41,289 nt of DNA from IMG/VR virus record IMGVR_UViG_3300046385_000071, positions 1 to 41,289 of that record; one strand, 5' to 3'. This document shows positions 1-41,289 of this stretch, one piece after another. Both the position numbers and the translations under genes were made by a program. A model generated the notes under the pieces. The model was not told the origin of the DNA. It saw only the letters and a program-made list of their open reading frames with translations, and did not search any database. Numbering within the stretch: the first letter of the stretch is position 1; every line of letters begins with the position of its first letter. This DNA comes from a virus.

Positions 1-8
1 AAAAAATA

Positions 9-290
9 ATGAACGAACGAATTGAAGAACTAATGTTTGAGGCTGGTAGGTTCGCTGATGAAAATACCGGGAGTTCAGACCGAAGTGGTATGTGGGTATA
101 CCAATACAGTGAAAAGTTCGCTGAGTTGATTGTATGGGAATGTGTCAATAACGTAGATAAAACAGGATTTGTCTTTAATGAACAGCCACAGTACAACGAC
201 AAACAGAATGCGTTGGTGAGCGAAGGATTCTTCTGGGCACTGGAGTTAGTTAAACAACAGATTAACCAACATTTCGGAGTTGAAGAATGA
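9..290 (+). CDS. KFAELIV/HFGVEE-family small protein, copy 1
   Basis: Function unknown. This 93-aa acidic protein is one of three paralogues in the window, with others at 963 and 9512. All share a start MNE(R/Q), a central block KFAELIVxEC and a C-terminus HFGVEE, while the stretch between the blocks varies in length and sequence. The DNA of both blocks is almost the same in the three copies; the last 20 bases atttcggagttgaagaatga are identical. This indicates fairly recent duplication or gene conversion. The stop overlaps the next start (ATGA), so it is probably translationally coupled to its neighbour. Confidence 0.85.
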   Translation: MNERIEELMFEAGRFADENTGSSDRSGMWVYQYSEKFAELIVWECVNNVDKTGFVFNEQPQYNDKQNALVSEGFFWALELVKQQINQHFGVEE

Positions 291-508
291 TTCACTTTGA
301 TTTCATTGTGGAAGATGTTGACGCCGAAAATCTCATGTGGGCTATCCGTGAATCGGCATTGCGTAATGACGAAGACATTATGGACTATGAGGCACGAACA
401 GACTTAACAAAAGAACAGAAAGATTCGTATATTAGCTGGCTCAAAGCCAATAAAGCGTACATGCTGGGCTTGATTGAAAAAATGACCAACACAAGGATTG
501 AAGAATGA
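287..508 (+). CDS. small hypothetical protein
   Basis: 73-aa acidic protein beginning MIHFDFIVEDVDAENL, not assigned to a family. It contains no membrane segment or Cys motif and is predicted mostly helical after the first 10 residues, with a KEQKDSYISWLKANK stretch. It overlaps the preceding gene by 4 bases and the next by 4 bases, so it belongs to one coupled run of small accessory genes. Confidence 0.8.
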   Translation: MIHFDFIVEDVDAENLMWAIRESALRNDEDIMDYEARTDLTKEQKDSYISWLKANKAYMLGLIEKMTNTRIEE

Positions 509-663
509 AAGAAATACTACCACCTATTGAAGTGCAGTTGGTGCTGAGAGATATGAAACACCTCGACACCAGAGAATTGTTGGACCAACTACAAGAAGTT
601 GTAGATGAATGGTGGTGGAAACAAGTTCCTACTATTCCATGTGGCGTTGTAAAGAAGAATTGA
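505..663 (+). CDS. small hypothetical protein, 52 aa
   Basis: Short gene read directly from the sequence: ATG at 505 overlapping the previous TGA, stop TGA at 661. The product starts MKEILPPIEVQLVLRD and has a Trp-rich VVDEWWWKQVP stretch before a Lys-rich end. It fits exactly between two neighbours with ATGA and TGA-AGA-ATG junctions, which is the main support. Function unknown. Confidence 0.65.
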   Translation: MKEILPPIEVQLVLRDMKHLDTRELLDQLQEVVDEWWWKQVPTIPCGVVKKN

Positions 664-666
664 AGA

Positions 667-855
667 ATGAAAGTCAAAACAGCAGTCAAGCGAGTTTGGG
701 CACCCATTGAATGGTCAGGCAGCACTCGTGCTGACTATGTGCTGGCACAGACTCTCTTGAAGAAGTATCAGCGCAAGTTCGGCAATCGACACTTTAACCA
801 GTTTCTACGAACTTGTATCAAGAATGGTCTTTGGGAAACAGAGGAATTGGTATGA
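667..855 (+). CDS. small basic hypothetical protein
   Basis: 62-aa basic protein (MKVKTAVKRVWAPIEWSGST...), likely helical, rich in Lys, Arg and aromatic residues; a nucleic-acid-binding role is possible but unproven. It starts three bases after the previous stop, with the gaagaatg stretch acting as a weak ribosome site, and its stop overlaps the next ATG. Confidence 0.75.
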   Translation: MKVKTAVKRVWAPIEWSGSTRADYVLAQTLLKKYQRKFGNRHFNQFLRTCIKNGLWETEELV

Positions 856-950
856 TTGTTGAATTTATTGTCAATGTCAGCGTAGCAGTGATCGTGGCCT
901 GCGTGGCCATTTTAGTAGCTGCGGCCACTTACAGCATTATCTTTGGATAA
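852..950 (+). CDS. 32-aa single-pass membrane peptide
   Basis: ATG at 852 overlaps the previous stop (ATGA). The 32-residue product begins MIVEFIVNVSVAVIVACVAI and is almost entirely one hydrophobic segment, rich in Val and Ala, ending SIIFG. Such tiny membrane peptides are common in phage accessory regions. The coupled junction and the clean hydrophobic composition are the evidence; there is no homology evidence. Confidence 0.6.
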   Translation: MIVEFIVNVSVAVIVACVAILVAAATYSIIFG

Positions 951-962
951 GTGAGTTAAAGA

Positions 963-1220
963 ATGAACGAACAGTTACAGAAACTTTATGAACAGTCATT
1001 TGTTACAGATTCATATGTGAATGTCGGACCAGACGGTGCGGAACTGGGTATTAAGTTTGACCCGGAAAAGTTCGCTGAGTTGATTGTTCGGGAATGTGCT
1101 AAAGTTATTCGTGCTGAAATCGCAGTAACCGAAATTGATGGCGAATCTGAAAGAGCGTGGGAGATGGGCATGGAATGCGGTGTAGGACTTATCAAAAAAC
1201 ATTTCGGAGTTGAAGAATGA
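963..1220 (+). CDS. KFAELIV/HFGVEE-family small protein, copy 2
   Basis: 85-aa second copy of the family also found at 9 and 9512. It begins MNEQLQKLYEQ, carries EKFAELIVRECAK in the middle and ends IKKHFGVEE. The intervening segments are unrelated in length to those of copies 1 and 3. The stop overlaps the ATG of the next gene. Confidence 0.85.
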   Translation: MNEQLQKLYEQSFVTDSYVNVGPDGAELGIKFDPEKFAELIVRECAKVIRAEIAVTEIDGESERAWEMGMECGVGLIKKHFGVEE

Positions 1221-1405
1221 CAAATCCTGTAACAAAAGACAATTTAGTCTACGGTGGCAAGTACAATTGGCGGGGGCAACCTGAGCGGTTAGAGTACTTG
1301 GGTAATGATGGTGTTTGGTATCAGTTTGCAAAAACTTCAAATCTCAGAAAAGTTTGGTGTGAAGTGCTTGAGGAAGATTTGAAATCCTTTGAGGAAACAA
1401 AATGA
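1217..1405 (+). CDS. small hypothetical protein
   Basis: 62-aa protein with a compact beta-type pattern (LVYGGKYNWRGQPERLEYLG...GVWYQF) ending in an acidic helix. The pattern of short strands with Gly and Trp recalls small SH3-like phage proteins, but no family is recognised. It overlaps both neighbours by 4 bases. Confidence 0.75.
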   Translation: MTNPVTKDNLVYGGKYNWRGQPERLEYLGNDGVWYQFAKTSNLRKVWCEVLEEDLKSFEETK

Positions 1406-1605
1406 CAGACTTAGAAAAACTCGAAGCACGAATTGAAGCAGTCGATACATGTATTGCTAACATCAAAATGGCCATGAGTGTAGATCGAAAATTAAGTCAC
1501 GATAGACATCACAAGGGTCATTACACAATAGCATTGACAGCATTAACTGATCATCAAACCAGTTTGAATAACCTTCGAACACGACTAATCACAGTAGGTA
1601 GATAA
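1402..1605 (+). CDS. small helical hypothetical protein
   Basis: 67-aa protein, predicted as two helices (MTDLEKLEARIEAVDTCIAN and a C-terminal TALTDHQTSLNNLRTRL). It contains a His-rich turn DRHHKGH in the middle. ATG overlaps the previous stop. No family recognised. Confidence 0.75.
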   Translation: MTDLEKLEARIEAVDTCIANIKMAMSVDRKLSHDRHHKGHYTIALTALTDHQTSLNNLRTRLITVGR

Positions 1606-1606
1606 T

Positions 1607-1786
1607 ATGAACACAGTTTGGGTATTGATAGCTATCGCCTTTAATGGGCATTGGAATAACGCGGTTATTCCAACACTGGAATTCGTCACCCGTGAAAAGT
1701 GCGAGGCTGCTATTGCGGCGTTTCAGTATGATGCAGAAAACAAGATCGGCACTGTTAAAATGCGTTGCGTAAGGATCGAAAAGTAA
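1607..1786 (+). CDS. 59-aa hypothetical protein with hydrophobic N-terminus
   Basis: ATG at 1607, one base after the previous stop; stop TAA at 1784. The product begins MNTVWVLIAIAFNGHW, then has FVTREKCEAAIAAFQYD and ends MRCVRIEK. The short hydrophobic start followed by a soluble domain with two Cys suggests a secreted or periplasmic small protein, a layout common in phage small-protein families. Inference only. Confidence 0.65.
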   Translation: MNTVWVLIAIAFNGHWNNAVIPTLEFVTREKCEAAIAAFQYDAENKIGTVKMRCVRIEK

Positions 1787-1790
1787 TAGT

Positions 1791-1952
1791 ATGGTCCGCG
1801 AATATTGTGTTATCAATGCTACACACAACGAGTTTCATCGTCGCGTCGCTGAATTGATCCAACAAGGATGGCAACCTCAGGGCGGAGTTGCTGTTGTTCG
1901 CGAATATTTGACAGTACCAACAACGTACTACTTTCAAGCATTTGTTCGGTAA
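1791..1952 (+). CDS. DUF1737-like small protein
   Basis: 53-aa product beginning MVREYCVINATHNEF with VAELIQQGWQPQGGVAVV and ending TTYYFQAFVR. The order of elements (short strand, helix with V..LI..GWQP.GG, strand, YxQA(F/M)V at the end) matches the DUF1737 pattern as I know it. Function of that family is unknown. It is the last gene before a promoter. Confidence 0.7.
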   Translation: MVREYCVINATHNEFHRRVAELIQQGWQPQGGVAVVREYLTVPTTYYFQAFVR

Positions 1953-1956
1953 CCCA

Positions 1957-1986
1957 TTGACTTCCGTGTGAATTGATTGTTATAAT
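1957..1986 (+). promoter_or_regulatory. sigma70-like promoter of the LuxR-type gene
   Basis: TTGACT at 1957 and a perfect TATAAT at 1981, separated by 18 bases. It lies in the 155-base gap before the regulator gene at 2108, giving a predicted leader of roughly 115 bases. Confidence 0.7.
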
Positions 1987-2083
1987 AATAACAAATGTTA
2001 GAACACTACAATGCAACCGTGGTACTTAGTACTGATGCACAGTCTAATACTATCGCCGGCACTGTATTGTGCTATTTCACAGT

Positions 2084-2107
2084 AAGTATTAGTGAAGGGA
2101 AATACTT
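2084..2107 (+). promoter_or_regulatory. hairpin presenting the ribosome binding site
   Basis: A perfect 7-bp stem AAGTATT (2084-2090) / AATACTT (2101-2107) encloses the loop agtgaaggga, which holds the Shine-Dalgarno bases. The right arm ends immediately before the ATG at 2108. The site is therefore looped out but held in a fixed position, which could tune translation of the regulator. Confidence 0.5.
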
Positions 2108-2791
2108 ATGAAACGGACAATTTATTTTGATACTTTATGCAACCCACAGCGCACAGATGCAGTAGTTGCGATTCGCGATGTCACACCCAGTAACATTGAC
2201 GTAGTAGATTCGTGGCCTGGCCTGATGAGCGTGCTGTGTCAACAGTTGTGCGAAAATTCAAGCAAAAGTACTACTCTGGTAATATTCAACAAAGATATTT
2301 TATCGTGCCCGGGTACTACAATAAATGAAATCGTTGATGCACTCCGAACAATTTCAATTATAGCAGGCCCCGGACATGTAACAGTGGGAATTATGATAAA
2401 TGAAAAATGCGAGCAGGCATTTATTCAAACCCTAAAGAAAAGCAACATCAATGGCATCGTACCAAACTTTAAAAACTTTGGCGATGCTGATTTCTTCGAC
2501 GCATTGAATACTCTATTACTGGGGCAGAATCATTGGCCCAATGCTTATATTGTATCACAAATAAAAGCCACTGCTCGTTCCGCAGTAGAGTATGGTATTC
2601 GACTAACTGCTCGTCAACGCGAAATCATGAACCTGGTTGCCAATCGCGGTCTCGGCAACAAAAAGATTGCACAAATCTTAAACATCAGCGAAAGCACTGT
2701 AAAAGTGCATGTCAGCTCTATCTTAAAAGCCTATGGTGTTCGTAATAGAACACAGTTGGCACTGGCTGGCAGCAAAGGCCTGCAGGCCTGA
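2108..2791 (+). CDS. LuxR-type transcriptional regulator
   Basis: 227 aa. The C-terminal part (about residues 161-218) is a clear LuxR/GerE helix-turn-helix: LTARQREIMNLVANRGLGNK followed by KIAQILNISESTVKVHVSSI and RNRTQLA. The N-terminal 150 residues alternate strands and helices like a receiver domain but show no clear phosphoacceptor Asp pocket, so it may be a degenerate receiver sensing something else. It is the only recognisable DNA-binding regulator in the window and has its own promoter. Its likely targets are unknown; palindromes at 2776 and repeated TAGTACTGAYGCA motifs on both sides of the gene are candidates for autoregulation. Confidence 0.85.
   Translation: MKRTIYFDTLCNPQRTDAVVAIRDVTPSNIDVVDSWPGLMSVLCQQLCENSSKSTTLVIFNKDILSCPGTTINEIVDALRTISIIAGPGHVTVGIMINEKCEQAFIQTLKKSNINGIVPNFKNFGDADFFDALNTLLLGQNHWPNAYIVSQIKATARSAVEYGIRLTARQREIMNLVANRGLGNKKIAQILNISESTVKVHVSSILKAYGVRNRTQLALAGSKGLQA
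2776..2789. promoter_or_regulatory. 14-bp perfect palindrome at the end of the regulator gene
   Basis: AGGCCTGCAGGCCT is perfectly self-complementary and overlaps the last codons of the LuxR-type gene. Flanking CAGC (2770) and GCTG (2794) extend the symmetry. It could be an operator for the regulator or a hairpin ending its transcript; no T-run follows. Confidence 0.4.
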
Positions 2792-2799
2792 CTGCTGAA

Positions 2800-2827
2800 C
2801 TCTAGTACTGACGCATGCTCTAGTACT
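2800..2827. repeat. direct repeat CTCTAGTACT x2
   Basis: CTCTAGTACT occurs at 2800-2809 and 2818-2827, 18 bases apart start to start, about two helical turns less three bases. The related TAGTACTGATGCA lies at 2027-2039 upstream of the regulator, matching TAGTACTGACGCA at 2803-2815 in 12 of 13 bases. The motifs flank the regulator gene and could be its binding sites. Confidence 0.4.
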
Positions 2828-2951
2828 AATGTCTTTGAGTATTCAGCTGTTTTTCCTTTAACTAATTTTGTACAGCGGCAGAATCGAATCTGTCGATGTT
2901 CAATCCTAGGCAACCATACAGCCTAGAATTTTACTTTAAAGGAAAAATAAA

Positions 2952-3506
2952 ATGGCTGATATGCTAACAACTGATCCCTTCTTCGCTTTGACAAACCAGG
3001 TAGCTGGCGTTCGTGAAAAGGTTTCCGATTCAATCTTTGAAAACTACAAACTACAAGTCGCGCAGACAAACGACATCAACAATCGTGCCATGCAGGTTGC
3101 ATTACACGACTCAACAGAACTTGCCAACATCAAGCAAGAAATTGCCAACAGTACGCTACAAACAATGTTGGCTGCTGCTCGTACAGACGCTGCCATCGGT
3201 GCCACAAGCGCCGCTCAACAACGTTTGATCATGGAACAAGCCGAAGCTACTCGTCGTCTGGTTGTTGACTTGAACACACAAAACTTAAACACAGCATTGA
3301 TCAACACCAACACAGCATTGACTGGTTTGGGCGTTCAATTCGGTGGCTTGGGTCTTGCCTACGGTGGTGCAGTTAGTGCTTACCAAAGTGCAAATCAACT
3401 AAGCGCAGTAAACGCATTACAAAGCGCAATTTCTAGCCAAGGTCTAGTTAACACAGGTACCATGACAGGTACCACACAAACTTCTACACCTACTAGCATC
3501 AACTAA
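2952..3506 (+). CDS. helical structural-type protein with LVNTG C-terminal tag
   Basis: 184 aa. Residues about 10-120 are helical and rich in Gln, Asn and Ala with repeated LNT and NTA patterns (TQNLNTALINTNTALTGLG). The end is SAISSQGLVNTGTMTG followed by TQTSTPTSIN. The same tail recurs in the protein at 3796 (SAISNQNLVNTGNAIG, then VNQISTPTVIW). It opens the surface/structural gene set and is preceded by a Shine-Dalgarno site aaagga. A fibrous or virion-attached role is inferred from composition and neighbours. The 160-base gap upstream holds the palindrome, the direct repeats and a small CTAGG/CCTAG hairpin. Confidence 0.75.
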   Translation: MADMLTTDPFFALTNQVAGVREKVSDSIFENYKLQVAQTNDINNRAMQVALHDSTELANIKQEIANSTLQTMLAAARTDAAIGATSAAQQRLIMEQAEATRRLVVDLNTQNLNTALINTNTALTGLGVQFGGLGLAYGGAVSAYQSANQLSAVNALQSAISSQGLVNTGTMTGTTQTSTPTSIN

Positions 3507-3523
3507 TCAAGGAGGACTCTATT

Positions 3524-3742
3524 ATGTATAGATCCGGTATTGTTGGTCTTGGATACGGTCGAGGTTATATGGGCGCAGGTATTGGTTATCCATACGGCGC
3601 CCCTGGCGGCTATGGTTATGGTTATCCTGGCTATGGCTATGGCGGTTTAGGTTTAGGCCTAGGCGGTTATGGTTATGGCTATGGTTACCCAGGCTATGGC
3701 TATGGCGGCTACTACGGTGGTATTTCAGGCGGCTTATTATAA
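3524..3742 (+). CDS. Gly/Tyr-rich repeat protein
   Basis: 72 aa, more than half Gly and Tyr. Short repeats GYGYGYPGYGYGG occur twice, separated by GLGLGLGG. The DNA is correspondingly repetitive (ggctatggctatggcgg). The Shine-Dalgarno aaggagg at 3510 is strong. Such sequences form disordered or adhesive low-complexity segments. It sits between two proteins that share a C-terminal tag and is followed directly by a terminator. Function unknown. Confidence 0.8.
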   Translation: MYRSGIVGLGYGRGYMGAGIGYPYGAPGGYGYGYPGYGYGGLGLGLGGYGYGYGYPGYGYGGYYGGISGGLL

Positions 3743-3750
3743 AATGAGCT

Positions 3751-3783
3751 AATGGGTTGGCTCACAAGGTCAACCCATTTTTT
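3751..3783 (+). terminator. strong intrinsic terminator just upstream of the next ribosome site
   Basis: AATGGGTTG (3751) and CAACCCATT (3771) form a perfect 9-bp stem around an 11-base loop, followed by a T-run to 3783. The next gene's Shine-Dalgarno aaggag starts at the following base, so read-through sets expression of the 3796 gene, like an attenuator. Confidence 0.85.
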
Positions 3784-3795
3784 AAGGAGTTCGAA

Positions 3796-3999
3796 ATGTT
3801 TTCAGGTTATTATTATCCTTATTACAGAAGTTTTGGATACCCTGTATATCCAAACCCATATGGTTATTCATATGGCTATCCGTATGGATCAAACTACAGT
3901 TCAAATATTGTTGGCAGTGCTATTTCTAATCAAAATTTAGTTAACACTGGCAACGCAATTGGAGTGAATCAAATTTCTACTCCTACAGTTATCTGGTGA
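3796..3999 (+). CDS. Tyr/Gly/Pro-rich protein with LVNTG C-terminal tag
   Basis: 67 aa beginning MFSGYYYPYYRSFGYPVYPN. The first 35 residues are Tyr-rich; the rest is the tag SAISNQNLVNTGNAIG, then VNQISTPTVIW, shared with the protein at 2952. ATG at 3796 is chosen because aaggag lies 6 bases upstream, whereas an earlier in-frame start would lie inside the terminator. Probably works with the two preceding proteins. Confidence 0.75.
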   Translation: MFSGYYYPYYRSFGYPVYPNPYGYSYGYPYGSNYSSNIVGSAISNQNLVNTGNAIGVNQISTPTVIW

Positions 4000-4003
4000 T
4001 CCA

Positions 4004-4675
4004 ATGTATAAAACAGTAAGACACAAAGTCACAGAAGAACATTACATCAACGGCCGACTTGTAAAGTCAACGGCCAGCGACTCTTTACCAACTGTTGTTA
4101 TCAACGAAAAGACCATGAACTTTCGAATGGACAACCGTACTTTATGGACCCGTTACAGTTTAGGCATGATTAACTTTTCAGTTGCATTGTACGGCAACAT
4201 GAACAGTGGCAATGTTTTAGAAAATTTAAAAAGAGCTGGGCAAGCCTGTGGAGATTACTTTGTTCCATATTATGGTTTAAATGCTGCAAAGAAGATTGGC
4301 AGTTTGCTTATTGTGATTGCTGTGAATGGCAGTAAGGTTGCCGAATCGGTTCAATCCAAAAGAGATATTGTACCGTATGAAACGATTTGGGACAAACAAA
4401 TTGACGAGCTTGCAACGTATCTCAATCAGCTTAATCCTCAGCATTGGCCAAAGGACACACTAGACGAAATGTTCATTAACTTAACAGCTCTATGGGCAGA
4501 CGACTTTAAGGCCAGATTAGCCGAAGATTTTGTTGCTGATTCTATTGCACTTGACAACATTGTTAAAGTTGCGGTGTCGGGCATACCAAATCATGTGTAC
4601 AAAGGATACACCAGCATTGCAGATATAATCAGCAAAGGCATTATTGCACAATCGCCAATGTCATTTGTGGAGTAA
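4004..4675 (+). CDS. hypothetical structural-region protein, paralogue of the 7661 gene
   Basis: 223 aa. The start MYKTVRHKVTEEHYINGRLV parallels MYKKITHTIVEEHFAHPMGV of the 7661 gene. The C-terminal half holds PYETIWDKQIDELATYLNQL and ALDNIVKVAVSGIP, comparable in layout to FQYNNLWDRDIVRSLF and SLDRIAVAGSKL there. The two genes bracket the fibre genes. A helical-hairpin fold is likely. Function unknown. Confidence 0.75.
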   Translation: MYKTVRHKVTEEHYINGRLVKSTASDSLPTVVINEKTMNFRMDNRTLWTRYSLGMINFSVALYGNMNSGNVLENLKRAGQACGDYFVPYYGLNAAKKIGSLLIVIAVNGSKVAESVQSKRDIVPYETIWDKQIDELATYLNQLNPQHWPKDTLDEMFINLTALWADDFKARLAEDFVADSIALDNIVKVAVSGIPNHVYKGYTSIADIISKGIIAQSPMSFVE

Positions 4676-4678
4676 AAT

Positions 4679-4921
4679 ATGGCAATAATAAGTTCCGGCA
4701 AAGATATAGAATTAACAGACTTAGAAACGCACGTGGCGCTGTGTGCTCAACGCCGACTTGCAATTGAAGTGCGCTTGAGTAACTTAGAGCGTAAAGTTTC
4801 CCAGTCAGAAGAAAAATCAGACAAGATTAAAATCTTGTTCTTAAGTGGATTAGTTTCGCTTGCAGTAGGTGTAGCAGGAACTATATTTGCAGTGTTGTTC
4901 AAGCATGGAGTATTGTCATGA
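4679..4921 (+). CDS. XhlA-like coiled-coil membrane protein
   Basis: 80 aa. An N-terminal coiled coil (LETHVALCAQRRLAIEVRLS, then NLERKV) is followed by one C-terminal membrane segment (ILFLSGLVSLAVGVAGTIFA). This order, with the H-x3-C-x2-R pattern, resembles phage XhlA/hemolysin-type proteins that assist holins. It is far from the endolysin, so the lysis role is uncertain. Its stop overlaps the next start. Confidence 0.7.
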   Translation: MAIISSGKDIELTDLETHVALCAQRRLAIEVRLSNLERKVSQSEEKSDKIKILFLSGLVSLAVGVAGTIFAVLFKHGVLS

Positions 4922-5478
4922 CAAATCAACAAATAACAGAACAAAAACGTCTTGAAGAAATATTAAAACTGGCGCGAATGCAACTCAATGAAGAGTACAT
5001 GAAAAAGCATTCGGCTGCACACACCACATGGCTTACCAGTGCGCGAACAGCATGGAACAGCAGTGGGGTGTTATTACCGTTTTCTACTAAATTTGTCTAT
5101 CCTTCTGAAGAAGAAGTAGTTGCACGAGGAGTTGAAATTTACAACACACTAACGCTAAAAAATGCTGACACAGTGGCCCCAGTTGAACCGACTCCTGCCA
5201 CTGACCAAATTCCGGTCATTGAGGGAATTACAATTGAACCAACTGTTGAACTATTACAAGCAGGTGGTGATTTTGTAATAGCAGAAGTTGAAGAAGAACT
5301 TCCGGTTGAATCAATCAGCGAAGACATTTCGGATGTTGAAATAAAAAAAGAAACACCTAATATCCCGGAACCAACTGTAACAGAGCCTGATGTAGCGGAA
5401 CCAACTGTAACAGATTCACTATTAGAAAGCAAATTTAAGAGCCTATTCACCAAGTGGGGCGGCCGTGGAAATTATTAA
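4918..5478 (+). CDS. hypothetical protein with acidic Pro/Thr/Glu-rich linker
   Basis: 186 aa. A helical N-terminal domain of about 75 residues (RLEEILKLARMQLNEEYMKK) is followed by a long disordered segment with repeated EPT, VTEP and VAEP units and a short conserved-looking end SLLESKFKSLFTKWGGRGNY. Such layouts are typical of virion-attached linkers. No family recognised. ATG overlaps the previous stop. Confidence 0.7.
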   Translation: MTNQQITEQKRLEEILKLARMQLNEEYMKKHSAAHTTWLTSARTAWNSSGVLLPFSTKFVYPSEEEVVARGVEIYNTLTLKNADTVAPVEPTPATDQIPVIEGITIEPTVELLQAGGDFVIAEVEEELPVESISEDISDVEIKKETPNIPEPTVTEPDVAEPTVTDSLLESKFKSLFTKWGGRGNY

Positions 5479-5492
5479 GGAAAACAAATATT

Positions 5493-5978
5493 ATGATGTT
5501 TAACAATTTAGGATTATATTCCCATTGGCAGTACCGACGCCGTCGACCAGTACGACAAGTGCGTCCAGGCGCTCGTAGAGGAGCTGCATTTCCATTGATT
5601 CAACAAATTGGAGGCGCGGGACAGGACTTTTTTATCAATGGTGGCACGGGACCTGCGGGGCCACCTGGTCCGCAGGGGCCGCCTGGCAATCCTAGTCCAG
5701 TTGCGGTAACGGATGTTGCAACCGCAACTTACACAGCATTGGTCACTGATTACTTTTTATGTGTATTGACTAACGGATTGGTTACAATTACATTGCCAAC
5801 GGGCATACCAGGAACAGTATACATTGTTAAAGATTGTTTTGGCGATGCAGCAAACAATCCGATTACTATTCAAGGCACTGGAGGACAGTTAGTCGACGGA
5901 TCGGCTACTGCAACAATTAACACCAACTTTGGAAGTCTAACTTTCATATTTGATGGAACAGAATGGAGTATTGTATAA
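5493..5978 (+). CDS. collagen-like fibre protein with C-terminal beta domain
   Basis: 161 aa. An Arg-rich start (YRRRRPVRQVRPGARRG) is followed by a short collagen-like Gly-X-Y run (GPAGPPGPQGPPG, about residues 55-67) and an 85-residue beta domain with TITLPTGIPGTVYIVKDC, DGSATATIN and FIFDGTEWSIV. That beta domain recurs in the genes at 6769 and 7177. Start ATG 5493 is chosen because aagga lies 11 bases upstream and an earlier start would overlap the previous gene. Probable trimeric head or tail fibre component. Confidence 0.8.
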   Translation: MMFNNLGLYSHWQYRRRRPVRQVRPGARRGAAFPLIQQIGGAGQDFFINGGTGPAGPPGPQGPPGNPSPVAVTDVATATYTALVTDYFLCVLTNGLVTITLPTGIPGTVYIVKDCFGDAANNPITIQGTGGQLVDGSATATINTNFGSLTFIFDGTEWSIV

Positions 5979-6205
5979 TGAATTACACTAGAATGGATGT
6001 TTATCCCGACGGAGATCCGATCCCTAAAAATTTACCCGACAGTTATATGCCGGCTGCATATGGCGCACCAGTGGGACAAAATTGTTTCACATGCGGTCAC
6101 TTTAGGTTGACAACGTCAGAGAAGTATTGCACCAAGTGGGATGCGCCTGTTAAACCCAAATGGTGGTGTAAGGCATGGATTACTCTTTGGCCAGCACAGG
6201 TATGA
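5978..6205 (+). CDS. small four-Cys protein, HiPIP-like
   Basis: 75 aa. Cysteines at 36, 39, 51 and 64 form C-x2-C-x11-C-x12-C with an aromatic-rich end WWCKAW. This resembles the cluster-binding half of high-potential iron-sulfur proteins (C-x2-C...C...GWC-x-W). The N-terminal block YPDGDPIPKNLPDSYMPA recurs as YPDGESIPNSLPPRYQPA in the 23649 protein, followed by the same Cys pattern. It may bind Fe-S or zinc. It starts on TAATG overlap between two fibre genes. Confidence 0.75.
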   Translation: MNYTRMDVYPDGDPIPKNLPDSYMPAAYGAPVGQNCFTCGHFRLTTSEKYCTKWDAPVKPKWWCKAWITLWPAQV

Positions 6206-6756
6206 GTTACAAAGAGCCCTTGACCACAGCAACCAGTTTTGGTATAATGAAACCTGGTCCAGGCTTGACTGTGACCGATGGCGTAGTTGATGTTACACCG
6301 GTGGCACTGTTCAACCAAGCATATTTCTACAGCACAGTTACACAAACAAATCCTGTGGCTAATGCAGTGAACATAGTAACATTTAACAATGCCGCTGTTA
6401 ACATAGGAATTACACTGGTAGCAGGCTCACAAATAACCGTGAGTCGAACTGCCAACTATGTGTTTGCTTTTACTATTCAAGCTGACAAAACTGATGCAGG
6501 CGATGACTTGATGGATGTATGGTTGGTTCGCAATGGTGTAAATTATCCCGATACAAATTCACAGAGTGTTGTCACAGGTGCAGTAGGTGTGTTGGCATTA
6601 TCGCCAAATTACACGCTGGCATTAACGGCTGGAGATACAATACAAATAGCATGGCAGAGTTCAGATACTGCCCTGCGTTTTTTAACAGTACCTGTACAGG
6701 TGGGACCTGTGCGACCTGTAACCCCTAGTGTAAGATGCACTATCATTCAATTATAA
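6202..6756 (+). CDS. C1q/TNF-like jelly-roll fibre protein
   Basis: 184 aa, mainly beta. Landmarks are ITVSRTANYVFAFTIQADKT, VWLVRNGVNYPDTNSQSV, NYTLALTAGDTIQIAWQSSD and the end PSVRCTIIQL. This succession (strand-rich, W-R-NG, GDxIxIxWxSS, PSVxxTI) is typical of jelly-roll domains on phage fibres and head decorations. ATG 6202 overlaps the previous stop and is preferred over an upstream alternative start inside that gene. Confidence 0.75.
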   Translation: MSYKEPLTTATSFGIMKPGPGLTVTDGVVDVTPVALFNQAYFYSTVTQTNPVANAVNIVTFNNAAVNIGITLVAGSQITVSRTANYVFAFTIQADKTDAGDDLMDVWLVRNGVNYPDTNSQSVVTGAVGVLALSPNYTLALTAGDTIQIAWQSSDTALRFLTVPVQVGPVRPVTPSVRCTIIQL

Positions 6757-6768
6757 GGAAGACATAAA

Positions 6769-7170
6769 ATGTCGTATACAAATAATTCATTATCAATTGC
6801 CGCAGGAGCAGGCATTACAGTAACACCAACTACTGCAACAGGTGCGACTACTATCACCATTAGTACTGCTGGTCCAGAGATTCTAGGCGTTCGAGTTGCA
6901 GTTGCTACTCCAGTAACAGTAGTAGCCGCAACTGACGAAGTAATCAGCGTAGAAGTACCAGGCCCAGTTGCTGTAGCAGTAAACTTACCAGCAGGTGTAA
7001 CAGGACAAGTATTTTATATTAAAGATGGTTTAGGGTTGGCTGCACCAGCAACACCTATCACTATCACACCAGCTGCTGGTACTATTGACGGTGCTGCCAC
7101 CGCCACTATCAATGCGCCGTTTGGTTCACTAACATTAGTGTACAGTGGCGTAGAGTGGAAACTTCTGTAA
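6769..7170 (+). CDS. beta-domain fibre protein, paralogue 2
   Basis: 133 aa. A Thr/Ala-rich start (AGAGITVTPTTATGATTITI) leads into the same C-terminal beta domain seen at 5493: AVNLPAGVTGQVFYIKDGLG, DGAATATIN, and LVYSGVEWKLL at the end. Independent genes thus carry one module, suggesting duplication followed by loss or change of the stalk. aaggaaga precedes the ATG. Confidence 0.75.
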   Translation: MSYTNNSLSIAAGAGITVTPTTATGATTITISTAGPEILGVRVAVATPVTVVAATDEVISVEVPGPVAVAVNLPAGVTGQVFYIKDGLGLAAPATPITITPAAGTIDGAATATINAPFGSLTLVYSGVEWKLL

Positions 7171-7176
7171 ACTAGT

Positions 7177-7650
7177 ATGGCTTACAATAGACAACCGCAA
7201 ACAGTACTAGCAGGAGTTGCAATCAAGCAAAGCCCTTTGCCTAGTTCAACATCTCCTGGAGGTATCATCCCAGTGACACTGGACGTTGACATTGCTACTA
7301 ACAGTAGTCCCGGTGTTGTCCAGGTTGGCAGTGGGCTTTCTATCACGCCATCTGGTGTATTATCAGCAGCAGGTGGGGGCAGTAGTTTAATCAATGTTAA
7401 ACTTACCGCAGTTGACTATATTGCCGCTGCGACGGATTATTATGTCGGTGCAACTAAAAAAGATATAGACATAACATTGCCACTGGGAGTAGCAGGTAAA
7501 GTGTATATCATTAAAAATCAAGTCAGTGGAAACATTGAAGTCAAAGGCACTGGTGGTCAAAAAATAGACACTGCCTCTGATAAAACGCTAGGAACAGATG
7601 ACAGCATTGTTGTTGTCTTTGACGGAACGCGATGGAACGTCATTGAATAA
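7177..7650 (+). CDS. beta-domain fibre protein, paralogue 3
   Basis: 157 aa. An N-terminal fibre-type segment (DIATNSSPGVVQVGSGLSIT) of the kind repeated in phage tail-fibre stalks is followed by the shared beta domain: DITLPLGVAGKVYIIKNQVS, and VVFDGTRWNVIE at the end. The three paralogues differ strongly in their N-termini, as expected for proteins that attach at different places and share a tip. Confidence 0.75.
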   Translation: MAYNRQPQTVLAGVAIKQSPLPSSTSPGGIIPVTLDVDIATNSSPGVVQVGSGLSITPSGVLSAAGGGSSLINVKLTAVDYIAAATDYYVGATKKDIDITLPLGVAGKVYIIKNQVSGNIEVKGTGGQKIDTASDKTLGTDDSIVVVFDGTRWNVIE

Positions 7651-7660
7651 GGAAAATAAA

Positions 7661-8299
7661 ATGTATAAAAAAATCACACATACGATTGTAGAAGAACACT
7701 TTGCGCATCCAATGGGCGTAAACATTGCAGCAGGTCACAAATTAGGCCGTCACAGCTTAACAGAGATTATGCCTAAAGATCAATTCAAAGCCTTTGTTGA
7801 CAATTACTTCATTGACTTAGAAGGCAAGCTAGTTGCCTTTGCTGATGCAGCGTTTGATAGTTCAAAAGACTTTCAATCAGCATTGGCCAATGCCATGGAC
7901 TTTGAAGCGCTAGGCGACACTATGGCAAAGTATTATGACGTTGAATTCAAAGAACGTTTTAATCAACAAATCGGCAATCAAATTATGCAATTAATGTACT
8001 ACTGGAGAAACATCAGCCGAAAGTTTGACAACACAGATACCATCAGCAGAATCAAACAAAGTCCTGTGTTTTTTGCACAATTGTTATTTCAATACAACAA
8101 TCTCTGGGACAGAGACATTGTTCGTTCATTGTTTGAAGAATTCTTCAATGAGTTTTTAACATTAGGCGATGCTAAATTGGCCAAGAACAAGGTCAATGAA
8201 ACTGCTTCATTGGATAGAATTGCTGTTGCTGGATCAAAGCTGTCTAACTATCTTGCCAATGGTCTTGTTCAACAACAACCTGAGTTGTTTATTGCGTAA
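7661..8299 (+). CDS. hypothetical structural-region protein, paralogue of the 4004 gene
   Basis: 212 aa, helical. The N-terminus MYKKITHTIVEEHF and the C-terminal LWDRDIVRSLF/SLDRIAV blocks match the 4004 protein in order. ATG 7661 has aagga 9 bases upstream. The stop overlaps the start of the protease gene. Function unknown; co-location with fibres suggests a virion or assembly role. Confidence 0.75.
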   Translation: MYKKITHTIVEEHFAHPMGVNIAAGHKLGRHSLTEIMPKDQFKAFVDNYFIDLEGKLVAFADAAFDSSKDFQSALANAMDFEALGDTMAKYYDVEFKERFNQQIGNQIMQLMYYWRNISRKFDNTDTISRIKQSPVFFAQLLFQYNNLWDRDIVRSLFEEFFNEFLTLGDAKLAKNKVNETASLDRIAVAGSKLSNYLANGLVQQQPELFIA

Positions 8300-8973
8300 T
8301 GCCAATGGGAATAGTCGATCTTCGAGAGTGGGCAAGTCCCGTCGAAGAACAATGGGATCTGGGTAGTTGCACTGCACAAGCAGTAATTGGTGCATATGAA
8401 CTACTGCTTAAAATGCACTACCCAGATCAGTTTGTAGATCTAAGCAGACTGTTTCTTTACTACAACGCTAGAAAACTAGACGGAAATATCAACGACGACA
8501 TAGGTGCGTATATTTCAACTGCTATTGAAGCCATTCAAACTTATGGCCTGTGCAGAGAAGACCTATGGCCGTACGATGTTTATAAATTTAAAACAGAACC
8601 AAATTGGAGATGTTATCATGATGGCAAGAAGCGAACTGTGACCAATGTTCGCGAAATACTTTCGCATGATGCTGTCATACAAACATTAGACAGCCAGTGT
8701 CCAGTTGTGGTAGGTGTTGCACTTTATGATGAGTTTTATAACGTTAGCAAATCTGCCACTGTTTTACCTTTGCCCCGATACCCCGACGATGTTATTGGTA
8801 GCCATGCCATGTGCGTAGTAGGGTACAATGACGCAAAGCAACAGTTCTTATTAAGAAACAGCTTTGGCAACGACTGGGGCGAACTTGGATATTTTTGGAT
8901 TCCTTATGCTTATGCTGACGAAAACTTTTCAGACATGTGGGCATTTGATGTGGATCTAAACGGCATATCTTAG
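8299..8973 (+). CDS. papain-like (C1A) cysteine protease
   Basis: 224 aa, the size of a mature C1A catalytic domain without propeptide. The active-site elements are present: Gln18 and Cys24 in EQWDLGSCTAQAV, His169 in GSHAMCVVGY, and Asn187 in LLRNSFGNDWGELGYFW, the counterpart of the papain NSWG..WG.xGY motif. Peptide-bond hydrolysis, or the reverse transfer, is the family reaction. It is last in the structural run and is followed by a terminator. It may be virion-associated, acting on host surface or on phage proteins. No propeptide or signal peptide is seen. Confidence 0.88.
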   Translation: MPMGIVDLREWASPVEEQWDLGSCTAQAVIGAYELLLKMHYPDQFVDLSRLFLYYNARKLDGNINDDIGAYISTAIEAIQTYGLCREDLWPYDVYKFKTEPNWRCYHDGKKRTVTNVREILSHDAVIQTLDSQCPVVVGVALYDEFYNVSKSATVLPLPRYPDDVIGSHAMCVVGYNDAKQQFLLRNSFGNDWGELGYFWIPYAYADENFSDMWAFDVDLNGIS

Positions 8974-8984
8974 TATTACCTTTT

Positions 8985-9009
8985 TGTTGTAAAAATACAA
9001 CACTTTTTC
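8985..9009 (+). terminator. intrinsic terminator after the protease gene
   Basis: TGTTGTA (8985-8991), loop aaaa, TACAACA (8996-9002), then ctttttct. The T-rich stretch before the hairpin could also serve the opposite strand. It separates the structural run from the accessory operon. Confidence 0.7.
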
Positions 9010-9022
9010 TGCTAAAAAACGG

Positions 9023-9051
9023 TTGACCATTTGGCTCAGGACCTGTATAAT
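9023..9051 (+). promoter_or_regulatory. strong sigma70-like promoter of the accessory operon
   Basis: TTGACC at 9023 and TATAAT at 9046 with a 17-base spacer. It lies directly after a terminator and upstream of a run of small genes extending to 12391, so it probably drives early or middle expression by host RNA polymerase. Confidence 0.8.
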
Positions 9052-9082
9052 AAACACATAGACAGCAAAAAGGATGCCGCAA

Positions 9083-9367
9083 ATGAAGCAGAATCACACA
9101 ATGTACATCTACAAAGCAGATCGGCGTACCCGCAGCGGTGAGCGTCTTGTGTCTACTACTGTTTGGCGCGATCGTGATGAAGCCGAAATGAAGCGTGAAG
9201 TTCGTGAACTGCAATATGAACTGTGGCCTGTGAGCCGAGGCTTCCGCATTGAATTTCACCCCACAATGAAGACTGTGAAGAACTTGATGACAGGCGCAGA
9301 TGTCGAAATTGATCGTGACACTCCTTGGTGTTGCAATCCTGCTAGCGAATCCTACTGGAGCAACTAA
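9083..9367 (+). CDS. small hypothetical protein
   Basis: 94 aa, charged, with HTMYIYKADRRTRSGERLVS and DEAEMKREVRELQYELWPVS. ATG 9083 is preferred over 9074 because the aagga site at 9070-9074 is then 8 bases upstream rather than overlapping the start. First gene after the promoter. No family recognised. Confidence 0.75.
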   Translation: MKQNHTMYIYKADRRTRSGERLVSTTVWRDRDEAEMKREVRELQYELWPVSRGFRIEFHPTMKTVKNLMTGADVEIDRDTPWCCNPASESYWSN

Positions 9368-9368
9368 A

Positions 9369-9515
9369 ATGATGGACCATTTTGTTGTGCGTTATATTCC
9401 CGGGGGCATGAGCTTGTACCACAGCGGATACTGGTTGTGCCAACTGTGGGACCTGCGTGATAACACAGTTCACGAAGCTCCAATTAAAATGTTGCAAAAG
9501 GCAGATTACAAATGA
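9369..9515 (+). CDS. 48-aa hypothetical protein
   Basis: ATG at 9369 (a second ATG follows directly), stop at 9513. Product MMDHFVVRYIPGGMSLYHSG then YWLCQLWDLRDN; beta-rich and aromatic. A longer reading from an upstream non-ATG start would overlap the preceding gene by 68 bases and is not supported. The stop overlaps the next ATG. Confidence 0.65.
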   Translation: MMDHFVVRYIPGGMSLYHSGYWLCQLWDLRDNTVHEAPIKMLQKADYK

Positions 9516-9781
9516 ACGAACGAATTAAAGCGCTATTGATTCAGGCTCAAGACTTGGCTCGATCAGAAGTTGAGAACAACCCCAATATCAAACCCCCTTA
9601 TCATATCCCAGCAACTCAGGTACATGTGGGACTAGGCTTGTCTTATGAAAAGTTCGCCGAGTTGATTGTGCGAGAATGTTTGAGCATTGTTGAACCTACA
9701 GAAGACAGTGGTGACGAATGGTGTGTGACTCTTAAAGGAACTGCTGAAGAGATTAAAGAACATTTCGGAGTTGAAGAATGA
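9512..9781 (+). CDS. KFAELIV/HFGVEE-family small protein, copy 3
   Basis: 89-aa third copy of the family at 9 and 963: MNERIKALLIQAQ at the start, EKFAELIVRECLS in the middle, IKEHFGVEE at the end. The terminal DNA block is identical to the other copies even though they lie 8-9 kb away in a different operon. ATGA junctions on both sides. Confidence 0.85.
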   Translation: MNERIKALLIQAQDLARSEVENNPNIKPPYHIPATQVHVGLGLSYEKFAELIVRECLSIVEPTEDSGDEWCVTLKGTAEEIKEHFGVEE

Positions 9782-9954
9782 TTCGTATAATTCTATTTTG
9801 GTTTATCCTTTTTGCCTTGTTCTTTTTTGGGTTCAAGGTTCTAAGAAGTTTGTCCGGAAGTGAAGCATGGGCATTGACAAAGCTCACAGCCTATGCTATA
9901 CTATGTTCACTGTTAGCAACCGGCTTGCTGATTGGGTTTGTTGTTCTGTTTTAA
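9778..9954 (+). CDS. 58-aa two-pass membrane protein
   Basis: ATG 9778 overlaps the previous stop; TAA at 9952. The product starts MIRIILFWFILFALFFFGFK, has a polar loop with SGSEAW, and a second hydrophobic segment AILCSLLATGLLIGFVVLF. It is the first of several envelope-directed products in this operon. Confidence 0.65.
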   Translation: MIRIILFWFILFALFFFGFKVLRSLSGSEAWALTKLTAYAILCSLLATGLLIGFVVLF

Positions 9955-9963
9955 GGATCAATT

Positions 9964-10050
9964 GTGTTTTCAAATTTGGTTTTGCGTGTAATCTACCTTG
10001 CACTGGGTTTTAGTGTGTGTTTCTTTCTTTTTTCAACTGGAGTTCTTTAA
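9964..10050 (+). CDS. 28-aa single-pass membrane peptide, GTG start
   Basis: GTG at 9964 with aagga 7 bases upstream; TAA at 10048, directly followed by the next ATG. The peptide MFSNLVLRVIYLALGFSVCF is one hydrophobic segment. It fits the small gap exactly and its stop abuts the lipoprotein start. Speculative but consistent with neighbours. Confidence 0.45.
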   Translation: MFSNLVLRVIYLALGFSVCFFLFSTGVL

Positions 10051-10848
10051 ATGAATCGTGCTATTAAACTTTCTATCGTGGCTGCTGCTGTGGCTCTGAC
10101 CAGTGCCTGTACTCGAATTGAAACAGGTGAAGTTGGTGTCCGTGTGGGCTTTGACAAACAAGTGCAAAGTGGCGAGCTGTTGCCTGGTTCTTTTAACCAA
10201 ACCCTTGTGGGTACTGTGCTGACTTTCCCTGTCAAAGACGTTAACGTGGTTCTGGAGAATATGACTCCAGTGGCACGAGACAACTCAACCATGAAAGACT
10301 TTGACGCAGTTGTGGTCTACAACATCAATCCACAGGCCGTTGCCGAGCTGTACTCAACCAAGAACAAGAGCTTTCACGCTGAGTTCAAGGGTGATACTTA
10401 TGTGATGTACAACTATGTGGTGCAAAATGCTCGTAATGCTATCTACAAGGCAGCTCGCAAGTATGAAGCCTTGGACATGGCAGACAATCGCACTGACATG
10501 GAAAACTACATCAAGGACGAAATTGTTCGCAACTTGGCTGAAGAAAAGCTAGACGGTCCAATCAGCATCAGCCAAGTTATGATTCGTAACGTAGTGCCCA
10601 GTGACACTGTAGTCGAAAGTGCCAACGCCTTGGTTCGTAGCAAGAACGAACTCAAGCAGAAAGAAGTTGAAGTCAAAACTGCCGAAGCTGAAAGCCGTCG
10701 AATGGCAGCACTGGCCAACAACTCCGGTGCAAGTATTGCATTCATGCAAGCACAGGCCATGTTGAATATCAGTGAAGGTATCAAGAACGGCAAAGTGCAA
10801 ACTGTAGTTGTTCCTTCTAACATGACCAGCTTGATGCTGCCTAAGTAA
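10051..10848 (+). CDS. SPFH (band 7/prohibitin-like) lipoprotein
   Basis: 265 aa. A type II signal peptide with lipobox LTSAC (Cys20) implies lipid anchoring in the envelope. The body follows the SPFH pattern: TGEVGVRVGFDKQVQSGELL, then FPVKDVNVVLENM, DFDAVVVYNINP, and a long C-terminal helix KNELKQKEVEVKTAEAESRR typical of HflK/prohibitin coiled coils. The family scaffolds membrane proteases and lipid domains, normally through an N-terminal membrane helix; lipid anchoring is unusual. In a phage it could protect or remodel the infected envelope or block superinfection (inference). It overlaps an operon with another lipoprotein and a pilin-like protein. Confidence 0.85.
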   Translation: MNRAIKLSIVAAAVALTSACTRIETGEVGVRVGFDKQVQSGELLPGSFNQTLVGTVLTFPVKDVNVVLENMTPVARDNSTMKDFDAVVVYNINPQAVAELYSTKNKSFHAEFKGDTYVMYNYVVQNARNAIYKAARKYEALDMADNRTDMENYIKDEIVRNLAEEKLDGPISISQVMIRNVVPSDTVVESANALVRSKNELKQKEVEVKTAEAESRRMAALANNSGASIAFMQAQAMLNISEGIKNGKVQTVVVPSNMTSLMLPK

Positions 10849-10849
10849 T

Positions 10850-11098
10850 ATGACGAGAGCAATCATCTTGGCACTAGCGGTGGTTGCTCTCACCGCTTGT
10901 GACAAACGTCCTTTGGACCAGCGTGACTATTCCAAGACTTCGATGTCAAACATTCCTGAACTTGCAGACTGTGTTTACATCAAAATTGAGGATGTACGCA
11001 TCGTGCGGTGCCCCAAGAGTGACACTACAGTAACTTACGAAGTACCAAACGGCAAGACACGTCGAACAGTAACTACCACGGTAATCAACGACAAATGA
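10850..11098 (+). CDS. small lipoprotein
   Basis: 82 aa. The N-terminus MTRAIILALAVVALTACDKR has a lipobox LTAC (Cys17) followed by Asp, which in Enterobacteria signals retention in the inner membrane. The mature part is small and beta-like with two Cys (LADCVYIKIEDVRIVRCPKS). The start lies one base after the SPFH gene stop. Function unknown; a superinfection-exclusion lipoprotein is a possibility. Confidence 0.8.
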   Translation: MTRAIILALAVVALTACDKRPLDQRDYSKTSMSNIPELADCVYIKIEDVRIVRCPKSDTTVTYEVPNGKTRRTVTTTVINDK

Positions 11099-11352
11099 AA
11101 CAACGCGGATTCACACTAATTGAAATGATGATTGCTGTTATCTTTGCCTTGTGCGTGGTCATGCTAGGGGTAGATGCGGTTACTGGTGCCAGCAATGGCA
11201 ATACCATCAGCTACGGCGTAAACGGTATGACTGAAATGCGATGCATTGACGGGTATAAGTTTGTTGTTAGCCAGCAAGGTGTTACACGACAAGTCATGGA
11301 CGAGTTTGGTAAAGGCGTTCGTTGTGAAGTTCCCAGACCAGGAGGTTTTTGA
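11095..11352 (+). CDS. type IV pilin-like protein
   Basis: 85 aa. The N-terminus MKQRGFTLIEMMIAVIFALC is a classic class III prepilin signal: a short basic leader ending in Gly5, then FTLIE with Glu at mature position 5 and a hydrophobic helix. The host prepilin peptidase PilD would be expected to cleave after Gly5 and methylate Phe. The remaining 60 residues form a small domain with two Cys (MRCIDGYKF and VRCEVPRPGGF), much shorter than a major pilin, more like a minor pilin. It starts within the end of the lipoprotein gene and ends overlapping the next ATG, so it is not a stray host fragment. Confidence 0.85.
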   Translation: MKQRGFTLIEMMIAVIFALCVVMLGVDAVTGASNGNTISYGVNGMTEMRCIDGYKFVVSQQGVTRQVMDEFGKGVRCEVPRPGGF

Positions 11353-11684
11353 TGTTTGATTGGTTTAAAAATATTGGTCGTGGAGAATATCCCGCTCAGG
11401 CTGACGTCCCTCTGGCATCTGATATAGAAAAGATCGGTGCTGATATGGGCAAGGTACTTCAGTTTCCAGAGTTAAAGACACCACCTATGCCGGAAGTAGC
11501 ACAACCAAAAGAAGAATCAGGGCGTGTGTTTTATCGTCTAGGCTTAACTGAAAACAATCGTGTGGCTCTTAGCATGTACTACGGTGAAGTCAGTATGAAC
11601 TGTGAAGGCGTCCAAAATTTGATTGACCAGTTGGAATTCTACAAGAGCATGCTAAAAGAGGAGTCAACTGATGACAACAGTTAA
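11352..11684 (+). CDS. hypothetical protein
   Basis: 110 aa beginning MFDWFKNIGRGEYPAQADVP. The C-terminal half RVFYRLGLTENNRVALSMYY and NLIDQLEFYKSMLKE looks like a small alpha/beta domain. ATG 11352 (overlapping the pilin-like stop) has a strong aggaggt site; the earlier TTG reading is not needed. No family recognised. Confidence 0.75.
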   Translation: MFDWFKNIGRGEYPAQADVPLASDIEKIGADMGKVLQFPELKTPPMPEVAQPKEESGRVFYRLGLTENNRVALSMYYGEVSMNCEGVQNLIDQLEFYKSMLKEESTDDNS

Positions 11685-11916
11685 AAAGCCCATTAAAAGT
11701 GTAACGCCAACTGAGTTACACTATGACCTAATGGGACGTGAGTTCAAAGAAGGTCAGTATGTTGCGGTAAGTGACAATGGCTTGTATATTGCACAAGTAC
11801 TTAGATTTACTCCCAAGATGGTCGAAGTAGAAAAAGTTGGCAGCAAGTATCGCAGCAAACGTCTAGAGTATGCCAGTGATATGGTCATCTTAGACGGACC
11901 TGATGTGTTTATGTGA
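11671..11916 (+). CDS. hypothetical protein, beta-rich
   Basis: 81 aa, with a compact strand pattern: GREFKEGQYVAVSDNGLYIA, QVLRFTPKMVEVEKVG, YASDMVILDGPDVFM. The pattern of a small SH3-like barrel fits. It overlaps the preceding gene by 14 bases. The nearest ribosome site is aaaagagg inside that gene. Confidence 0.75.
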   Translation: MTTVKKPIKSVTPTELHYDLMGREFKEGQYVAVSDNGLYIAQVLRFTPKMVEVEKVGSKYRSKRLEYASDMVILDGPDVFM

Positions 11917-11926
11917 GTCTTGACCA

Positions 11927-12181
11927 ATGGACTTTAAGACAAAAACCAAAGAAGAAGTGTATGACTTTTTAGTAAAGGCAGGCATCGTTCGTCCCAATGA
12001 ACGAACATTAGCGGGACAAGAAAAAGCAGACATGTGGCTTATCTTGCAATTTTTAGACGCATACAAATCAACTAACAATCAACGATTCATCACCGATTAC
12101 TATAAGTATGGAGATGAAGAATATCGAGTAACATTCTTCGACGCAGATGATTTTGAAATTGTCGAAGTAAAAACAAAATAA
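11927..12181 (+). CDS. hypothetical protein
   Basis: 84 aa: helical N-terminus (KTKEEVYDFLVKAGIVRPNE) and strand-rich acidic C-terminus (EEYRVTFFDADDFEIVEVKT). No recognised family. It lies in the accessory operon downstream of the pilin-like gene. Confidence 0.75.
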   Translation: MDFKTKTKEEVYDFLVKAGIVRPNERTLAGQEKADMWLILQFLDAYKSTNNQRFITDYYKYGDEEYRVTFFDADDFEIVEVKTK

Positions 12182-12190
12182 GGAAATAAC

Positions 12191-12391
12191 ATGGCAGATA
12201 TTATCGACGACGCACAAGAAGCAATGGAAGCAGCCGAAGAGTTGCGTAAAGCAATGGCAAAAGAGTTTGTACCAATTCGTACAGGCTTTTGTATCGAATG
12301 CGAAGAACCAACTGAGTTTACATTTTGCTCAGTTGAGTGCAGAGACGTTCACGAAAAACGCGAAAAGATGAAGTCAATCAACGGCAAATGA
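12191..12391 (+). CDS. small DksA/TraR-type zinc-finger-like protein
   Basis: 66 aa. A helical, acidic start (MADIIDDAQEAMEAAEELRK) leads to a four-Cys finger: FCIECEEPTEFTFCSVECRD, i.e. C-x2-C...C-x3-C, then a basic helix. This matches the layout of small DksA/TraR zinc-finger proteins of phages and plasmids, which bind the RNA polymerase secondary channel. It lacks the long N-terminal coiled coil of full DksA. aagga precedes the ATG. It may modulate host transcription. Confidence 0.75.
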   Translation: MADIIDDAQEAMEAAEELRKAMAKEFVPIRTGFCIECEEPTEFTFCSVECRDVHEKREKMKSINGK

Positions 12392-12403
12392 TGTAGTTGC
12401 CGT
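12381..12403 (+). terminator. hairpin ending the accessory operon
   Basis: ACGGCAA (12381) and TTGCCGT (12397) form a perfect 7-bp stem overlapping the last codons and stop of the zinc-finger gene. No T-run follows, so it is a candidate terminator or RNA-end stabiliser only. Confidence 0.4.
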
Positions 12404-12417
12404 AAAAGGCATTTCAG

Positions 12418-12424
12418 CTAAATA
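12418..12424 (+). promoter_or_regulatory. T4-type late promoter candidate, 4 bases before the ATG
   Basis: CTAAATA ends 4 bases before the ATG at 12429. In T4-type late promoters the TATAAATA box lies about 5 bases upstream of the transcript start, so the mRNA would begin at or next to the AUG. No Shine-Dalgarno is available in the remaining leader. Confidence 0.5.
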
Positions 12425-12428
12425 TTTC

Positions 12429-13646
12429 ATGCGATTACGTGAACTATTATCTGAAGTCAAAATTGACAACAAGCAAGGTGCTGGAGCAGTTCCTTTTAAT
12501 CAGGACGTGGACTACTTTGGTCTACAGGTTATGATGAAGCCCAGCACGTTCTTGAGACTGGCTGCGCCGCTGGGGCAAGAGCACAGTGCCGAGTTAGAAA
12601 AATATATTGCCAATGGCGGTGCCATTGGTGCACCTTTCTTGGAAATCAAAATTCCAATAGAATGGGACGACGGCGACTTCTCTAAGCCTGCACAAGTTGC
12701 AGGGCACGAAGGTCGCAATCGCATGACAGCCGTTCAAAAGCTAGAAGGCGATGCGCCAATTGAAGTACACATTTTCCCACGCGGTGGGTATCGTGCTAGA
12801 GATATTACTCCAGAATTCCGTAGGGCATTGGCTCGTGGCTTGCAAGCTGAAAAAGCGGCGAATGTTGTTACCGGACCGTTATTCGAAGAAGATTTAGAAG
12901 AAGGTTGGCGAGATACAATGGCCAATTTGGCTATTGCAAGTGGTGTTGCTGCTGGTGGAGTAGGCGGCATGATGGCAAAACAAGCTGCCCAAGACTACTT
13001 TAAAGAACCCACTGCCGTGGTTGCGCAAGCAACGACCAAGGCGCCAGAAGTACCTGGCACGTTTGCACAAGCTAAAAAATCCCCAAATGTCCCGGCGGCT
13101 GTAAAAGCCGGCCCAGAAGCACCAAAGAAGCTAAATGTGCAACCAATTACCAGCAATCCACTTGAAAGCGTATTGCTTAAAGTCGCAAAATCGTCAGGTC
13201 TGCAAGGTTCCGAACTTGCTGCTTTTATGGCGCAATGCGCTCACGAAACAATGGACTTTAAAAGACTAACAGAGTTTGGCGGTAGCTTGGACTTCCGCAA
13301 GTACGATCCAAAGTATGCCCCTAAAAAAGCCAAAGCACTTGGAAACAAGCAAGTAGGAGACGGGGCAAAATACAAAGGCCGCGGCTTTATTCAGATCACT
13401 GGGCGCTACAACTATAAACGTGCAGGCGAAGAACTTGGCTTACCGTTAGAAAAGCATCCAGAGTTGGCCGAAGATCCAGCAACAGCCGCTAAGATTGCAG
13501 TTTGGTTCTGGAAGCATCGTGTACAACCAAATGTGGACAACTTTAAAGATACCACTGGTGTTACCAAACAAATCAACCCAGGGCTGCGTGGTTTAGAAGA
13601 CCGTAAAGAAAACTTTAGAGATTACATGCAAATTGCAATGCAATAA
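12429..13646 (+). CDS. virion-type fusion protein: ParB-like domain plus GH19 lysozyme
   Basis: 405 aa. Residues 1-9 MRLRELLSE form a leader like the T4 capsid-targeting sequence (ends in Glu). Residues 25-130 contain QVAGHEGRNRMTAVQKLEGD, recalling the G-x-E-x-R-x-R core of ParB/sulfiredoxin-like domains. A hydrophobic Gly/Ala segment (164-183) and an Ala/Pro/Lys-rich linker follow. The C-terminal GH19 domain (about 245-405) shows AQCAHETMDF with the probable catalytic Glu273 and YKGRGFIQITGRYNY. It would cleave peptidoglycan, likely during entry if packaged. A second free GH19 enzyme lies at 28727. Confidence 0.85.
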   Translation: MRLRELLSEVKIDNKQGAGAVPFNQDVDYFGLQVMMKPSTFLRLAAPLGQEHSAELEKYIANGGAIGAPFLEIKIPIEWDDGDFSKPAQVAGHEGRNRMTAVQKLEGDAPIEVHIFPRGGYRARDITPEFRRALARGLQAEKAANVVTGPLFEEDLEEGWRDTMANLAIASGVAAGGVGGMMAKQAAQDYFKEPTAVVAQATTKAPEVPGTFAQAKKSPNVPAAVKAGPEAPKKLNVQPITSNPLESVLLKVAKSSGLQGSELAAFMAQCAHETMDFKRLTEFGGSLDFRKYDPKYAPKKAKALGNKQVGDGAKYKGRGFIQITGRYNYKRAGEELGLPLEKHPELAEDPATAAKIAVWFWKHRVQPNVDNFKDTTGVTKQINPGLRGLEDRKENFRDYMQIAMQ

Positions 13647-13657
13647 CACTATTTTGA

Positions 13658-13676
13658 TTGGCACAAGTTTTGCCAA
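13658..13676. terminator. hairpin between late genes
   Basis: TTGGCA (13658) and TGCCAA (13671) around a 7-base loop, followed by an A-run. Read on the minus strand it has a T-run; on the plus strand it is a weak end signal lying just before the next late promoter. Confidence 0.35.
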
Positions 13677-13681
13677 AAAAA

Positions 13682-13718
13682 CTAAATATAATACACAGTT
13701 GTTGATGATTCGACAACT
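13682..13718 (+). promoter_or_regulatory. late promoter candidate with 5-prime hairpin
   Basis: CTAAATA at 13682-13688 followed at the expected transcript start by a stem AGTTGT (13697) / ACAACT (13713). The gene at 13737 then has a normal aaaagga ribosome site. A 5-prime terminal hairpin may stabilise the transcript. Confidence 0.5.
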
Positions 13719-13736
13719 ACGATAAAAGGAAAAGAA

Positions 13737-13931
13737 ATGTTATCATTTTTAAAGAAGTTATTTGGATTTGGCGGCGCACCAGTTGCTGAAGTTGCACCAT
13801 ATAAAGTTGAAGCACCAGTAGAAGTTGTTGCTGAAGTTGAAGTTAAGGCTGCTCCAAAGAAAAAAGCTGCCGCTAAAAAGCCAGCAGCTGAAAAGAAGCC
13901 ACGTGCCAAGAAAGCTCCTAAGGCTGAATAA
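13737..13931 (+). CDS. small protein with histone-H1-like basic tail
   Basis: 64 aa. The start MLSFLKKLFGFGG is an amphipathic helix, the middle is acidic and Val/Glu-rich (PVEVVAEVEVK), and the last 30 residues are Lys/Ala/Pro-rich (APKKKAAAKKPAAEKKPRAK), as in histone H1 tails. DNA binding or neutralising charge in the head is plausible. It has a late promoter and stands in the cargo block. Stop and next ATG overlap. Confidence 0.75.
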   Translation: MLSFLKKLFGFGGAPVAEVAPYKVEAPVEVVAEVEVKAAPKKKAAAKKPAAEKKPRAKKAPKAE

Positions 13932-14746
13932 TGTTTTTAAACGATATCACTCCACGAGTAACTGTATATGAATCCCTGCGTCAAGTAAACGGACGTTGGG
14001 CCCGTGTAAACACGGAAACCAATACAGTTGTGGAGTTTTATCACGGCACCAAAGCAGTTATTGCAGAAGGTGGTAATGTTTTTAAAGACGCAAAAGGCCA
14101 GGAACTAACACAGCGTATCAATCAAGCCGATGTAGAACCAACTGTTCGATTTCTTGAAAAGATTACTGGTATCCCGCATTTTGAACATGCGTTAGGTACA
14201 ACTGGCAAAACGCCTACAAGCGGCGACTTGGACATTGGTATTCCACCTGGCGTTACCAAAGAAGAATTAGTTGCTAAACTAAGCGCATGGTGCAGCCAGC
14301 ATGGTGAGGATTCGACTGCTTTTATTAGAAAGTCTGGTATCAGCGTACACTTTAAAACGCCAATCGGCGGCAGTCCTGAGCGTGGTTATGTTCAAACAGA
14401 CTTTATGTTTGTTCCTAATTTGGAGTTTGCAAAGTTTGCAATGGCTTCGGATCCACATAGTAAGTATCGCGGCGCTCATAAACAAATTCTACTAAGTAGC
14501 ATTGCTAAAGTAAAAGGCTATACGTGGAACCCAACAACTGGTCTTATTGACCGTGCTACTAAGAAGTTAGTAGACAACGGTGATAATCCAGATCATATTG
14601 CCGAGCTATTGTTTGGATCAGGTTTTGATCGCACCAGCTTAACCAGCGTTGAAGCTGTACTTAGAGCACTGGAAAATAATCCCCAGCGCGAAGCGTTGAT
14701 AGCTGATGCTAGAGAAACACTAGGTCGCGATGGAGTTGAAATTTAA
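13931..14746 (+). CDS. nucleotidyltransferase-like protein
   Basis: 271 aa. LGTTGKTPTSGDLDIGIPPG (about residues 95-114) matches the GS-x-D-x-D core of the nucleotidyltransferase superfamily, with further acidic residues at YVQTDFMFVP as the third carboxylate. A C-terminal helical part follows (FDRTSLTSVEAVLRAL). The start MFLNDITPRVTVYESLRQ could be a leader cut after YE. It likely transfers an NMP to an unknown acceptor. Family-level assignment only. It sits between the basic protein and the 500-aa protein with tight junctions. Confidence 0.7.
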   Translation: MFLNDITPRVTVYESLRQVNGRWARVNTETNTVVEFYHGTKAVIAEGGNVFKDAKGQELTQRINQADVEPTVRFLEKITGIPHFEHALGTTGKTPTSGDLDIGIPPGVTKEELVAKLSAWCSQHGEDSTAFIRKSGISVHFKTPIGGSPERGYVQTDFMFVPNLEFAKFAMASDPHSKYRGAHKQILLSSIAKVKGYTWNPTTGLIDRATKKLVDNGDNPDHIAELLFGSGFDRTSLTSVEAVLRALENNPQREALIADARETLGRDGVEI

Positions 14747-16249
14747 ATGTTATTACGTCACATATTTGAAACTAGAATTGAAGTACTAATCGAGGGTCGT
14801 GGATTAGCTGCTCGTGTTCCTGGTGAGCAATTTAAAAACCCACAAGGCGATATCATTACGTTTCAAAGCCTAGACTTCTTTCCCGAGCGTGGTCAATTTG
14901 CTTCTGCTGAAGAAATGCAATTGGCAATTGATGCCGAAGCTAAGGGTAAAAACATTCATTGGACTAACAAGTCAAACTCGGGCACATTGGCATTTGCCAT
15001 TGCTACATTTACAGATGCTGATAAGAAGGCTTATTACTTAGGTCGTTATTACAAAACTATCTCTGCTAACCGTATTCAAAACGATTGGCAACACAATGAC
15101 ATTCCTGGCGGTTTTAAGTATCAAAGCAAAGCAGGACAAAAAGAAAACACTGGTTATAAACCAAGTGAAGTACTAACACAGTTCCAAAACAATGATGTTG
15201 ATTCTATCTCAAGACAAATCATTGCTAAATTTGGCCAAGGCAGCGACGAAGTTGTTGCACTAAATGCTTTCTTAACTGCCAACCAGTTTCCTATTACATT
15301 TCCCAAAGGCAACATGAACATGACAGCATTTCGCGATTACTTCTGTGAAATGTTACAACCACTGGCCTTGTTAATGGACAAGCCGATTAAAGGCAATGCA
15401 GGTGAAGCTGCTGACATTTTCTTTGGCAAAGGCGGCTATAAAGACTGTACTATCAGCTTTAACAACAGCGTCACTGGTGGCTTGTATGACAGCCTGATTG
15501 TCAACAACCAAGGCAAGCAAATTAAATTATCAAGCAAAGGTGCTTCTGGCGCCAGTGCTTCCGTTGTTAACTTACTAAAAAGTATTAACGAATTAAAAGT
15601 TGCTCCTAAGGGTGCTGCACTACTTGAAAAGCACAAAGTAGTTGTTGAAATTTTAAAAGACATTGATGCCAAGGGTCACTTTGGCGCTCCGTTAAAGTTA
15701 GCAGTAGACTACAAAATGATCAGCTCCGAAGATGCTACATTTGCAATGACTCTAAAGAAATACGGTCCCGACGATCAAATTGATTGGCAAGGCCATACCA
15801 AACTAGAAGCACTGTACAACGGACGCAAAGCACGCGACATGCGTGCTATTATTCCAATGGAACACATGATCAGTGCTATTGCTTATAAAATTGCCGACTA
15901 CGTGAATGAAAATACCAACTTTGGCAAGGCAGCTTCTGACATTCTAAACCACTCTGCATTGGTACAGATGTACACCAACTGTTCCGAAACCAAAGACACA
16001 ATCAGCATTGACAGTTTTAATGCAGTTTACCCAAGTGAAACTGTTACTGGTGTACTACTTGACGCTAGTAAAGCATACATGAGTACACAAGGCAAAGGCA
16101 ACTTCACGTTCAAAATTCTCAAGAATGGTGCCAAAGATGTTGCGGTTGCCGGTGATGTTGCTGCACCTGCTACACCAAAGCCTAAGAAGATTGCACCTAA
16201 AGACAAGCCTGCAATGACAACTACTTCCACAACCCGCGAACTAAAGTAA
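14747..16249 (+). CDS. large putative packaged protein, family not recognised
   Basis: 500 aa. The leader MLLRHIFETRIEVLIEGRGL contains two possible prohead-protease sites, after FE and, better, LIE before Gly. The body is a mixed alpha/beta protein with MNMTAFRDYFCEMLQPLALL and ISFNNSVTGGLYDSLIVNNQ, then a Pro/Lys-rich C-terminal tail (ATPKPKKIAPKDKP). It follows the nucleotidyltransferase-like gene without a gap. Function unknown; context suggests a capsid-internal protein. Confidence 0.7.
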   Translation: MLLRHIFETRIEVLIEGRGLAARVPGEQFKNPQGDIITFQSLDFFPERGQFASAEEMQLAIDAEAKGKNIHWTNKSNSGTLAFAIATFTDADKKAYYLGRYYKTISANRIQNDWQHNDIPGGFKYQSKAGQKENTGYKPSEVLTQFQNNDVDSISRQIIAKFGQGSDEVVALNAFLTANQFPITFPKGNMNMTAFRDYFCEMLQPLALLMDKPIKGNAGEAADIFFGKGGYKDCTISFNNSVTGGLYDSLIVNNQGKQIKLSSKGASGASASVVNLLKSINELKVAPKGAALLEKHKVVVEILKDIDAKGHFGAPLKLAVDYKMISSEDATFAMTLKKYGPDDQIDWQGHTKLEALYNGRKARDMRAIIPMEHMISAIAYKIADYVNENTNFGKAASDILNHSALVQMYTNCSETKDTISIDSFNAVYPSETVTGVLLDASKAYMSTQGKGNFTFKILKNGAKDVAVAGDVAAPATPKPKKIAPKDKPAMTTTSTTRELK

Positions 16250-16273
16250 CTGCCCTGTACAAACAGGGTAGTT
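16248..16273 (+). terminator. strong hairpin after the 500-aa gene
   Basis: AACT-g-CCCTGT, loop acaa, ACAGGG-t-AGTT. A near-perfect 10-bp stem starts at the stop codon. There is no T-run, so it may be a transcript 3-prime end structure rather than a full terminator. Confidence 0.5.
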
Positions 16274-16293
16274 AATTATCAACTGATCCAAAT

Positions 16294-16333
16294 TTAAATA
16301 GTAATGCAGTACTACTCTGTACTAACGCATTAC
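16294..16333 (+). promoter_or_regulatory. late promoter candidate and hairpin abutting the start codon
   Basis: TTAAATA at 16294-16300 is followed at once by GTAATGC-AGTAC, a 6-base loop, and GTACT-aac-GCATTAC (16301-16333). The 12-bp interrupted stem ends one base before the ATG at 16335 and no ribosome site is seen. The structure probably controls translation of this gene. Confidence 0.5.
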
Positions 16334-16334
16334 A

Positions 16335-17111
16335 ATGGATCCACTAACACTTTTTGCACTTGCTAACGGAGCCGTCTCCGCAGTCAAGGCTGGGTGTAAG
16401 TTATACAAAGATATCAAAGGTGCTGCTGGTGAAGTCAAGGATGTACTTAAAGATCTTGACGATCAATTCCATAAGATCTACACACCTGATCGTCCCGCGC
16501 CTCCAGAAGCTAAAAAGCAACTAGTTGAAGAAAAAGCTCGCATTGTCGAGTTAAACAAACGATCCCACGAAACTACGGGCATCTACCAAGAAATTGGCGA
16601 ACACCTTGGCACGTACTATGACAACTTTTATAAGTGCATTGCAGTGTTTGAAGAAGAAGAACGCCGTGCTCAATTTGAAGTATACACTGGTACCGAAAGT
16701 TTAAGTAAACGTGCGCTACAGCGTGTGTTAATGCGCAAGCAGCTAGAGCAAATGAGTGTAGAACTTCGTGAACTAATGATTTACCAATGTCCTCCAGAGT
16801 TAGGTGCATTACACACAGAAGTTGAAGACATGATGAAAGTAATGGGCAAAGAACAACAAGTTCTAGTTGCAAAGCAAATGCAATATGCAGCGGCCCAAGA
16901 ACGTAGACGCCAAGCTAAAATTAAACAACTACAAGAACATATCGTGCTGGGCATTGTTGGTATTGCTGCTGCATGTGTTATTGGGTTTTCAATGGTATTA
17001 GTTGCACAAAGCAGGATAGAAATGTATCCGCATTTGGGCACAGACTTGATTCCCAAGAATGAACAACAACGTCAAGCAGAATCAGTTCCGAAGAGGTACA
17101 CTGGTAGATAA
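16335..17111 (+). CDS. coiled-coil membrane protein
   Basis: 258 aa. It begins MDPLTLFALANGAVSAVKAG, has long charged helices (AGEVKDVLKDLDDQFHKIY; LSKRALQRVLMRKQLEQMSV), and one membrane segment near the C-terminus (IVLGIVGIAAACVIGFSMVL) with a short tail. It could span the envelope during infection or be a virion protein. The start has no Shine-Dalgarno but follows a structured leader. No family recognised. Confidence 0.75.
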   Translation: MDPLTLFALANGAVSAVKAGCKLYKDIKGAAGEVKDVLKDLDDQFHKIYTPDRPAPPEAKKQLVEEKARIVELNKRSHETTGIYQEIGEHLGTYYDNFYKCIAVFEEEERRAQFEVYTGTESLSKRALQRVLMRKQLEQMSVELRELMIYQCPPELGALHTEVEDMMKVMGKEQQVLVAKQMQYAAAQERRRQAKIKQLQEHIVLGIVGIAAACVIGFSMVLVAQSRIEMYPHLGTDLIPKNEQQRQAESVPKRYTGR

Positions 17112-17113
17112 CA

Positions 17114-17120
17114 CTAAATA
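17114..17120 (+). promoter_or_regulatory. late promoter candidate, 5 bases before the ATG
   Basis: CTAAATA ends 5 bases before the amidoligase ATG at 17126 (acact in between). Predicted transcript starts at or one base from the AUG; there is no ribosome binding site. Confidence 0.55.
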
Positions 17121-17125
17121 ACACT

Positions 17126-19189
17126 ATGAAATTACGTGACGTTAACCCCCAACCTGTTGTGCTAGATGAACAAGTACTAGCTGAAATCAACATGAGTCCT
17201 TCTAGCTTAAAGCAGTTGGCCAGCCAAATCAATGCCAAAGCTGGCATGGAATTTGAAATGATTGTGCCCGGAGCTGATAACGAAGGCGGAGAACAAGAAC
17301 CAGATTATGATAGCGATCAACGTACTCGTAGCTTTTCTGACATTGAAGACTTCTTTCTTGACAACGACTACAACGGCCGTCGTGAAGTACGAGAATTAAT
17401 CGAAAAGCTACAGGAACGATTTTACGAGTGGGAAGCCGAAAAGGTTGACAATGATTGGGCGTCCGACGGGGAAGACTACTTGCGTGATTGGATCAATAAC
17501 AATGAATGGAACGAAGAAGATAAAATTCGCGAACATTTAGAGTCGCAAGGCTTAGATGAAGAAGCTGTTGATGCTGCTATGTCAGCCGGCAACGGTGCTC
17601 CGCGCTATTCTAAACTAAGCGATCAACAAGCTGCTCGTGAAGCAGATGAAGCATATGATCATTACATGGAAGCAAAAGCTGCTGCCGAGGAAGAGTTTGA
17701 CGAACTAGTTACTAGTGAGTGGGAAGATCGTGGCAGCATGTATGATTCGGCTTTTGATGAATACAGCGATGAAAATCGTGGCACAGGAGATGAGGCCGAC
17801 TTCTTAGAAGATTCTGGCTTGACTTACATGACTGACATTGCCAACGAATTTAGCATTACTTGGCCGTATTGGACTAGCACAGGTGGCGATCGTAGCACTG
17901 AAGAAATTGCAAGCGACTTTGCTGATGCAGTAAATCGTTCTGTTAAGGCCAGTGGTGCTTATCATTCAGGTGGCGTAGAGCGTCCAGGTGCTAATAACTC
18001 GCACTACATTGTAGAACCTGATGCTAGTTTAGATCCAGATGACAGCAACGATGGTGGCTTAGAATTTGTAAGCCCTGCATTGCCAATTAATGAACTGCTA
18101 AGTGACTTAGACAAAGTTGCCAAGTGGGCTAGCATGTATGGTTGCTATACTAACGACTCAACTGGCTTGCACATCAACGTAAGCGTTGAAGGTTGGTCAG
18201 GCGATATGGGTAAGTTAGATTATGTTAAGTTGGCATTATTAATGGGCGACAACTATATCTTAGATAAGTTTGGTCGTGCTGGTAATACATATTGCAAAAG
18301 TGCAATGAACGAAATTAAAACCCGCGTTGGTCAACGTCCCGAAGATGCAGGTGCGTTATTACAAAAGATGAAGACTGGTTTAGATAGTTTGGCTAGTAAA
18401 GCTATTCACTCTGGCGTTACCAGCAAGTATACAAGTATCAATACCAAAGATGGCTACATTGAGTTTCGTAGTCCCGGCGGCGATTGGTTAGGCGAGTATG
18501 CAGCAGATCCGGGCAAGATTACCAACACATTACTTCGTTTCGTTGTAGCATTAGATGCCGCAGTAGATCCAGAAAAGTACAAACAAGAGTACTTGAAAAA
18601 GTTGTATGCTATTTTACAACCAAAAACTCACAACGACACGCTGGCTTACTTTGCACAATATGCCGCTGGTGCAATGCCTAAGGCAGCACTAAAGAGCTTT
18701 GTTCGCCAAGCACAATTAGAACGCAAGTCTGGCAAAGAAAAGCTGTCAGGTACAAAAACTGCAACATCATTTGACAAAGGTAACTGGGGTATTTGGATTG
18801 GGGCCAGCGAACGTTTTGCACGTTTGCCAGGTGAGTATCCAGCAGGTCAAGGCGTACCGCTACGCAGATTCCCAAGTGAAGATGCAGTTAATGCATACTT
18901 GGCTCAGACACGCGAAGAAAATCCACGTATGCGTTCAGACGTTGAAGCTCGTGAAATTCCAGCAGATTATGAAGCACCTGCTACTCCTGTAGGGCGTCCA
19001 GTAGCACCAGCAGGTGGTGGCGAATTTACTGGACAATGGATCATTCGTGACGGTAGTGGTCGCGAGCTATATAGATTTGGTGGCATTGGCAATAGCCAAA
19101 GCGATGCGAACCGTCGTGCTATACAATGGTTGACACAAAACGGATACGGACACGGAACCGAAGTTGAAGTTGTTCCGGAAATGAGATAA
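17126..19189 (+). CDS. putative amidoligase (amidoligase_2 type), packaged
   Basis: 687 aa. The family signature is recognisable: GMEFEMIVPG (residues 40-49, the G-x-E-x-E strand), a long acidic insertion (50-260), VEPDASLDPDDSNDGGLEFV with the substrate-binding D-x-S-L and E-F-V-S-P, TGLHINVS near 346, and YIEFRSPGGDW near 444. These enzymes are predicted to ligate amines to carboxylates using ATP, in peptide tagging or gamma-glutamyl metabolism. The C-terminal 90 residues form a separate small domain (QWIIRDGSGRELYRFGGIGN). The start MKLRD plus a possible cut after VLAE places it in the capsid-targeted group. A gamma-glutamylcyclotransferase-like gene lies 4 kb downstream. Confidence 0.8.
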   Translation: MKLRDVNPQPVVLDEQVLAEINMSPSSLKQLASQINAKAGMEFEMIVPGADNEGGEQEPDYDSDQRTRSFSDIEDFFLDNDYNGRREVRELIEKLQERFYEWEAEKVDNDWASDGEDYLRDWINNNEWNEEDKIREHLESQGLDEEAVDAAMSAGNGAPRYSKLSDQQAAREADEAYDHYMEAKAAAEEEFDELVTSEWEDRGSMYDSAFDEYSDENRGTGDEADFLEDSGLTYMTDIANEFSITWPYWTSTGGDRSTEEIASDFADAVNRSVKASGAYHSGGVERPGANNSHYIVEPDASLDPDDSNDGGLEFVSPALPINELLSDLDKVAKWASMYGCYTNDSTGLHINVSVEGWSGDMGKLDYVKLALLMGDNYILDKFGRAGNTYCKSAMNEIKTRVGQRPEDAGALLQKMKTGLDSLASKAIHSGVTSKYTSINTKDGYIEFRSPGGDWLGEYAADPGKITNTLLRFVVALDAAVDPEKYKQEYLKKLYAILQPKTHNDTLAYFAQYAAGAMPKAALKSFVRQAQLERKSGKEKLSGTKTATSFDKGNWGIWIGASERFARLPGEYPAGQGVPLRRFPSEDAVNAYLAQTREENPRMRSDVEAREIPADYEAPATPVGRPVAPAGGGEFTGQWIIRDGSGRELYRFGGIGNSQSDANRRAIQWLTQNGYGHGTEVEVVPEMR

Positions 19190-19193
19190 TACT

Positions 19194-20543
19194 ATGAAAA
19201 TACAAGACTTAATCGAAGGTTGCGCTCACGGAGAGTACTACTGCTCCACAGACAAAAAGTGGAAGTGCCGTCAAGGCCCCAAGCAAAGTAGAAAGGTGGC
19301 AGAAGGCTTACCACAGACTCTACGCAAGGTTGTTCCTGGACACGCCAAGCGTGAGATTGATAAGAAGATGGATGCCGGAAAGTTTGGCAAAACTGATGCG
19401 GATAAAGATGCCAACTTTCAACGCTATAAAAAGATTCAAGACAAGTTAGACGAGTTTGCACCAGATGGGTTTAACGGCGGCGATGACGGAGAAGAGTTTA
19501 ATCCAAGATTAGCCAAAATGGCGTATGATGAAGGTGTTGTTAAAGGTGTGAGCCTTGCTGACGGTGCTACATTAGAACGAGCAATGGTAATAAATGATTG
19601 GGACAAACACGACGGTGGTATCTATAAACAACACTTTGCTAAAGGCTTCAAAGCAGGTCGTATGAATAAAATCCGTCACGGTAATAAACAATACAATCTT
19701 AACTTAAAGTTGATGAAAGACGGAAGTATTCGTCACGGTGAGCAAGGTGTGGCGGAAGGCGGATATCCTGAAGTAGACCACATGCCGGGACCTGTTACAA
19801 AAAGAACACAGACTGGTTGCAAGAGATGTCACGGCAAAGGGTATGTTTATAAAACACCCGACGGTGAAACTCATCCAATGAATCGTCCAGATGCCAAGAA
19901 ATACAAATGTGGTAAGTGTGATGGTATTGGGTTCGTTAAAGTAGCAGAGCAAGGTGTGGCGGAAGGCTCAACAGATTTGGTTCAGATTGAATACTGGCAA
20001 CAAGAGACAATGGAGTCAGGTAGATGGGTCAAAACAAAACTCATTCCTCGTGCCACAGCAGAAAAAATAGTAAATTCTTTTGAGCGTGGTGAAATTGTTG
20101 ATGTAGAGCAAGGTGTGGCGGAAGAAAAGCAACGCCTAGATCCCAAGTGCTGGGACGGTTATAAAAAAGACGGCACTAAGATGAAGGGTGGCGTTAGAGT
20201 CAATAACTGCGTCAAAGAAGAATTAGAAGAAACTTATGACGGTGACGAGTTCTTTGAAGCATACGGTGAGTTATGGTTTAATGAAGACGAGCAGTTAGAC
20301 GAAGCCGAATACCAAGGACGTTCAGTTCCGCTTGGAAAGCCTATGCAAGGCGATGTTAAAAAGTTCAAAGTGTACGTAAAAGATCCTTCAACTGGCAACG
20401 TTAAAAAAGTAAACTTTGGCGATCCAGACATGAAGATTCGTAAGAGTAATCCAGCGGCTCGTCGTAGCTTCCGTGCTAGACACAACTGCGATAATCCGGG
20501 ACCTCGCACAAAGGCCCGTTATTGGTCATGTAGGGCCTGGTAA
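19194..20543 (+). CDS. polyprotein with GVAEG linkers, polyprotein A
   Basis: 449 aa. Leader MKIQDLIE then Gly9 matches a prohead-protease site. Further sites: VAE37-G, then EQGVAE-G ending at 188 and 257, and EQGVAE-E at 310. The pieces between look like separate domains: 38-188 helical; 189-257 with two C-x2-C-x-G-x-G motifs (CKRCHGKG, CGKCDGIG) like half a DnaJ zinc finger; 258-310 a small alpha/beta unit; and 311-449 starting with LDPKCWDGYKKDGTKMKGG and ending in an Arg/Cys-rich segment RHNCDNPGPRTKARYWSC. The linker DNA is nearly identical at each site. Products of cleavage would be injected effectors if packaged (inference). Confidence 0.75.
   Translation: MKIQDLIEGCAHGEYYCSTDKKWKCRQGPKQSRKVAEGLPQTLRKVVPGHAKREIDKKMDAGKFGKTDADKDANFQRYKKIQDKLDEFAPDGFNGGDDGEEFNPRLAKMAYDEGVVKGVSLADGATLERAMVINDWDKHDGGIYKQHFAKGFKAGRMNKIRHGNKQYNLNLKLMKDGSIRHGEQGVAEGGYPEVDHMPGPVTKRTQTGCKRCHGKGYVYKTPDGETHPMNRPDAKKYKCGKCDGIGFVKVAEQGVAEGSTDLVQIEYWQQETMESGRWVKTKLIPRATAEKIVNSFERGEIVDVEQGVAEEKQRLDPKCWDGYKKDGTKMKGGVRVNNCVKEELEETYDGDEFFEAYGELWFNEDEQLDEAEYQGRSVPLGKPMQGDVKKFKVYVKDPSTGNVKKVNFGDPDMKIRKSNPAARRSFRARHNCDNPGPRTKARYWSCRAW
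19740..19760 (+). repeat. GVAEG linker repeat, polyprotein A, copy 1
   Basis: Consensus gagcaaggtgtggcggaagg plus c, coding EQGVAEG. Predicted cut after Glu188. Identical in all 21 bases to the copy at 19947. Confidence 0.8.
19947..19967 (+). repeat. GVAEG linker repeat, polyprotein A, copy 2
   Basis: Same 21 bases as the copy at 19740, coding EQGVAEG; predicted cut after Glu257. Confidence 0.8.
20106..20126 (+). repeat. GVAEG linker repeat, polyprotein A, copy 3
   Basis: Identical through the first 19 bases (gagcaaggtgtggcggaag), then codes Glu instead of Gly: EQGVAEE. The cut may be weaker here. Confidence 0.75.
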
Positions 20544-20544
20544 C

Positions 20545-21171
20545 ATGTTTTATATTGTATATAAGATAACCAATTTACTAAACAATAGATACTATATTGG
20601 ACGTCATGCTACTAAAAATATCATTGACTCCTATATGGGTAGCGGTATCGGTATAATAAATGCAATCAAAAAGTATGGCAAAGAAAACTTCAAAAAAGAA
20701 ATAATTGCAATGGCATTTGATCGTAGCTCGTTATGGGATCTTGAAAAACTTATTGTAAACGAAGATGTTGTCAAGGATCCGTTATCTTATAACATGGCAT
20801 ATGGTGGTAAGCACTATCTTCATGGTTTAAAAACATACAACTACGATGCTTTCATTGCACATCAGTCTATGGCAGGTAAAAAGTATGCGGAAAATTATAA
20901 ACCCAAAGAAAAATCTTGGCATCAAAAAGGCGGAAGCGCAAGCTCTACAAAAAGAAGCCAACAATATGTTTATAAGATTACTACTAATGCCGGAGAAGAA
21001 TTTACTGTTAATGGGATTGAATTTAAAGCACTTTGCCTAGAGAAAGGCTGGAACTATAATACCTTACATTGGAAGCAAAGCATAGGCAAAACTATTAGCA
21101 AAGGTCAACACACAGGGTTTCTAGTAGAGCAGTTGAGCACATACAAAGAAAAGGTGTTAACCATATGCTAA
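20545..21171 (+). CDS. GIY-YIG homing endonuclease
   Basis: 208 aa. The N-terminal domain has FYIVYKITNLLNNRYYIGRH (the GIY and YIG strands), then DSYMGSGIGIINAIKKYGKE and WDLEKLIVNEDVV with the conserved Glu, and SYNMAYGG. The C-terminal half is basic with a DNA-binding module (VYKITTNAGEEFTVNGIEFK). It is a free-standing mobile endonuclease placed one base after polyprotein A and overlapping the next cargo gene, without disturbing either reading frame. Confidence 0.92.
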   Translation: MFYIVYKITNLLNNRYYIGRHATKNIIDSYMGSGIGIINAIKKYGKENFKKEIIAMAFDRSSLWDLEKLIVNEDVVKDPLSYNMAYGGKHYLHGLKTYNYDAFIAHQSMAGKKYAENYKPKEKSWHQKGGSASSTKRSQQYVYKITTNAGEEFTVNGIEFKALCLEKGWNYNTLHWKQSIGKTISKGQHTGFLVEQLSTYKEKVLTIC

Positions 21172-21581
21172 TACGAGAACTATTTGAACCTGGTAAAAGC
21201 TGGCAGTGGGAGTTCACTGGCAGCGAAGAAGCCATTGCTACTTTTCATGTAGGTGAAGTGCCTTACATGTTTCATGCTTATGGGGCTGATGGTGAATGGG
21301 AAGCTGAATTCAAACAGCATGGTTCCAAATTGAGTCGAACGCAAAAGTTTGGCTTAACTGGCACAGGCAACTCGGCTGAAGTCATGGGCACTGTAGTCGA
21401 CATCATGCGAGCGTTTTTAAGCAAATATAAGAATCAAATCCAAGTACTGACATTCTCTGCTAAAGAAGATTCACGCCAGGGTCTATATGCTCGTATGGTC
21501 AAACGACTGTTACCGTCCTGGACGATGAAGCAGTCTGGTGAGCACTTTGTATTAGTTGCTCCAAAAGATCCTTCCCAATAA
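21165..21581 (+). CDS. small capsid-targeted-type protein, acetyltransferase-like end
   Basis: 138 aa. The leader MLIRELFE-P resembles the other cargo leaders, although Pro after Glu would hinder cleavage. The body is an alpha/beta unit whose end reads VLTFSAKEDSRQGLYARMVK then RLLPSWTM. The pattern F-x-A-x-x-x-S-R-x-x-LY-x-R-x-x is frequent in small phage proteins with a GNAT-like fold, though no acetyl-CoA loop is evident. Last coding region before the structured non-coding segment. Confidence 0.75.
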   Translation: MLIRELFEPGKSWQWEFTGSEEAIATFHVGEVPYMFHAYGADGEWEAEFKQHGSKLSRTQKFGLTGTGNSAEVMGTVVDIMRAFLSKYKNQIQVLTFSAKEDSRQGLYARMVKRLLPSWTMKQSGEHFVLVAPKDPSQ

Positions 21582-22200
21582 CGCTATCTCTGGCGATTGG
21601 GCCTGATCTTGCAGTCGTAAATACTGCACAATAATCAAGTGTAACGCAAGGTTAGCAGGCCAGACGATATTCTGCCGGGTAAGCATCTAAGTGTGTGCCG
21701 ATGCCCAATTCTGTGAGTACACCACGGACTAGTATTCACTACCCGTCTCAGTACGGATGCCTTAAAACGATGCCCCTCAGGGTTTTACGTTTGAATACCA
21801 GTATACAGGTTGAGTGCAGCGCAAGCTGACTTAGTTCCAATGCGTCCATAACAACACATGACACCGAAGTTGTTTTAAAAATCGTAATAGGTAGGGTAAG
21901 GTACAGAGCCCAGAGACGCGGAAACCCAAACACCTATTGTCCAGTGTGGCTGATCGTCTAAGCAAACATCTCATCCGGCATCCTTAACAGGGTGTCGTAT
22001 GGCCTCCCAATCTAGCAAAACTATTCATCTTAGATCAAATTTTTCGTGTTAACCAAAACTACAATAGTCACAAAAGTTAATCCGCAAAAAATTGGATCTA
22101 CTTTACCTGTACCGTAAAATTTTATAGTGCCGCAAAAATATGGACAACAGAATTGGTGTACTGTATATGGCTTTTAATGAGTTAATACGAGCTGATGTGA
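21582..22200 (+). ncRNA. candidate large structured RNA
   Basis: About 620 bases with no plausible gene on either strand. Several local hairpins can be drawn: TGCAGT/ACTGCA (21610/21622); GCATC/GATGC near 21685; AGT-g-CAGC with a GNRA loop GCAA and GCTG-ACT (21813-21831); TAAAAC/GTTTTA near 21762; and CATCC/GGGTG near 21978. GTGTG near 21692 can pair with a TACAC downstream, a possible pseudoknot. CGTAAATA at 21616 could be its late promoter. Size and phage context recall large RNAs such as GOLLD, but this identity is untested. The last 120 bases are A/T-rich and unstructured. Confidence 0.5.
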
Positions 22201-22212
22201 TTCATTCAACAG

Positions 22213-22241
22213 TTGACATTGGCCAAAGACTGTGTTATATT
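22213..22241 (+). promoter_or_regulatory. sigma70-like promoter with extended -10
   Basis: TTGACA at 22213 and TATATT at 22236 with a 17-base spacer; TG lies one base upstream of the -10. It overlaps the control region of the 22260 gene. Confidence 0.65.
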
Positions 22242-22248
22242 AAAACAA

Positions 22249-22255
22249 GTAAATA
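22249..22255 (+). promoter_or_regulatory. late promoter candidate, 4 bases before the ATG
   Basis: GTAAATA ends 4 bases before the ATG at 22260. Together with the host-type promoter just upstream, this gene may be expressed both early and late. Confidence 0.45.
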
Positions 22256-22259
22256 ACTG

Positions 22260-22973
22260 ATGACACAACAACTGAACTTTGACTTTTCCGCGGCACCTGA
22301 GTGCAATCCCAGTTACTTTTTTCCCCTTCAATTAAAGTTGGATCCGCAGGAAAAACAAAACTTCATTGAGTCAACACTGGTGCCGCTCCGACTCAAATTT
22401 GAAGGATCAAGCTACGGTTTATCAAATGTGGGCAATGCCGACGCCAGCTTTCCTGTTACCATTGCCAATACCAATGCATTTATAAAACCCTTGGGTCTAA
22501 AAACTCGTCGCATGACCTTGTTTTTGAGTGCAAAAAATCAAACCAGTTGGGTAATACATTGCGATGGTGTCAAAGGGCCAAATGGACCAACTGTGCTGGA
22601 AGCACGGCTAAGCTACTATGAAATTGCAGACTCGCCAGGTGCAATACGATGGTGGGATCATCTGCCAAACACAGGAATCAATGTTATGCCCCCAGATCAA
22701 CAAAAAGGCACACAAGAACGCATCAGTTGCTTTGCTGACTGTGCGGCCCAGCTGCGAGACAATCAAATAGCCTGGTCAGATATCCCGCCTCCGGACTTTT
22801 CTGTGGTGTCATCAGTGCCCAGTGCAATATTGAGAACAAATCGCTTTCATCATGTTATACAAGGCAGCGGTTTTAGAGTCACTGTCAGCTGTCAGCTGGT
22901 CTGGGAGCATGATGGCAGTCCCGAAGGCGTTTGGCAACACATTCAAAACAACATGCATTTATTGGAAATTTAA
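22260..22973 (+). CDS. dioxygenase-like (double-stranded beta-helix) protein
   Basis: 237 aa. TSWVIHCDGVKG provides an H-x-D motif and LRTNRFHHVIQGSGFRVTVS a distal His followed by Arg, arranged as in Fe(II)/2-oxoglutarate or aspartyl-hydroxylase-like beta-helix proteins (H-x-D...H...R). The predicted role is hydroxylation of a protein or small molecule. The overall match is at motif level only; a non-catalytic cupin remains possible. It overlaps the cyclotransferase-like gene by TAATG, so the two are coupled. Confidence 0.55.
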   Translation: MTQQLNFDFSAAPECNPSYFFPLQLKLDPQEKQNFIESTLVPLRLKFEGSSYGLSNVGNADASFPVTIANTNAFIKPLGLKTRRMTLFLSAKNQTSWVIHCDGVKGPNGPTVLEARLSYYEIADSPGAIRWWDHLPNTGINVMPPDQQKGTQERISCFADCAAQLRDNQIAWSDIPPPDFSVVSSVPSAILRTNRFHHVIQGSGFRVTVSCQLVWEHDGSPEGVWQHIQNNMHLLEI

Positions 22974-23377
22974 TGTTATATTTGGCTTACGGAATGAACA
23001 CCAACAACAATCAAATGAATCCTGCTGCACAGCGGCTGGGTCCAGCGCTGCTAGAAGGATTTGCTTGGGAAATGTTGCAGTATGCAAATGTATATCAGTC
23101 AGTGAACGACTCTACCATTGGTATTTTATGGGAAATTGATGATGCTGTATTGTACGAACTTGATATACGGGAAGGATATCCTGCATTTTACAATCGAATA
23201 TTGGTTGATGTGATTCACAACAAACAAATTAAATCAGCTTGGGTGTATACCATGACTCCCGGTAGCAGGGATTTGTTAAAAGAACAAACACCGTCAAAAT
23301 ATTATTTTGACTGTGTGGTTGAGGGTTATGCCTGTGATAACCTAACTATTCCGCCACATCCCCGCCAATGTTTCTGA
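22973..23377 (+). CDS. gamma-glutamylcyclotransferase-like (AIG2/GGCT) protein
   Basis: 134 aa, normal for the family. The N-terminal MLYLAYGMNTN is the YxxYGxN substrate loop, ILWEIDDAVLYELDIREGYP holds the conserved strand and the probable catalytic Glu67, then FYNRILVDV and SAWVYTM. The family releases 5-oxoproline from gamma-glutamyl amines. ATG 22973 overlaps the previous stop. Predicted amidoligase operons in bacteria often include such an enzyme, which makes the 17126 gene a likely partner. Its end overlaps a minus-strand gene. Confidence 0.85.
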   Translation: MLYLAYGMNTNNNQMNPAAQRLGPALLEGFAWEMLQYANVYQSVNDSTIGILWEIDDAVLYELDIREGYPAFYNRILVDVIHNKQIKSAWVYTMTPGSRDLLKEQTPSKYYFDCVVEGYACDNLTIPPHPRQCF

Positions 23378-23540
23378 CCAGTTGAGTAAGTGAATCAACT
23401 TTGACCAACTGAACACAGCCGTTGATGTTGGTAACTCTGAAATAATCACCGGCTTGCCAGCCCAAGCGGTCTATGTTTAGATCAGAATCTGGGATAATAC
23501 GATCTGGCCTTGCTTCCCAATCAGAGCTTTTGTGATTCAT
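23346..23540 (-). CDS. small hypothetical protein on the minus strand
   Basis: 64 aa. The protein has a balanced composition with RIIPDSDLNIDRLGWQAGDY and FRVTNINGCVQLVKVDSL, a small beta domain in which L-G-W-x-x-G-D-Y-F and NG-x-x-L-V-K-V are typical of genuine phage proteins rather than a shadow frame. It converges on and overlaps the end of the cyclotransferase-like gene by 32 bases. TATAAAT on the minus strand overlaps its ATG, again suggesting a leaderless transcript. Confidence 0.65.
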   Translation of the reverse strand: MNHKSSDWEARPDRIIPDSDLNIDRLGWQAGDYFRVTNINGCVQLVKVDSLTQLVRNIGGDVAE

Positions 23541-23603
23541 TTATAATTATTTTCAACTCTATATTTACCAAGGTAATGCTTGTGTGAGTTTGTTTTCAAT
23601 AAC

Positions 23604-23643
23604 GATAAATAGAACAGAGGATAATGTGTAAAAACAATAAATA
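23604..23643 (+). promoter_or_regulatory. two late promoter candidates in tandem
   Basis: GATAAATA at 23604-23611 and AATAAATA at 23636-23643. The second ends 5 bases before the ATG at 23649 and would give a leaderless transcript; the first would give a leader of about 33 bases. Confidence 0.55.
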
Positions 23644-23648
23644 TATCT

Positions 23649-24776
23649 ATGAAGCTGCGTGAAATAATTATAGTGGAAGACGGCGAAGCCAGTGTGGCAA
23701 CCGTGTCTAGCGACATTGCTACAGTGGCCTATCCACTATTTGTACGTGGTAAGAGCAAAAAAGAAAAACGTAAAAATGCTCGTGCGGCAGTTGGCCAAAA
23801 GTATGTACCTGGTCCAGATGGTATTGGGCAGGGTGTGTTTGAAAATCAATCCAAAGTTGGGAAAGCAGCACTGGATTACAAAAGATCTAACCGTTACCCC
23901 GACGGTGAATCTATACCCAACAGTTTGCCGCCCAGATACCAGCCTGCAAACTTTCCTGGTGTACCTGCCAAACAAAACTGCGCCAATTGCGGTTATTATG
24001 ACAAGGCCAGTAAAAAATGTGACAAGTTTTCTAGCGAACCAGTTGTACGTCCCAGTTACTGGTGCCTCAAATGGGAGCCAATGGAAAAGTCTGTGGAAGA
24101 AGCTCATGTGTTAAATCACGATAATGTTATCTATAGACTGGACCGTGATAATCCAATGAGTGATACAGAAGTTGCAGTGCTTGGTGGCGCTGGCCGTTAT
24201 AGCTTACAAGCCTTGCGTGATAAAGCTCGCCGAGAAGCAGCCGCATTGGCACAAGATCTAAGCATTGAACATGGCGGAGCATTTCGACGCAGTGCCGAAA
24301 ATATCAAACAGTTGACCAATACCATTAATACCATTGTTGCAGCCTACAACGAGCTGGCAAGATTAAGAAGGCGTGGCGGGCGTGGTAGTCGTGGTATCAC
24401 AGATGAAGACGCTGGTTTTATTCGTGAATGTATTCGGGTGGTAGAACAGGCTGCACAAAATTATCGTTTGCTGGAAAATGTGGCAATTGAGCCAGACGCA
24501 GCAGGCTACGAACCAACAAAATTAACCAGTCCCAAATATGCAGTTGTAGTTGATACACCCAGCGATTATGACTGGTATAAAATTGGAAACCATTGGCACG
24601 ATCGTATCATTGACCCACACGAGTTTGGGCAAGAAGACAGCGATACAGTTATGGTGGCTGCAGGCGACGCAGATTTTAAAGACATGCTGGCCAAATTGGA
24701 TCACATGGGCTTTACATATAAAAAAATTGGTGGCACACATAGCCAACCAGAAATTCACAAAGGTAGAAAAGAATGA
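23649..24776 (+). CDS. packaged-type protein with HiPIP-like four-Cys domain
   Basis: 375 aa. Leader MKLREIIIVE-D fits the cargo group (Glu at 10, as in the T4 IPIII leader). A basic stretch GKSKKEKRKNARAA precedes RYPDGESIPNSLPPRYQPA and cysteines 111, 114, 124 and 139 (CANCGYYDKASKKC ... PSYWCLKWEP), which look like the cluster-binding part of HiPIP. The rest is helical (about 180-290, Arg-rich) plus a small C-terminal alpha/beta unit (DFKDMLAKLDHMGFTYKKIG). The combination is unusual; an electron-transfer or structural Zn/Fe-S role is open. Confidence 0.75.
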   Translation: MKLREIIIVEDGEASVATVSSDIATVAYPLFVRGKSKKEKRKNARAAVGQKYVPGPDGIGQGVFENQSKVGKAALDYKRSNRYPDGESIPNSLPPRYQPANFPGVPAKQNCANCGYYDKASKKCDKFSSEPVVRPSYWCLKWEPMEKSVEEAHVLNHDNVIYRLDRDNPMSDTEVAVLGGAGRYSLQALRDKARREAAALAQDLSIEHGGAFRRSAENIKQLTNTINTIVAAYNELARLRRRGGRGSRGITDEDAGFIRECIRVVEQAAQNYRLLENVAIEPDAAGYEPTKLTSPKYAVVVDTPSDYDWYKIGNHWHDRIIDPHEFGQEDSDTVMVAAGDADFKDMLAKLDHMGFTYKKIGGTHSQPEIHKGRKE

Positions 24777-26905
24777 TTCGCATTAGATTAATTAACGAAG
24801 GTCGAGTAGTTAAGCAAATTACCAGCCGTGTACACGAAGGCGTTGTTCTCGAACAAATCAACAAGTACAAAGATCCGTTTGATACTGTTCAGATTGTTGA
24901 AGGCGAATTGTCAGAAGGTGCTCGGGACATGTTGCAACATGTTGCTAAAAAGATTGTACCTGCAGCAATGGCAGCAGGCATGGCCATGAGCGGCGCAAAT
25001 GCGTCAGTAACTGGTGGCTCTAACCCCAACTATCCAGGTATGAACCGGTCAGTGAGTCAGCACATCAGCGATATTGTCAATCCCAACTACAAAGAAATAA
25101 TGCGTCAACGTGAACATGGCCGTAATACTGAACGTCAAGTATGGGACGCAGAACAAAATGAAATCCGCAGGCAACGTGTAGCAGATGCTCGTAGTCGTGC
25201 AGGTGGTGGTCAACAGCATGTGATTTATGATCAAAGTAGATTGAGCCAAGACGGTAAGTCTTACATCATCTACGGTATTGACAACAAGGTTCGACGTATT
25301 CCAGTGTTGGGTACAGAATACATGGCCGGTGACAGCCAACGCTTGCCACACTATATCACCGCAGGCGGCAACGTATTGTATGTTCGCCATCCACACGCTG
25401 TTACAGAAAGCGTAGCAGAAGGCTACACAGTCACACGTGGTATTGACCGCGAACGTTATACCGAACGTCCAGGATTGGAAGGACCTTTCAGTACTAAATC
25501 CGGCAAAGTTGTATACTACGATCCAAAAGAAGGCAAGTACTACGATCCGGAAACTGACTTTTACATTGGCCACGAAGATTACGCCAAGATGGACGAAAGT
25601 GATCCAAACGCCACAGTGGGTACTATTCCAAGTACAGGCACTTCAGGTGGCACAGGCCGCACACAGTTTGCCCCAACAGGCAAAACAACTAATGCCAAGT
25701 TCAACAAAAACGGTCAAATTGAATTAGATACAGAACAAGAAGATGACGGCAGTGTCAATTTGGATGCCGATGCTGTAAATCAATTGCAACAAGCTGGTGT
25801 GAAAATTAAAGAAAGCCAAGACAGTCCAGTTGCTGGTGCTATTACACGTAGAATTCTAATGCAACGTTCTGATTTGCTGCAAAAGTACGGTCCAGCATTG
25901 GTAATGCAAGCAATTGACGAAGTTGCTGACTACGTAGGCGATGTTGAAGAAATCGGCTCTAGTGACGTGTCAGGTTGGGTCAAGCACGTTGAACAAATGT
26001 TGGATAGCAATCCACCAGAATCATTTGGCGAAGGCTTAAACGAAGGCAGCGATACTCTAGACGGTATCCTAAGCAAGTACAGTGCAGACTATGCCAAGTT
26101 TAAAGCAGGTGGTGACATTGATGAGAACCAAGACTTCTTTGATGCACTATACAACCACTTTGCAGACACAGGTGAAATGCCGTACACCATTGCCAAGGGC
26201 AGAGACGGCGATCCGTACGAGTGGATCACACAACGCTTAGATAACGAAAGTGGCGTTAGTCCGGTTGCAGAAGCTGACGAAGCATCTGCAGACCAAAACA
26301 TTATCATGCAAATTCGCAAAGCTGCTGATTACGAAAAGCCAACTCGCGTTGAACTGGCCGACGGTAGCGAAAGTGTTATTGCTCCAAACATTGCCAAGCA
26401 AATCCTTGACAAGTTTGACAAAATGAAACCAGAAAGCAAAGAGTTGTTGCAAAATACTCTAAACACAGAAGAAGGTTTCAACGAAATTTTAGCCTACTTT
26501 GGAGGCGGTGTTCGTGAGCAAGCAGCAGCTCGTGTTGGTAATATCATGCAGGCCGCTGTAGCCGAAGCAGGGTTTGGTCGATACGGTCGCCGAGATGCTT
26601 ACCAACGTGATTATGATTCAAGTGTAGCTGGCATGGGCAAGCGCCAAAGTTTAGCGTATCAATTGGATGGTGGTGCCAACGATGAAGGTTGGGACAAGCC
26701 AGAACAAGAACGTTCTTACTATAAAAAGGCACCTGTGACACCTGTTAAAAAGGGCTACTACTTTTACAATGTGCCTGCTGATCAAGTCGCAAAAGCGCAA
26801 GAAGTAGGATTAATCAAAACAAAAAGCGGCAAATGGTACAGTCCATTTGAAAACTCACGTGCCAACATGTTCTTTGGCGCAGGCAGATATTGGGAGCCAA
26901 AATAA
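24773..26905 (+). CDS. large packaged-type multidomain protein
   Basis: 710 aa. Leader MIRIRLINE-G is followed by an Ala/Met-rich hydrophobic segment (VPAAMAAGMAMSGANA, about residues 62-78) and a Tyr/Asp-rich module (YYDPKEGKYYDPETDFYIGH). Possible protease sites in the chain are SVAE-G (near 216), GLNE-G (near 427), SPVAE-A (near 500) and AVAE-A (near 597). The C-terminal 60 residues carry GYYFYNVPADQVAKAQEVGL and WYSPFENS. It overlaps the previous gene by ATGA. Function unknown; the layout resembles the linker polyproteins but with diverged sites. Confidence 0.7.
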   Translation: MIRIRLINEGRVVKQITSRVHEGVVLEQINKYKDPFDTVQIVEGELSEGARDMLQHVAKKIVPAAMAAGMAMSGANASVTGGSNPNYPGMNRSVSQHISDIVNPNYKEIMRQREHGRNTERQVWDAEQNEIRRQRVADARSRAGGGQQHVIYDQSRLSQDGKSYIIYGIDNKVRRIPVLGTEYMAGDSQRLPHYITAGGNVLYVRHPHAVTESVAEGYTVTRGIDRERYTERPGLEGPFSTKSGKVVYYDPKEGKYYDPETDFYIGHEDYAKMDESDPNATVGTIPSTGTSGGTGRTQFAPTGKTTNAKFNKNGQIELDTEQEDDGSVNLDADAVNQLQQAGVKIKESQDSPVAGAITRRILMQRSDLLQKYGPALVMQAIDEVADYVGDVEEIGSSDVSGWVKHVEQMLDSNPPESFGEGLNEGSDTLDGILSKYSADYAKFKAGGDIDENQDFFDALYNHFADTGEMPYTIAKGRDGDPYEWITQRLDNESGVSPVAEADEASADQNIIMQIRKAADYEKPTRVELADGSESVIAPNIAKQILDKFDKMKPESKELLQNTLNTEEGFNEILAYFGGGVREQAAARVGNIMQAAVAEAGFGRYGRRDAYQRDYDSSVAGMGKRQSLAYQLDGGANDEGWDKPEQERSYYKKAPVTPVKKGYYFYNVPADQVAKAQEVGLIKTKSGKWYSPFENSRANMFFGAGRYWEPK
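25406..25423 (+). repeat. diverged GVAEG-type linker in the 710-aa protein
   Basis: gaaagcgtagcagaaggc codes ESVAEG and differs at several bases from the tight linker consensus, so it is older or under different selection. Confidence 0.5.
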
Positions 26906-28725
26906 TGAAATTCTCAGACTTAGGCGATAAAGGTCCAGACTTTATTCGAGAAATAGACAGCCAAGGCTACCGCGGTAGCCGCGACAGTGTTGAAGATGAT
27001 GTTGGCAAGAAAGAATACAGCGGCAAAGTGGCCAAGCCCGGTGATGTTGTCAAGCAAGGCGCCAAGGCATTAGACAACGCATTTAACCATAAAGAAGATG
27101 ATTGGTCAGCTGACTTTGAACGCAGAATGAAAAATGAAGCTGAAGAAGATGCATTTGTTGATCAGCTGTCTGGCTTGCAACAATGGGACGTTATGGTTAT
27201 GAATAACTTCTACGGCGGCAAGTATCCAGATTACAGCGCACGTTACTACTCAGTAGTTGCAAGCAGCCCAGAAGAAGCACGACAAGTTGTCGTTGACAAT
27301 GCTGATTATGTATTACAAGACTTGTTATCACGTAAGCTACAAAATGGTAAGAAAGTATTGCCGCGTGGCAGTGCGTTACCAATTGAAGACAAGCGTGTAG
27401 GTAAAGCTAAACCGGGCACACTAACAACTATGGGATTTAAGAAAATGCTTTCCCCGGATGGCGTCAAGTCCTTTAAGTTTGCGTCGGGCAAGATTGTTGA
27501 TAGTGAAGAACAAGGTGTGGCGGAAGGCAGAGCAACATACGGCCCAGTCACTGACCAACACAAAGCCGCTTCCAAGAAAGCATTCAATGCCGGTGTGCGT
27601 GATGGTAAAGCAGGTGTTGAGAAAAATAAAGAATATATGTCTAGTGCGTTGATGAAAACAACTTATCTCAATGGTTACAAGCAGGGCAAGCAAGGTGTGG
27701 CGGAAGGCCAAGGCAGTGTTAGCGTCAGACAGTGGGCGAATCAAGTTCGCAGGGATCACGGCTCCGATGTTAAGTTTAGAAATCGTCAAGAAGGTGGCGG
27801 CGCAGTAGACAGTGTTATTGCTAAAAACAGTAACGGAGAAACAGTAGGTGTGTATAATCGTAAGACTGGTTACCCTACAGTATATGAACCAAAGCAAGGT
27901 GTGGCGGAAGGATCTACTACACTATGGGAAGTTAGTTTTGACTATGGCCCGCACCAGTCAGACTCTGTAAAAGTCAAGGCAAGGTCAGCCCAAGAAGCTG
28001 TTGATAAAGTAGAAACTGCGGCAGAGAAAAAAGGTCGTAGCATAATGGTTAACTGGGCAAGACCAACAGAACAAAGTGTAGCGGAAGGCATTGTTTACAA
28101 CACTCTTACTATAGACAATCAAAACTTAATTGACCAAAAAGCCAAATCCAAGCCCGACGGCATTTACACATTCCGCGGAATCATGTTCCGTGTTAAAAAC
28201 GGCAGAGCAACTCACTATGCTGCCGAAAGTTCGATACTTGCTTCATATGGAAATTTTAACACCGCAGTAGGTTCATACTCTACCAGGGATGAAGCTAAAG
28301 CAAAATTGAAAAGTATCAAAGAAGGTCTAGCGGAAGGCATTAATCCCGAGCATTATGATGTACAAGAAGCCAGTTTAGCACAAATGCGTGACTATTTTAA
28401 CCAAGACGATTCTGATTCTGTAAAAGTCAACCGCAATTATGATGCGCCAAGTGATAAAAAGAACCCCGCAGGTGTTCCGCCAAAGATTCAAGCATTGGTT
28501 AATAAAATGTATCATGCTGGTAAAATTAGCCCGCAAGAGTTTGAAACTCTAAGAAAGTTTCAACGCCAAACAAAAATCAATGTAGGTATCCGTGAAGCAG
28601 ATGCGAACCCATATGTAATTGGTATGGCACAAGCTATGAAAAGCACAGGTGACAAGCCACCGTTGAAAAAGAGCACTATCAATAAAGCACATGCCATTGC
28701 TCGTGCCGTCAAAAAAGGAGATTGA
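26905..28725 (+). CDS. polyprotein with GVAEG linkers, polyprotein B
   Basis: 606 aa. ATG 26905 overlaps the previous stop. After a 207-residue N-terminal part, linkers end at Glu207, 267, 335, 394 and 477 (EQGVAE-G, KQGVAE-G, KQGVAE-G, EQSVAE-G, EGLAE-G), giving units of 60, 68, 59 and 83 residues and a C-terminal part of 129. Each unit reads as a small separate domain, for example FDYGPHQSDSVKVKARSAQE and YTFRGIMFRVKNGRATHYAA. The end is NPYVIGMAQAMKSTGDKPPL with a basic helix. Cleavage at L/I/V-x-E before Gly would be the signature of a T4-type prohead protease. Predicted capsid-internal precursor. Confidence 0.75.
   Translation: MKFSDLGDKGPDFIREIDSQGYRGSRDSVEDDVGKKEYSGKVAKPGDVVKQGAKALDNAFNHKEDDWSADFERRMKNEAEEDAFVDQLSGLQQWDVMVMNNFYGGKYPDYSARYYSVVASSPEEARQVVVDNADYVLQDLLSRKLQNGKKVLPRGSALPIEDKRVGKAKPGTLTTMGFKKMLSPDGVKSFKFASGKIVDSEEQGVAEGRATYGPVTDQHKAASKKAFNAGVRDGKAGVEKNKEYMSSALMKTTYLNGYKQGKQGVAEGQGSVSVRQWANQVRRDHGSDVKFRNRQEGGGAVDSVIAKNSNGETVGVYNRKTGYPTVYEPKQGVAEGSTTLWEVSFDYGPHQSDSVKVKARSAQEAVDKVETAAEKKGRSIMVNWARPTEQSVAEGIVYNTLTIDNQNLIDQKAKSKPDGIYTFRGIMFRVKNGRATHYAAESSILASYGNFNTAVGSYSTRDEAKAKLKSIKEGLAEGINPEHYDVQEASLAQMRDYFNQDDSDSVKVNRNYDAPSDKKNPAGVPPKIQALVNKMYHAGKISPQEFETLRKFQRQTKINVGIREADANPYVIGMAQAMKSTGDKPPLKKSTINKAHAIARAVKKGD
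27508..27528 (+). repeat. GVAEG linker repeat, polyprotein B, copy 1
   Basis: gaacaaggtgtggcggaagg plus c; differs by one synonymous base (gaa for gag) from the copies in polyprotein A 7.5 kb upstream. Confidence 0.8.
27688..27708 (+). repeat. GVAEG linker repeat, polyprotein B, copy 2
   Basis: aagcaaggtgtggcggaagg plus c, coding KQGVAEG; predicted cut after Glu267. Confidence 0.8.
27892..27912 (+). repeat. GVAEG linker repeat, polyprotein B, copy 3
   Basis: aagcaaggtgtggcggaagg plus a, coding KQGVAEG; predicted cut after Glu335. Confidence 0.8.
28069..28089 (+). repeat. GVAEG linker repeat, polyprotein B, copy 4
   Basis: gaacaaagtgtagcggaagg plus c, coding EQSVAEG; two changes from the consensus, predicted cut after Glu394. 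Confidence 0.75.
28321..28338 (+). repeat. GVAEG-type linker, polyprotein B, copy 5 (diverged)
   Basis: gaaggtctagcggaaggc codes EGLAEG; Leu in place of Val gives the best match to the classical L-x-E protease site. Predicted cut after Glu477. Confidence 0.6.
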
Positions 28726-28726
28726 T

Positions 28727-29368
28727 GTGATCGAATTAACCGTTGATATCTTAGAAGCATGCTTGCCAGAAGCCAAGCGAGCAAATTTAGAAAAGTTTGT
28801 GGAAGGTTTAAATGACACGTTTGCTCACTTTGAAATTGACACGCCTAAACGCATGGCCATGTTTATTGCTCAAACTGCGCACGAGTCAGGCAACTTTGCT
28901 GCAACACAGGAAAACTTGAACTACAGTGCAAGGGGTCTAACTGGTACATTTAAAAAGTATTTCCCCACAGAAGAGTCAGCTGTACCTTATTCTCGCAAGC
29001 CAGAAAAGATTGCCAATCGTGTGTACGGGGGACGAATGGGCAATGGTGACGAAGCTTCCGGGGACGGCTTCAAGTATCGCGGTCGCGGGGTTATTCAATT
29101 GACTGGCAAGGACAACTACACTGCATGCGGACGAGCATTAAGCATGGATTTGTTAACTGATCCCAACTGTGTTGCAGAAAATCCAGTGGCAGTGCTATCT
29201 GCAGGTTGGTTCTGGAACACACGCAGATTAAACGATTGGGCAGACAAAGGTGATATAGTAACTGTTACTAAAAAGATCAATGGCGGCACAATTGGTTTAG
29301 CCGATCGTAAAAAGCACTATGAGCACATTTTAGAAGTTCTGGAAGAACTTGCCAACCAGCACGGATAA
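28727..29368 (+). CDS. GH19 endolysin
   Basis: 213 aa, a complete single-domain GH19 lysozyme. FIAQTAHESGNFAATQENLN holds the catalytic Glu53, YRGRGVIQLTGKDNYTACGR the substrate-binding core, and GWFWNTRRLNDWADKGD the C-terminal lobe. GTG at 28727 is chosen: aaaggag lies 7 bases upstream and the previous stop overlaps, while the ATG at 28725 is out of frame. It has no capsid-type leader, so it is the candidate for host lysis, in contrast to the fused GH19 at 12429. A terminator follows. Confidence 0.9.
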   Translation: MIELTVDILEACLPEAKRANLEKFVEGLNDTFAHFEIDTPKRMAMFIAQTAHESGNFAATQENLNYSARGLTGTFKKYFPTEESAVPYSRKPEKIANRVYGGRMGNGDEASGDGFKYRGRGVIQLTGKDNYTACGRALSMDLLTDPNCVAENPVAVLSAGWFWNTRRLNDWADKGDIVTVTKKINGGTIGLADRKKHYEHILEVLEELANQHG

Positions 29369-29383
29369 ATAAAATTAACACGG

Positions 29384-29424
29384 CCCCGATCGTTTGCTGT
29401 ACAGGAACGCTTTGGGGTTTTTTT
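29384..29424 (+). terminator. intrinsic terminator after the endolysin
   Basis: CCCC (29384) with CGTT, and AACG with GGGG (29414) form an interrupted stem, followed by seven T to 29424. Confidence 0.75.
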
Positions 29425-29451
29425 ATTGACTTTAATTCAATAAGTACTGGC

Positions 29452-29999
29452 ATGATTACCTGGTATGCTGATTTGAAGATCCAAATTTATGGAATCGTTT
29501 CTTAGAACAACATATTGAATCAGGCGACACGCAAAACTTTACCACGCATCAGCAATTAGACAGTTCTATTTTTAAATTTTGCAAACAGCCATTTCAGTTT
29601 AAAACATTTACAGAATACACGCCTGGGAAGAACGTTGTTATAATTGGACTTCGCGGTGAATGGACTCCTTTGAAATTAAAGTACATTAAAGAATGGTTTA
29701 TCGGCGATTCAACTAGGCAGGCTGCTCGTCGTGACCCCAACTGCCAAATTGTAATTGATTATTCGGAAGAAGGCTTTACTACAGAATTATTTGGTGATTT
29801 TTGGTATTGGATTGAAGGAAACAACTTATCCGATTATGTACTGTATATCAGTTCAAGTTGTGATGTAGAAGATTTATATAACGAATGGTGCCAACAAAAC
29901 CGTTTACATTCAAACATAGAAGCTGTTTGGCACGGATTCTTTGCCACCTGGTTATTGCGCGATAGAATAATGTGTCAAAACAATAATATAAGTAGTTAA
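29452..29999 (+). pseudogene. truncated and frame-broken glycosyltransferase-type gene
   Basis: The open frame from 29472 to 29999 reads as good protein from FEDPNLWNRFLEQHIESGD through DYVLYISSSCDVEDLYNEWC but has no start codon near its beginning. An ATG at 29452 gives MITWYAD and then leaves the frame at a T-run (29472-29474); one extra T would join it to the long frame. The joined product (about 182 aa) parallels in layout the N-terminal half of the 31443 protein (EG...Y-I/Y-I...W), so it may be a truncated relative. Missing base, real mutation or frameshifting cannot be told apart from the sequence alone. Confidence 0.5.
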
Positions 30000-30001
30000 C
30001 T

Positions 30002-31450
30002 ATGAAGATATCAGAAAACTATCGCGATCGCATGATCCGAATTGAAAAAGAATTGGATAAGGTAAGTCCTTCTTACTGTGTTGCCAAATGGCAGCAAGTT
30101 ACAATTCATTTGGCAACGGGACAAACACACTCGTGTCATCATCCGGCCACGCATAGAATTCCATTGGCAGAAATTGCAGTGAATCCGGCTGCACTACATA
30201 ATACCTGGCACAAGAAAAATACACGAAAGCAAATGCTTGAGGGCGAGCGTCCAGATGAATGTGATTATTGCTGGCGTGCCGAAGATGCACCTGGCGAACA
30301 TTTTAGCGATAGAATTAAAAAATCCAGTGACACCCATTGGGCAGAACACCTAATTGAACCCAGTGCAAAAATGCCGTGGGACGCTGATGTAATTCCTTCT
30401 TATGTAGAAGTATCATTTAGTAATGTATGTAATTTTGGTTGTGCGTATTGTTCACCAGAAATTAGTTCCACCCTGATGCAAACTGCAAAGCGACATGGCC
30501 CACTTAAATTAAGCAAACACACTGATCACGATATAACCTGGCTAGTAGATTCTAACAGAATGCCAATTCCCAATCGCGAAACAAATCCTTACATTGACGC
30601 ATGGTGGGCCTGGTGGCCCACACTGTACCCTAATCTTCGCACGTTTCGTATTACCGGCGGTGAACCTTTACTAAGCAAAGAAACATTTAAAACGCTAGAC
30701 TGGATTATTGCCAACCCTAACCCCGACTTAGATCTTGCTATCAACACTAACTTGTCTGTGGATCAAAATCTATTAGATGAATTCTTTGCCAAATGTAAAA
30801 TTATCAAAGATGGCGGCTTGGTTAAACGTCTGCAGATCTTTACAAGCTGTGACACATGGGGTACACAAGCAGAATATATCCGTCAGGGCTTAGACTATAA
30901 AAAATGGTACTATAATCTGTGGAATCTTTCATTGCGCTATCCTACACTTGACGTTACTATCATGTGTACATTTAATTTGTTAAGTATTCCTCACTTTAAG
31001 AAGTTCTTAAACGATGTATTAAGTGTCAGACGTAGTGCAACTGTTATTAACAAAGTAAATGGCATACGTGGTATAAACTTAGATTTTCCATACTTGCGTC
31101 ATCCTCGTTATCTAAGTGCATTGATTGCAGATGCGAATATGGTCAACAACTTTGCAGATATTGTACGCTGGGCAGAAAACAATGTTGCAAAGTTTGACGA
31201 GTTTGATTATCATGATGGATTTTACCCGCACGAAATTGACAATTTAAAACGATTGATTAACATCATGCGAGCAGAAGACCCTGAATCGTCTGACAATAAA
31301 ACTGCACGACATGATTTTTATCTGTATGTCAATCAGCATGATGCCCGCAATGGTACTAGCTTTGCTGTAGTGTTTCCGGAGTTTGAGCAATTTTATAACC
31401 GTTGCCGAGAAGAATACGAAGCAGCGTATCCTGAGAGAATCAATGATTGA
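30002..31450 (+). CDS. radical SAM protein (Cys-x3-Cys-x2-Cys)
   Basis: 482 aa. The cluster motif CNFGCAYC (Cys143, 147, 150) follows a strand SYVEVSFSNV, and FRITGGEPLLSKETF is the SAM-binding GGEP motif. An additional CDYC at 87-90 precedes the domain. Such enzymes start radical chemistry from S-adenosylmethionine; the substrate here is not predictable. The next genes (glycosyltransferase-like, sugar dehydrogenase, nucleotidyltransferase-cupin) suggest modification of a glycan, nucleotide sugar or DNA base. The stop overlaps the next gene by 8 bases. Confidence 0.88.
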   Translation: MKISENYRDRMIRIEKELDKVSPSYCVAKWQQVTIHLATGQTHSCHHPATHRIPLAEIAVNPAALHNTWHKKNTRKQMLEGERPDECDYCWRAEDAPGEHFSDRIKKSSDTHWAEHLIEPSAKMPWDADVIPSYVEVSFSNVCNFGCAYCSPEISSTLMQTAKRHGPLKLSKHTDHDITWLVDSNRMPIPNRETNPYIDAWWAWWPTLYPNLRTFRITGGEPLLSKETFKTLDWIIANPNPDLDLAINTNLSVDQNLLDEFFAKCKIIKDGGLVKRLQIFTSCDTWGTQAEYIRQGLDYKKWYYNLWNLSLRYPTLDVTIMCTFNLLSIPHFKKFLNDVLSVRRSATVINKVNGIRGINLDFPYLRHPRYLSALIADANMVNNFADIVRWAENNVAKFDEFDYHDGFYPHEIDNLKRLINIMRAEDPESSDNKTARHDFYLYVNQHDARNGTSFAVVFPEFEQFYNRCREEYEAAYPERIND

Positions 31451-32726
31451 ATTTGGTTTTCAGAATTGGAATGTTGAATATGCTTGGTGGTGCCCAAATA
31501 CTGTTCCTGCAGACTTTAACTATGGCACCACCAAGCAGATTCCATTGACACACGGTACCCAATGGTTTGACCTAGGCAATTATTACCGCCCGGAGCCAAA
31601 CTTGGCGCTAAATGGACAGCCAATGCGCAATGATTTTCTTTATCGACACGGCAATGTAAAATACACACACTTACCAAACTTGAAGAATCAGAAGTATATA
31701 TTCCCTGTTATGGTCAGGGATACAAGTTATTTTTCTAACAATAGAAACTACGGTTTTGACTTTGTTGATCCTGTAGTGTTTGAAGATGTCAAGGCCAATC
31801 GTGCTCGTATTGTGTTAATGTTTCCGCTGGAAGGCACAAGCGGTGAAATAAATTTCAAAGATGATTATGAAATACTAAATTCATGGTGTGTTAAACACGG
31901 CTTAACACGCGATCAAGTTTATTATATTCATGGCAATTTTAAAGGAGCCCAGCTGAGCCGAGACTTTAACTTTACTACGATCCCTATCAATCACTTTCTT
32001 TGTTGGGTACCGGGTACACGCCAGCATACTACTGCATTTAACCCAATCGATTCGCAGGACTTATTTTTAAGCTATAATCGCCGTCCAAGACCGCATCGCA
32101 CAATACTAATGTGTGAGTTGATTCGTGCAGGAATAGTTGATCGCGGCCTTGTTAGCTATTACGGTGACAATATAAAGGACAGTGTTCGCAGAGTTAAACT
32201 ATACGATCGTCCTGGATTAGAACCCGAAGCTGTGATATTAGACAGCATGATCCCCAAAGAAATTGACATGGATCTGGGCGCAAATAATCCAGCTTGGAAC
32301 ATAGTAGAAGAACACTATAATCGAACATTTTGCAGCTTAGTACCCGAAACACTGTATGATAGCAATGTGCTATTCTTTTCGGAAAAGACTTGGAAAACTA
32401 TAGCAGTTGGTCACCCTTTTATGCTAGTGTCAAGTCCCGGCATGCTCAAGGCTCTAAGAGAAATGGGCTACTATACTTACGGTGCCTGGTGGGACGAAGG
32501 ATACGATGTAATAAAAAATCTCGGTGACCGAATACGACATATTGCAAATGAACTAAAAAGATTAAGCATGATGTCAAGAGATCAATTGATTAATATGCGA
32601 GCTTCTATGCAGCCAGTGGTTGAGCATAACCAACAGTTGTTCAATGCACAATGGGCCAACAATTGCTCAGAAGACGAATACAGACAACTTTATCGAATTG
32701 TAGAAAACATCTGGAATTCATTTTAA
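31443..32726 (+). CDS. glycosyltransferase-like protein (exostosin-like C-terminal part)
   Basis: 427 aa. ATG 31443 overlaps the radical SAM stop. The C-terminal part shows LVPETLYDSNVLFFSEKTWK then TIAVGHPFML and LREMGYYTYGAWWDEGYDVI, matching the E-T...SEK-x-x-K-x-I...P-F...L-R-x-x-G-Y pattern of exostosin/fukutin-like glycosyltransferases in phages and giant viruses. The N-terminal part is mixed alpha/beta (ARIVLMFPLEGTSGEINFKD). It probably glycosylates a phage or host glycan. Donor unknown. Confidence 0.65.
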   Translation: MIEFGFQNWNVEYAWWCPNTVPADFNYGTTKQIPLTHGTQWFDLGNYYRPEPNLALNGQPMRNDFLYRHGNVKYTHLPNLKNQKYIFPVMVRDTSYFSNNRNYGFDFVDPVVFEDVKANRARIVLMFPLEGTSGEINFKDDYEILNSWCVKHGLTRDQVYYIHGNFKGAQLSRDFNFTTIPINHFLCWVPGTRQHTTAFNPIDSQDLFLSYNRRPRPHRTILMCELIRAGIVDRGLVSYYGDNIKDSVRRVKLYDRPGLEPEAVILDSMIPKEIDMDLGANNPAWNIVEEHYNRTFCSLVPETLYDSNVLFFSEKTWKTIAVGHPFMLVSSPGMLKALREMGYYTYGAWWDEGYDVIKNLGDRIRHIANELKRLSMMSRDQLINMRASMQPVVEHNQQLFNAQWANNCSEDEYRQLYRIVENIWNSF

Positions 32727-32732
32727 TAAATA
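32725..32732 (+). promoter_or_regulatory. late promoter candidate before the sugar dehydrogenase
   Basis: AATAAATA overlaps the stop of the glycosyltransferase-like gene and lies 22 bases before the ATG at 32755, which has an aagga ribosome site. Confidence 0.45.
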
Positions 32733-32754
32733 CTATTTTAATTAAGGATTGACA

Positions 32755-33984
32755 ATGAAAGTAGCAATGATTGGATTGGGCAAGTTAGGTTTGCCGTGTG
32801 CAGAAGTAATGGCTGAACATTACGAAGTTTGCGGGTATGACGTTAACATCGTAGATCCAACTTTAACGGTTAACATTAAAAGTTCCGTTGCCGAAGCAGT
32901 TGTTGGATGTGATCTAATCTTTGTAGCAGTACCAACTCCCCATGACCCGGCCTATGGCGGCAGTAGTCCGATTACAGATTTGCCACCTAAAGACTTTGAT
33001 TATTCTATTGTGCAACGTGTATTAGCTGAAATCAATCCACATGTTAATAAAAGTCAATTGGTAGTTCTGATTAGCACAGTATTGCCAGGCACAGTTCGCA
33101 AGCACTTAGAACCGCTTATTACCAACGCACGTTTCATTTACAATCCTTATCTTATTGCAATGGGTTCTGTGAAGTGGGATATGGTCAATCCAGAATGTTT
33201 AATCATTGGTACAGAAGATGGAAGTCGTACAGGTGACGCAGGTTTACTAATTGACTTTTACAAACCTATTATGAAAAATGAACCACAGATTAATGTGGGC
33301 ACTTGGGACGAAGCAGAAGCTATTAAGATTTTCTACAATACATTCATCTCTGCTAAGATTGGTCTTGTTAATATGATTCAAGACGTTGCTGAAGCAAATG
33401 GCAATATCAACGTAGACGTCGTCACTGATGCACTAAAGGCAGCTACACAACGTATCACTGGGCCGCGATACTTAACAGCAGGTATGGGTGATGCCGGCGC
33501 TTGCCATCCACGCGATAATATTGCACTACGCTGGTTAGCACAAGAGCTTGATCTTGGTTACGATTTGTTCCATGCGTTTATGGGCAGTCGAGACATGCAA
33601 GCTAAAAAGATGGCTGAACGCTTGATTGCTTTAAGCAAAGAAAACAACATGCCCGTGGTAATTCATGGTCGTGCATACAAGCCATATGTTGAATACACAA
33701 TTGGCAGCTATAGTGAATTAGTCGGACATTATGTTAGTGCTGCTGGTGTAGAGTTGCATTATGTAGATCCTCTAACAGAAGACTTTCACCAACCTGAAGT
33801 TCCAAGTGTAGTGCTAATGGCACACAATGCAGCAATAACATACTCAGGCACAGGAGTTGAAATCCAAGATGAAATTTTCTACTGCGCAATTCCACCAGGC
33901 AGTATCTTAGTTGATCCGTGGCGCAAATTACCGAACATGTACGGATGTAAGGTGATCCATTATGGAAATCCAAGAAAGAAATAA
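32755..33984 (+). CDS. UDP-glucose/GDP-mannose dehydrogenase family protein
   Basis: 409 aa, the normal family length. MKVAMIGLGKLGLP is the Rossmann NAD-binding loop, DLIFVAVPTP the second strand motif, EAEAIKIFYNTFISAKIGLV the central helix with the conserved K and N, and GMGDAGACHPRDNIAL the active-site loop with Cys250. It oxidises a nucleotide sugar twice to the uronic acid. ATG 32755 is preferred over the upstream TTG since aaggatt lies 8-13 bases before it. Gene neighbours make an acidic-sugar branch likely. Confidence 0.9.
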   Translation: MKVAMIGLGKLGLPCAEVMAEHYEVCGYDVNIVDPTLTVNIKSSVAEAVVGCDLIFVAVPTPHDPAYGGSSPITDLPPKDFDYSIVQRVLAEINPHVNKSQLVVLISTVLPGTVRKHLEPLITNARFIYNPYLIAMGSVKWDMVNPECLIIGTEDGSRTGDAGLLIDFYKPIMKNEPQINVGTWDEAEAIKIFYNTFISAKIGLVNMIQDVAEANGNINVDVVTDALKAATQRITGPRYLTAGMGDAGACHPRDNIALRWLAQELDLGYDLFHAFMGSRDMQAKKMAERLIALSKENNMPVVIHGRAYKPYVEYTIGSYSELVGHYVSAAGVELHYVDPLTEDFHQPEVPSVVLMAHNAAITYSGTGVEIQDEIFYCAIPPGSILVDPWRKLPNMYGCKVIHYGNPRKK

Positions 33985-33988
33985 TAGT

Positions 33989-34039
33989 ATGAAAATCATA
34001 ATTGCCACTGGGGGATTTGGTCCCACCTTGCATAAATAA
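33989..34039 (+). pseudogene. duplicated 5-prime end of the nucleotidyltransferase gene
   Basis: ATG at 33989 codes MKIIIATGGFGPTLHK and stops. It is a second version of the start of the gene at 34714 (MKIVLATGGFDPIHSGH). The two copies flank the HNH endonuclease gene. Most likely a leftover from insertion of the endonuclease cassette into, or next to, the 5-prime end of the nucleotidyltransferase gene. Confidence 0.7.
34031..34038 (+). promoter_or_regulatory. late promoter candidate before the HNH gene
   Basis: CATAAATA lies 19 bases upstream of the ATG at 34058, with taggaga as ribosome site between. It overlaps the stop of the duplicated gene fragment. Confidence 0.5.
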
Positions 34040-34057
34040 ACATGTAGGAGATACACT

Positions 34058-34717
34058 ATGTTTATTAAAAACAAGTACTCAAAATGTTATTACCGCATCA
34101 TTGAAAATAGGAAATCTAACCCAGTCACTGGGTATTCTGAAAAACATCATATAATTCCCCGCAGTCTTGGGGGCAGCAATAAAAAAGAAAATTTGGTGTC
34201 ATTGACTGCAAGAGAACATTTTATTTGTCATAGATTGTTAGTAAAAATGACAACCGGAACCGATAAAATGAAAATGTCATATGCTATAAGATGCCTGATT
34301 AATCAAGAGAACCAACACCAACAGAGATACAAACTTACTTCCAGAACATACAATGCCATAATAGCAAATACACGAGAAAATATTTCTAAACATCAACGTG
34401 GTGAGAATAATCCATTCTATGGAAAAACTCATTCAGCAGAAGTTAGAGCAAAGATGCGGGCTAAGAGAGCGTTACAGGTTATGCCAAGTCGCTCCGGTAA
34501 AGTGTATTCTGAAGAAACAATCCAACGCTGGCGCCAAGGAAACAAAAAACAGTTCGAAGATCCTGCACAAATTGAAATGAGGCGGACTGCTTGCAATAAA
34601 ATACAAGGAATGAAAATTTATCACAATCATTTGGGCAAAACAAAATATTATTTTGAAAATACTCAACCAGATGGTTGGATATTAGGAAGACCATCTAAGA
34701 AAGGGGGTGTAGTATGA
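34058..34717 (+). CDS. HNH homing endonuclease with NUMOD3-type repeat
   Basis: 219 aa. EKHHIIPRSLGGSNKKENLV and SLTAREHFICHRLL make the HNH nuclease core (HH, N, H). GENNPFYGKTHSAEVRAKMR is a NUMOD3 DNA-binding repeat. The C-terminus has a further basic module (MKIYHNHLGKTKYYFENTQP). It lies between two versions of the start of the nucleotidyltransferase gene, and its stop overlaps the second start. Free-standing mobile element. Confidence 0.92.
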   Translation: MFIKNKYSKCYYRIIENRKSNPVTGYSEKHHIIPRSLGGSNKKENLVSLTAREHFICHRLLVKMTTGTDKMKMSYAIRCLINQENQHQQRYKLTSRTYNAIIANTRENISKHQRGENNPFYGKTHSAEVRAKMRAKRALQVMPSRSGKVYSEETIQRWRQGNKKQFEDPAQIEMRRTACNKIQGMKIYHNHLGKTKYYFENTQPDGWILGRPSKKGGVV

Positions 34718-35473
34718 AGATAGTTCTAGCTACAGGCGGGTTTTGACCCTATCCATAGTGGGCATATTGCCTATCTTAAAGCCGCAAGGCAACTTGGTGA
34801 TATCCTAATTGTTGGACTAAACAGTGATGCTTGGCTTGAACGCAAGAAGGGTCGAGCTTTTATGCCGTTTGCAGAAAGACGCACAGTGCTAGAAGCGTTG
34901 CAATGTGTAGATGAAGTTGTAGCGTTTGATGATAGTGACGACAGTGCGGTCAAACTATTGGAAAGCATGCAACAAAGTTATTCCTATGCTGAGCTTGTGT
35001 TTGTCAATGGTGGTGATCGAACTGCTGCAAATATTCCCGAAATGTCAGTTAAGAATGTGCTGTTTAAATTTGGTGTAGGTGGCAGCAATAAAGCCAATTC
35101 AAGCTCGTGGATCTTAGAAGAATGGAAAGCTCCTAAGACAGAACGGTCATGGGGCTACTATCGCGTACTACACGAAGTGCCAGGTACAAAAGTAAAAGAA
35201 CTAACAGTTATGCCGGGTCAAAGTTTAAGCATGCAACGTCATGCATACCGTAATGAATATTGGCATGTAAGCGAAGGGCGGTGTGTAGTAAACAGTCAGA
35301 TGAGCAGCGGCTACCAACTGCCTCCAAAAGAGCTCGGACTACACACGACTCATCAGATTCCCATTGGCGAATGGCACCAACTAAGTAACCCGTTTGATGA
35401 GCCATGTCGCATCGTAGAGATCCAATTTGGATCACAATGTGTAGAAGAAGACATCGAACGCAAAAGCACTTGA
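34714..35473 (+). CDS. cytidylyltransferase-cupin fusion, frame broken at a T-run
   Basis: ATG 34714 codes MKIVLATGGF then TGA at 34744. Skipping one T of the TTTT at 34741-34744 restores GGFDPIHSGHIAYLKAARQL, the GxFDxxHxGH core of glycerol-3-phosphate cytidylyltransferase/RfaE-C-type enzymes, and the frame continues to 35473 (252 aa). KKGRAFMPFAERRTVLEALQ fits this family. The C-terminal 120 residues are a mannose-6-phosphate isomerase type II-like cupin: ERSWGYYRVLHEVPGTKVKE, MPGQSLSMQRHAYRNEYWHV. The site TTT-TGA-C resembles the prfB-type +1 frameshift, but a base-calling error in the T-run is as likely. Confidence 0.75.
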
Positions 35474-35498
35474 CAATTAGCTAACGCTCGTGTATACT
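35470..35498 (+). promoter_or_regulatory. sigma70-like promoter before the DsbA-like gene
   Basis: Perfect TTGACA at 35470, TATACT at 35493, 17-base spacer. It overlaps the stop of the cupin fusion gene and heads the run of genes from 35533. Confidence 0.8.
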
Positions 35499-35532
35499 TG
35501 CTAGGTAAGCCTTTAACTAACCGGAGATATAC

Positions 35533-35784
35533 ATGAGCTTTTCACCAGAACAAATCGCAAAACTTAAACGAGTGATCCAAGAGGGCATCCAAGTCAAACG
35601 TGAAATTGACGACCTTAGCGTGGGCCTTAAGGAAACTGTTGCTGCCATTGCAGAAGAAATGGAAATCAAGCCAGCAGTGCTGAACAAGGCCATTACCAAA
35701 GCATTCAAAGGTGACTTTGAAAAGGATCAATCTGACCTTGACGCAGTTGAAGAAATCCTCGACGTCACTGGCAACAAGATCTAA
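35533..35784 (+). CDS. dsbA: DsbA-like double-stranded DNA-binding protein (late transcription)
   Basis: 83 aa, close to the T4 DsbA length. Layout: helix LKRVIQEGIQVKREIDDLSV, then GLKETVAAIAEEMEIKPAVL and NKAITKAFKGDFEKDQSDLD with a final acidic helix, as in DsbA proteins of T4-type phages, which bind DNA near late promoters. It has cggaga as ribosome site and its own host-type promoter, in agreement with expression before late transcription. Family assignment from memory of the pattern, not from a search. Confidence 0.7.
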   Translation: MSFSPEQIAKLKRVIQEGIQVKREIDDLSVGLKETVAAIAEEMEIKPAVLNKAITKAFKGDFEKDQSDLDAVEEILDVTGNKI

Positions 35785-36074
35785 TGCGCCAACTTCTTGC
35801 AGGCATTGCCAGCTACATTCGCGAAGACTGGCGAGAAAATCCTGTACGTTGCGTACTAGAAATTCTCGCTTGGTTCATGAGCATTGGATGTGCAATTACC
35901 ATGGCATTCACAGTGCCTAATCCTCCTTTTCTAATCCTGTACCCAATCTTTATTGCACAGTGTCTGATCTTTGCTTGGGCTGCTCGCACTCGCGGCAGTG
36001 TTGGTATGTTGGCAAACTACGGTCTGTTGGTCACAATTGATACTATCGCATTAGTAAAGATGTGGATGGCATGA
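35784..36074 (+). CDS. small integral membrane protein
   Basis: 96 aa. At least two, probably three membrane segments (CVLEILAWFMSIGCAITMAF; FLILYPIFIAQCLIFAWAAR; ANYGLLVTIDTIALVKMWMA) separated by short polar turns including TRGS. It overlaps the DsbA-like stop by one base and precedes the small-gene array. Function unknown. Confidence 0.75.
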   Translation: MRQLLAGIASYIREDWRENPVRCVLEILAWFMSIGCAITMAFTVPNPPFLILYPIFIAQCLIFAWAARTRGSVGMLANYGLLVTIDTIALVKMWMA

Positions 36075-36075
36075 A

Positions 36076-36630
36076 ATGGACCAAAAAGTTGTAGTAAACC
36101 ATTGGCGTTATGAAGATGGTTGGAGTGATATTCCTTATGTACTGTTAAAGGATAAGAACAGTCTCACTCGCGAATTCCGTGAGGAAGTAGTTGGTTGGCA
36201 CTGCTGGGTATACTGCAACGATCACCACGAGTTCATTGCTTGGATGGAAGAGCATTGTCCTGGCGCAGACTGTACACCACGATTCAACTCAGGAGACCCA
36301 ATGATTACTGTGAGTATCAAAGATAAGGACGAGGCGGCATATTTTATGCTGAACTTTGGATGTATAATGCTTAACTATAACTTATACCTAGGTGACCGCA
36401 ACGAAACTGAGCTGTATGATTGGCTTTGCGAAAACATTGGTCCGTTGGGTCGCACAGCCAAAGCTGAGTGGAATTACTTTACACAGTATCACGGGGACAA
36501 TGACTTGTGGATCATGCACTCTGCTGATGTTTCTGACACATCTAGCCAGTATGACATTATCACTGTTATGAGCTTCAAGCACCGAGAAGATGCTGTAATG
36601 GCTAAACTACGCTTTGGTGGTTCGATGTAA
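36076..36630 (+). CDS. LRW-array protein 1, two fused units
   Basis: 184 aa. Two copies of the array domain in one chain: the first ends ISIKDKDEAAYFMLNFG-like (VSIKDKDEAAYFMLNFG), the second has WLCENIGPLGRT and ends FKHREDAVMAKLRFGGSM. The common pattern is W-x-x-E(N/H) followed by an aromatic strand pair and F-x-x-x-x-D-A-x-x-F-x-L-R-(W/F). First member of the tandem array. The stop overlaps the next ATG (TAATG). Confidence 0.75.
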   Translation: MDQKVVVNHWRYEDGWSDIPYVLLKDKNSLTREFREEVVGWHCWVYCNDHHEFIAWMEEHCPGADCTPRFNSGDPMITVSIKDKDEAAYFMLNFGCIMLNYNLYLGDRNETELYDWLCENIGPLGRTAKAEWNYFTQYHGDNDLWIMHSADVSDTSSQYDIITVMSFKHREDAVMAKLRFGGSM

Positions 36631-36872
36631 TGGCATGGCTTGAGCCAAAATACTCATTGAAAAAGAGTTGGGGGCATGTTGTGGCCCTTAAAGATCCATA
36701 TCAGGATCACAATGAGTTTGGCACTGTAGTGGACCTAGGTTCCGTTGATGCGATCCTAAAATGGGCCGAAGAAAACGCAAATGCCACCAGAATCAGCTAC
36801 GATACTTGGAAATTTAGGTCGCGTGATGACGCAGAACAGTTTATAATGCTGTATAAACTAACGTGGACCTAG
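36630..36872 (+). CDS. LRW-array protein 2
   Basis: 80 aa. It has ILKWAEENANATRISYDTWK and ends FRSRDDAEQFIMLYKLTWT. One complete unit of the array domain, with KLTWT in place of KLRWS. The next gene starts one base after its stop. Confidence 0.75.
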   Translation: MAWLEPKYSLKKSWGHVVALKDPYQDHNEFGTVVDLGSVDAILKWAEENANATRISYDTWKFRSRDDAEQFIMLYKLTWT

Positions 36873-36873
36873 T

Positions 36874-37314
36874 ATGAATGATCCTGATTTCTCTGCAATT
36901 GATCTTGAAACAATGACGGGCGCAAGCCTGCACGACTGTCAAAAGCAAACATTTGACACAATGTATGGTGGGTTCAAACGTGGACAACTGATGACATTTG
37001 ATTCGGGCCGTGGTACTGGTAAGAGTATGCTCGCTGCGAGCGCGTGGGCCGGGCCCACGCTCGAAATCGATTCGTTAGCTATGCTAACGCCACTGCCACC
37101 CTTTGAAGTTTTGTCCACTGCTGATGTTGATGGTGCGCCTTGGTACACTGTTTCCTGTCGCAAAGAAGTTCCCGTTTGGATTCGTGAAAACGGCGAAGAA
37201 GGTAAGGAATGGTACAGTCACATTCACATTGACAGCAAGTGGATGACTCACCGTAATGTGTTCGACATGTCGCAGGAAATGTTTGCCATGGTTAAATTAC
37301 GGTGGGGCACATGA
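36874..37314 (+). CDS. LRW-array protein 3 with an orphan P-loop
   Basis: 146 aa. The N-terminal part carries YGGFKRGQLMTFDSGRGTGK then SML, a Walker A motif (G45-x4-GK50-S51) as found at the start of phage ATPase domains, but no Walker B or the rest of an ATPase. The remaining part is an array unit ending FAMVKLRWGT. It is probably a chimera of a truncated ATPase start and an array unit; nucleotide binding is doubtful. Confidence 0.7.
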   Translation: MNDPDFSAIDLETMTGASLHDCQKQTFDTMYGGFKRGQLMTFDSGRGTGKSMLAASAWAGPTLEIDSLAMLTPLPPFEVLSTADVDGAPWYTVSCRKEVPVWIRENGEEGKEWYSHIHIDSKWMTHRNVFDMSQEMFAMVKLRWGT

Positions 37315-37505
37315 GAGTATTAAACAAACGCCACTGGCCGTATCAGTTTGCATTGCCTATCAAGGATATGCATGTTACTGATGATCGCATTATTTGGCTC
37401 AAGAACAACTTGTCCAAAGAAGCATGGCGATACAATGAAACCAATGCAACGTTTTGTTTCGTTGAAAAAGACGATGCAGTGTTGTTCAAGCTATCCTGTG
37501 CATGA
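37311..37505 (+). CDS. LRW-array protein 4
   Basis: 64 aa. It contains IIWLKNNLSKEAWRYNETNA and ends FCFVEKDDAVLFKLSCA. LSCA replaces LRWS, as LSCV does at 39498. ATG 37311 overlaps the previous stop; the bases coding LRWG (ttacggtggggc) supply the G-rich ribosome site. Confidence 0.75.
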   Translation: MRVLNKRHWPYQFALPIKDMHVTDDRIIWLKNNLSKEAWRYNETNATFCFVEKDDAVLFKLSCA

Positions 37506-37780
37506 GCTATAATGGCGCTGCACAATTTAACCCATCTCCGGGAAAAGCATATATGGAATACTCAATCATAACTGATGGGTGTGACTGCTATCCTTGGCAC
37601 GAAGTATATGCTTGGTGGCCAGTTAAAACAGTGTACGGTGAACGTGTATGGGGTGAACGAGTTTTTAAACGCAGGGTGTGGGTAGTGTGGGGCACAGGAT
37701 TCCACATGGAGCCGGAAACACAATACGCAACCATGTTTGATAGGTTGACACTTGATGATACTAAGCCGATTAAAAACTAA
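37502..37780 (+). CDS. LRW-array protein 5, diverged
   Basis: 92 aa. Trp- and Val-rich (YAWWPVKTVYGERVWGERVF, KRRVWVVWGTGF). The end ETQYATMFDRLTLDD is only a distant form of the array C-terminus. ATG overlaps the previous stop. Its end overlaps the next gene by 26 bases. Confidence 0.65.
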   Translation: MSYNGAAQFNPSPGKAYMEYSIITDGCDCYPWHEVYAWWPVKTVYGERVWGERVFKRRVWVVWGTGFHMEPETQYATMFDRLTLDDTKPIKN

Positions 37781-38198
37781 AGTCAGCACGGCTGCTCGTG
37801 CGTGGCAAGAAGAACGCTTTTTAAAGAAGCATCACTGTCGCAATCGTGCAGAGTACAATCGTAGATATGATCCAGATTATATTCCACGGGCATCACAGAT
37901 TGCAAACTACTACCATGGCTATAAGCATGTACATTGTTTTGAAAATCGCGAAAACTTTGTGTACAACAGAATTTACGATTACGGGCCCGGTGGATACAGA
38001 GATGGATTCCATGAGATATGCGACTGGTGCGAAGAGCACTTGAGTGGCAAATGGCGATACGATATGCTTCGTGTAATGCGGGCACCAAGCACTGGCAATC
38101 AATGGGAAGTAAATGAACTAGGCGGCGGCGATCACTGGTTCTTTGCATTTCAAGATAGCGAAGACTATTTTATGTTTAAACTGCAATGGGGACAATAA
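37755..38198 (+). CDS. LRW-array protein 6
   Basis: 147 aa. A basic N-terminal extension (RLKTKVSTAARAWQEERFLK, KKHHCRNRAEYNRRYD) is followed by an array unit with ICDWCEEHLSGKWRYDMLRV and the end FAFQDSEDYFMFKLQWGQ. ATG 37755 is chosen over the TTG one codon upstream. The stop overlaps the next ATG (TAATG). Confidence 0.75.
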   Translation: MILSRLKTKVSTAARAWQEERFLKKHHCRNRAEYNRRYDPDYIPRASQIANYYHGYKHVHCFENRENFVYNRIYDYGPGGYRDGFHEICDWCEEHLSGKWRYDMLRVMRAPSTGNQWEVNELGGGDHWFFAFQDSEDYFMFKLQWGQ

Positions 38199-38641
38199 TG
38201 AACACAGCTTACTTTACAGATGAAGAACTGATCAATCATGTTATCAAGTTCAGTGACGATCCAGAAAAAATTCGACTAGCAACTGCTATGGAACGTATGC
38301 GAGGTTCTACTTGGGATGATCTAGTCGATGTAGGCATGGATGAAACATACTGCACGTTTAACTCCGAATGGGGTTCAGAAATGCATGTTGGCCGCTACAT
38401 CTCTCACCTGCGTGAAGAAATTGATATGCGTGATGATGAACTTCGGCAACTGCGCGATGAAGTCGAAGAATTAAAGACAAGGTCTATCATTGACTTTATC
38501 CAGGAAGTCAAACAAGAGTTAAAAACGGCCGAGTACCGTGTTAAACAAGCACAAGATGCCCGCGATGAGGAACACAAGGCTCGTCGTAAAGCAGAACGTG
38601 AACTTGAAGTATGGGATGTATTGACCAACGGAAAGTCATGA
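38198..38641 (+). CDS. coiled-coil protein inside the array
   Basis: 147 aa. It does not carry the array C-terminus. The first 75 residues are acidic (FTDEELINHVIKFSDDPEKI), the rest is one long coiled coil (EEIDMRDDELRQLRDEVEEL; VKQAQDARDEEHKARRKAER). ATG 38198 is preferred over 38186, which would overlap more of the previous gene. It may be an inserted gene or a partner of the array proteins. Confidence 0.75.
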   Translation: MNTAYFTDEELINHVIKFSDDPEKIRLATAMERMRGSTWDDLVDVGMDETYCTFNSEWGSEMHVGRYISHLREEIDMRDDELRQLRDEVEELKTRSIIDFIQEVKQELKTAEYRVKQAQDARDEEHKARRKAERELEVWDVLTNGKS

Positions 38642-38826
38642 AAAAGAAAGAGTACGGAATAGCTATTGAGAATTGGCCCTGGAAGCATAAAGCAGAAGTA
38701 CGAATGTGGCTTGTTGAAAACTTTGGAGCTCATGGCGATCGTTGGTATGAAGAACCCGATTATGGTTTAGAAAACTTAGTCATGGACGAAGAAGTATATT
38801 TTATGTATAAGTTGAGGTGGTCATGA
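38638..38826 (+). CDS. LRW-array protein 7
   Basis: 62 aa, a minimal unit: VRMWLVENFGAHGDRWYEEP and the end VMDEEVYFMYKLRWS. The terminal codons ttg-agg-tgg-tca overlap the start of the next gene and form its ribosome site. ATG 38638 overlaps the coiled-coil gene stop. Confidence 0.75.
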   Translation: MKKKEYGIAIENWPWKHKAEVRMWLVENFGAHGDRWYEEPDYGLENLVMDEEVYFMYKLRWS

Positions 38827-39071
38827 TTAGAATGGATCTAACTAACAATGATCCATTTCTGTTGAGTAATACTCTGTGGGATAACTTTTCTCGTAATATT
38901 GCTAACCAACACAGAAGCATAACTGTAGATATGGTAAACGAAGCACTAGTTGAATACAACGCAACTTATCATTATAAGGAGATTGGCAACTTATTTGAAA
39001 GCAGTTATCAAGAGTGGATTGATTTTAAAAACAATGATGATTACATTATGTTTAAGTTGAGGTGGGCATGA
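38823..39071 (+). CDS. LRW-array protein 8
   Basis: 82 aa. Starts MIRMDLTNNDPFLLSNTLWD and ends FKNNDDYIMFKLRWA. ATG 38823 lies within the tgaggtggtcatga junction; the in-frame GTG two codons upstream lies inside the ribosome site and is rejected. Confidence 0.75.
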   Translation: MIRMDLTNNDPFLLSNTLWDNFSRNIANQHRSITVDMVNEALVEYNATYHYKEIGNLFESSYQEWIDFKNNDDYIMFKLRWA

Positions 39072-39247
39072 CTACAGTAACAATAACATGTCCTATAACA
39101 TGGTGGGAACGATGCCAATGGATATATAAAAATTGCACTGAGCCTGTAGATAGAACAAACTGGGGAATGTGGCAAATAGGGCAAGATGATATCTACTTTG
39201 AGGTAGAAGATCAAGATGCATTTATGTTTAAGTTGAGGTGGGCATGA
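39068..39247 (+). CDS. LRW-array protein 9
   Basis: 59 aa, the shortest complete member: TCPITWWERCQWIYKNCTEP and the end FEVEDQDAFMFKLRWA. Its last 28 bases including the following start are identical to the end of protein 8, evidence for recent duplication or conversion. Confidence 0.75.
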   Translation: MTTVTITCPITWWERCQWIYKNCTEPVDRTNWGMWQIGQDDIYFEVEDQDAFMFKLRWA

Positions 39248-39498
39248 CTGTATATTATAAAACCAATGAAGCATGGCCTGGTATTAACTTTCCTGTATTG
39301 CACAGAGTTGTTTATGCTAAAACTGTAGACGGGGTGATGGCCATGTACCAACGCAGTTATAAAGATTACTTAGTAGATGCATGGCTAGAAACAAACTGCC
39401 AGCATCCTTATTACCACAGCCCCGGCTACCTTAGAGAAAAGTTTATTGAGTTTGAATGTGATGAAGATGCTGCCATGTTTGCATTATCGTGTGTATGA
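39244..39498 (+). CDS. LRW-array protein 10
   Basis: 84 aa. Contains WLETNCQHPYYHSPGYLREK and ends FECDEDAAMFALSCV, the LSC variant. Its start uses the tgaggtgggcatga junction. Confidence 0.75.
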   Translation: MTVYYKTNEAWPGINFPVLHRVVYAKTVDGVMAMYQRSYKDYLVDAWLETNCQHPYYHSPGYLREKFIEFECDEDAAMFALSCV

Positions 39499-39713
39499 AT
39501 ATACAATTTAAACATCGCCCAGGACGATACTATGAGTGGGAATGGTACTACAGTCCACAGGGTCTTGAAATGGGTGAAGTCTACGGCTGGTGCAGGGAAA
39601 CATTTGGGCACCCTGGCTTGGCATTAGGTGATGGGTCCTGGGACTGCCACAGCGGCTGGATCAAATTCTGTAAGCAGGAAGATATGCTGTTGTTTGTGTT
39701 GAGGTGGTCATGA
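39495..39713 (+). CDS. LRW-array protein 11
   Basis: 72 aa. VYGWCRETFGHPGLALGDGS shows the W-C-x-E-x-F-G core also seen in proteins 1 and 7; the end is FCKQEDMLLFVLRWS. ATG overlaps the previous stop. Its terminal codons again make the gaggtgg ribosome site of the next gene. Confidence 0.75.
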   Translation: MNIQFKHRPGRYYEWEWYYSPQGLEMGEVYGWCRETFGHPGLALGDGSWDCHSGWIKFCKQEDMLLFVLRWS

Positions 39714-39931
39714 ACGTATTTCGTAAAAAACATAAAGTACTTGCAGAGGAATACAGTTCTAGAATCATTGATGCAATGCTTAGTAGCGGTCACGGCGTAT
39801 ACCGCAACAGTTTTTGGCAGTTCGTTAAACAAGAATACAATGGTGACCAAGAGTTTAGATGGCGCAAAGAAAAGAACTACATTGTGTTCAATGATGAAAA
39901 AGACTACATGATGTTTTTATTAAGGATGTGA
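39710..39931 (+). CDS. LRW-array protein 12
   Basis: 73 aa, ending FNDEKDYMMFLLRM. The reading frame reaches the shared junction in a different phase: the tga of tgaggtggtcatga is its stop codon, so the LRW codons are lost but the ribosome site for the next gene is kept. Confidence 0.75.
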   Translation: MNVFRKKHKVLAEEYSSRIIDAMLSSGHGVYRNSFWQFVKQEYNGDQEFRWRKEKNYIVFNDEKDYMMFLLRM

Positions 39932-39938
39932 GGTGGTC

Positions 39939-40295
39939 ATGAGTCGATTAGAAATAAAAAAGCTGTATACTTTGCCCAATGGGATTCATCTGCCGTGTGG
40001 GTTAAACTTTAGGGAAAAACTTTGGTGGCGTTTCATGCCCGGCGTTGTTATCAATGTGAAGTGGCCCAATGGTTGGGTAGTATTACACGAAGCACCAGAT
40101 GGGTCAAAAGTTTCAGCTGAATCAGCTGATCCAAACGATCACTATAGGCCAGAACTTGAAAAAGAGATTGGAAAACAAGGGATCCATTGGAATTGGGGCG
40201 TAGCTAACAATGGCGTTGCAGAAAATAGACTGACAATAAAAGTCCTTCGTAAATTCAAAGCCGAAGCAGCCTATTTTGCTTTAAAATGGAGCTAA
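39939..40295 (+). CDS. LRW-array protein 13, last plus-strand member
   Basis: 118 aa. The N-terminal part has GLNFREKLWWRFMPGVVINV and a beta-rich stretch WPNGWVVLHEAPDGSKV; the end is KFKAEAAYFALKWS. ATG 39939 uses the gaggtgg site; the upstream GTG reading is rejected for that reason. Its 3-prime end overlaps a small minus-strand reading frame. Confidence 0.75.
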   Translation: MSRLEIKKLYTLPNGIHLPCGLNFREKLWWRFMPGVVINVKWPNGWVVLHEAPDGSKVSAESADPNDHYRPELEKEIGKQGIHWNWGVANNGVAENRLTIKVLRKFKAEAAYFALKWS

Positions 40296-40385
40296 CTTGC
40301 AATTATTAAAATGCCAGCGTTTAGCATTAGCTTCGCTGCCCCATTCTGACTGTTGCCAATCAATTTTAGTATTATATTTCAGCAT
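40281..40385 (-). CDS. 34-aa minus-strand small protein
   Basis: ATG at 40385 on the minus strand, preceded by aaggtggaacta, a good ribosome site of the array type. Product MLKYNTKIDWQQSEWGSEAN then AKRWHFNNCKLAPF. It overlaps the end of the last plus-strand array gene by 15 bases. Real gene or remnant is uncertain. Confidence 0.45.
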   Translation of the reverse strand: MLKYNTKIDWQQSEWGSEANAKRWHFNNCKLAPF

Positions 40386-40414
40386 TTAGTTCCACCTTGG
40401 AGCGCACATTGACT

Positions 40415-40570
40415 CTACCTCAAAGAAAACCACACAGCATCTCGTTCTCGAGCAAAACAGAATCTACACTGATCAATGTGTCCTTTGCCTGCACAAAATA
40501 CCGTCCATACGCTAGATCTATTGCCTATAGCTTCCCATCGTGGACTGTGTTGTTCTTCACACCATCGCAT
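40415..40570 (-). CDS. minus-strand LRW-family member, 51 aa
   Basis: ATG at 40570 (minus), stop TAG at 40415. It begins MRWCEEQHSPRWEAIGNRSS and ends QCRFCFARERDAVWFSLR. The end matches the array pattern F-x-x-x-x-D-A-x-x-F-x-L-R closely, compare FKHREDAVMAKLRF. The codons ttg-agg-tag show the same junction with the Trp codon TGG changed to TAG. It is convergent with the plus-strand array. Confidence 0.55.
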   Translation of the reverse strand: MRWCEEQHSPRWEAIGNRSSVWTVFCAGKGHIDQCRFCFARERDAVWFSLR

Positions 40571-40668
40571 GACCAGCGCAGCAAGGTCATGCGAATCGTG
40601 ACTTCATAATCCAAATGACTGTTTGCTGCTGAGTTTTCTTGTTTGAGTTGGCAACTAACACTGCACAT
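40525..40668 (-). pseudogene. minus-strand LRW-family remnant, 47 aa
   Basis: ATG at 40668 (minus). It codes MCSVSCQLKQENSAANSHLD, then YEVTIRMTLLRWSCDGVKNN and a short tail. LLRWS is the array C-terminus, but the expected stop TGA is TGC, so the frame runs on into the next unit out of phase. Best explained as a decaying member of an inverted piece of the array. Confidence 0.45.
40565..40594. repeat. 10-bp perfect inverted repeat with 10-base loop
   Basis: TCGCATGACC (40565) and GGTCATGCGA (40585) around agcgcagcaa. Each arm contains GGTCATG, the start-codon half of the array junction, in opposite directions. It may be the joint of an inversion or a hairpin terminator for either direction. 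Confidence 0.6.
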
Positions 40669-40686
40669 AAAAAAATTTTAGATTGG

Positions 40687-40694
40687 CATAAATA
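40687..40694 (+). promoter_or_regulatory. late promoter candidate of the adhesin gene
   Basis: CATAAATA lies 43 bases before the ATG at 40738; a clear caaggag ribosome site is at 40724-40730. Fits a late structural gene. Confidence 0.6.
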
Positions 40695-40737
40695 ATTCAG
40701 TAATTCATCAATTGAGTTTAATTCAAGGAGAAATCAT

Positions 40738-41289
40738 ATGAGTAACCCAACAATTCCGGAGTCTGGACCGATTCCGTTTTCGAGTATTAATTTAGCTCTG
40801 GGACGAGACAGTACTGCTACTATTAGTCTTGGCGAGGAAGAAGTTCGCAACGTGTTTGAAGATGCTGAAGGCAGTATTTCAGTTTCCCAAGGCCGCGGCA
40901 AACGCAAGAATACTGCCCCTGCTGTATTTGCAGCCACTATCGGCGCCAATCAGCAGAATTTAGATCTGGCCACGTGGGCAGTTGACAACGGCTGGGATGG
41001 TATTAGTGCAGTAACTATTACCATCGCACCGGGTGTTTACATTTGGTCAGACGATGTCAATACCCCAGCACTTAACGTAGGCAGCTTTCCAGGTGAGTTT
41101 GCTGCTGGTGTGCAACTGATCAACAACGGCTATATCATTGGTCGTGGCGGCAACGGCGGTGGCGGTGGTACCGGCGGCGCCGGTGGTTCTGCTCTCTATG
41201 CAGGTGATAGTTGTGTGATTACTAATAACAGCTTTATTGCCGGTGGTGGTGGTGGTGGTGGTGGCTTGGCCAACGGCAAGCTGGCGTAC
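40738..41289 (+). CDS. Gly-rich fibre adhesin, 3-prime end outside the window
   Basis: 184 codons seen, no stop before the window ends. It begins MSNPTIPESGPIPFSSINLA, with INLALGRDSTATISLGEEEV typical of the N-termini of phage fibre-tip proteins. GRGKRKNTAPAVFAATIGAN leads to a beta region, then Gly-rich runs (RGGNGGGGGTGGAGGSALYA; IAGGGGGGGGLANG). Stacked Gly-rich helices (polyglycine II) form the receptor-binding tip of T4-type distal fibres such as S16 gp38. The Gly runs alternate with short strands, as in that fold. Likely host-range determinant. Confidence 0.8.
   Translation, partial: MSNPTIPESGPIPFSSINLALGRDSTATISLGEEEVRNVFEDAEGSISVSQGRGKRKNTAPAVFAATIGANQQNLDLATWAVDNGWDGISAVTITIAPGVYIWSDDVNTPALNVGSFPGEFAAGVQLINNGYIIGRGGNGGGGGTGGAGGSALYAGDSCVITNNSFIAGGGGGGGGLANGKLAY

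Follow-up and report, generated by a model that had tools for sequence, protein, structure and literature searches.

A recurrent gene pair of a small two-helix membrane protein and an SPFH lipoprotein in phages and prophages

Genes and promoters of the string

The window, by which we mean the entire stretch of DNA analysed, corresponds to a viral record of 41,289 bases in IMG/VR. Within positions 9778-11352 it holds five ORFs on the + strand that are separated by gaps of no more than 9 bases or joined by short overlaps. Together with two promoters, they are arranged as follows:

9023-9051, + strand: upstream sigma-70 promoter, TTGACC-17-TATAAT, near-consensus; precedes an ORF at 9074-9367 and the whole gene string
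9778-9954, + strand: mp1, 58 aa, two predicted membrane helices, putative partner of the SPFH protein
9874-9902, + strand: internal sigma-70 promoter, TTGACA-17-TATACT with extended -10; lies inside mp1 and reads into mp2 and the SPFH gene
9964-10050, + strand: mp2, 28 aa, GTG start, one helix, optional
10051-10848, + strand: SPFH (Band 7) lipoprotein, 265 aa, predicted lipidated Cys20 (codon 10108-10110)
10850-11098, + strand: small lipoprotein, 82 aa, lipobox LTAC-D with Cys17 followed by Asp; lineage-specific
11095-11352, + strand: mini-pilin, 85 aa, prepilin cleavage motif, one helix, a head of ~40 residues and two invariant cysteines; optional

An earlier note on this DNA had described five consecutive overlapping or abutting genes, and the reading frames and their coordinates were confirmed. 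Its view that every product carries an envelope signal is likewise supported by the sequence, in the form of lipoboxes, hydrophobic helices and the prepilin motif. In place of the single promoter that it had assumed, however, we find two near-consensus sigma-70 sites, at 9023-9051 and 9874-9902, and both are kept in relatives. The upstream site has 11 of the 12 consensus bases, and the corresponding position of L087-L089, the three closest contigs, as well as of L075/L101, L112, L113 and L066, matches 11-12 of 12. Shine-Dalgarno-like sequences are found ahead of mp2 and the SPFH gene, and the fact that the later genes of the string overlap or abut suggests that their translation is coupled. 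The nearby DNA of this spot had no match among phage records.

Two further genes of the immediate surroundings deserve mention. A papain-like cysteine peptidase (8299-8973; Peptidase_C1, 6.6e-15), retained at 52-73% in the closest relatives, is encoded just upstream of the first promoter. At 9512-9781 the window encodes a member of a small-protein family ending in KFAELIVREC...IKEHFGVEE, with paralogues in L053, L107, L112, L113 and other loci; this family occupies varied places around the SPFH gene in many relatives, sometimes with more than one copy per locus.

The SPFH lipoprotein and its two-helix neighbour

By its profile matches the 265-aa protein is a real member of the SPFH / Band 7 superfamily. 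It matches Pfam Band_7 at 4.2e-17 with 63.2 bits (cut-off 23.6) over profile positions 2-175 of 176, and PHROG 200, annotated "lipoprotein", at 1.1e-31 over positions 85-330 of 379. Relatives are encoded in 482 viral contig stretches, the best 80 of these 482 showing 84-93% identity, and in 212 phage records (tblastn, E up to 0.01), mainly Kuttervirus-like Salmonella/E. coli phages and Acinetobacter phages, with Synechococcus phage BUCT-ZZ01 as the nearest among them (46.5%, tblastn). The family is further present in 709 of 5,426 complete E. coli genomes, where about half of its places are on plasmids. A pN/pS of 0.21 in the mature part indicates strong purifying selection. In the PDB, a profile of distant family members has QmcA as its best match (4.6e-4), followed at lower strength by HflK, prohibitin and stomatin.

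The lipobox noted earlier on this protein is real, as Cys20 is invariant in a 21-member family alignment. A cysteine stands at this position in all but one of 102 extracted homologues, the exception being S-CREM1, and a few others miss the strict lipobox pattern yet keep the cysteine. A lipid-anchored SPFH domain had been regarded as unusual; it is in fact how proteins of PHROG 200, a large phage family, are normally built, so that the lipobox is the rule among phage SPFH proteins and not an oddity, with lipidation itself being a prediction. Members of PHROG 200 likewise consist of an SPFH domain of ~260-300 aa, usually with a lipobox, and include CBA120 gp099, Sajous1 gp200 (PMC10892097) and the proteins of GIB1 (PMC13239085), DLP5 (PMC5834331) and 44RR (ORF098c, PMC1524935). 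In 44RR and the cyanophages S-CREM1 and B23, however, the N-terminus is hydrophobic and the lipobox cysteine is missing. The SPFH lipoprotein thus belongs to an already known, unnamed phage family, whose genes have been recorded, with no assigned function, since 2006 at the latest. On the function of phage SPFH proteins our literature search returned genome papers only; the lipoprotein appears in three of these singly and without a function (PMC13239085, PMC5834331, PMC10892097), and phages go unmentioned in a survey of prokaryotic SPFH proteins from 2009.

The residue behind the lipobox cysteine differs between members of the family. According to the Lol rule of E. coli, an Asp after the Cys retains a lipoprotein in the inner membrane, and a Thr in this place would route it to the outer membrane. 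The E. coli members of the family carry Cys-Asp, whereas the protein of the window has Thr after its Cys, and for this reason the membrane in which it resides is uncertain. Note that chromosomal SPFH lipoproteins, ~55% identical to the phage protein, also occur in Massilia, Duganella and Pseudoduganella (L134-L142), with chromosomal neighbours that are conserved in some of these loci; in the loci inspected, a two-helix gene was not found upstream. Based on these chromosomal relatives, the host of the phage may be a member of the Burkholderiales.

The papers treat PHROG 200 as a single gene, but in our data it is paired with a two-helix protein. Immediately upstream of the SPFH gene, 93 of 104 close loci contain the end of a two-helix ORF, which is exactly 58 aa long in 82 of these 93; among the other loci, several are truncated or encode a form of 53-58 aa. 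Between the two genes lies mp2, the stop of which abuts the SPFH start codon; 45 loci keep an ORF of exactly 28 aa in this position, with an LRPLYFxLGF motif and a pN/pS of 0.36. At this size mp2 falls below the limit of the ORF listing. Pfam gave no match for mp1, and NCBIfam none for mp1 or the two-helix forms of E. coli. A search of phage records with the mp1 sequence produced no hits, and the partner in distant phages was therefore sought by position.

In this way a two-helix ORF of 53-92 aa was located directly upstream of the SPFH gene in 17 of 20 phage or prophage lineages with distantly related SPFH proteins. The 17 comprise the phages BUCT-ZZ01, S-CREM1, B23, phiAB441, Bhz15, R2919, At2, CBA120, phiEa2809, Paxi, BUCTxx99, Klebsiella phi15.1 and Rhizobium IG49 along with lambdoid, P2-like, SSU5-like and P1-like elements of E. 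coli, the prophage-type names being our reading of gene content. The pair thereby ranges over cyanophages, Acinetobacter phages, Ackermannviridae, Stenotrophomonas, Rhizobium and E. coli elements, and AM24, 44RR and X1 are the three lineages without such an ORF. Two of the two-helix ORFs are unannotated and overlap or abut the SPFH gene, namely those of the P1-like plasmid pCREC-532_2 (L155, 3230-3463) and of phiEa2809 (L148, 2307-2501). In the same regions, 7 of 101 further annotated small genes have two helices as called by the same simple hydropathy rule (Fisher p 1.5e-12, a nominal value because the set includes related lineages, with four SPFH proteins from E. coli that are alike, and because unannotated ORFs were sought in front of SPFH genes and not in the background set).

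Profile comparison gave no support for homology of the two-helix proteins between phage groups; as far as these comparisons reach, what the groups share is the position and form of the ORF. The two-gene core of a small two-helix protein and an SPFH lipoprotein is more strongly supported than the earlier note could know, and we consider it likely that mp1 and the SPFH protein work together. No description of the two-helix partner or its generality emerged from a literature search that covered openly accessible papers and a minority of preprints. The constant neighbour, unannotated in some records, is a concrete candidate partner for the SPFH protein, and since lambdoid, P2-like and P1-like elements carry the pair in E. 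coli, it lends itself to study in a laboratory strain.

The promoter within mp1 has to be considered separately from the peptide. At least 10 of its 12 consensus bases are kept in 61 of 64 distinct mp1 genes, and 57 of the 64 reach 11 or 12 of 12, compared to 5.2% of background windows from the same loci. It usually lies at nucleotide offset 96 of mp1 and is shifted by 12 nt in four genes, a displacement which argues that the promoter DNA is selected apart from the peptide. Strong host-type promoters of this kind suggest early expression. As a separate observation, the phages of loci L001-L080 seem rich in strong host-type promoters, also within genes, with ~5% of 177-base background windows on the + strand holding a sigma-70 site with 11-12 of 12.

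The same region allows for the reading that mp1 is mainly a promoter-bearing spacer and that the SPFH protein acts alone, as the most conserved mp1 residues (LTK...Y-[AS]-I) coincide with codons that form the promoter hexamers, where synonymous change is held back (pS 0.47 versus 0.73 in codons 1-31). Those codons, which lie outside the promoter, nevertheless retain a pN/pS of 0.53, the length of the ORF is nearly fixed and its place unmoved where the promoter shifts by 12 nt, and distant phages retain a two-helix ORF of other sequence. We therefore judge a spacer function improbable.

The small lipoprotein and the mini-pilin

The last two genes of the string have a different distribution. The 82-aa lipoprotein matches PHROG 902 at 8.8e-10 and has relatives in only three other contigs, at 96%; compared to the exclusion protein Cor, the match was at chance level (0.17). 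The 85-aa product exceeds the curated cut-offs of both Pfam N_methyl (PF07963; 5.4e-6, 26.2 bits versus 21.2) and TIGR02532 (24.3 versus 16.3), and by these matches it is a genuine prepilin-type protein. It shares this cleavage and methylation motif with type IV pilins and minor pseudopilins, but the usual pilus subunits are much larger than its ~85 aa with a head of ~40 residues. Full pilin and pseudopilin models such as GspH and ComGC align with no more than its N-terminal 15-30 residues, at scores well under the cut-offs. Relatives were found in 29 viral contigs at 49-72%, and distant ones in two more; the motif is kept in nearly all of them, Cys50 and Cys77 are invariant, and pN/pS is 0.21 in the head versus 0.56 in the helix. 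In our searches the family defined by this head was found solely in phage contigs.

Among 50 large contigs with the SPFH gene, which mostly measure 40-370 kb, 49 show no prepilin-type protein. Conversely, 20 of the 31 mini-pilin contigs, many of which are fragments, lack a homologue of the window-type SPFH protein, although one of the 20 has a more distant Band_7 protein. Where both genes are present, the mini-pilin gene starts within ~0.8 kb downstream of the SPFH gene in 10 of 11 contigs with differing genes in between, a count that is not independent as the 11 contigs are related. An independent case is Aeromonas phage 44RR, in which the SPFH gene (098c) is followed by a mini-pilin gene (097c), both Pfam matches having been listed already in PMC1524935. 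In Xanthomonas phage X1, a mini-pilin gene is ~2.3 kb from that of a different, flotillin-like SPFH protein, and BUCT-ZZ01 has both genes ~12 kb apart. These cases support a link between SPFH and mini-pilin genes that is real but optional. The literature search, again of openly accessible papers and a minority of preprints, gave no description of this neighbourhood as a recurring pattern. We also observed a contig of jumbo-phage size (L117 / G031, 291,658 bases) that encodes a small prepilin-type protein and a 527-aa Band_7 ORF ~10 kb apart.

Across the loci, the first peptide and the SPFH protein are almost inseparable, the second peptide occurs in about half, and most loci lack the lipoprotein and the mini-pilin; only the three closest contigs, L087-L089, keep the whole block. 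The earlier note had named scattering of the genes in relatives as evidence against its model. Such scattering is seen for the last two genes and not for the first three. If that model is read as one exclusion or protection complex of all five products, the tight packing of the genes, the intact block in L087-L089 and the position of the mini-pilin gene beside SPFH in 10 of 11 contigs speak for it. With the lipoprotein confined to three other contigs and the prepilin-type gene missing beside SPFH in nearly all large contigs, as well as with 20 of 31 mini-pilin contigs devoid of the window-type SPFH, we find a five-part complex unsupported and very improbable. As a general unit it is largely ruled out by the co-occurrence counts.

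Possible roles at the host envelope, and wider surroundings

HflK and HflC hold their SPFH domains on the periplasmic side, and solved SPFH proteins oligomerise into a ring or cage. The phage protein, if exported and lipidated as predicted, would also be held at the periplasmic face of the envelope and may assemble in the same manner. Made early from strong host-type promoters, it would act with mp1 as its dedicated membrane partner to remodel or shield a patch of the host inner membrane, either keeping out phages that arrive later or safeguarding membrane integrity and protein quality control. In the lineage of the window, the lipoprotein and the mini-pilin would have been added to this core; the mini-pilin is probably a substrate of the host's prepilin peptidase, and its target may be type IV pili or type II secretion. 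We favour this early, periplasm-facing SPFH ring that remodels the inner membrane as a tentative explanation, with a chance that we put slightly below even, and regard exclusion or envelope protection as a reasonable guess for the role of the module.

The place that mp1 would take has a parallel in bacteria. Operons of bacterial stomatins and flotillins such as YbbK-YbbJ and YuaG-YuaF couple an SPFH gene to a membrane-protein partner of the NfeD family (PMC2636767). The phage pair likewise has a conserved adjoining membrane-protein gene (93 of 104 close loci, 17 of 20 lineages), and mp1 would thus fill the operon slot of NfeD. The phage partner, however, is not of the NfeD family, as it has 53-92 aa and two helices and no NfeD-type soluble (beta-barrel) domain, and the NfeD-linked SPFH proteins have a membrane helix where the phage protein has a lipid anchor.

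An early envelope module is favoured by its genomic context. In temperate elements the pair is placed in early or accessory regions, and in CBA120 and phiEa2809 SPFH has an exclusion gene no more than two genes away, the one in CBA120 being a PHROG 1510 gene next but one to it. Exclusion proteins of the T4 Imm type and of PHROG 1510 are also small membrane proteins of early phage genes, although neither mp1, the other two-helix proteins nor SPFH matched any exclusion family in sequence. Several points weigh against the favoured explanation: the two-helix proteins of the phage groups are not detectably homologous, so that the neighbour could be convergent or functionally unrelated; AM24, 44RR and X1, and likewise the Oxalobacteraceae chromosomal relatives, lack the two-helix ORF; the Thr after the Cys would in E. 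coli send the SPFH protein of the window to the outer membrane, away from mp1; and the lineages of the association test are partly related.

The main rival is control of FtsH through mimicry of HflKC. A phage SPFH protein would here join or replace the periplasmic HflK/HflC cage around FtsH and alter degradation by the protease, sparing phage membrane proteins or early regulators. The periplasmic orientation implied by the lipobox is as expected for such a mimic, a profile of distant SPFH members reaches HflK, and for the prophage members of E. coli the best matches are the HflC and HflK models (3e-6 and 3e-5), albeit with 26 bits against a cut-off of 134. The window protein, on the other hand, has no NCBIfam match, and the top match of the profile is QmcA rather than HflK. 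HflK and HflC form a pair with helix anchors, whereas the phage protein is a single SPFH gene with a lipid anchor, and its tie to FtsH is hypothetical. The gene is also present in strictly lytic phages, which rules out lysogeny control through FtsH as its general role, and the constant two-helix neighbour is left unexplained. On balance, we take such mimicry to be rather unlikely.

Alternatively, the SPFH lipoprotein might stabilise the host membrane during infection or against a membrane-acting defence, without excluding other phages. Bacterial SPFH proteins act in membrane stress (PMC8581546, PMC10434171), and the very wide spread of the gene in lytic and temperate phages would fit such a general protection. 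The sequence, however, offers nothing specific to it, and a search with PADLOC, whose models cover defence only, gave no match to a known defence or counter-defence family. We rate this possibility slightly lower still than HflKC mimicry.

If the pair does form a phage-made membrane microdomain as favoured above, phages would have a novel means of controlling the host envelope, and SPFH scaffolds would be tied to exclusion or counter-defence. In its widest form, many unrelated phages, and prophages or phage-plasmids in about one eighth of complete E. coli genomes, would carry a membrane-microdomain system in which a periplasm-facing SPFH ring and a private two-helix partner, made early, protect or close the inner membrane, with a mini-pilin recruited in some hosts with type IV pili. 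We hold this broader proposal to be possible rather than probable.

Apart from the module, the window shows further features downstream. Many long proteins encoded in 12429-28725 (starts at 12429, 14747, 17126, 19194, 21165 and 23649) share a similar short N-terminal motif with the variants MRLRELLSE, MKLREI, MLIRELFE, MKLRDV and MKIQDLIEG, a motif reminiscent of the leaders that target T4 internal head proteins to the capsid, and several of them also have QGVAEG repeats. Two separate GH19 chitinase/endolysin-like proteins are encoded in the one fragment, at 12429-13646, as called by Pfam and PHROG matches, and at 28691-29368, as read from the sequence.

Follow-up and report, generated by a model that had tools for sequence, protein, structure and literature searches.

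The window analysed here, the whole 41,289-nucleotide stretch of viral DNA, contains at positions 11095-11352 a small gene whose product begins like a type IV prepilin and ends in a phage-specific domain with two cysteines. The explanation that we tentatively favour is a truncated phage prepilin, a pilin mimic that would act on the assembly of the host type IV pilus or of a type II secretion system. This explanation draws on what can be read in the sequences: the class III signal and its conservation, the apparent lack of a pilin head, relatives that lack the C-terminal cargo or carry it on another anchor, the gene neighbourhood and a conserved promoter-like site. That the class III signal is used seems very probable to us, and contact with a pilus or type II secretion assembly machine has about an even chance. 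Net inhibition of the pilus, with a benefit in exclusion or takeover, is a more doubtful proposition. The gene and its parts are as follows.

11095..11352, + strand: prepilin-like gene of 85 amino acids with ATG start, leader MKQRG, mature start F, E5, alpha1-N-type hydrophobic helix and two-Cys C-domain.
11095..11109, + strand: codons of the basic leader peptide MKQRG; a prepilin peptidase cut is predicted after G5 from the motif, the Pfam N_methyl match and the conservation of G5.
11110..11184, + strand: codons of the mature N-terminus FTLIEMMIAV... (residues 6-30), an alpha1-N-like membrane helix in which the mature E5 is residue 10.
11209..11331, + strand: codons of the phage-specific C-domain SYGVNGMTEMRCIDGYKFVV...RQVMDEFGKGVRCEV, with Cys50 and Cys77 invariant.

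The 85-residue translation begins MKQRGFTLIEMMIAVIFALCVVMLGVDAVTG and reads in full MKQRGFTLIEMMIAVIFALCVVMLGVDAVTGASNGNTISYGVNGMTEMRCIDGYKFVVSQQGVTRQVMDEFGKGVRCEVPRPGGF. It contains the short basic leader of a class III signal, K-Q-R-G after the initial Met, with Gly at -1, as well as the Phe at +1 (where Met and some other residues are also accepted), the Glu at +5 and the hydrophobic helix. The Pfam family N_methyl (PF07963) matches residues 1-15 with 26.2 bits, against a gathering cut-off of 21.2. An ORF with a prepilin-type start was absent from 60 Markov versions of the window and present once in the real one, which argues that the motif is not a product of chance. A preliminary description of this DNA had called the N-terminus a textbook prepilin start, with Gly at -1, Phe at +1 and Glu at +5, and these results, together with the presence of such a start in 64 of 72 related viral loci, bear this out. 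The overlaps with phage genes on both sides that it reported are also there. The ATG shares 4 nt with the stop of the upstream ORF (ATGA at 11095-11098), and the stop shares 1 nt (TGATG) with an ATG at 11352 that is most likely the start of the downstream ORF and is preceded by AGGAGG at 11340. Because of these start and stop overlaps, the N_methyl match and the Markov control, we regard the ORF as real and as part of a phage transcript.

Searches of viral contigs gave 31 loci with the whole protein and 72 with an alignment of the C-domain. The homologue search in phage genomes that had been proposed earlier thus yields a family of at least 72 viral loci, many of them in T4-like and jumbo phages. 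When the C-domain was searched for in 84,980 bacterial and archaeal genomes, none of the 104 pattern matches was confirmed, which makes it unlikely that the gene was taken as an entire minor pilin from a bacterium. A tblastn search with just the 27 residues of a pilin N-terminus had no match, probably an effect of the low-complexity filter in BLAST. N_methyl scores above its cut-off in 42 of 48 related records and never more than once per record, even in genomes of 331 and 374 kb, which points to a specific gene and not to the capture of pilin operons from hosts.

The prepilin motif is conserved at the amino-acid level. Each of the residues G5, T7, L8, I9 and E10 occurs in at least 90% of the 56 aligned sequences, and the family profile matches 21 sequences in the PDB, all of them pilins or pseudopilins and all through the N-terminal part only. 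Among 56 de-duplicated sequences with a readable prepilin-type start, the mature E5 position holds Glu in 54, Gln in one and Asn in one; the automatic pattern required Glu or Gln here, and the Asn-bearing sequence (L089) was added by eye. The +1 residue of the prepilin-type starts is Phe in 47, Met in four, Val in two, Tyr in one and Ile in one. The GFTLIE codons differ synonymously among relatives at every motif residue, with all six codons used for Leu. Pairwise dN/dS, a rough measure here since synonymous sites are near saturation, is lowest in the C-domain (0.074), slightly higher in the leader and mature N-terminus (0.10) and highest in the remainder of the transmembrane segment (0.29); leader and C-domain are both under purifying selection. 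In one relative (L104, 2897-3118) the prepilin-like ORF is broken in the transmembrane segment by an in-frame TGA, between MNISFLELVIVLFIL and ILGAV, by sequencing error, decay or recoding.

In laboratory pilins E5 is important mainly for methylation and assembly and less for cleavage or membrane insertion. Its retention in the phage proteins therefore suggests use by an assembly machine. E5 is as strictly kept as the cleavage Gly, and this points away from a chance signal anchor and towards a pilus or secretion machine.

The resemblance to a minor pilin appears to end at the transmembrane helix. An AlphaFold2 model from the family alignment (mean pLDDT 77.6, pTM 0.42) has a helix at residues 8-30 and short strands at 37-41, 44-51, 54-59 and 64-66. 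Pilins have an extended alpha1 of about 50 residues (alpha1-N plus alpha1-C); in the model the helix stops at residue 30 and gives way to a linker rich in Gly, Ser and Asn. Among the best PDB matches that Foldseek listed for this model, whose pTM is only 0.42, there was no pilin, and its best viral matches were proteins of about 80 residues from Delftia phage RG-2014 and Acidovorax phage ACP17 (probability 1.00), plus a phage lipoprotein. The earlier proposal that the short C-terminal domain resembles a minor pilin is thus not upheld: alpha1-C is absent, the model has no pilin head, and the helix is followed by a two-Cys domain specific to phages, which other proteins carry on transmembrane or lipoprotein anchors. 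Cys50, Phe56, Gln66, Gly72, Gly74 and Cys77 of this domain are invariant in the 56-member alignment, in which a variable hydrophobic stretch separates them from the prepilin motif. The window protein (CIDGYKF...GKGVRC) fits the family pattern C-[IV]-x-[GN]-Y-x-F ... Q-[IV]-[LM] ... G-x-G-x-x-C with its two invariant cysteines. We found no Pfam entry for this CIDGYKF-type family and no PHROG match to the C-domain alone.

Several other candidate relationships were rejected. The Excalibur calcium-binding domain matches weakly, below its cut-off, in ORF355 of Xanthomonas phage XacN1 only, and the Asp residues of its motif are absent from the window protein. DUF6440 appeared only in weak Foldseek matches, and a match in Escherichia phage mar001J1 has no domain in common. 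Low-scoring matches to Mycobacterium and Vibrio tail fibres were taken as chance, and those in phages of A. salmonicida, Pseudomonas and Rhizobium share only a different two-Cys C-terminus.

The model also bears on the idea that the phage subunit joins the host pilus harmlessly and gives it a new property, such as display of the C-domain or a changed receptor or adhesion. E5 and alpha1-N are intact, as such a functional pilin or adhesin would need, and very short subunits do exist: the geopilin domain 1 protein (PilA-N), a 61-residue PDB chain, is among the profile matches. However, the model without alpha1-C or pilin head, the lack of pilins among the listed PDB matches, and natural 28-residue forms that have nothing to display make this reading improbable.

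Prepilin start and C-domain behave as parts that can be combined and parted. They are fused in 64 of the 72 loci. Elsewhere the C-domain sits on a plain transmembrane segment (L082, L087, L106, L067, ACP17 and gp152 of Delftia phage PhiW-14), on a degenerate prepilin (L089) or behind a lipobox (XacN1 ORF355); the hhalign probabilities against the C-domain are 92 for the PhiW-14 and 97 for the XacN1 protein. Conversely, some Aeromonas phages encode prepilins that consist of leader and alpha1-N only, with 28 residues in Aeh1, Ah1, AsFcp_2 and avDM12 and 31 in PX29 p038; the Aeh1 protein, p044, reads MKGFTLIELIVVVAILGILFSVVAPAIF. From these cargo-less forms the prepilin part seems useful by itself. 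PhiW-14 has both halves as separate genes, gp119 (a 44-residue prepilin; L222, 1989-2123) and gp152 (the C-domain on its plain transmembrane segment; L109, 1854-2102), and by comparison the window protein is a fusion of these two modules. Prepilin starts with other short two-Cys tails are frequent among viral contigs and are also seen in isolates, among them Aes508 and Vibrio phage 1.081.O. The fusions, swapped anchors, cargo-less forms and split PhiW-14 genes together argue that anchor and cargo are separable modules, each under selection.

Since the C-domain is also found on plain transmembrane and lipoprotein anchors, its display at the envelope is a serious alternative, which we rate as possible rather than probable. 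The prepilin signal would then be a mere convenient anchor and the pilus machine irrelevant; the two-Cys domain would act at the periplasmic face of the inner membrane, blocking DNA injection by incoming phages or altering the envelope, like T4 Imm and Sp or small exclusion lipoproteins. This would suit a C-domain that is the most constrained part of the protein, is carried on at least three types of anchor (prepilin, transmembrane, lipoprotein) and is often encoded beside lipoproteins and an SPFH protein. The anchor type changes at least five times on the C-domain tree as drawn, a mostly unresolved tree from 46 columns that strictly requires at least one change, so that a single change is compatible with it. 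A plain anchor, on the other hand, would need neither the Gly at -1 nor the E5 that are kept in 54 of 56 sequences; the cargo-less Aeromonas phage prepilins imply selection for the prepilin part alone; and short phage prepilins recur with unrelated C-termini.

The neighbours of the gene in the window, and a promoter-like site ahead of them, are the following.

9874..9902, + strand: sigma70-like promoter TTGACA-17-TATACT with TG before the -10 element, inside ORF 9778-9954 and upstream of the run of SPFH, lipoprotein and prepilin genes.
10051..10848, + strand: SPFH/band 7 lipoprotein (Pfam Band_7, E 4e-17; phrog_200), a close upstream neighbour in one of the two main contexts.
10850..11098, + strand: small lipoprotein-like ORF with lipobox LTAC, directly upstream with ATGA coupling (phrog_902), 96% identical in three near relatives.
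11352..11684, + strand: downstream ORF (MFDWFKNIGR...) overlapping the prepilin stop by 1 nt and adjoining the gene in several relatives; probably on the same transcript.

In 17 loci the prepilin gene follows a small transmembrane ORF and an SPFH/band 7 lipoprotein; the pairing of SPFH and prepilin genes also occurs in Aeromonas phages Aes508 and GomatiRiver_11, and in Xanthomonas phage X1 at 2.3 kb. In the other main context the gene comes after an AAA ATPase (25 loci) and before a UvsW-like helicase. TTGACA-17-TATA(A/C)T precedes the SPFH gene in all 20 locus entries examined, some of which are the same contig twice, and the conservation may be partly coding, as the site lies within a small ORF. 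A conserved sigma70-like promoter ahead of the SPFH-prepilin run suggests early expression by host polymerase. The T4 late promoter TATAAATA was not found in the window. A virion or lysis membrane protein, holin- or spanin-like and only incidentally similar to a prepilin, is very improbable in our judgement. The protein is small with one transmembrane segment, and a GH19-type endolysin ORF (12429-13646) lies 1.1 kb downstream, as one might expect of such a protein; yet phages in which the gene has different neighbours conserve the prepilin motif at the amino-acid level, the gene is far from lysis genes in the AAA/UvsW context, and its promoter in the SPFH context is of early type.

Other parts of the window have features of their own. 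Two ORFs are GH19/endolysin-like (12429-13646 and 28691-29368); the first is extended at its N-terminus and may contain a transmembrane segment. Between 12429 and 28725 the ORFs at 12429, 14747, 17126, 19194, 21165, 23649 and 24773 begin alike, with a start of the type M-(K/R)-(L/I)-R-(E/D), and those at 19194 and 26890 have repeated QGVAEG motifs. From this, the similarly starting ORFs and 26890 could be taken for internal head proteins that have their targeting in common and contain sites resembling those of a prohead protease (xxE-G, cut before the Gly). Homing endonuclease ORFs, judged from their sequence only, are GIY-YIG-like at 20473-21171 and HNH-like at 34058-34717. A paralogous array at 36076-40295 consists of about a dozen small overlapping tandem ORFs that share the C-terminal motif E-x-D-A-x-M-F-K-L-R-W-(A/S). 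Positions 3524-3742 encode a Gly-Tyr-rich repeat protein and 5454-5978 a collagen-like GPPGPQGPPG protein.

The T4-type major capsid protein was above its cut-off in 15 of the 48 related records, and psbA, a marker of cyanophage hosts, was present in none of the 48. As a clue to the host of the window phage, the nucleotide-sugar dehydrogenase gave mixed phyla, with Methyloglobulus morosus as best named isolate (61%). A tblastn search with the prepilin of Acibel004 found 105 phage records, mostly through the prepilin N-terminus: 49 from phages of Synechococcus, 29 of Vibrio, 19 of Aeromonas, two each of Acinetobacter and Delftia, one each of Pseudomonas and Salmonella, and two unnamed. Synechococcus, Vibrio and Aeromonas thus account for 97 of the 105, and essentially none come from Escherichia, Klebsiella or Shigella phages. 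T4-type capsid records in the same collection number 637 for Escherichia, 386 for Synechococcus, 329 for Klebsiella, 201 for Salmonella, 136 for Vibrio, 87 for Shigella, 78 for Aeromonas, 70 for Acinetobacter and 58 for Enterobacter. Set against these counts, the prepilins appear to track hosts with prominent type IV pili, a skew that is confounded by phage phylogeny and uneven sampling, many of the 49 Synechococcus phage records being near-identical. One Synechococcus phage, BUCT-ZZ01 (L001), has no psbA and a major capsid protein closest to the Methylophilales phages Melnitz (56%), which is unusual within the Kyanoviridae.

If the protein is a pilin mimic, it would be an early product, probably expressed from a promoter of the host type along with the SPFH lipoprotein and the small lipoprotein, and would insert into the inner membrane so that its C-domain faces the periplasm. 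The host prepilin peptidase (PilD/GspO type) would cut after Gly5 and methylate Phe+1, and the processed mimic would enter the membrane pool of host pilins or pseudopilins. Alpha1-N with its E5 may then dock on the assembly platform, with the alpha1-C stalk and pilin head missing, and as a decoy or terminating subunit the protein could slow or stop the assembly (or retraction) of type IV pili or of the type II secretion pseudopilus. The two-Cys C-domain would add an activity at the periplasmic face, perhaps a clamp at the base or a block on incoming phage. The phage might gain exclusion of pilus-dependent phages, or a shutdown of pilus dynamics during infection.

Contact with the machine is argued for mainly by the joint retention of E5 and the cleavage Gly, along with the natural cargo-less forms. 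Against the pilin mimic, the occurrence of the C-domain on plain transmembrane or lipoprotein anchors means that the family may have a core function unrelated to pili. Type IV pili or a type II secretion system in the host of the window phage are only presumed, and about half of the genomic contexts (AAA ATPase/UvsW-like helicase) give no hint of an envelope function. A broader hypothesis, which we consider possible but somewhat doubtful, is that miniature prepilins of down to 28 residues have repeatedly evolved or been captured as decoys that jam type IV pili or type II secretion by way of the host peptidase and platform, and that the window protein is a cargo-bearing version made early with the SPFH lipoprotein.

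Many phages use type IV pili as their receptor, and DNA uptake takes place by way of these pili. Phage inhibitors of these pili include D3112 Gp05 and DMS3 Aqs1, which target PilB (PMC11436027, PMC8143254), Gp21 of vB_Pae_QDWS (PMC11436027) and a filamentous-phage protein (PMC8764522). They are described as acting on the motor or on expression and not by subunit mimicry (PMC11436027; PMC8143254; see also PMC8764522). The outcome proposed here, loss of pilus function and superinfection exclusion, is similar, but none of them is described as a pilin, and it is by these descriptions that we set them apart; none of the inhibitor families (Gp05/Tip, Aqs1, the filamentous-phage inhibitor) was among the PHROG and Pfam matches of the window protein. 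The preliminary description counted no pilin among the phage inhibitors of type IV pili, which fits the accounts of Gp05, Aqs1, Gp21 (PMC11436027) and the filamentous-phage protein (PMC8764522). Pilin-like phage genes themselves had been annotated before: Aeh1 p044, PX29 p038, Aes508_086, Acibel004_97 ('PilE-like'), the 'pilin' genes of S-CAM7 and ACG-2014f, and the PHROGs 3433 (pilin), 13280, 11263, 10597, 27437 and 11596. We found no functional study of a phage-encoded prepilin in the literature that we searched. These annotated proteins share the prepilin N-terminus, are usually short and, in Aes508 and GomatiRiver_11, have an SPFH lipoprotein upstream; their C-termini, in contrast, are unrelated or absent, none has the CIDGYKF domain, and the cyanophage versions have longer pilin-like sequence.

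If true, the pilus machine could be switched off in a new manner, by a decoy subunit from within the membrane, and a natural prepilin of 28 residues would be a ready-made tool and a minimal test of the roles of alpha1-N and E5. Many uncultured T4-like and jumbo phages carry the gene. It also occurs in isolates that have laboratory hosts (Aeromonas phage Aeh1, vibriophages of the KVP40 type and Delftia phage PhiW-14), which makes the idea directly testable. ACP17, PhiW-14 gp152, RG-2014 and XacN1 ORF355 share with the window protein the domain C-x-x-G-(Y/V)-x-F ... Q-(I/V)-(L/M/I) ... G-x-G-x-(P)-C, but their anchor is a plain transmembrane segment or a lipoprotein, not a prepilin signal. Type IV prepilins and pseudopilins (PilA, PilE, GspG, MshA and Geobacter PilA-N) share the class III signal, with its Gly-ended basic leader, Phe at +1 and Glu at +5, and alpha1-N. 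Compared to them, the mature window protein is only about 80 residues long, has a phage-specific two-Cys C-domain, apparently in place of the alpha1-C stalk and pilin head, and is encoded by one gene per phage outside any pilus operon.

Follow-up and report, generated by a model that had tools for sequence, protein, structure and literature searches.

We propose that the junctions of an array of small genes in the window (the whole 41,289-base IMG/VR virus record analysed here) are dual-coding. Very probably, one short segment encodes the end of a protein helix and also forms the ribosome site of the next gene, with exchange of gene blocks as a consequence. In the protein layer, F-x-L-R-W would close the final helix in the fold of a small-protein family. 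In the RNA layer, at ATGA or TAATG, the codons would be held as NTG-AGG-TGG-NNA-TGA and would thereby supply GAGGTG, the six-base complement of the 16S rRNA 3′ end. A ribosome ending at ...GAGGTGGNCATGA would pair with GAGGTG and reinitiate, presumably efficiently, on the overlapping ATG; being held and reinitiating in this way, it would most likely translate the array members in linked fashion. Because each tail can carry the next ribosome site, genes could be inserted, lost or joined there with translation retained, and such easy insertion may have aided expansion of the family. The similarity of the tails could itself serve as a crossover site.

A scan of the window gave four exact copies of TTGAGGTGG[TG]CATGA, starting at 38812, 39057, 39233 and 39699. 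The initial annotation had read the LRW(S/A)-stop codons as a ribosome site with an overlapping ATG, and all four copies bear this out; its count of five copies, one of them out of phase, also stands, but its start was off by one (38812). The junctions are as follows:

38812..38826, + strand, junction 1: TTG AGG TGG TCA TGA = LRWS-stop, overlapping ATG at 38823, GAGGTG Shine–Dalgarno match
39057..39071, + strand, junction 2: TTG AGG TGG GCA TGA = LRWA-stop, next ATG at 39068
39233..39247, + strand, junction 3: TTG AGG TGG GCA TGA = LRWA-stop, next ATG at 39244
39699..39713, + strand, junction 4: TTG AGG TGG TCA TGA = LRWS-stop, next ATG at 39710
39928..39942, + strand, out-of-phase copy: GTGAGGTGGTCATGA, after the gene ending in LRM-stop

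The genes of the array and an inverted copy beyond it are:

36076..38198, + strand, upstream part of the array, ORF ends at 36630, 36872, 37314, 37505, 37780 and 38198
38638..38826, + strand, family gene, 62 aa, ends VYFMYKLRWS
38823..39071, + strand, family gene, 82 aa, ends YIMFKLRWA
39068..39247, + strand, family gene, 59 aa, ends AFMFKLRWA
39244..39498, + strand, family gene, 84 aa, ends AAMFALSCV
39495..39713, + strand, family gene, 72 aa, ends LLFVLRWS; predicted structure, pLDDT 83.5
39710..39931, + strand, family gene, 73 aa, ends MMFLLRM
39939..40295, + strand, family gene, 118 aa, ends AYFALKWS
40415..40570, − strand, inverted family copy, ends FARERDAVWFSLR-stop; TTG AGG TAG, with TAG replacing TGG

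The core GAGGTGGNCATGA, with 12 specified bases, is seen five times against about 0.005 expected in 41 kb on both strands. All five copies fall inside 1.13 kb, and a search of the window for further junction-like sites with fewer than three mismatches found none beyond them. At four window junctions, as for 195 family genes in the sampled loci, the start lies on the upstream stop (−4 or −1), and the 3′ end of the upstream gene holds a Shine–Dalgarno motif, the 6-nt GAGGTG, at functional spacing; from the AGG codon to the ATG there are 5 nt for ATGA and 8 nt for TAATG. The site is present at 5 of the 12 array junctions scored in the window, and the LSC junctions (ctatcctgtgcATGA, ttatcgtgtgtATGA) and LTW are without a strong Shine–Dalgarno match. 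Since the overlap is mostly retained at the seven junctions that lack a strong site, the site is not essential. Array ORFs mostly end in F/L-x-L-x-W/F/C; those of the upstream part (36076..38198) mostly have such ends too, in other codons and with a weak Shine–Dalgarno match or none. The L019 orthologue of the gene at 39244..39498 ends in ALRWA with TTGAGGTGG still there. The inverted copy at 40415-40570 has a further in-frame stop upstream and may therefore be a remnant. No Rfam family matched within the array, where promoter-like and terminator-like sites were not clearly in excess of shuffles.

A search of other phages for the junction, which the initial annotation had suggested, was fruitful: a 21-base junction pattern was found in 30 virus contigs, nearly all of which hold more small ORFs with like ends. 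The same pattern occurs in no contig of 257 Gb of cellular genomes, and hence gives no host or prophage link. With two added scans in which the Leu and Arg codons were left free (pattern ATGTTYAARYTNMGNTGGNNNTGA/TAA), the final set comprised 86 sequences, in which the tail could be read for about 290 distinct members. Their C-terminal motif is FxF..E.DAxxFxL[RKT]W, within a full-length consensus of ...[VI]x[IVL]...W[CL]xEx[FY]G....W.....FxFxxEEDAxMFxLRWx. The tail is the best conserved segment of the family proteins, with the F and L of the motif near invariant among members that were partly chosen by that motif. A family profile matches all of the 14 records tested: the window has 11 matches, contigs of 154, 417 and 608 kb have 46, 77 and 52 respectively, and phage Phosso has 50. 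In the contig with 77 matches (L027 / L060, 416,714 bases), most of the tails seen read FKLTW and there is little overlap, in contrast to the LRW arrays.

The paralogues are divergent, at 16–34% identity to one array member. A search for relatives with one array member confirmed none, probably because members diverge too fast, and none of 50,697 phage records matched the array by BLASTN. Among 88 profiled members there were no Pfam and no NCBIfam matches, one PHROG match (E 0.005, one member) and one PADLOC match (E 0.009, one member); per-protein PHROG and Pfam scans of the array returned chance-level matches only, and a PDB sequence search with family members nothing convincing. A description of the motif was not found in the literature, in which subscription journals were thinly covered. 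This is apparently an undescribed, large family of small proteins of big phages, present in dozens of copies per large phage and named in no library searched here.

AlphaFold2 models give some shape to the protein layer. The window member at 39495..39713 is predicted as strand-strand-helix-strand-strand-helix (pLDDT 83.5) and a member from locus L018 as strand-helix-strand-strand-helix (pLDDT 84.0). The predicted core pattern is a strand, a helix with W[CL]xE, two strands and a helix with ..E.DAxxFxLRW, so that LRW ends the last helix in the models. A Foldseek search of solved structures gave no significant match (best E 1.2); the viral structures matched belong to uncharacterised proteins from uncultured phages and, at a weak level, from Agrobacterium phage Atu_ph07. 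An eIF1/SUI1-like fold, raised by a VIA Z of about 5 (6.5 for mL49) for one model only, was not significant and was not repeated by the second model, whose best rows are unrelated folds with Z of at most 5.3. The variable N-terminal halves, copy number and accessory context suggest, with low confidence, that the members are small host-interaction or counter-defence proteins.

The evidence for the RNA layer comes from comparing tails with and without an overlapping start. In the environmental set, and excluding matches fixed by the AGG search pattern, the tail Arg is AGG in 139 of 200 cases, against 105 of 1145 (9%) in the bodies of the same genes; stratified by locus, 140 are observed where 19 are expected. 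AGG is found in 129/159 tails where the next start overlaps, 5/20 where it lies just after the stop and 6/22 where there is none (overlap versus no start, Fisher 7e-7). With one gene per homology cluster, the counts are about 75/100 coupled versus about 4.5/25 uncoupled. Of 187 family overlap junctions, 48.7% have a Shine–Dalgarno match of at least 6 nt; the figure is 2.6% (maximum 7.5%) after synonymous redraw of the tail codons and 5.2% for the 404 overlap junctions outside the family in the same loci. These matches are scored against an anti-Shine–Dalgarno complement that may not be the host's.

The comparison of synonymous change in junctions and bodies that the initial annotation had called for agrees with this. 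In orthologue pairs that both overlap, the tail Arg codon is identical in 54/62 (87%), versus 88/185 (48%) for body Arg codons of overlapping pairs and 11/31 (35%) for the tails of non-overlapping pairs, the pairs not all being independent. These comparisons support a DNA-level codon constraint that would serve the ribosome site of the next gene, and only where the start overlaps the stop. Arg itself is commoner in coupled tails (138/174) than in uncoupled ones (13/33), a difference partly confounded by lineage (LTW in L027); the RNA layer may thus influence the choice of amino acid as well, making the two layers less clearly separable.

The copy at 39928 bears on how such junctions arise. The gene at 39710-39931 ends ...FLLRM-stop (TTA AGG ATG TGA); the TGA of the copy is that stop, LRW is not encoded, and the ATG at 39939 follows the LRM-stop by 7 nt with no overlap. 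The L012 orthologue of this gene (78% identical) has the same end, TTAAGGATGTGA, followed by CAACGATGG. Ten relatives of the gene at 39939, several of them closely related to each other, were traced to their start, and 8 of the 10 lie directly after an LRW tail, seven with TTGAGGTGG and L070 with TTGCGGTGG; of the other two, the L052 gene comes after TTGAGGTGGTCATA, and the L043 gene after TTGAGATGGCAATGA plus a short spacer. With the same LRM-stop before other DNA in L012, and LRW before the relatives of gene 39939, the copy looks like a recombination scar. The simplest reading of it would be a join at shared TGA/GAGG letters, by which gene 39939 kept the last bases of what had been an LRWS tail. 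An alternative origin, in which 8 bp were inserted into an LRWS tail, was considered and rejected, as L012 has the same LRM-stop and the following ribosome site is absent. The initial annotation had taken this copy as proof that the DNA itself is kept. It rightly described another phase in which LRW is lost and the ribosome site retained, but the copy gives no independent proof of selection; it illustrates the block idea.

Breakpoints elsewhere also fall in tails. The L009 junction consists of the left part of one L022 tail and the sequence that follows another L022 tail 2 kb apart, placing the crossover inside the tail, with 2 kb removed or added. L043 has a 397-bp gene that seven relatives lack, with both of its ends at ATGA. 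Of about 15 distinct clean indels, five break in the tail window, which makes up 1.65% of the aligned bases (binomial 3e-6, for events merged by hand and with gene ends generally favoured). As expected of boundary sequences, a short similar sequence is found at several gene ends and crossovers lie inside it, in few independent events. Only five close paralogue pairs lie within one locus, so the arrays are not mainly recent tandem duplications. The proposal that each gene is a self-contained block that can be duplicated or inserted in tandem is thus upheld in that indels break at tails, but the arrays did not grow chiefly by fresh tandem duplication.

Could the tail DNA be chiefly a recombination (boundary) site for block exchange, with ribosome binding secondary? 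The indels in tails, the L009/L022 crossover and the scar at 39928 fit such a role. A recombination site should stay without a start, yet the uncoupled Arg codons are free (11/31 identical); the conserved bases and their spacing match the anti-Shine–Dalgarno complement, and many other indels also lie near gene starts or stops. We consider this explanation unlikely.

A second alternative is that translation coupling alone preserves the motif and LRW has no protein role; the initial annotation had favoured coupling over the protein in this sense. The strong codon constraint at overlapping starts and the out-of-phase copy at 39928 are compatible with it. What tells against it is a real family with a predicted fold, a near-invariant F codon that lies outside any Shine–Dalgarno pairing, and F-x-L-[RKT]-W with its upstream E.DA helix, which uncoupled genes retain while their codons vary. 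The cultured Sinorhizobium phage Phosso (PV764938.1, 469-kb) has about 40 members with the ending DAMLFKL[RTA][WF] or a similar one, and there the Arg codons of the uncoupled tails are CGC in 5, CGT in 2, CGG in 1 and AGG in 1; the amino acids therefore persist without the ribosome site. FxLxW/F ends are thus kept in Phosso and in uncoupled genes with free synonymous codons. As the uncoupled members were found via the motif, they indicate that coupling is not needed for it to persist, but say nothing on how frequently it disappears. Conservation for coupling only is already largely refuted, and we hold it to be very improbable. The Phosso copies, some 40–50 in number, are scattered (e.g. 3,189, 96,707, 369,763), are hypothetical proteins in the stretch viewed, and offer a laboratory route to function.

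The least probable explanation, a purely protein feature whose shared DNA reflects recent paralogue descent or codon bias, draws on the homology of all members and the tail being their best conserved protein segment, but it is refuted, barring a sampling artefact, by the coupled/uncoupled contrast, AGG being rare (9%) in the same genes' bodies and its excess largely gone without an overlapping start, the paralogues being divergent (16–34%) and synonymous redraw failing to reproduce the site.

The dual-coding reading, in which block exchange follows from the tails, can be extended: a self-propagating tail module, ribosome site plus crossover sequence, might have driven expansion of the family more than protein function alone. 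We regard this as doubtful, though conceivable; if true, any gene with such a tail would be pre-adapted for splicing into arrays. The junctions offer a quantifiable case of one short segment selected as protein and as ribosome site, with a built-in control in that such tails occur both with an overlapping start and without one, and they tie translation coupling to modular phage evolution.

Stop/start overlaps with an intragenic Shine–Dalgarno motif are common. In E. coli overlapping pairs, removal of the Shine–Dalgarno motif substantially cut reinitiation in four of five tested (Huber et al. 2019, PMC6728339). Those ATGA/TGATG termination–reinitiation pairs resemble the present junctions in their stop/start overlap and in the intragenic motif at the upstream gene end, but here one recurring protein motif encodes the site along arrays of paralogues. 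The family site is also far stronger than that of other overlaps in these phages. The lambdoid nin region is likewise an interlinked chain of small genes with ATGA overlaps and proposed boundary sequences, exchanged as modules; the nin genes are not known to form a single paralogous family that shares a C-terminal motif. In mycobacteriophage Island3, neighbouring genes 67 and 68 have a 60-bp 3′ end in common, with similar C-terminal codons, and gene gain or loss occurs by recombination between the shared ends (PMC3029335); that is a single case in two phages, whereas the tail described here is family-wide, occurs in many contigs and carries the next ribosome site. Bacillus phage G, a jumbo phage, has a comparably large lineage-specific expansion, with about 35 copies of a small zinc-ribbon protein; that family is unrelated, and the passage on it reports no dual-coding junction (PMC7824862). 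The apparently new element is a single protein motif that provides the site over and over in a large family, its codons being constrained only where the next start overlaps.

Other features of the window concern its surroundings. It also encodes an endolysin, a radical-SAM protein and a UDP-glucose dehydrogenase, a content that fits a piece of a larger phage. Within the upstream part of the array, the ORF at 37502-37780 has no family tail, ends TMFDRLTLDDTKPIKN and overruns an uncertain next-gene start near 37752; a frameshift or a lost tail is possible. The end of the window (41150-41289) is Gly-rich and repeat-like (GGCGGTGGCGGTGG...), as is typical of a structural or fibre-like protein.
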